From a virus: a stretch of 20,053 nt of DNA. Positions 1 to 20,053 of the stretch are shown here, piece after piece. Under the pieces are notes generated by a model. It did not search any database. It was not told the origin of the DNA and saw only the letters and a program-made list of their open reading frames with translations. The position numbers were made by a program, and so were the translations under genes. Positions within the stretch are counted from its first letter, which is position 1; every line of letters starts with the position of its first letter. The stretch lies in the IMG/VR virus record IMGVR_UViG_3300044911_003050, positions 1-20,053 of that record; one strand, written 5' to 3'.

Positions 1-46
1 CGACCTCGGCCCCCTCGTCAAAGTCGAACTCCTCCCCTCCGAATGA
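1..46 (+). CDS. 3' end of an upstream gene (partial)
   Basis: An open frame runs in from the left edge and ends with TGA at 44-46; only about 14 residues are visible, ending in VKVELLPSE. The stop overlaps the ATG of the next gene as ATGA, the same coupling used throughout this genome, so this is very likely the end of a real gene on the plus strand. No function can be assigned from so short a tail. Confidence 0.55.
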   Translation, partial: DLGPLVKVELLPSE

Positions 47-174
47 TCACGCATCTCCTCGCCCTCGCCGTCGGCTTCGTCGCCGGGTTCCTCGTCCACC
101 GCAAGCACGCCGCCAAGGCCGCTTCCGTGGAGTCCAAGTCGAAGGCCCTCCTCGACGCCCTCAAGGGCAAGTAA
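43..174 (+). CDS. 43-aa membrane peptide of the lysis cassette
   Basis: This short frame starts at an ATG overlapping the previous stop (ATGA) and ends 3 nt before the ATG of the lipoprotein gene. Residues 4-19 form a hydrophobic segment (HLLALAVGFVAGFLVH), followed by a basic, charged cytoplasmic-looking tail rich in Lys and Ala. That is one N-terminal transmembrane helix plus a short soluble helix. Its position just before a lipoprotein and a holin-like gene suggests a lysis accessory, for example a very short inner-membrane spanin-like partner, but this rests on context only. The tight spacing on both sides is the main support for it being a gene. Confidence 0.55.
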   Translation: MITHLLALAVGFVAGFLVHRKHAAKAASVESKSKALLDALKGK

Positions 175-177
175 GCC

Positions 178-909
178 ATGCGTACGCTTCTGGTCATCGC
201 CCTAGTGGCCCTGATTGGTTGCAAGTCATCGAAGGACGCCCCCCTGCCCAAGCAGCCGGACGCGCCGACCAGTCCGTCCAGCCTGGCCAAGCTCGACGAC
301 AGCATGGACACCCGCTCCAACAAGGTCGCCGCCTCGGTCACCGTCGTAAAGGAAAACGCTGGCAAGCCAGAGGTCGTCAAGGCCGAGTCCGAAGTGGCCT
401 TGTCCTTCCTTCCCAAGCCCAGCGAAGCCGAACTCGCCCTTGCCCGTCAACGCGCCGCCAAGGCCGACCAGACCGACTACGCCGCCGCCGCCAAGTTCGG
501 CAGCAAAGTCCTCGCCCAGATCACGGACGCCCGGACGAAGATGGAAGCCGACCAGAAGGAAGCCAAGCGAGTCTCCGACCTGAAGGATGCCCGTATCAAG
601 GAACTCGAGGCGGAAATCGAACGCATCAAGAAAGACTCCGCCTCCCAGACTTGGACGCTCGTCGGGGCAGGACTTGCCGTCATCGGGGCGTTGACCACCG
701 CCTTCATGGGGCCGAAGATTGGAATCCCCCTACTCCTGTGCGGCGGTTTCTGCGGCGCGGTGCCGTTCATCATCGACAGCCCGTATTTCGAGTACGCTGC
801 CGGCGGCACCCTGCTGATCGCCTGCGGACTGGGCCTCTGGTGGCTCGCCGACAAGGTACGGGATTCCGTACGCTCCAACGACCATGACGAAACGCCGCCA
901 AAAGAGTAA
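178..909 (+). CDS. Coiled-coil lipoprotein with C-terminal membrane segments, lysis-associated
   Basis: The 243-aa product begins with a lipoprotein signal: MRTLL, a hydrophobic core, and the lipobox LIGC with the acylated Cys at residue 15. A Pro/Ser/Lys-rich linker follows, then a charged helical region at about 85-155 (runs such as KDARIKELEAEIERIKKD) that looks like a coiled coil. Three hydrophobic segments follow at about 160-178, 182-199 and 203-222, then a charged tail ending ETPPKE. Outer-membrane lipoprotein plus coiled coil is spanin-like, but o-spanins lack C-terminal membrane helices, so this could instead be a unimolecular envelope-bridging protein. It overlaps the next gene by 26 nt. 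The other long plus-strand frame across it is Arg/Gln-rich and looks like a shadow. Confidence 0.7.
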   Translation: MRTLLVIALVALIGCKSSKDAPLPKQPDAPTSPSSLAKLDDSMDTRSNKVAASVTVVKENAGKPEVVKAESEVALSFLPKPSEAELALARQRAAKADQTDYAAAAKFGSKVLAQITDARTKMEADQKEAKRVSDLKDARIKELEAEIERIKKDSASQTWTLVGAGLAVIGALTTAFMGPKIGIPLLLCGGFCGAVPFIIDSPYFEYAAGGTLLIACGLGLWWLADKVRDSVRSNDHDETPPKE

Positions 910-1168
910 GGTCAAGTGGGTCAAACTCGGTCGCCAGCGAGCATGGGGCCAGGCGACCATCGGCGAAGGGCTGATTGAGATCGACCCCCGCCTCGGTGCC
1001 AAGCGTCAGTTGGAAGTCCTCTGCCATGAGCAGGTCCACCTGACCTTCCCCGAACTGTCGGAATCCCAAGTCGACCGCGCCGGCAAAGACCTAGCCGCCA
1101 TGCTCTGGGACCAAGACTACCGCCGTGTCCTCCTAGCCCCCAACGCCAAGCCCCCCAAGATTTCGTGA
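884..1168 (+). CDS. Small HExxH zinc-metallopeptidase-like protein
   Basis: The 94-aa protein has a basic N-terminus (MTKRRQKSK), a short beta-rich part (GEGLIEIDPRL) and then the helix LEVLCHEQVHLTF, which contains a canonical HExxH motif (H48, E49, H52). Acidic residues downstream in PELSESQVDRAG (E58, E60) could supply the third zinc ligand, as in gluzincins. The length is only that of a minimal metallopeptidase core, similar to small phage proteins with an SprT/ImmA-like active-site helix. It overlaps the lipoprotein gene by 26 nt and the holin-like gene by 4 nt (GTGA), so it is translated with the lysis cassette. A role in cutting an envelope or capsid protein is possible; no substrate is visible. 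Confidence 0.65.
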   Translation: MTKRRQKSKVKWVKLGRQRAWGQATIGEGLIEIDPRLGAKRQLEVLCHEQVHLTFPELSESQVDRAGKDLAAMLWDQDYRRVLLAPNAKPPKIS

Positions 1169-1470
1169 GTGCTGCCCTCCCCCCTCCCACCCCGGAAGAC
1201 ATCCCGATCAGCCTGCGCGACGTGGGCATCGGGTTCTCCATCGGAGCCTTGTCTTGGCTCGTCCGCTACTTCTGCTCGATGGAAAAGCAGACCCTAGGCT
1301 TCATCGCCAGGCGTACGGCCACCGCCGGCCTGACCGCCATCCTCGTAGGCATGGCCACCAAGGGGTATTTCAACTCCGAGGGGATGGCCTTCGGTGCCGC
1401 CGGCGCGGCGGCTTACGCCAGCCCCGAATTGGTCGACTACGCCCTTTCTAGGCTTCGGAAGGGTAAGTAG
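1165..1470 (+). CDS. Holin-like membrane protein
   Basis: The 101-aa product starts at GTG in a GTGA overlap with the previous stop. It has hydrophobic segments at about 20-35 (VGIGFSIGALSWLVRYF), 50-66 (ATAGLTAILVGMATKGYF) and 72-86 (MAFGAAGAAAYASPEL), then a basic tail (LSRLRKGK). Size, the probable three-helix topology and the basic C-terminus fit the superfamily III / LydA-like phage holins, which permeabilise the inner membrane at lysis. The final GYFxxEGxAFGAAGAAAY stretch resembles the third helix of that group. The family is inferred from topology rather than a diagnostic motif. It is the last plus-strand gene; the minus-strand block ends 36 nt away. Confidence 0.6.
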   Translation: MSAALPPPTPEDIPISLRDVGIGFSIGALSWLVRYFCSMEKQTLGFIARRTATAGLTAILVGMATKGYFNSEGMAFGAAGAAAYASPELVDYALSRLRKGK

Positions 1471-1505
1471 TCACCCCTGACCCTGAAAAGCCTGCCACGG
1501 GGCGG

Positions 1506-3494
1506 CTAGGCGTCGTATTTGGTGCCTTGGTAGTACAAAGCCGCCCCCACCTTGCGAGGTTCGATGATGCCGTTGGTCACCATAGCCTTGATGAGCGACT
1601 CCGCCTGGTCCCTCTGGAGTTTGTGATCCGCCACCAGTTCCTCCAGCAAAGCCCCCCGGCTCAAGCGGGGCTTGGACTCAAAGTGCCGATACTGCTGCCC
1701 GACCTTGAGCAGCTCGAAACCGCCGGCCAAGGGGGCGACCTCCCAGAAGACTCGGTCGTCCGAGTGCTTCAGTTTCAGGACAAGGGTAGGCTTGCCGTCG
1801 GGCGTCCGCATTCCGGCTTCCTTGCCGCGCTTCGACAGGTTGAACGAGAAGACCGGCAAGTCCTTCGACTCCCGACGGATGTTCAGGACGGCACGGACGT
1901 AGTTCACCAATTCCGCCCCACCCGTACCGCTGTACATCATGTCAGAGAAGGTCTGGCCGTCCGTGACCTCCTTGGCCTTCGGCTTGCCTTCGTGGTGGAT
2001 CAGGATGGCGATGCACCCCGTCTCCTTGAGCATCGGCTCCAGCAGGCCACGGCAGAAGTTTGTCACGTCGACGTTGTCGTTGATGTTGCCGCCGATGTAG
2101 GCCATCAGCGGGTCGAGGACAATGACGTCCAACTTGTGCCGGACGATGATCTTACGGGCGAGCTGGATGATATCCGAGCCGCGCTTCGACGATTCGTTGA
2201 AGAAGTGCAGGTGCTGCCTGACCATCGCCTTCTCGTCGTTGTTCAGCCTCATGCCAGACATGACCCCTTGGAAAGACTGGGCCATGTCGCCGACGTCGCC
2301 CTCGGCCTGGAGGACGCCCATCTTCAGGGGGTGCTTGGCCGGGATGCCGAACAGTTCTCGTCCGCAGGCCCACGACATGGCCATCTGCATGGCGAAGGAA
2401 GACTTGCCGATGCCGGACTGCGCGGTGATGAGCAGCGAGCCGCCCTTCTGCAACCAGCGTCCGTGGCCGATGACCGTATTCGGGTCGTTCAGGACGTCGT
2501 AATTCTCAAGGATGTCCGTCGTGACCTCCTCGGGGAAGTCCTGACCTTCCCGCCACGCCATGAACTCGTCCCAGTCCAAGGCACCGATCTTGAACGCCAC
2601 GATCTTCTGTTCGTTCTCGCCGCGCATGATACCCCCCAGCCGGCTCCAGCGGGAAGGGTTCTTATTCTGCGGGTCAGGTTCGTGGTCCGAAAGGTAGTCA
2701 TACACCGTATTACGGCGTTCCTCCCATTGCTCCTTGCTCTGTGCGTCGACACGCACCCAAGCGTGGACGGACTTGCCGCCCGAGTCGACGAGCAGGCTGA
2801 TGGGCAGGTTGGACTGCTGAAAGATGGCGATCTGCTCGTCCTTGGCCTTCTTGTCGAACTCGACCAAGACATGGCGGTAGGCCGACACCGAATTGTCCGT
2901 GCCGGAGAAGTCGTCGGGCGTGAAGGGGTTGATACGAATCCAAGCCCCAGACTCCGTGCCGGCGAACTTCGACGCCCCCACGGCTCCGGGGCCGAAGAAC
3001 TTGGTGATCCATTCGGCGCGGGTCAGGAAGATGCCCTTCGACGCCGGGAACCACTTGCCGTCTTCGGTCTGTCCGGCCTCGTTGGTGATGCAGATGACGT
3101 CCTCGTCCTTGAAACAGTTCAGCAGCACGTCGGCGGTCGTGAACGGCGTCTGCACGTCGACCAGCTCGGCCACCCGGTTCGGGTCGAAGACGAAGCGACC
3201 GTTCGCGCCGACCCTGCGTTCCTTGCCGGTGACGAGCCAGCCCTTCTGGCGTTCGTGCGGCTTGACGTAGGCGTCGTTCAACTTGTGCCGCAGGTCTTTC
3301 TCCGACCAAGGGGGCGAGCAACGGGCGTTGAACTCCTGAAGCAGCGACCAGGCGTCCGACCACGGCAGGTCGAAGCCGTTGGCGAGAATGCTGGCGGCGC
3401 GGTAGGTGGCCGGGTGTCCGCCTTGGCCGGCGACGGCGGCAGGCAGTTTGGCGAGATAGGCTCTCGCCCCGGAAATACGATCTTCGGTGGTCAT
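1506..3494 (-). CDS. Primase-helicase (AEP-like domain plus RepA/AAA_25-type helicase)
   Basis: The 662-aa protein has an N-terminal helical domain (residues 5-76, with the GFDLP and PPWSEKDLRHKL elements) of the kind found in phage primase-helicases. The middle resembles an archaeo-eukaryotic primase fold: VEFDKK (E212, D214), SGGKSVHAWVRVD (238-250) and NPSRWSRLGG (279-288). The C-terminal RecA-type ATPase has Walker A SGIGKSS (360-366), Walker B VIVLDPL (D461) and an IHHEGK motif near 500, as in RepA-like hexameric helicases (AAA_25). It would unwind and prime the phage origin. The start is preceded by AGAGCCACC-ATG, with no Shine-Dalgarno. It is the last gene of the minus-strand block and converges on the lysis cassette. 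Confidence 0.88.
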   Translation of the reverse strand: MTTEDRISGARAYLAKLPAAVAGQGGHPATYRAASILANGFDLPWSDAWSLLQEFNARCSPPWSEKDLRHKLNDAYVKPHERQKGWLVTGKERRVGANGRFVFDPNRVAELVDVQTPFTTADVLLNCFKDEDVICITNEAGQTEDGKWFPASKGIFLTRAEWITKFFGPGAVGASKFAGTESGAWIRINPFTPDDFSGTDNSVSAYRHVLVEFDKKAKDEQIAIFQQSNLPISLLVDSGGKSVHAWVRVDAQSKEQWEERRNTVYDYLSDHEPDPQNKNPSRWSRLGGIMRGENEQKIVAFKIGALDWDEFMAWREGQDFPEEVTTDILENYDVLNDPNTVIGHGRWLQKGGSLLITAQSGIGKSSFAMQMAMSWACGRELFGIPAKHPLKMGVLQAEGDVGDMAQSFQGVMSGMRLNNDEKAMVRQHLHFFNESSKRGSDIIQLARKIIVRHKLDVIVLDPLMAYIGGNINDNVDVTNFCRGLLEPMLKETGCIAILIHHEGKPKAKEVTDGQTFSDMMYSGTGGAELVNYVRAVLNIRRESKDLPVFSFNLSKRGKEAGMRTPDGKPTLVLKLKHSDDRVFWEVAPLAGGFELLKVGQQYRHFESKPRLSRGALLEELVADHKLQRDQAESLIKAMVTNGIIEPRKVGAALYYQGTKYDA

Positions 3495-3518
3495 GGTGGC
3501 TCTTTGACTTGTGGACGC

Positions 3519-3809
3519 TTATTTCCGCTTACGCAATCTTTTAAGGAAGCTCGGCTTGTATTCCTTCCAGATATATTTCCTGGCCATGCTGACCTTGAAT
3601 GACGGGTCACTATCACAGGTCAGCCCCATGACGTTATAGTCAATCCACTCCGCGCTGTCCTCCTCGGACTCGTTCATGTACCTCATGTGTACTTGGACCA
3701 ATCGGTAGTAAGAGTAAATCAGGAAGCCGTCCTTCGACGTCCCCACGATGGCGTCATCGAACCATTCGGCCGGCTCGATGCGGATTGCGTTAGGATGATA
3801 CTTTGCCAT
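3519..3809 (-). CDS. Hypothetical 96-aa protein downstream of the methyltransferase
   Basis: No family is recognised. The product is soluble, aromatic- and charge-rich (IYSYYRLVQVHMRYMNESEE), with a strongly basic end (KEYKPSFLKRLRKRK) that could bind nucleic acid. It starts inside the last codons of the cytosine methyltransferase gene (20-nt overlap) and ends 24 nt before the primase-helicase start. Its DNA is visibly more AT-rich than the primase gene beside it, as is the region just upstream of the methyltransferase, which hints at a separately acquired small gene. Confidence 0.6.
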   Translation of the reverse strand: MAKYHPNAIRIEPAEWFDDAIVGTSKDGFLIYSYYRLVQVHMRYMNESEEDSAEWIDYNVMGLTCDSDPSFKVSMARKYIWKEYKPSFLKRLRKRK

Positions 3810-4764
3810 GAATGAAATTGATGCGTTCGCCGATCCAGCGCATGACGGGAACTGCCATGCTGTTACCGCAGGCGTGGTAACGTGGTGCGTCCGAACATTC
3901 TTCCTCCGGCTTGCCCTTGTATGGGATGCGGCTCCAGTTGTCAGGGAATCCCATCAGACGTTCGACCTCGACGATGCTCAAACGTCGAACCGTCGACGGA
4001 GGGATGGCCACATGGGCGTTCTGATCACCGCTGTCCGTAGACACCGTAGGGAAGAAGTCGTAGGACGGGTTCGCGCCGGCCTGACGTCGTAGGTTGCCAG
4101 GCTGAAAAGCTACTGGGCTTTGCTCGCTACCTGTTCCAATGTTCTCATCAGGGCAGCCGGCATACTCTTGCCCCTGCCCTTCGACCTTTCGAGGATTCCC
4201 CTGCAACATTCCGCGCTCAAAGAGTACCGCAGCAGGTGGTCGCCAGTCTCCAAGACATCCGACAAGGAACACTCTTTTGCGTCGCTGGGGAAGTCCGAAG
4301 CCGTTGCAGTCCAGCTGCCTCCAGGCACAGCAATACCCGAGGTCAACCAGCGACCTTTGGAAGGCGGCGAAATCGAGTCCGCCGCCGCTGGATAGAACGC
4401 CCGAGACGTTTTCCCAGACGATCCAGCGCGGTCGAAGTCGTCCAGCCAGCTCGGCAAAGGCAAGGGCGAGTTTACCACGGAGATCATCCATGCCGCCTCG
4501 CTTGCCCCCGATTGAGAAAGACTGGCAGGGAGTTCCGCCGACGAGGAGGTCCACATCTCCAATTGATAGGGGCCACTCGGCGTGTTTGGTGAGGTCTCCA
4601 TAGTTAGGTACGTTTGGGAATCGGTGTTTGAGGATGGCTGATGGGAAAGGTTCAATCTCGGAGAAGCCGACCGGCGTCCAGCCCATGTGGTGCCAGGCGA
4701 CGCTGGCTGCTTCCATGCCGGAGCAAACAGAAAGATAGCGAATCTTGTTTTGTTTTTCGCTCAT
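3790..4764 (-). CDS. DNA (cytosine-5) methyltransferase
   Basis: From the chosen ATG the protein is 324 aa and carries the C5-MTase motifs in order: motif I SVCSGMEAAS (12-21, SAM binding), motif IV GGTPCQSFS with catalytic Cys80, motif VI WENV (117-120), motif VIII QRRKRVF (160-166), a short target-recognition region (about 180-245, with PTVSTDSGDQNAH), and motifs IX/X (LSIVEVERLMGFP, YHACGNSMAVPV). All key residues are intact, so it should be active. The frame stays open 63 codons further upstream to a TTG at 4953, but homologues begin near MSEKQNKIRYL, and the leader CCAGCCACCC-ATG matches other starts here. Likely role: protecting phage DNA from host restriction. Confidence 0.93.
   Translation of the reverse strand: MSEKQNKIRYLSVCSGMEAASVAWHHMGWTPVGFSEIEPFPSAILKHRFPNVPNYGDLTKHAEWPLSIGDVDLLVGGTPCQSFSIGGKRGGMDDLRGKLALAFAELAGRLRPRWIVWENVSGVLSSGGGLDFAAFQRSLVDLGYCCAWRQLDCNGFGLPQRRKRVFLVGCLGDWRPPAAVLFERGMLQGNPRKVEGQGQEYAGCPDENIGTGSEQSPVAFQPGNLRRQAGANPSYDFFPTVSTDSGDQNAHVAIPPSTVRRLSIVEVERLMGFPDNWSRIPYKGKPEEECSDAPRYHACGNSMAVPVMRWIGERINFIHGKVSS
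4110..4655 (-). CDS. Overprinted ORF in the +1 frame of the methyltransferase gene
   Basis: A 181-codon frame lies wholly inside the methyltransferase gene, shifted by one base on the same strand. Its C-terminal third contains CSLSDVLETGDHLLRYSLSA, CRGILERSKGRGKSMPAAL and the end LEQVASK. I recognise this as the pattern of a recurrent phage hypothetical-protein family (LSDxLE, then YfLSpkACxGILrRaxkRGKxLP). The matching part overlies the methyltransferase region from motif VIII into the TRD (LFERGMLQGNPRKVE). The family may be genuine overprinting or an annotation artefact created by conserved methyltransferase codons read out of frame. No clear ribosome site is seen before its ATG. Confidence 0.35.
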   Translation of the reverse strand: MNLSHQPSSNTDSQTYLTMETSPNTPSGPYQLEMWTSSSAELPASLSQSGASEAAWMISVVNSPLPLPSWLDDFDRAGSSGKTSRAFYPAAADSISPPSKGRWLTSGIAVPGGSWTATASDFPSDAKECSLSDVLETGDHLLRYSLSAECCRGILERSKGRGKSMPAALMRTLEQVASKAQ

Positions 4765-4963
4765 GGGTGGCTGGTTATATTTGTACTCGTTACTATGGTT
4801 TTCAGAGATAAACAAGTACTGATCAGGGCTTGTGGAAATAGTGAAGACCTTATCTTCGTAAACAAGAGGGCCGGTACCGCCGCCCTTAACGCCAGGCCGG
4901 ATTCGTCCGCCCTTAGTACCAGAGCAATTACCCCCCCCCGTACCTTGAAGCAAATGGGTTTCA
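4765..4963 (-). other. Gap upstream of the methyltransferase, open in its frame, TRD-like
   Basis: This 199-nt gap is continuously open in the methyltransferase frame. Its conceptual product is Gly-rich and then reads GTGPLVYEDKVFTISTSPDQ followed by YLFIS. That resembles the variable target-recognition segments of phage C5-methyltransferases, and echoes the VSTDSGDQNAHVAI segment within the downstream gene. It may be a remnant of a recombined or duplicated methyltransferase, or an N-terminal extension translated from a non-ATG start. A run of nine G (minus strand) sits in this region. Confidence 0.35.
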
Positions 4964-5191
4964 TCAACCGTAAAAGTATTTCATCTGGATACGCTTGCCG
5001 TCAAAATAGCGTAACTTGACCTGCTTCAGCTCGCCGGCCTTGACCAGTTCCAGCACCCATTCCCGTGCCGTCGTGCGGTGGACATTCCATTCCTTCTTCA
5101 ACTGATCCAAGTCTTTGAATCCCTTGGGAACCTCATCGGCTCCTTTTGACCTTATTTTCCAAAGTTTCTTCAGGACGTCTTCGGTCTTCAT
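4964..5191 (-). CDS. Small winged-helix DNA-binding protein
   Basis: The 75-aa protein reads like a compact winged helix: an N-terminal helix (EDVLKKLWKIRSKGADEVPKG), a helix-turn-helix (LDQLKKEWNVHRTTAREWVLELVKAG) and a beta-hairpin wing (VKLRYFDGKRIQMKYFYG). The layout is common among small phage proteins that combine an HTH with an 'elvkaG..e...' wing. The ATG at 5191 is preferred over one at 5206 because it overlaps the phosphoesterase stop as ATGA. It may regulate transcription or act as a DNA-binding accessory; a non-coding gap of about 200 nt lies between it and the methyltransferase. Confidence 0.7.
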   Translation of the reverse strand: MKTEDVLKKLWKIRSKGADEVPKGFKDLDQLKKEWNVHRTTAREWVLELVKAGELKQVKLRYFDGKRIQMKYFYG

Positions 5192-5910
5192 ACGGGTAAA
5201 ATCCATTCGTCTTGGCCGTGCGGCTGCTCATGCACCCACGGGATGAGTTTCTCGTCGGTATAGTAGCCGAAGACCATGCCCTGAGACCAGGCGAACGTGG
5301 CGCGGCGGGTATTGGCGTAATCCATAGCCCCCCGGCGGGTCAGGGTGCCGACGCTGATGCCCGTCGGGGTGTCGTCCCGTCGCCCGGTCATGCGACCGAC
5401 CTTGTGGGTATGGGCGAAGATTACGTTGCCGTACATTTCGGCCATGTCCCGGGGTGCGTTCTCCCCGTAGACGGTGCCATGCGTAAACTTGTAGTTGGCC
5501 AACTGGAACGCCTGCCAGATGCCGGTGTATTCGATGAAGAGGGCTTTCCGCTTACGGCAATGCTCGGTGATGTCGTTGATCAGGCGAAGGGCGTAGCCGG
5601 AATAGACTTCGTCGTCCGAGGCGGCTTCGCGCCAGAGGCGTACCTCATGGTTTCCGGCCAGCACGACGTTCGGGCGGAGCTGGTCTAGGAACTTAAGCCC
5701 CCCGCCGATATCGGGTTCGACGGCGTCGCCCTTGCCCCGTGCCGACGACATGAACGGGGTCATGTCCACAAAGTCGCCTAGGTGGACGGTGCAATGAGGC
5801 TTCCACCGTTCCTTGAACTTCAGGACGCCGGCGATGGCCTTCGGGTCGGCGTACATCCCGTGGGAGCAACCGACCGCCATGAACCGCTTCCAGCCTTTAT
5901 TGATGTTCAT
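5188..5910 (-). CDS. Calcineurin-like metallophosphoesterase
   Basis: From the ATG at 5910 the 240-aa protein shows most calcineurin-like motifs: GCSHG at the position of GDxHG, HLGDFVDM (GDxxD), LAGNHEVR (GNHE), FTHG and AHTHK (GHTH). Such phage enzymes are dinuclear-metal phosphoesterases; this one could act on nucleotides or nucleic acid. Oddly, the first motif has Cys in place of the usual metal-binding Asp, which may change metal loading or activity. The upstream in-frame extension to 6021 lies within another gene and lacks family character, so 5910 is chosen. It overlaps the preceding gene by 14 nt and the following winged-helix gene by 4 nt. Confidence 0.82.
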   Translation of the reverse strand: MNINKGWKRFMAVGCSHGMYADPKAIAGVLKFKERWKPHCTVHLGDFVDMTPFMSSARGKGDAVEPDIGGGLKFLDQLRPNVVLAGNHEVRLWREAASDDEVYSGYALRLINDITEHCRKRKALFIEYTGIWQAFQLANYKFTHGTVYGENAPRDMAEMYGNVIFAHTHKVGRMTGRRDDTPTGISVGTLTRRGAMDYANTRRATFAWSQGMVFGYYTDEKLIPWVHEQPHGQDEWILPV

Positions 5911-6118
5911 TGTTATTGTTAGGCAGGTGTTTAGGGGGTCGGCCCGTGCCTGAGTAGACGAAGGACACTTTGAGCCTTCGGGCGGCTTCCTGCACGGCGC
6001 GAAGGCTATACTCGTAAGCATAGGCAGTCTCCTTGGCCGTCAGGCTGTGCTTGATGCCCTCTAGGACGGCCAGCCTGGCCGGCGGACGCCCGTAGCAGTT
6101 GACCTTCTGGCGGCTCAT
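5897..6118 (-). CDS. 73-aa HTH-like protein (paralogue of the 63-aa protein at 6360)
   Basis: The product starts at an ATG overlapping the previous stop (ATGA). Its core reads LAVLEGIKHSLTAKETAYAY followed by EYSLRAVQEAARRLKVSF, which looks like a helix-turn-helix unit: a helix, a short TAKETA turn, then a recognition helix SLRAVQEAARRL. The same plan (xYxxxSLxxAARxLxxxF/L) occurs in the 63-aa protein two genes upstream, so they appear to be diverged copies. The tail is Pro/Asn-rich (GRPPKHLPNNNNEHQ), and the final codons contain the start of the phosphoesterase gene. A DNA-binding role in copy or expression control is plausible. Confidence 0.6.
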   Translation of the reverse strand: MSRQKVNCYGRPPARLAVLEGIKHSLTAKETAYAYEYSLRAVQEAARRLKVSFVYSGTGRPPKHLPNNNNEHQ

Positions 6119-6363
6119 CGGTTGAGCAGGTTGACCGCCTGGTAATCGCCGTTGTGCAGTTCCCAGAATTCGACGTTGGAGCGGCGTAGGGTCGGCAGCA
6201 CGGTGCGCTTCCACTTGGCCAGCTCGGCGTCGAACTCGTCCCGGCTATAGGCCACGAACTCGGGATGCTCGACCCTGCCCCCGTCGAGGATGACGAGCAG
6301 GGCGTGGCAGCGGCGGGGCATCTTGTGGGTGTACTGGGTCAGGTTGATGGGAGGCTTTCTCAT
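6115..6363 (-). CDS. Hypothetical 82-aa protein between two HTH-like genes
   Basis: No family is recognised. The sequence MRKPPINLTQYTHKMPRRCH then ALLVILDGGRVEHPEF suggests a short basic start followed by a small alpha/beta domain (LLVILDGG, EFDAELAKWKRTVLP, FWELHNGDYQAV). It is coupled by 4-nt ATGA overlaps to both neighbours, which makes it a confident gene despite its size. Sitting between two related HTH-like proteins, it may work with them, but nothing in the sequence says how. Confidence 0.6.
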   Translation of the reverse strand: MRKPPINLTQYTHKMPRRCHALLVILDGGRVEHPEFVAYSRDEFDAELAKWKRTVLPTLRRSNVEFWELHNGDYQAVNLLNR

Positions 6364-6551
6364 GTGCGATGTTTGGAGGGTTTGAGTTTAAGGTTAAGGT
6401 GTCGGGCGGCTTCGTAAAGGCTGGCGCGGCGGTAGCCGTACTTGGCCTCGATGTCGGCGTAGGTCAGGCCGGCGGCGTGGGCTTCGATGACCGCTTGCTT
6501 GATTTTGCCGTAGTTGTTTGAACGGGTTGAGTGGGTTTCCATTTGTTCCAA
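6360..6551 (-). CDS. 63-aa HTH-like DNA-binding protein
   Basis: The core KIKQAVIEAHAAGLTYADIE followed by AKYGYRRASLYEAARHLNLK is a typical short helix-turn-helix of the resolvase/transposase-like kind: an acidic helix, AGLTYADIEAKYG turn, then the recognition helix RRASLYEAARHL. It resembles the 73-aa protein at 5897-6118. The start is uncertain: ATGs occur at 6551 and 6542, and either overlaps the gene upstream by 79-88 nt in another frame, unusually long for this genome. The end overlaps the next ATG by 4 nt. Confidence 0.6.
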   Translation of the reverse strand: MEQMETHSTRSNNYGKIKQAVIEAHAAGLTYADIEAKYGYRRASLYEAARHLNLKLKPSKHRT

Positions 6552-6676
6552 GGTTGGGCCATCAGTTCATTCCAGCGATCACGGTCGGCTTTGTTCACCC
6601 GTGCTGCCATTCGCTTCTCGTAGGGGGTGAGCTGCTTTAGGCCGGGGTGCATGATTTCTGGCCGACGCTTCTTCAC
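6464..6676 (-). CDS. 70-aa basic hypothetical protein, GTG start
   Basis: The frame extends to 6721, but a GTG at 6676 forms a GTGA overlap with the preceding coiled-coil gene's stop, so that start is preferred. The product is basic and hydrophilic (VKKRRPEIMHPGLKQLTPYE), then a charged helix (KRMAARVNKADRDRWNELMA), and ends in a low-complexity Thr/Ser/Pro/Lys tail. The tail is encoded where the frame overlaps the 63-aa HTH gene, so it may be a by-product of that overlap. No function is recognised. Confidence 0.45.
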   Translation of the reverse strand: MKKRRPEIMHPGLKQLTPYEKRMAARVNKADRDRWNELMAQPWNKWKPTQPVQTTTAKSSKRSSKPTPPA

Positions 6677-7095
6677 GACTGCTTGCCCTCCTTGGCGGCG
6701 AGCAACTTTGCCTTCAACCATTCGTCAGCAAGGGCGTATCCAGAAACAATGATGCCTCCATCTTTCAATGTAGACGCCATCGCATCCCCGGCCTTGCGAA
6801 GCATGATGTTCTCGCAAGAGATGTCGGAGTGCTGCCTCGACAGTTGCTTGCAGAGGGTGTCTAGTCGCTCGACCTGTGCTTCAAGGGAGCGGACATAAGC
6901 ATCGGAGTTAGCCATAGCCCTCTTGGATTGGTTAAGGTTGCTCTCGACAAGGGCGGTAAGCCGCTCGACCTCGGCCTTGAGGCGGGTGCATTCGGCGTCC
7001 AGCTCGTTGCACATCTCCTTATAGCGGACGAGGTCGGACCGAGCCTTGACCATCTCCCCCCACTTCTCAAAGGATACAGGGACGAAGCGGCTCAT
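6673..7095 (-). CDS. Coiled-coil protein, 140 aa
   Basis: The central part of this protein (about residues 15-95) is a long heptad-like helix with alternating hydrophobic and charged residues (NELDAECTRLKAEVERLTAL, AYVRSLEAQVERLDTLCKQL). A shorter, more globular end follows (KDGGIIVSGYALADEWLKAK). That indicates an oligomerising coiled coil of unknown role. It starts in a one-base TGATG overlap with the previous gene's stop and is coupled by a GTGA overlap to the next gene. The design resembles small early-phage scaffold or host-interaction proteins but matches no family I can name. Confidence 0.65.
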   Translation of the reverse strand: MSRFVPVSFEKWGEMVKARSDLVRYKEMCNELDAECTRLKAEVERLTALVESNLNQSKRAMANSDAYVRSLEAQVERLDTLCKQLSRQHSDISCENIMLRKAGDAMASTLKDGGIIVSGYALADEWLKAKLLAAKEGKQS

Positions 7096-7337
7096 CAGTT
7101 GTCGTAGCAGGCACGACGGATCGTGCGTTCGTAATGCTTCCAGCCGTAACCCGGAACGTAAGCGCGGACTCGTCCGACAGAATCCTTGCCAACTAGGCTA
7201 ATCTGGATGCTGATGTCGTCAAAGTGGTAACTTAACGCCGTGCAATCCTTCGGCATATTCTCAATCATGTTAACGAGTTTATTATCGGCCCATGCCTCAA
7301 AGCCCAGGCGGTCGATTTGTTCTTTGTCAGGTTTCAT
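7095..7337 (-). CDS. Hypothetical 80-aa protein next to the dNMP kinase
   Basis: No family is recognised. It begins MKPDKEQIDRLGFEAWADNK and contains two apparent beta strands (DDISIQISLVGK, GRVRAYVPGYGWKHYE), ending RACYDN. It is coupled to the dNMP kinase stop by a 4-nt ATGA overlap and to the coiled-coil gene by a one-base overlap, so it is almost certainly translated. Confidence 0.6.
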   Translation of the reverse strand: MKPDKEQIDRLGFEAWADNKLVNMIENMPKDCTALSYHFDDISIQISLVGKDSVGRVRAYVPGYGWKHYERTIRRACYDN

Positions 7338-7924
7338 CGGTAGATGTGGTAGATTTCAGACGCTACGGCACGGACGCCGGCGGGGTCAACCGCCAATCGA
7401 GTATGCAAGACCTGCATGGACGCCATCATGTCCGCCAAGCTTCCCGCCTCCTCGTCGTTCGCCGGCCCGTAGCCAGGCCGCTGCATCTCGACCGTCACGA
7501 TCTGGGCGTCCAGATGCTTGGCCAAGAACAGGTACTCGTTCAGGTACCGCCAGTCCGACACCAAGGCCACGGGGCGTACGTCGAGCGGCGCGTAGTCCAA
7601 GAACATATGCACTTGGGCGTTCAGGTGCCGAGCGAAGATATCTTTGTCCACCCCCCGGAGGGTGCGTCCTAATTCGACCAGCAGCCCCCTATGGCGTACC
7701 TTGAAGTCTTCGGCGTGGAAGTCCCGCTCCCCGGCCTTGAAGACCCCCATCGCCCGAAGCACGTCGTTCGCCCTGTCCTTCAGGACGTCGGCGAACTTGA
7801 AGACCTCGGCACGGGAGCCGTTGCCATTGAAGTGTTCCATCAGACAAGCGGCGAAAGTATCTTTCCCCGCGCGAGCGACGCCGGTGATCATAAAGACCAG
7901 CGGCTTGGTGTTTTTAGGCATCAT
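7334..7924 (-). CDS. Deoxynucleoside monophosphate kinase-like P-loop protein
   Basis: The 196-aa protein has an N-terminal P-loop TGVARAGKDTFA (about 14-25) in the GxxxxGKDT form typical of T4 gp1-type dNMP kinases. The beta strand and helix of AEVFKFADVLKDRANDVLRA follow, then VSDWRYLNEYLFL, which looks like the substrate/Walker B region with a D-x-R pair, and a C-terminal VEMQRPGYGP segment common to this family. It would phosphorylate dNMPs to dNDPs to feed phage DNA synthesis. Two consecutive ATGs (7924 and 7921) could start it; both overlap the end of the ABC-GNAT gene. Confidence 0.8.
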   Translation of the reverse strand: MMPKNTKPLVFMITGVARAGKDTFAACLMEHFNGNGSRAEVFKFADVLKDRANDVLRAMGVFKAGERDFHAEDFKVRHRGLLVELGRTLRGVDKDIFARHLNAQVHMFLDYAPLDVRPVALVSDWRYLNEYLFLAKHLDAQIVTVEMQRPGYGPANDEEAGSLADMMASMQVLHTRLAVDPAGVRAVASEIYHIYR

Positions 7925-8981
7925 GTTTCAAAATGTATTCGTGGCTATAGCAGGTACGATTGGCGTGAAGCAGCATATGCTTACCTTCTTTTCTAGAATC
8001 CGTTATCTGGGCAATGCTATAATCTTTACGGCTCATCTTATTCTTAGACGTGGCCTTCCAGTTTTCGGATTTTTGTCGATACTCACCCATGCGCGGGTGT
8101 GCTGTCTTTGAAAAGAACCGGCAACCGTTGGAAACATAATGTCGAGCTACGGCATCAGAAAGCCTGACTCCAATTCCAAGCCCCTGATAGTCTGGAAGAA
8201 CGACGGTTCTATGACCCCTGAATGCGTTCTTGAAGTTGCCATTCGGGAAAGCAAGCACAGCACAAAACCCGACAATTGAATCCCCCCAGTAGGCTGCGTA
8301 GCATTGTGCGGCTTTGTTCATTTCTCCGGTCAGATAATGATGCTGCCTAAAGATTGACCAGACGCTTCGTTCGCAGCGTCGAACATCAAGTTCAACTGGT
8401 TCGCGCTTACGAAAAAAGCCCTGTTGGATCACCTGACCTTTCTGAACGTCGAAAACCCAATCAGGCTGAAGCCATTCTATGATATCGTAATGACAGGACG
8501 AAAAAACGACTCCCTTAATGCCGGCATTTCTAATATGACGTTGAATCGCATGGGAACAACTTTTGGCCACATTTCGGTCGACCACGGAGGTGAATTCGTC
8601 GAAAGACGTGTCGTTATCCAATATTGCTGCCATGTTGGCCCGGAAGGCTTCGCCGTTAGAAAGGACATGGAAAGGCCGACACCACGCTGGTACGCTATTA
8701 AGCCCTACGGCCATGAGTTTGTTAAAGTCAACCTGCGACGCAATGGCCTTGGAGCCATCCCAGACGAAAGGCTTGCTAATCCCGTAATTCTCCGAGAGCA
8801 GCGTGGTTTTGCCAGACCCAGACGGACCAACAATTAGACCAATCCCCCATGATCCGTCGCGCTTTGGGGCGTCGAACTCCGGTACATCAAAGGTGCTTGT
8901 TCCGTCGAAAGCATAGTCAAAAGGCTGGCAGGCAGCCAAAAGTGCTTCATCAATTTCAACTTTAATGCTTTTAGTTGCCAT
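7914..8981 (-). CDS. ABC-type ATPase fused to a GNAT acyltransferase (COG2401-like, Mom-related?)
   Basis: The first ~190 residues of this 355-aa protein are an ABC-class ATPase: Walker A GPSGSGKTT (52-60), signature-like HVLSNGEAFRANMA (105-118), a Walker B/D-loop region SFDEFTSVVDR (126-136, with D128 E129) and an H-loop SSCHYDI (H164). Residues ~200-355 are a GNAT domain with a FRQHHYL element (211-217), a YWGDSIVGFCAVL strand pair and the acyl-CoA loop VVLPDYQGLGIG (260-271). The order matches COG2401 (ABC ATPase fused to a predicted acetyltransferase). Phage Mu Mom, which modifies adenine, is also a GNAT protein. There are no membrane segments, so it is not a transporter. The DNA is clearly more AT-rich than its neighbours. 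The start overlaps the helicase stop by 11 nt. Confidence 0.85.
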   Translation of the reverse strand: MATKSIKVEIDEALLAACQPFDYAFDGTSTFDVPEFDAPKRDGSWGIGLIVGPSGSGKTTLLSENYGISKPFVWDGSKAIASQVDFNKLMAVGLNSVPAWCRPFHVLSNGEAFRANMAAILDNDTSFDEFTSVVDRNVAKSCSHAIQRHIRNAGIKGVVFSSCHYDIIEWLQPDWVFDVQKGQVIQQGFFRKREPVELDVRRCERSVWSIFRQHHYLTGEMNKAAQCYAAYWGDSIVGFCAVLAFPNGNFKNAFRGHRTVVLPDYQGLGIGVRLSDAVARHYVSNGCRFFSKTAHPRMGEYRQKSENWKATSKNKMSRKDYSIAQITDSRKEGKHMLLHANRTCYSHEYILKHDA

Positions 8982-10458
8982 AGTTATCGAAGATTCGTCC
9001 GTAGATTTTTTGCAGGGGGGACTGGCGGTTCGGCCCCTTTTGCATCCGCCAGTCGGAAGCGATGGCCTTCGACGCCGAGTCCTTGCTCAGACGCTCGGCA
9101 CCGCGCACCCCGAACTGCTGGAGTTTACGCACCTGCTTCACGGTGGCCAGATTAAGGGCTTCCCGTGCCTTCAGACGGGCAATCATCCAGTCGGCCTGAT
9201 CAGCGGTCATGCCACGGGCGTAAACGCCGTAGCGTGCCAGCTCGGTGGACTGGTAATGGAACATGGAAGAGTCCGACGTCGCCGCCGGCAGGACGAAGCC
9301 GAAGACGGCACAAGCGACGGACAGGTCGACCAGCCCCAGTTCCTTGGCTTCCTTAGTGGCCGACCGCTGCTCTTCGGCGGCGATACGGCGGAGCATGGCT
9401 TCCTCCGCCTGGCGGTCGCAACCCTGCGCGGCTTCCAGCGGGTCATGCGAACCCTGAATCTGGGCGGACTTGGCCTGCGGGTGAACCGTGAAGGCGTCCG
9501 CCGGCGTGAAGGAATTCTCGCCGCTGATCCACATAGGGTCGAGGATGAGGCAATCGGTCTTGCCCGGAGCCGTGCGGAGGCCACGCCCGATCATCTGGCA
9601 CCAGAGGGCGCGGGACTGGGTCGGACGCAGCAGGATGACGCAATCGGTCTCGGGGGCGTCGAAGCCCTCGGTGAACAGGTTGACGTTGCAGAGGACACGC
9701 AGGTCGCCGCTCTTAAAGGCTTCGACGGTGCCGGCACGGAACTTGCCCGTGCTGCCGTCGGCGTGGCCGGCTTCGATGCCGCGCTGGCGAAGGTGGGCGA
9801 CCAAGCGGAGGGAGGAATCCACGTCCGGCAGGAAGGCGATTGCCTTCTTACGGTCCCAGCGGTTCAGCTCGGTCACTATGCTGTCGGCCACGGCTTCAAG
9901 GGCGTCCTCATAACCGCGCAGGCGGATGAGGCTCATCTCGACGGGCATCTTCTGGGCCATCGGGCGGACGAGGTGACCCTGCTCGATAAGGGTGCGGATA
10001 GCAATTTCGTAGGCGGTCTCAAAGCCCACGGTCTCCAGACGCTGGCGGTCGAGACGGTCAGGCGTGGCGGTCACGGCGACCTTCGGGCCGGTGAACACGG
10101 AGTTGAACTTGGCCCAAGAAGAGGCGACGGCATGGTGGGCTTCGTCGAAGACAACCAGCGCGGTGGCCTTATCTTCGGCGGAGATATGGTCGAAGTCAGC
10201 GGAGAAGACGGAGAGGGCTTCGCCGACCACGCCGGCACGGATCATCGTCGCAGCCGCCTGGTCAATCAGTTCCTTGCGGTGGGCCACGAAGAAACACTTG
10301 CGGTTCGTGCCGGCCTGCCAGCGGTGCATGATGCTGGAGGCGATGACGGTCTTGCCGGCACCCGTCGGAGCGATCACCAGCGGGTTGACGCCCTTGGCTA
10401 GGTGCGACAGCGCGGCGGTGACGGCGGCTTCCTGATAGTCTCGAAGTTTCAGTTCCAT
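8971..10458 (-). CDS. Superfamily 2 DEAH-type DNA helicase
   Basis: From the ATG at 10458 the protein is 495 aa. It shows the Q-like start LRDYQEAAV (5-13), motif I APTGAGKTVIA (30-40), motif Ia VAHRKELI, motif II VVFDEAHH (102-109), motif III TATP (130-133), and in the second RecA lobe the FTEGFDAPETDCVILLRPT and IGRGLRTAPGKTDCLILD motifs V/VI. This is the SSL2/RadD-like type frequent in phages, an ATP-driven remodeller of branched or damaged DNA or of replication forks. The C-terminal ~150 residues are unassigned and may recruit partners. A longer in-frame start at 10533 lies inside the upstream gene; the chosen ATG is 1 nt after that gene's stop. Confidence 0.92.
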   Translation of the reverse strand: MELKLRDYQEAAVTAALSHLAKGVNPLVIAPTGAGKTVIASSIMHRWQAGTNRKCFFVAHRKELIDQAAATMIRAGVVGEALSVFSADFDHISAEDKATALVVFDEAHHAVASSWAKFNSVFTGPKVAVTATPDRLDRQRLETVGFETAYEIAIRTLIEQGHLVRPMAQKMPVEMSLIRLRGYEDALEAVADSIVTELNRWDRKKAIAFLPDVDSSLRLVAHLRQRGIEAGHADGSTGKFRAGTVEAFKSGDLRVLCNVNLFTEGFDAPETDCVILLRPTQSRALWCQMIGRGLRTAPGKTDCLILDPMWISGENSFTPADAFTVHPQAKSAQIQGSHDPLEAAQGCDRQAEEAMLRRIAAEEQRSATKEAKELGLVDLSVACAVFGFVLPAATSDSSMFHYQSTELARYGVYARGMTADQADWMIARLKAREALNLATVKQVRKLQQFGVRGAERLSKDSASKAIASDWRMQKGPNRQSPLQKIYGRIFDNYGN

Positions 10459-10459
10459 G

Positions 10460-10789
10460 TTAGGCGGCGACGACGGTGCGGTACTTGTTGGCGTCGAGGA
10501 TCGTATACTGCGGACGCTTGCCGCCACGGACAAGGACGATATGCTCGCAGGTCGGGTCGAGCTGAACGCAACCGCGCAGTTCGGAAGCGGAGATACGCTT
10601 GTCGAACCAATAACGGGTCGGCTCGCCGCCGTGGCAGCGGATGACCATGCCGGCGTCGTGCGGCCATTTGCAGGTCCAGATGGAGTAAGCCCATTCGTTG
10701 GAGAATTCGGGCGACCACAACTTGATTGTGATGCACTCCTTGTATTCGGCGAGGGCGAGGGCGAGTTCCTGTTTTTTGGTGATCTTCAT
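10460..10789 (-). CDS. Hypothetical 109-aa protein, first gene after an internal terminator
   Basis: No family is recognised. The product starts MKITKKQELALALAEYKECI and is rich in Trp and Cys (KLWSPEFSNEWAYSIWTCKW, RCHGGEPTRYWF), then ends with basic beta-rich sequence (IVLVRGGKRPQYTIL). The ATG at 10789 is chosen over an upstream frame extension that reaches into the terminator. An AT-rich ATTATATACCC directly precedes it. Because an intrinsic terminator lies just upstream, this gene and the helicase group should have their own promoter in the ~58-nt gap. Confidence 0.6.
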   Translation of the reverse strand: MKITKKQELALALAEYKECITIKLWSPEFSNEWAYSIWTCKWPHDAGMVIRCHGGEPTRYWFDKRISASELRGCVQLDPTCEHIVLVRGGKRPQYTILDANKYRTVVAA

Positions 10790-10847
10790 GGGTATATAAT
10801 CGGGTGGCGTTCTTTGTTGTGTGCATCGGCGTCGGCAACACAAGCAC

Positions 10848-10873
10848 AAAAAAGGAGGAACTTTCGTTCCCCC
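10848..10873 (-). terminator. Intrinsic terminator after the ssDNA-binding protein gene
   Basis: On the minus strand GGGGGAAC pairs with GTTCCTCC (one G-U) around a GAAA tetraloop, an 8-bp stem followed at once by six T. It lies 24 nt past the stop of the 149-aa gene. It should end, or attenuate, transcription of the recombination group before the helicase group. Confidence 0.85.
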
Positions 10874-10896
10874 TTCGGTACCGGCTTTACCCCCCT

Positions 10897-11346
10897 TTAG
10901 AAGGGGTTCTGGGCGGGGCCACCGGGCAGGCGGGTGAAGAAGGACGCCTGGTAGGCCACCCCCTCCGAACCGTCCTTCTTGGTGTACTTACGCTCGGTCA
11001 CGCGCACCTTGAGCGTCCGACCCTTGGCACGGGCCAGAATCTTCTCAAGGAAGGTCTCGTCGACCTCCAGCTCGCCGCCGGCGACGTACTCCTTGACCTC
11101 CTCGTCCGTGGCCGAAGCAGCAAGGAACTGCTCCAGGCGTTCGTGACCGCCGTTCTTGTCCGGCTTGGCGAACAGGTCGCCGAAGACGGTTTCGCCTTCG
11201 TTAGTCACGAAGGTGATGCGGGCGTACAGGTCGGCGCGGGGCGGGAGGTAGTCCTGCTTCGCACCCTGCACGGTCGCCGTGTAGGTGCCGGCCTTGGAGA
11301 CGTACTTGCGATCCTCGGCGGCGTTGGGGTTGAACTTGAATGCCAT
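10897..11346 (-). CDS. Putative ssDNA-binding protein of the recombination module
   Basis: The 149-aa protein looks like a single OB-type domain of strands (GTYTATVQGAKQDYLPPRAD, YARITFVTNEG, RTLKVRVTERKYTKKDG, AYQASFFTRL), with an acidic middle part (SATDEEVKEYVAGGELEVDE). It ends GGPAQNPF; a terminal Phe after a flexible tail is a usual feature of ssDNA-binding proteins, which use it to recruit partners. Position between the nuclease/annealase genes and the helicase supports this, and the layout resembles DUF669-type phage proteins. The OB fold is inferred, not proven. The leader is CCATAACCCAATACCATAAC-ATG, with no Shine-Dalgarno. Confidence 0.6.
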   Translation of the reverse strand: MAFKFNPNAAEDRKYVSKAGTYTATVQGAKQDYLPPRADLYARITFVTNEGETVFGDLFAKPDKNGGHERLEQFLAASATDEEVKEYVAGGELEVDETFLEKILARAKGRTLKVRVTERKYTKKDGSEGVAYQASFFTRLPGGPAQNPF

Positions 11347-11385
11347 GTTATGGTATTGGGTTATGGGTTGTGGTTTGGGGGAGAG

Positions 11386-11646
11386 TTATTCAACCTCGGG
11401 AATCAGGTGGACGGTGGAACCCTTCTTGTCGACGACGACCAAGTTGTCGAACTGATTACGGGCAACGTCCTTGAGCATACCGAAGATTTCGTCGGGCGTC
11501 TCGGACACCCACCAGCTCGTTCCGTGCTGCTCGCAGATGACCGTCGCATTGTGTGCGTCGTTACGAGCGAACGAGCTGATGCATTCAGGATTGATGAACA
11601 CCGGGTTTTTGTCGGCGTCGTATTTGTGGACTTTGATGTATAGCAT
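11386..11646 (-). CDS. FlbD-like small protein
   Basis: The 86-aa protein begins MLYIKVHKYDADKNPVFINP, continues ECISSFARNDAHNATVICEQ and has SWWVSETPDEIFGMLKDV. The pattern of an N-terminal strand, 'INPxxI', a strand after a variable acidic stretch, 'V.E.p.Ei...' and a helix matches the small FlbD-like beta-alpha fold first named from flagellar operons and also found in phages. Function is unknown in phages. The ATG at 11646 follows TTTCCACCACC and lies 11 nt after the nuclease stop. Confidence 0.5.
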   Translation of the reverse strand: MLYIKVHKYDADKNPVFINPECISSFARNDAHNATVICEQHGTSWWVSETPDEIFGMLKDVARNQFDNLVVVDKKGSTVHLIPEVE

Positions 11647-11657
11647 GGTGGTGGAAA

Positions 11658-12446
11658 TTACTGCACCCACTTCGGGAGGGCGAGCGTCTGGACTTCCTGC
11701 GGATAGCCCGGGTACTGCCGGAACTTGTTGCAGGAGGCGAAGAGGTCAATGGCGGAGTTCATCAGGGCGAGACCCTTCTGGTGCGCGGCCTCGTCGAGCG
11801 TATACGTCGCCCAGCAATTCGGGAAGTCCTTCTCGACGGCGAGGAAGACGAACTGGTCCGCATGGGCCAGCGTCATATACCACGCACTTTGCAAGAAATA
11901 CATATAGTTGGCAATATCACGACCGAACGAATTCGCGCCGGCGTCCATCGTGGTTTTGATGTCTACCACGATACGCTTGCCGCTCTTCGTCGTGATGATG
12001 GCGTCGAGCCTGCCTTTGATGTCCGTGCCGTTGACACGTCCGACCATCGGGACTTCGGTGATCATCGACTCGCCGTCGAAGTCCTTCATCAGTTTGTCAA
12101 GGCCGGCACGGGCGGCGATGGACACATTGGTGACCAGCTCGCCGTCCTTCTGGCTGATGGCTTCTTGGCCAGGCTGAAGGGTGGATTGGAATGCGGCCCA
12201 GATTTCTTTTCCCTCCTTGGTGCGCTTGTCGCAGTCCGGGGCGACGACCACGGTGGCGTCGAAGACCTTCGGCTGGAGCGAGGCGAGGTGGATCAGGGAG
12301 CCGAGCCGCTGGGCAGGCGTCTGCTCCGTACGGTCACGGTCGAGGTAGGCGAGGTAGTGCGCGGGAGACCGCAGCAGTTCCTTGGCTCCGCTTTGGCTCA
12401 GGCCGGGATGGTTGTTATACTCTTCGTCGGGGATTTGTTTGCTCAT
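11658..12446 (-). CDS. RecB-type PD-(D/E)XK exonuclease (DUF3799/RecE-like)
   Basis: From the ATG at 12446 the protein is 262 aa. It shows the N-terminal NNHPGLSQSGAKELLRSP element of phage RecE/DUF3799 nucleases, then GSLIHLASL (H53), ITEVPM (E131), GRLDAI (D148), VVDIKTT (D162, K164) and the RecB-family motif QSAWY (Q186-Y190). All catalytic positions of a PD-(D/E)XK metal nuclease are present. It would degrade duplex ends to make the single strands on which the RecT-like protein acts; the two genes are separated only by two tiny genes. The longer frame to 12488 reads Pro-rich sequence and is not used. Confidence 0.85.
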   Translation of the reverse strand: MSKQIPDEEYNNHPGLSQSGAKELLRSPAHYLAYLDRDRTEQTPAQRLGSLIHLASLQPKVFDATVVVAPDCDKRTKEGKEIWAAFQSTLQPGQEAISQKDGELVTNVSIAARAGLDKLMKDFDGESMITEVPMVGRVNGTDIKGRLDAIITTKSGKRIVVDIKTTMDAGANSFGRDIANYMYFLQSAWYMTLAHADQFVFLAVEKDFPNCWATYTLDEAAHQKGLALMNSAIDLFASCNKFRQYPGYPQEVQTLALPKWVQ

Positions 12447-12451
12447 GGGAA

Positions 12452-12538
12452 TTATCGGTTGCGGTTGGAATCGATGAGGAGGAGGCACACGAACGTCAGG
12501 AAGATGTTCAGGCAGATGAGGAGTTTGGTTTCGTCCAT
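12452..12538 (-). CDS. 28-aa single-pass membrane peptide
   Basis: A very short frame starts one base after the preceding stop (TGA-a-ATG) and ends 5 nt before the nuclease start, so it fills an otherwise unexplained gap. It has a charged start (MDETK), a 17-residue hydrophobic core (LLICLNIFLTFVCLLLI) and a polar/basic end (DSNRNR). That is a single transmembrane helix, inside an otherwise soluble recombination module. Confidence 0.5.
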   Translation of the reverse strand: MDETKLLICLNIFLTFVCLLLIDSNRNR

Positions 12539-12539
12539 T

Positions 12540-12782
12540 TCAGTTTTTGGTGAGGGTTCCGAAATTGGCCAGCGCGGCCGGGATGGCGTAACTGCGAAGG
12601 TAGGTGATTTCCTTCATCAGTTCGACGTTCTTCTCGCGCAGGTCGTTCAGCTCAAGGCGTACCTCGAAACAGTTCTGGCTCATCTGGTGGACGATCTGGG
12701 TCAACGCCTTCACCTGCTCTTCCGGCGAGCGGTCGGGCAGGGGCTTGAATTCGTGGATGATTTCTTCGGGGGTGTGGCTCAT
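12540..12782 (-). CDS. 80-aa helical, coiled-coil-like protein
   Basis: The product is mostly helical: PEEIIHEFKPLPDRSPEEQV, KALTQIVHQMSQNC, and a heptad-like stretch FEVRLELNDLREKNVELMKE. No family is recognised. The ATG at 12782 overlaps the RecT stop (ATGA) and supersedes an upstream frame extension within the RecT gene. Between RecT and the nuclease, it may be a small accessory of the recombination pair. Confidence 0.6.
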   Translation of the reverse strand: MSHTPEEIIHEFKPLPDRSPEEQVKALTQIVHQMSQNCFEVRLELNDLREKNVELMKEITYLRSYAIPAALANFGTLTKN

Positions 12783-13537
12783 AGGGAAAGATGCGAGTCG
12801 ACGGCGGAAAGGAACGGGCCAGGCTTCTTGCAAAGGGTGTCGGCCAAGTCCTGCGAGATGTCTGCCCATCCCTGCTCGGGAGTCAAGTGGCCGACCTGCC
12901 GCAGCACTTCGACGGCGGCGTCCCGCTTGGCTTCAGGGACGAGTTCGTCGAGCGTGAGGGTATTCTGTCGGGCGACGGGGCGGGAGGGCGTGGCGTCGAG
13001 TTCTTCGACGGTGTAGGTGCCGAAGCAGCACTCCGGGGCGATGAGGCGGACGCCTTCGCTGATTGCACGGGCGGTCAACATCCGGCGCGGCCACTTCTTC
13101 CAGTTGTCCTTGAGCTTGCCGTCCTTGCCCAGCGCGGTGCCGTTGCCGACGTACTCCTTCATGTCGGCTACGATGTCGGCGGACGACGACCCCTTGCGGA
13201 AGGTGGCCTTCACCTTCTCGTCGGATCGCTCCGTCCAGACGACGGTGCCGCCGGCCTGCTGGAACTTGGCCAGCAAGGCGTCGGAGCGGATGGCGAGCTG
13301 CCCTTGGATGAAGTGGTACGTCCGCGCCAGTTCCAGCGGGGACTTCTTTTCGACCATGCATTGCATGGCCAGAATCTCGCCCTGTTCGGGCTTATCCAGG
13401 CCGAAGATGCCGGACTTGAAGATGGCCAAGCCGAGGGTCTTGATCGCCTGCATCGGGTCGGAGATGCGGTCGTAGACGCCGGCGGCGGCAAGGTCGTGCG
13501 ACTGGGGCGTCACGGGGACGAGTTCGTTGTTTTCCAT
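12779..13537 (-). CDS. RecT-like ssDNA annealing protein
   Basis: The 252-aa protein has the layout of phage RecT-family annealases: an N-terminal helical part (AIKTLGLAIFKSGIFGLDKP), a region that uses existing catalytic-like text (EQGEILAMQCMVEKKSPLEL), then RSDALLAKFQQAGGTVVWTE and the RecT-typical KKWPRRMLTARAISEGVRLI. The last is the 'W.kRMLtaRA.S.g.R' helix of the family, followed by APECCFGTYTVEEL. It would pair complementary single strands made by the nearby nuclease. The ATG at 13537 lies 1 nt after the previous stop; a longer start at 13567 is inside that gene. Confidence 0.8.
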   Translation of the reverse strand: MENNELVPVTPQSHDLAAAGVYDRISDPMQAIKTLGLAIFKSGIFGLDKPEQGEILAMQCMVEKKSPLELARTYHFIQGQLAIRSDALLAKFQQAGGTVVWTERSDEKVKATFRKGSSSADIVADMKEYVGNGTALGKDGKLKDNWKKWPRRMLTARAISEGVRLIAPECCFGTYTVEELDATPSRPVARQNTLTLDELVPEAKRDAAVEVLRQVGHLTPEQGWADISQDLADTLCKKPGPFLSAVDSHLSL

Positions 13538-13538
13538 G

Positions 13539-13817
13539 TTATTTTTCTTCGACGATAAAGGTTCCATTGATGGCTACGAACTTCTCGTTTTTGTCGATGA
13601 AGTCGATGCCGGTGCCGTCAGCCCTGTAGGTGCTGTTGATATCCCAAGAGCGGATCGCTTTGCCGTTGGCGTCGAACAGGGTAACCTTGCGCTCCAGTCC
13701 GCTGACCCTTGAGGTAATGCCCTTGAGCGTCTGCCTGGTGCTATTCATTCGTGCCCATAGGACTACGCAGGCGACGGCACAGACGATTCCAATGATGATG
13801 AAGGTTCTGTCTTTCAT
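13539..13817 (-). CDS. Membrane-anchored 92-aa protein
   Basis: Residues 4-21 (RTFIIIGIVCAVACVVLW) form an N-terminal signal anchor, then a short helix (TRQTLKGITSRVSGLERKV) leads to a soluble beta-rich domain with FDANGKAIRSWDI and KFVAINGTFIVEEK. The domain would be periplasmic if the anchor goes N-in. No family is recognised. It lies between the RecT gene and a small gene, each 1 nt away, so is cotranscribed with the recombination module although it looks like an envelope protein. Confidence 0.6.
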   Translation of the reverse strand: MKDRTFIIIGIVCAVACVVLWARMNSTRQTLKGITSRVSGLERKVTLFDANGKAIRSWDINSTYRADGTGIDFIDKNEKFVAINGTFIVEEK

Positions 13818-13818
13818 A

Positions 13819-14028
13819 TCAGGCGACGGCCTTGGCGGCGGCGAGGAGTTTGCGGCTGGACACCCGGCGGAGGACGCCGTCGAGCATCATGTTGTAGGAC
13901 ACCTTCGTGTTGACGACGTAGGGCTTGAGCCGACGCGCCACGGTGCCGTCCGAAAGGACGACGTACTCGGTGTCAGGGATGGAAGCCAGCAGGCGAGCCG
14001 GCGGGGTCTTGATGAGTTTCGTGATCAT
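13819..14028 (-). CDS. 69-aa protein, resembles the N-terminal part of phage HNH proteins
   Basis: From the ATG at 14028 the product reads IPDTEYVVLSDGTVARRLKP, then VSYNMMLDGVLRRVSSRKLL. A 'Y.vs..G.v.r.LkP' strand pair followed by a 'G..rr.s...L...a' strand-helix resembles the NUMOD4-like N-terminal module of many phage HNH endonucleases, but no HNH domain follows. It may be a reduced DNA-binding derivative. The ATG follows CTTCTCCTCCC, a pyrimidine tract, not a Shine-Dalgarno. Confidence 0.45.
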   Translation of the reverse strand: MITKLIKTPPARLLASIPDTEYVVLSDGTVARRLKPYVVNTKVSYNMMLDGVLRRVSSRKLLAAAKAVA

Positions 14029-14039
14029 GGGAGGAGAAG

Positions 14040-14474
14040 TCAGAGGTTGAATTGCTGCGCGTGGGAGAGCAAGCAAAAAGCGTCAGCAGTTTTGAGCGTG
14101 ATTTTTTCCACGCTGGGGAAGCGACGCTGGGCCTCCCGCTTCAGGACGTTCTTCCATTCCGTCGTGCTATGCCCGCCGCCCTTCTTCGTGCCGACGCCCA
14201 TCGTCTTCTGCCACTCCTGCGGGGTCACCAGCACGACCTTGAATCCGCGCCCCTGCCACAGGCCGACAATCCAGCCGTAGGAGTAGCCCAGTTTGAACGA
14301 CGCCGATGCCGGGATAGGGCCGACGAACGCCGGCACCTTCTCGATGACCACCGTCGTGTTGATCGGCGGACACAGTTCGACCAGGCCGTCGTTGTCGCCC
14401 CAAGTAATCTGGGAGCCTTCGTCCAGCACCCAGCCGCCGGACGCCCCCGGGTCGATGCAGAGGTAGGACTTCAT
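14040..14474 (-). CDS. RuvC-like Holliday junction resolvase
   Basis: The 144-aa protein begins with the RNase H-fold strand YLCIDPGASGGW (catalytic D8), has a second acidic residue in TTVVIEKV (E45) and a third near the end in LKTADAFCL (D131). This D-E-D spacing, plus VLVTPQEWQKTMGVGTKKGG in the middle, matches small phage RuvC-like resolvases. The fourth acidic residue of canonical RuvC is not obvious. It would cut four-way junctions left by phage recombination before packaging. The ATG overlaps the DUF551-like gene stop (ATGA). Confidence 0.8.
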   Translation of the reverse strand: MKSYLCIDPGASGGWVLDEGSQITWGDNDGLVELCPPINTTVVIEKVPAFVGPIPASASFKLGYSYGWIVGLWQGRGFKVVLVTPQEWQKTMGVGTKKGGGHSTTEWKNVLKREAQRRFPSVEKITLKTADAFCLLSHAQQFNL

Positions 14475-14662
14475 GGTAGTTCAGGAAAAGGAATCCAGTA
14501 TTCAGGGTTATATTCTTGATCGGTATATTTCATGCAGTCATGGCCTTCAACCTCGTACTTGGATTCGATACGACGAATCATAAAGATTTCCCCCACCTTC
14601 GGGTCGAGGGCAATAACCCAGACTCCTTCGGGTGCGGTGCTGATAGGTTTCCAGCCGCTCAT
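14471..14662 (-). CDS. DUF551-like small protein
   Basis: The 63-aa protein starts SGWKPISTAPEGVWVIALDP and ends PEYWIPFPELP. The 'W.pi.tAP..g..V' opening and the 'W.PlPe.P' close are the signature of the small DUF551-type phage proteins, whose function is unknown. It is coupled by ATGA overlaps on both sides. Confidence 0.7.
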   Translation of the reverse strand: MSGWKPISTAPEGVWVIALDPKVGEIFMIRRIESKYEVEGHDCMKYTDQEYNPEYWIPFPELP

Positions 14663-15132
14663 TTGGTCAGCTCCCGGTAGATGTTGCCCACCCGCTCCGC
14701 AGCATCGGCCTTCGCCTTCGGCGCGGTGACCAGCGAGTGGCCTACCGCCTTCGCCCCGCTGAAGCCCATGCTGAAAGCCAGATAAATCTGCTCAGGCGAA
14801 GGCTTCAGGATGCCGTCGTCGACGAGCCGCTCCCGGCACCACGTCACATAGGCCACGGCAATCGCCCGCTGGTTCTCAGGCACCCGCCACTCCTTCCGGC
14901 TGATCTTCGGCAGGCCGTGCTTCTCACGCCATTGGTTGGCCGTAATCCAGGCGGCGACATGGACCTGCCAAGCCCCGACCGCTTTCGTGCCGTCGCCGAC
15001 GGCGGCGTAGTTCATGCCGCTCTCGACCGCGCCGATGGCGTTCGTCAGGATGAGCAGTTCGGCCTTCTCCCGGGCTTCCGCAGGCATGGCCGCAAGCGTC
15101 GCAGCCAGCGTCATCAATAATGGATTCGTCAT
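14659..15132 (-). CDS. Lytic transglycosylase/lysozyme-like protein with signal peptide
   Basis: The 157-aa protein has a hydrophobic N-terminus (MTNPLLMTLAATLAAMPAEA) that could be a signal peptide cleaved after AEA. The SLT-like core follows: AIGAVESGMNYAAVGDGTKA and GAWQVHVAAW, with E37 as the likely catalytic Glu in 'aVESg...aVGDg..a.GawQ'. The rest is shorter than a full transglycosylase domain. It would cut peptidoglycan, as an endolysin or a virion/injection enzyme. It is the first gene of the long minus-strand block, far from the lysis cassette, so early expression is implied. Its leader GGTACCCCTAGGGGG-ATG holds a small palindrome. Confidence 0.65.
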   Translation of the reverse strand: MTNPLLMTLAATLAAMPAEAREKAELLILTNAIGAVESGMNYAAVGDGTKAVGAWQVHVAAWITANQWREKHGLPKISRKEWRVPENQRAIAVAYVTWCRERLVDDGILKPSPEQIYLAFSMGFSGAKAVGHSLVTAPKAKADAAERVGNIYRELTK

Positions 15133-15275
15133 CCCCCTAGGGGTACCGCCCGAAAAAACAAAGGCAATGAAATATTTATACCTCGAGGGGGGGAAATCCT
15201 TCCGAAAAATAAAAGGGGTCGCAATATTTCAGGGGGTCGGCGTTTTCGGATCATGCGCGTCGGCCATGCGTAGCC

Positions 15276-15388
15276 GGCGTTATTAACGCCAATCGACTTC
15301 CGCTTTAATTGGCCAATCTGTTATTAACGCCAATCAGCCTGGCGGTTCGACGGGTCGATGGCGCGGAGATTATGGCGTATTAATCGCC
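15276..15388. repeat. Repeated GTTATTAACGCCAATC and GGCG...CGCC palindromes
   Basis: GTTATTAACGCCAATC occurs at 15279-15294 and again at 15320-15335, 41 bp apart (about four helical turns). The first lies in the perfect palindrome GGCGTTATTAACGCC (15276-15290). A related GGCGTATTAATCGCC is at 15374-15388, and the palindrome ATTGGCCAAT is at 15308-15317. Spacing and symmetry suggest protein-binding sites (operators or origin iterons). Confidence 0.6.
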
Positions 15389-15526
15389 GCAAAAGTGCGT
15401 AGGAAAACCCCAGAAAAATCCGGGGTAACGCCCCTGAAAATGAATTTTTTATGGGGAAAACGAAAAAAATCGGTTTTTGGCGAGGGTCAGTATGAGTTCC
15501 GCCTGGCGACCCCCCATGAATCGCCA

Positions 15527-15557
15527 GTTCACTAGTGAACAAGCGTTCACCTGAACG
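15527..15557. promoter_or_regulatory. Tandem GTTCA/TGAAC inverted repeats (probable operators)
   Basis: GTTCACTAGTGAAC (15527-15540) is a perfect 14-bp palindrome. CGTTCACCTGAACG (15544-15557) has 6-bp arms around CC. Their centres are 17 bp apart and both contain GTTCA and TGAAC half-sites, as for a dimeric repressor binding two adjacent sites. Confidence 0.55.
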
Positions 15558-15573
15558 AAACATGACATCCTTA

Positions 15574-15592
15574 CTAATGATTAAATCATTAG
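15574..15592. promoter_or_regulatory. 19-bp AT-rich perfect palindrome
   Basis: CTAATGATTAAATCATTAG has 9-bp arms around a single central base. With no G/C-rich stem and no T-tract it is a poor terminator and a better candidate for a dimer-binding operator. It lies 17 nt from the GTTCA/TGAAC pair. Confidence 0.5.
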
Positions 15593-15654
15593 CTCGCCGC
15601 CCATGTTTCGGGGTAATGTTAGGTTACTTACCTTTGATTTGTAAACCTCCATTC

Positions 15655-15955
15655 TTCCGCCGGCGGACGGCGGGGCGGCGGCACGGGGTCACCGGCGGCG
15701 GACGGTTGCCGCCCTTCCGGGGCGGCGCGGGGCCGGCGGCAGGCCGGCGGCAAGGGTTTGACCAGGCCGGCGGCAGGCCGGCAGGCGGGGCAAGGGAAGC
15801 CGGCGGCCAGGCACGGCCGGACGGCGGGAAGGGGTAGGGCGGCAGCCGGGCGGCACGGGGCCGCGATCGCGTAAGCTTTTGCCGGCCAGGCGGCCAGGCG
15901 GCGGAGGAAAGGGGAAGGGGAAGCCGGCAGGCAAACCGGCGGCACCGGGCCGGCC
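15655..15955. repeat. GC-rich CCGGC/GGCGGC low-complexity non-coding block
   Basis: This ~300-nt stretch is built of imperfect GGCCGGCGGC and GCCGGC units (for example around 15730-15790 and 15935-15950). Frames across it give only Pro/Arg/Ala-rich products with no protein character, so I treat it as non-coding. It contains one GCGATCGC (15863-15870). A second block of the same style lies at the other side of the gene cluster. Confidence 0.65.
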
Positions 15956-15956
15956 T

Positions 15957-15972
15957 GGTTTATGCGCTTAAC
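15957..15972. repeat. GGTTTATGCGCTTAAC repeat, copy 1
   Basis: An exact 16-mer shared with 19606-19621; the first 15 bases also occur at 17952-17966, where they cover the last codons and stop (minus strand Leu-Ser-Ala-stop) of the 133-aa gene. At this copy there is no gene, so it may be a displaced fragment of a gene end or a functional DNA site. Confidence 0.6.
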
Positions 15973-16006
15973 AAATGCCGGCCTGACAAACGGGGCAGCA
16001 TTAGGG

Positions 16007-16036
16007 AAAAGAAAAGCCCCGGGGCTGCCGGGGCTT
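16007..16036 (-). terminator. Intrinsic terminator of the right-hand gene cluster
   Basis: AAGCCCCGG (16014-16022) pairs with CCGGGGCTT (16028-16036) around a 5-nt loop, a strong GC-rich 9-bp stem. On the minus strand it is followed by TTCTTTTCCC. It lies 24 nt downstream of the last gene of the cluster (stop at 16061). Confidence 0.8.
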
Positions 16037-16060
16037 GTAAGGGAGGGAGTTTGCCGGGCT

Positions 16061-16585
16061 TTATTCACCGGCGGCGGCCTGGAACCGGCCTAGCTTGTCA
16101 AAGAATAAGGCAAGCCGGGGCAATAGCTCCGGCTTAATCCGTTTGAATTCCGCCGTAGCAATCCATCCAAGCTCCGGCGTACCGTACCAGGTTACTTGCC
16201 ACTTGCGGCAGGCTGCCGCGATCGCGGCGGCGTGATCACTAGGCAAGGCCCAGGCATGGCCGCCGCCGTAACCGTAAGCTGTTGCCTTAATCAGCCGGTG
16301 CGCTGCGGCGGCAAGCTGCGGCCGGTGGGATGTTAACGGGATTAAGCCGGCGTTTACCCCTTCGCCGAAAAACTTAAATTGAGCGGCAACGGGATACCAG
16401 GAAAACCAGCCGGAAACCGTCCGCCGTTTGCCGGCAACGGTCAATTGAACCGCCGCCCGGAAAACGTCACCATAAAAAACGTCCCGGCCGGTTATAACCG
16501 CCGTCCGTATTACGCGATCGCGGCAAACAACCGGCAGCCGGCGGCCTGGGGCCATGCCGGCGGATAAGGGGAAAGGTTTACGCAT
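16061..16585 (-). CDS. Hypothetical 174-aa protein, last gene of the right cluster
   Basis: No family is recognised. The N-terminal part may be beta-rich (RVIRTAVITGRDVFYGDVFR, VQLTVAGKRRTVSGWFSWYP). The middle is helical with Ala and aromatic residues (LAAAAHRLIKATAYGYGGGH), and the end is FKRIKPELLPRLALFF. Its codons are dominated by GCC/GCG/CCG, as elsewhere in this block. Two GCGATCGC octamers fall inside it in different reading frames (one reads A-I-A, one R-D-R). It starts 8 nt before the end of the preceding gene. Confidence 0.6.
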   Translation of the reverse strand: MRKPFPLSAGMAPGRRLPVVCRDRVIRTAVITGRDVFYGDVFRAAVQLTVAGKRRTVSGWFSWYPVAAQFKFFGEGVNAGLIPLTSHRPQLAAAAHRLIKATAYGYGGGHAWALPSDHAAAIAAACRKWQVTWYGTPELGWIATAEFKRIKPELLPRLALFFDKLGRFQAAAGE

Positions 16586-16907
16586 GGAGGGAGGGAGTTT
16601 TAAAAGGGACGGCGGCGGCGTTTAAACCCTTGGCAATGTCATAAAGCTCCGCCGCCTGGTCTTCCGGCAATCCGCCCCGGCGGACGGCGGCAAACCAATT
16701 AAAGGCACGGGCCGCCCGGCCTAGGCAAAGGGCCATGCGCTTACGCCGGACGGGGCAAGCCGGTTTAATGCGGAGGGATTTAAGGGCGGGATTGGCCGCC
16801 CACAAAGCAGGGCAGCAATCCTCAATAAAGAAGGGCGGCGGATTAATCGACACAAGCCCCGCCCGATTAAGGGCGGCGGCGGCGGCGTGTATAGGTTCGT
16901 TTTCCAT
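16578..16907 (-). CDS. Hypothetical 109-aa Ala-rich protein
   Basis: From the ATG at 16907, 1 nt after the previous stop, the protein reads MENEPIHAAAAALNRAGLVS, then a Cys/Pro-containing segment (FFIEDCCPALWAANPALKSL, ACPVRRKRMALCLGRAARAF) and a helical end (EDQAAELYDIAKGLNAAAVP). Four Cys are present (CC, ACP, LCL) but not in a clear metal-binding pattern. No family is recognised. Confidence 0.6.
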   Translation of the reverse strand: MENEPIHAAAAALNRAGLVSINPPPFFIEDCCPALWAANPALKSLRIKPACPVRRKRMALCLGRAARAFNWFAAVRRGGLPEDQAAELYDIAKGLNAAAVPFKTPSLHA

Positions 16908-16908
16908 G

Positions 16909-17070
16909 TCAGGCGGAAGGGGTTTCAACGGTAACGTCTAAGGTTTCAAACTCCCCTTCCGAAAATGCCGTTTGAAGGGCCATGTCCGCCGCTTGGCTTT
17001 CGTTTGCCGCTTCTACTTCAACAGTAACTAGGTAACGGACGTAAACGATATAGTTTTGTTTTTTGGGCAT
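16909..17070 (-). CDS. 53-aa small beta-alpha protein
   Basis: From the ATG at 17070 the product is MPKKQNYIVYVRYLVTVEVE followed by AANESQAADMALQTAFSEGE. The plan of a strand pair with alternating hydrophobics, an 'A.s..eA...A' helix and a last strand (FETLDVTVE) is that of tiny ferredoxin-like phage/bacterial proteins of unknown function. The ATG lies 4 nt after the Gp88-like stop; the longer upstream frame runs through that gene. Confidence 0.6.
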   Translation of the reverse strand: MPKKQNYIVYVRYLVTVEVEAANESQAADMALQTAFSEGEFETLDVTVETPSA

Positions 17071-17074
17071 AGGG

Positions 17075-17935
17075 TTAAGCGGCAACGGTTGCGCGGATGA
17101 CAAAGCCGGATTTGTCGGCCTTTGCTTTGCCTTTAGCTTTGAGAATTCCAATCCGGCCTTTGCCGTCCGTTGCCTTGCGATCTAGAAACCGCAAATCATG
17201 CCGATCGGCGGAAAAGGTGGGGCGTGCTTCCGGCAAACCAGGCAAGGCAAACCGTTGCCCCACCTTTACCCCGTCCGCAACGGCGGCAACGTTAACGCCG
17301 GCGGCCAAGGCGATCCCGGCGGCGGCGGCGTTATTCTCCGCAAGGGAAAAGGTAAGGTGATAGCCCTTGGGCAATTCACCCTTGGCAAAGGCAATCGCTC
17401 GGCGGATTGACTTCGTATAATCGTAAAAACGGACGGACGGGAATTCGGCGAACAATTCCGGGGCTAACTTTTCCCAGGGCAAATCCGACGTGCCATTGAG
17501 ACGAACAACCGGCTTCAGGCTGCGCTTGCCGGCTTTCCTTACTAGGGCGGCGATTTCCCCTTTAAGGGCAGCAATAAAGCCGGCCCGGTTATCATGCAGG
17601 AACCTAGTCCTCATTACCCTTGCCGCATTTACCTCTTCAAAGATGCCGGCCCGGCCGGCCGTAAAGAGGCAGGCGGCCAGGCAGCCGGCGGACGCATGAG
17701 GGCAAAGGTTGCCAACGCCGGCAAGCTGCCCCGGGGCAAGATAAAGAATCCCGGTTAAATAACCGCTTGCCGTTCCCTTATCCGTTTTTGCGTCCGCTTC
17801 TACGGATAGCAAATAAGAGGGCATCTTAAATGCCGCGATCGCGGCCGGGTGGACAACCGGGGCGGCAGCGGCCAGGCCGGCATTTACTAGCAAAGCCGGA
17901 TTAACCGCCGGCACGGGATTGTTTATGGGTTTCAT
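17075..17935 (-). CDS. Phage Gp88-like protein with CX6CX3C motif
   Basis: The 286-aa protein contains a strongly patterned region I recognise from phage 'Gp88/gene product 88' proteins: GILYLAPGQLAGVGNLCPHA followed by SAGCLAACLFTAGRAG (C78, C85, C89), then AARVMRTRFLHDNRAGFIAA, VVRLNGTSDLPWEKLAPELF and the FPSVRFYDYTKSI motif. The three spaced Cys suggest an Fe-S or metal site. The nearby invariant 'R-L-N-G-T-S-D', 'Y-D-Y-T-K' motifs suggest an enzyme. The biochemical role of the family is not known to me. N-terminal ~35 residues are Ala/Pro-rich and probably disordered. It is the largest and only recognisable gene in the GCGATCGC-rich block. Confidence 0.78.
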   Translation of the reverse strand: MKPINNPVPAVNPALLVNAGLAAAAPVVHPAAIAAFKMPSYLLSVEADAKTDKGTASGYLTGILYLAPGQLAGVGNLCPHASAGCLAACLFTAGRAGIFEEVNAARVMRTRFLHDNRAGFIAALKGEIAALVRKAGKRSLKPVVRLNGTSDLPWEKLAPELFAEFPSVRFYDYTKSIRRAIAFAKGELPKGYHLTFSLAENNAAAAGIALAAGVNVAAVADGVKVGQRFALPGLPEARPTFSADRHDLRFLDRKATDGKGRIGILKAKGKAKADKSGFVIRATVAA

Positions 17936-17951
17936 GGGTTTTAGGGGAAAG

Positions 17952-17966
17952 GGTTTATGCGCTTAA
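17952..17966. repeat. GGTTTATGCGCTTAA repeat, copy 2
   Basis: Fifteen bases identical to the copies at 15957 and 19606; here it carries the stop of the 133-aa gene. This suggests the other two copies may be fragments of a similar gene end. Confidence 0.55.
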
Positions 17967-18356
17967 GGGATTATTAAGGGCGGCACGGGCGGCGGCGGCA
18001 TCGGCGGCCAGCTGTTCGGCGATCGCGGCGGCATCGGCGGCGTGTTCCGCAAGGTCGGCGGCCCGGGCGGCCGCTTCCTTTGCCAGCTTCTCCGCCCTTT
18101 CGGCGGCGGCCGTCAATTGTTCAATCCTCCATTGCTCTTCCCGCCGGGCGGCAACCCGGGCGGCAACCCGGGATTGTTCCCAGTCCGCATAATGCAAAAG
18201 GGCGGCCCGGAGCTGTTTAAATTCAAAATATCTGTCCGCATAAATGTCCGCCGCCTGGCCGGCATCGAACAGGTTTGATGAATCATGCGCTTCCTGAATT
18301 ACGGTGAAGGCCGCATCTATTGCCAATCCGACTAATTGCTCGTTGTTTTCTTTCAT
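17955..18356 (-). CDS. 133-aa Ala-rich helical protein
   Basis: The ATG at 18356 begins MKENNEQLVGLAIDAAFTVI; a globular helical N-terminal part (to ~60) is followed by a long Ala/Glu/Arg helix from ~65 on (AARREEQWRIEQLTAAAERA, EKLAKEAAARAADLAEHAAD). The latter is a low-complexity coiled-coil or extended single helix ending in LNNPLSA. The frame continues upstream to 18605 but reads Pro/Arg-rich shadow of the neighbouring gene. No function recognised. Confidence 0.6.
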   Translation of the reverse strand: MKENNEQLVGLAIDAAFTVIQEAHDSSNLFDAGQAADIYADRYFEFKQLRAALLHYADWEQSRVAARVAARREEQWRIEQLTAAAERAEKLAKEAAARAADLAEHAADAAAIAEQLAADAAAARAALNNPLSA

Positions 18357-18375
18357 GTTTTTTGGGGTTTGGAGA

Positions 18376-18735
18376 TTAAAGGACGGCGGCCAGGGGAATC
18401 CCGTCCGGCAGGTTTTCGGTTGCGGCCGCGATCGCGTCGCCGGCAAGGGCGGCCAGCTCCTCTTTAAGGGCCGGCAGCATAGGGAAACCGCCGGGAAGCA
18501 TGGCAACCCCTTCGGCACGTTGCCAAGCCCCGGAAGGATTGCCGGCCATGCGGCAAAGGTATTCAATCCTAACTTGGCCCCAGGCCTGGCCGGCTTCCCA
18601 ATCAATCAATATTGCCGCCTTGCCCCAATGCTTTCCAGGCGGGGCGGACGGTTCAAACCAGACCTTGCGGATTTCAAAGCCTTCGCCGCTGCGCTTAAAG
18701 AGAAGGGCGGCAATCGTATCTTGTTGTTTCTTCAT
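18376..18735 (-). CDS. Hypothetical 119-aa protein
   Basis: No family is recognised. It begins MKKQQDTIAALLFKRSGEGF, has aromatic-rich beta-type sequence (WEAGQAWGQVRIEYLCRM, WQRAEGVAMLPGGFP) and an Ala-rich C-terminal helix (ALKEELAALAGDAIAAATE) that spans one GCGATCGC. The ATG follows CCCTTTCCCCTAAC, the pyrimidine leader typical of this cluster. Confidence 0.6.
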   Translation of the reverse strand: MKKQQDTIAALLFKRSGEGFEIRKVWFEPSAPPGKHWGKAAILIDWEAGQAWGQVRIEYLCRMAGNPSGAWQRAEGVAMLPGGFPMLPALKEELAALAGDAIAAATENLPDGIPLAAVL

Positions 18736-18749
18736 GTTAGGGGAAAGGG

Positions 18750-19145
18750 TTAAGCGGTTTCTTCGTCATCTGGCCAGGGCTGCCGGGATTGTTCCTCATG
18801 CCGGGCCATGCGTTCGTCATCTTCGTCTTCCTGCTCATCTTCCCAGGCCTTCGCGATCGCGTCGGCAATCAAGGTCAGCCGGGCGGCATCTTCCCACCCT
18901 AGGGAATCACTAGGGAAAGCTTCCCTAAAGGCACGGGCGGCGGCGTTCAACATGGCCGGAGCGTGTTCCAGCTCTTTCCAGGTCAGGCAGCCGGCGACAT
19001 AATCCAAGTTATCAAGAATCCCGGCGACGTTAATGCCGGCAAGCTTCCGGGCGGGAACCTGGCAAGCGGTTGCCGCCAGTCCGTCGGCAATGGCGGCAAC
19101 GGTGGCAAGGTGGGATTGGATGAGCGGAGGAAGCGGGGTTTTCAT
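18750..19145 (-). CDS. 131-aa acidic-tailed helical protein
   Basis: From the ATG at 19145 the protein is helical (LATVAAIADGLAATACQVPA, NAAARAFREAFPSDSLGWED) and ends in a highly acidic tail (WEDEQEDEDDERMARHEEQS). An acidic low-complexity tail on a small helical phage protein is compatible with nucleic-acid mimicry or protein binding, but no family is recognised. The GCGATCGC at 18853-18860 lies within ADAIAKAWED. Confidence 0.6.
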   Translation of the reverse strand: MKTPLPPLIQSHLATVAAIADGLAATACQVPARKLAGINVAGILDNLDYVAGCLTWKELEHAPAMLNAAARAFREAFPSDSLGWEDAARLTLIADAIAKAWEDEQEDEDDERMARHEEQSRQPWPDDEETA

Positions 19146-19155
19146 GTTAGGGAAA

Positions 19156-19239
19156 TTAGATGGAGAAAACGGCAACGGTTATCAGCCAGGCAATGGCGAC
19201 AATGGCGGCGGCGGTTAACAGGTCTTTTAGGTTTTGCAT
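19156..19239 (-). CDS. 27-aa single-pass membrane peptide
   Basis: A short frame from ATG at 19239 fills the gap between two genes. It has a polar start (MQNLKD) and a hydrophobic helix (LLTAAAIVAIAWLITVAVFS). The leader CCCTTTCCCACCT matches other starts in the cluster. It recalls the 28-aa membrane peptide at 12452-12538 in size and design but not in sequence. Confidence 0.5.
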   Translation of the reverse strand: MQNLKDLLTAAAIVAIAWLITVAVFSI

Positions 19240-19266
19240 AGGTGGGAAAGGGAAAGCGGTTGCGGT

Positions 19267-19470
19267 TTACTTATTGGACTGATATTCGGCCCTAAAATTT
19301 AAAGGTAGAATGACGGGGTTTCCTCTATTCCATTCAATCATATGTTGAACAATTGAATTTGCTTCATCTTTAGTCCAAACGGACGCACCTGATACTTTGC
19401 CGGAAGCAAAGCCAAAGCCATCAACATAAAAAGCATTGTGAGACGAGGAATATATAATGTAGTTTTTCAT
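19267..19470 (-). CDS. 67-aa hypothetical protein, first gene of the right cluster
   Basis: From the ATG at 19470 the product reads MKNYIIYSSSHNAFYVDGFG, then FASGKVSGASVWTKDEANSI and a short C-terminal strand (NPVILPLNF). A strand-strand-'W..deA..iv..m' helix layout is found in many small phage proteins of unknown role. Unlike the rest of the cluster it is AT-rich with ordinary codon use. A promoter just upstream places the RNA start only ~3 nt before this ATG, which argues against the in-frame start at 19515. Confidence 0.65.
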   Translation of the reverse strand: MKNYIIYSSSHNAFYVDGFGFASGKVSGASVWTKDEANSIVQHMIEWNRGNPVILPLNFRAEYQSNK

Positions 19471-19472
19471 AT

Positions 19473-19509
19473 CGCCGTCTTTATAGGACGCATTTCCGGG
19501 GCACGTCAA
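19473..19509 (-). promoter_or_regulatory. Sigma70-like promoter of the right cluster, near-leaderless
   Basis: On the minus strand TTGACG (19509-19504) and TATAAA (19485-19480) are separated by 18 bp, each matching the consensus at five of six positions. The predicted start (~19473) is about 3 nt from the ATG at 19470, so the first gene would be translated from a leaderless or nearly leaderless mRNA. Confidence 0.65.
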
Positions 19510-19533
19510 TGTCATTCTGTCAGAAACTTTGAC

Positions 19534-19545
19534 CCTTTATAAAGG
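19534..19545. promoter_or_regulatory. Palindrome CCTTTATAAAGG upstream of the promoter
   Basis: A perfect 12-bp palindrome 25 bp upstream of the -35 element. It could bind a dimeric regulator of the right cluster; no other copy was noticed. Confidence 0.35.
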
Positions 19546-19547
19546 CA

Positions 19548-19774
19548 GGCACGTCCGGCGGCCCCAGGCGGATTAATGGCCGGTTACGCGATCGCCGCCG
19601 GCTTCGGTTTATGCGCTTAACTTATCCGGCACGTCCGGCGGCACGTCGGCCGGCGGCCTGGCCGGCGGCCCCAGGCACCGGCACCGGCACCGGCCTACAT
19701 GGGAAGCGGCACCGGCTGCGGCAGCTCCGGCACGTCGGCCGCCCCGCCCCGCCCGCCCGCCCGGCACGTCGGCC
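19548..19774. repeat. Five GGCACGTC(C)GGC repeats in a GC-rich block
   Basis: GGCACGTCCGGCGG occurs at 19548-19561 and 19628-19641; the variant GGCACGTCGGCC at 19640-19651, 19729-19740 and 19763-19774. Between them lie three CACCGG units in tandem (about 19676-19693) and other CCGGC-type sequence. No protein-like frame spans the block. Confidence 0.65.
19606..19621. repeat. GGTTTATGCGCTTAAC repeat, copy 3
   Basis: Exact match to 15957-15972, so the two GC-rich blocks that flank the gene cluster each carry one copy. Confidence 0.6.
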
Positions 19775-20053
19775 GCCTGGTCAGCTGCTACATGGCCGCG
19801 ATCGCGTCGGCAACGGGCCAATTGGCCAGGCCGGCAGGCCCGGAAGCCCGGCAACGGCCGGCAGCGGCGGCCGATTGGACAGCGGCGGCGGCGGGGTATG
19901 TTCAATGTCGTTTGAACCATTGAAAGATGAGTAAGGATTACGGGATTGGCCAATCATGACCTTTTTAATCATGTATTGCTGACTCATGTATAGACTCCCC
20001 ACTAAGGAATCTATTCCACCCTCCGCCAGCGGGGGGGGCGAAGCCCACCCGAC
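19775..20053. other. Right-edge region without a recognised gene
   Basis: No gene is seen. The palindrome GATTGGCCAATC (19944-19955) repeats the ATTGGCCAAT of the control region at 15308, and GGAAT-CT-ATTCC (about 20009-20020) is a second small inverted repeat. After about 19915 the sequence loses the extreme GC-rich style of the preceding block. Confidence 0.4.

Follow-up and report, generated by a model that had tools for sequence, protein, structure and literature searches.

The octamer GCGATCGC is the highly iterated palindrome HIP1 of cyanobacteria, where it stands at 1 per 1131 in Synechocystis (PMC6604393). In the window (the whole 20,053-base IMG/VR record analysed here) it occurs nine times, and the question raised by this locus is why all nine copies lie within 15863-19805 and none in 1-15862. 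These positions, first reported in a reading of the sequence alone (the sequence-only reading), were confirmed, and the excess over composition-matched sequence is far beyond chance: dinucleotide shuffles of the whole window gave a mean of 1.0 and a maximum of 3 copies. Markov models of the block of orders 1, 2 and 3 expect 0.17, 0.04 and 0.25 copies, respectively. An order-4 model, into which the pentamers of the octamer are already built, expects 4.2 and is the one model taken to account for the number. The density in the cassette defined below is 9 in 4.26 kb (~2100 per Mb, about 1 per 475 bases), and seven of the nine sites carry the extended form CGCGATCGCG. The sites were found, as previously claimed, in two coding frames and in non-coding DNA (A-I-A five, R-D-R one, non-coding three). 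Synonymous-codon shuffles gave a mean of 0.42 coding copies against the 6 observed, and 0 of 1000 reached 6. CGATCG accounts for 10 of the 13 GATC in the block vs 0 of 37 in core windows of the same contig. The nine GCGATCGC sites (no strand assigned) are as follows.

15863..15870: non-coding
16218..16225: A-I-A
16514..16521: R-D-R; the sole site seen to be common to the window and the octamer-bearing relative G008
17835..17842: A-I-A in the GP88 gene; the aligned position in relatives lacks the octamer
18019..18026: A-I-A
18428..18435: A-I-A
18853..18860: A-I-A; two relatives have the near-match CGATTG
19588..19595: non-coding
19798..19805: non-coding

A sharp compositional switch at this block had also been proposed, and both measures used bear it out: GGCGGC and CGGCGG together occur at 23-41 per kb from 15 kb of the window onward vs 0-12 earlier, and the tetranucleotide distance of the block is 0.45-0.61 vs a median of 0.26. 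A sliding tetranucleotide scan of 15 records showed the strongest outlier, about 4 kb long, at the syntenic locus in each, with only the cassette edge present on the contig of G017 and with no value above the automatic threshold in the window, where the block is too large a share of the record. The favoured words differ between lineages. They are GGCGGC, GCCGGC and CGGCAA in the window and most of its close relatives; GTCGAC, GACGTC and CGGCCG in G024; CCACCA and AGGCCA in G025 and G020; GCCGAAGC in G028; CGGCCG and CGGGCA in G027, G030 and G019; and an AT-rich set in G029.

The information carried by the three preceding bases (H0-H3) is 0.161-0.248 bits per base in the cassettes, outside the range of their own cores (0.055-0.113) and of 55 windows of unrelated GP88-bearing phages (0.041-0.105). 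Repeated 8- and 10-mers exceed the cassette's own order-3 Markov model at every distance, most of all below 100 bases, and the words of the window's cassette are about twofold denser in non-coding than in coding DNA. Codon use is strongly biased in core genes (TTC 66, TTT 4) but not in the GP88 gene (TTT 11, TTC 3), and alanine in GP88 tracks the local words (56 residues in the window vs 31 in G024). Each cassette lineage thus has its own narrow, low-entropy vocabulary, which extends over the genes and the DNA between them and leaves its mark on protein composition.

The borders of the block were given by G024 (also L143; IMGVR_UViG_3300033978_000581), which is 97.6% identical to the window over 8966-15653 in a single alignment. 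The alignment breaks off at 15653 and restarts at 19967 (93% over 19967-20053), and the interior of G024 between these flanks is of similar length but different DNA, most of which, apart from GP88 (64% identical as protein), cannot be aligned with the window as DNA. The right end of the compositional block lies inside the window, between 19915 and 19966. Because G024 is near-identical up to 15653 and carries other DNA to 19967, 15654-19966 is taken as an exchangeable cassette, different DNA between near-identical flanks being the mark of an exchangeable module. The cassette appears, from these alignments, to be exchanged among near-identical phages, the evidence coming mainly from this one pair and presuming that both are correctly assembled. 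The cassette and its flanks (no strand assigned) are as follows.

15140..15653: intergenic region of lower GC that contains palindromes (e.g. GTTCACTAGTGAAC, CTAATGATTAAATCATTAG), the left flank of the cassette, delimited from the sequence and the alignment of relatives; probably regulatory for the genes on its left
15654..19966: exchangeable cassette, distinct in its oligonucleotide vocabulary, delimited by the G024 alignment gap; no other part of the window is a strong tetranucleotide outlier
19967..20053: conserved right flank of the cassette, 93% identical in G024 and with 73-81% matches in dialect-A relatives

The search for relatives carrying both blocks, suggested with the original observation, was run with the primase-like protein (1506-3494), GP88 (17075-17935) and the protein at 14659-15132, and it yielded relatives with both blocks in the same order and with the same junction. 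One of them, G002 (IMGVR_UViG_3300042868_009113), aligns with the window unbroken over 14659-16086, i.e. through the junction. Another, G005 (3300042377_000343), is about 36.8 kb long and appears to be a complete record, since the same gene is found at both contig ends. The clade that carries the cassette consists of ~37-kb phages, in which it occupies a fixed place adjoining replication genes. Beyond the left gap lie the protein at 14659-15132 (a weak transglycosylase match), Holliday-junction resolvase-like, RecT-like and exonuclease VIII-like proteins, and a helicase.

The cassette itself consists of about eight small genes on one strand, with a terminator-like hairpin at the operon end.

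16014..16036, minus strand: terminator-like hairpin, by consensus match the putative end of the cassette operon; relatives have it too, with other bases in the stem
16061..16585, minus strand: 174-aa cassette protein; homologues 33-54% identical in most relatives
16578..16907, minus strand: 109-aa predicted small cassette protein (ORF; no family)
16909..17070, minus strand: 53-aa predicted small cassette protein (ORF)
17075..17935, minus strand: GP88 family protein (PF17338, E 2.6e-40; phrog_1617, 5.6e-58)
17955..18356, minus strand: 133-aa Ala-rich predicted cassette protein (ORF)
18376..18735, minus strand: 119-aa predicted cassette protein (ORF)
18750..19145, minus strand: 131-aa cassette protein, start MKTPLPP read from the sequence; relatives 47-70%
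19267..19515, minus strand: 82-aa predicted cassette protein (ORF; no relative in the compared set)

GP88 scores 139.1 bits against the PF17338 profile (curated cut-off 24.4), which places it in the family, and it is 64-88% identical across the cassettes of relatives; a fold search with its structure model (pLDDT 83.6) returned no significant match. The 174-aa protein had no match in Pfam, PHROGs or NCBIfam, and an Rfam search gave no matches.

The octamer is rare among the relatives. When 22 related records were searched whole, 20 had no GCGATCGC, G008 (3300044846_003501) had eight, all within its cassette, and G019 had one; in a second record set G025 had three and G030 two. Enrichment was confined to the cassettes of the window and G008, and by GP88 these two do not form a sister pair. 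In the GP88 tree the sister of G008 is the octamer-free G010 (98/98 support, bootstrap not settled), so the octamer was gained or lost inside the clade. The tree requires two changes of the octamer label, with which two gains and several losses are both compatible.

Where octamer sites could be aligned, they stand in place of other sequence. At 2200 of G008, GCGATCGCC is found where six relatives have GGGATTGCC, a change from glycine to alanine. The alignments show that point substitutions, some of which alter the protein, gave rise to at least some GCGATCGC sites. Together with the non-coding sites, the two frames and the failure of synonymous shuffles, such substitutions uphold the original claim of a bias at the level of DNA and not of codon use. 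In octamer-free cassettes GATC often lies inside GTGATC or GATCAC. One-base deviations from the octamer in G008 number four at positions 1/8, four at 2/7 and two elsewhere, and the window has two in all. Deamination was considered and rejected. The C/T differences between GCGATCGC and GTGATCAC do lie where m5CGATCG carries its methyl group; one aligned place fits it (G008 3473, GCGATCAC vs GTGATCAC), but most aligned sites do not.

Taken together, we consider it probable, with due reserve, that 15654-19966 is one allele of an exchangeable operon-cassette with a lineage-private vocabulary, that the octamer is a local member of this vocabulary, and that a process confined to the cassette favours certain words, whatever the nature of that process. 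Candidates are repair that favours certain words, conversion from a template, and selection acting on the DNA as such. In the lineages of the window and G008 the favoured GATC form would be GCGATCGC, where relatives often have the GTGATC/GATCAC forms, and the octamer would thus belong to a general feature and would not mark a cyanobacterial origin.

Our leading guess for the process, a tentative one, is repair linked to recombination that favours certain words and acts over long periods. Templated repair among many short repeats, aided by the phage RecT/exonuclease pair, would account for both the confinement to the cassette and the surplus of nearby repeats; if the DNA were selected as a recognised allele, the exchange and the private codes would follow. 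The nearest published mechanism is Elhai's model for HIP, a ratchet in which mismatch repair linked to methylation drives sites towards the palindrome (PMC4390886); it could account for the octamer, but neither for the vocabulary as a whole nor for the confinement to 4 kb. Hypermutation was rejected, as the pair L157/L158 (99.66% identical) differs no more in the cassette than elsewhere; any substitution bias is slow, or inactive in this pair. A broader proposal, which we regard as speculative, is that the DNA of this locus, independently of the proteins it encodes, is kept by some process or reader to a code of short words specific to the allele. The code would span the 4 kb and constrain synonymous, non-coding and even amino-acid positions, and whole alleles would be swapped between otherwise near-identical phages, e.g. 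as an identity or exclusion tag. Biased repair or conversion is ranked first and a word-reading protein second, with low confidence in either.

Under the second of these, the words, GCGATCGC included, would be targets of a reader, such as a phage DNA-binding protein, an enzyme of DNA modification or an exclusion system; each lineage would have co-evolved with a reader of its own, and the cassette would act as DNA too. This is unlikely, but it would suit alleles that are exchanged each with private words and an octamer gained twice at a cost in amino acids, and HIP sequences in cyanobacteria accompany cognate methyltransferases (PMC4390886). Against it, the vocabulary is broad and not a single motif, and the parts of the window and G008 that were compared yielded no gene restricted to these two. 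The sequence-only reading had offered a site read by a methyltransferase as one possibility. The window encodes a C5 methyltransferase at 3790-4953, but this enzyme does not follow the octamer: it is 97% identical in the octamer-free G009, and no counterpart was detected in 20 kb of the octamer-bearing G008. The octamer is therefore not attributed to this enzyme.

A recent import from another phage or host genome (one bearing HIP1, in the case of the octamer), with the donor's signature still visible, is less likely still. It is consistent with the exchange of the cassette, with the CGATCG-rich GATC sites that set it apart from the core, and with a palindrome profile unlike that of its own core (r = 0.00), a value that carries no information on residence because the window's core is not purged. 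However, the palindrome profiles of four relatives speak for persistence. ACGT, AGCT, CCGG, CGCG and GCGC are almost missing from both core and cassette of G025, as are ACGT and AGCT from those of G020, CATG and CTAG (with GTAC very rare) from those of G029, and AGCT from those of G028, and in all four the cassette profile fits its own core best among all cores. The shared purge implies long residence of the cassette in these genomes, with vocabularies persisting in residents. The information content of the cassettes also exceeds that of an ordinary donor, the yardsticks being phage DNA and one plasmid only; the latter, the HIP1-bearing cyanobacterial pSYSA, has normal word information outside its CRISPR array. 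Moreover, the position of G008 beside G010 places the gain or loss of the octamer within the clade. The sole host lead is a Verrucomicrobiota MAG, one contig of which encodes a 72% identical primase but may be a phage fragment that was binned with it; with 180 octamers in 4.5 Mb (control word 22), the MAG is not rich in HIP1. The suggestion that the block was acquired thus survives in the sense of cassette exchange among near-identical phages. As an import from a HIP1-bearing genome it is not supported, since the cassette genes belong to this family of phages, the closest relatives lack the octamer, and the HIP1 plasmid is ordinary in its words.

Two further readings are very improbable. Avoidance of restriction by a cassette that enters the cell first, purged of sites and hence narrow in vocabulary, would account for the 4-bp palindromes wholly missing from some cassettes, but the same palindromes are missing from the cores of the same genomes, the cassettes of the window and most close relatives are narrow in vocabulary yet miss few or no palindromes, and avoidance cannot create GCGATCGC; a cassette-specific purge was therefore rejected. 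An assembly chimera of two unrelated phages, as the sequence-only reading had allowed, would match the abrupt change in composition but not contigs from many metagenomes with both blocks in the same order, nor the unbroken alignment of G002; a misjoin between two strains of this clade is possible.

An oligonucleotide signature is usually taken as a property of the whole genome that marks its host or donor. Here one short locus has a signature of its own, which differs between phages 97.6% identical alongside it and is stronger than any ordinary phage signature measured; host or foreign origin should accordingly not be read from composition in such regions. A limited search of open-access text found no description of such cassettes. 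They form a small system in which it can be asked, by comparison, how words such as HIP1 come to be over-represented, an open question in the HIP1 literature.

With HIP1 the cassette shares the octamer, a similar density, sites in coding and non-coding DNA, and spread by substitution. In the HIP class the octamer is over-represented genome-wide (about 1000-2000 per Mb), the genome holds a methyltransferase for CGATCG or GATC, and one-base deviations fall mostly at the first and last base (PMC4390886). The cassette reaches that density only within its own 4 kb, and because the rest of the window and of G008 is devoid of the octamer, it is not filed as HIP1. It also differs in that its octamer is part of an anomaly of the whole vocabulary, absent from the HIP1 DNA of pSYSA, that the window's C5 methyltransferase is at most a putative cognate enzyme, and that its bearer, as far as can be told, is not in a cyanobacterium. 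The alternative HIP sequences GGGATCCC, TCGATCGA and TGATCA (PMC4390886) likewise show one GATC-centred palindrome replaced by another among related lineages, as GCGATCGC and GTGATC/GATCAC do here, but they are genome-wide in cyanobacteria and the present forms are bound to one locus. Genomic islands of atypical composition also depart locally from the tetranucleotide signature of their genome; the cassette signature, however, is unlike that of ordinary DNA, and the palindrome purge shared with the core in four genomes argues against a fresh import there. With mosaic phage modules the cassette shares allelic segments, sharp ends, near-identical flanks and a small operon of mostly uncharacterised genes. 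Ordinary exchangeable phage modules are expected to carry an ordinary signature, whereas every allele here has an extreme low-entropy vocabulary that also covers non-coding DNA. As an exchangeable locus the cassette belongs with the mosaic phage modules, and what is unusual about it is a property of the DNA.

The set of eliminated 4-bp palindromes was found to differ among the related phages G025, G020, G028 and G029. ACGT, AGCT, CCGG, CGCG and GCGC were almost entirely missing throughout the genome of G025 (L169/L170, IMGVR_UViG_3300007606_000015); elimination, likewise genome-wide, affected ACGT and AGCT in G020, CATG and CTAG in G029, and AGCT in G028. Such whole-palindrome elimination looks like extreme restriction avoidance that varies between related phages. 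As for the HIP1-like octamer, the unit around GCGATCGCGATCCCGT was present in two near-copies spaced 30 bases apart at 3870-3925 of G008 (L125), a non-sister phage carrying the octamer in its cassette; local duplication thus gave rise to some of this phage's octamers.

A Shine-Dalgarno-like sequence was missing before most genes of the exchangeable cassettes (window 16061-18735; L143, a close relative with a different cassette, 1861-4926; L158, from the same clade, 1089-5032). Instead of such a sequence, C-rich spacers that vary with the lineage lie ahead of the gene starts, AACCCATG and CCACCATG being two examples.

Three genes of the window were considered individually:
17075-17935, GP88 (PF17338), a cassette gene product
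7914-8981, GNAT-domain protein
3790-4953, C5 cytosine methyltransferase

The GP88 cysteines C78, C85 and C89 (CX6CX3C) were invariant across 23 relatives, and the matches to its predicted fold, NifB among them, were all insignificant; it is conceivable that GP88 is an iron-sulphur enzyme. Comparison with 22 relatives showed no counterpart of the GNAT-domain protein, which marks its gene as an insertion private to the window's phage. A 72% identical primase-like protein was encoded on a Verrucomicrobiota MAG contig (L124, JAURFH010000281.1), the only hint of the host and possibly itself a binned phage fragment. The ends of the C5 methyltransferase were conserved among relatives and its middle was strongly divergent or gapped, a pattern as expected of swapped target-recognition regions.
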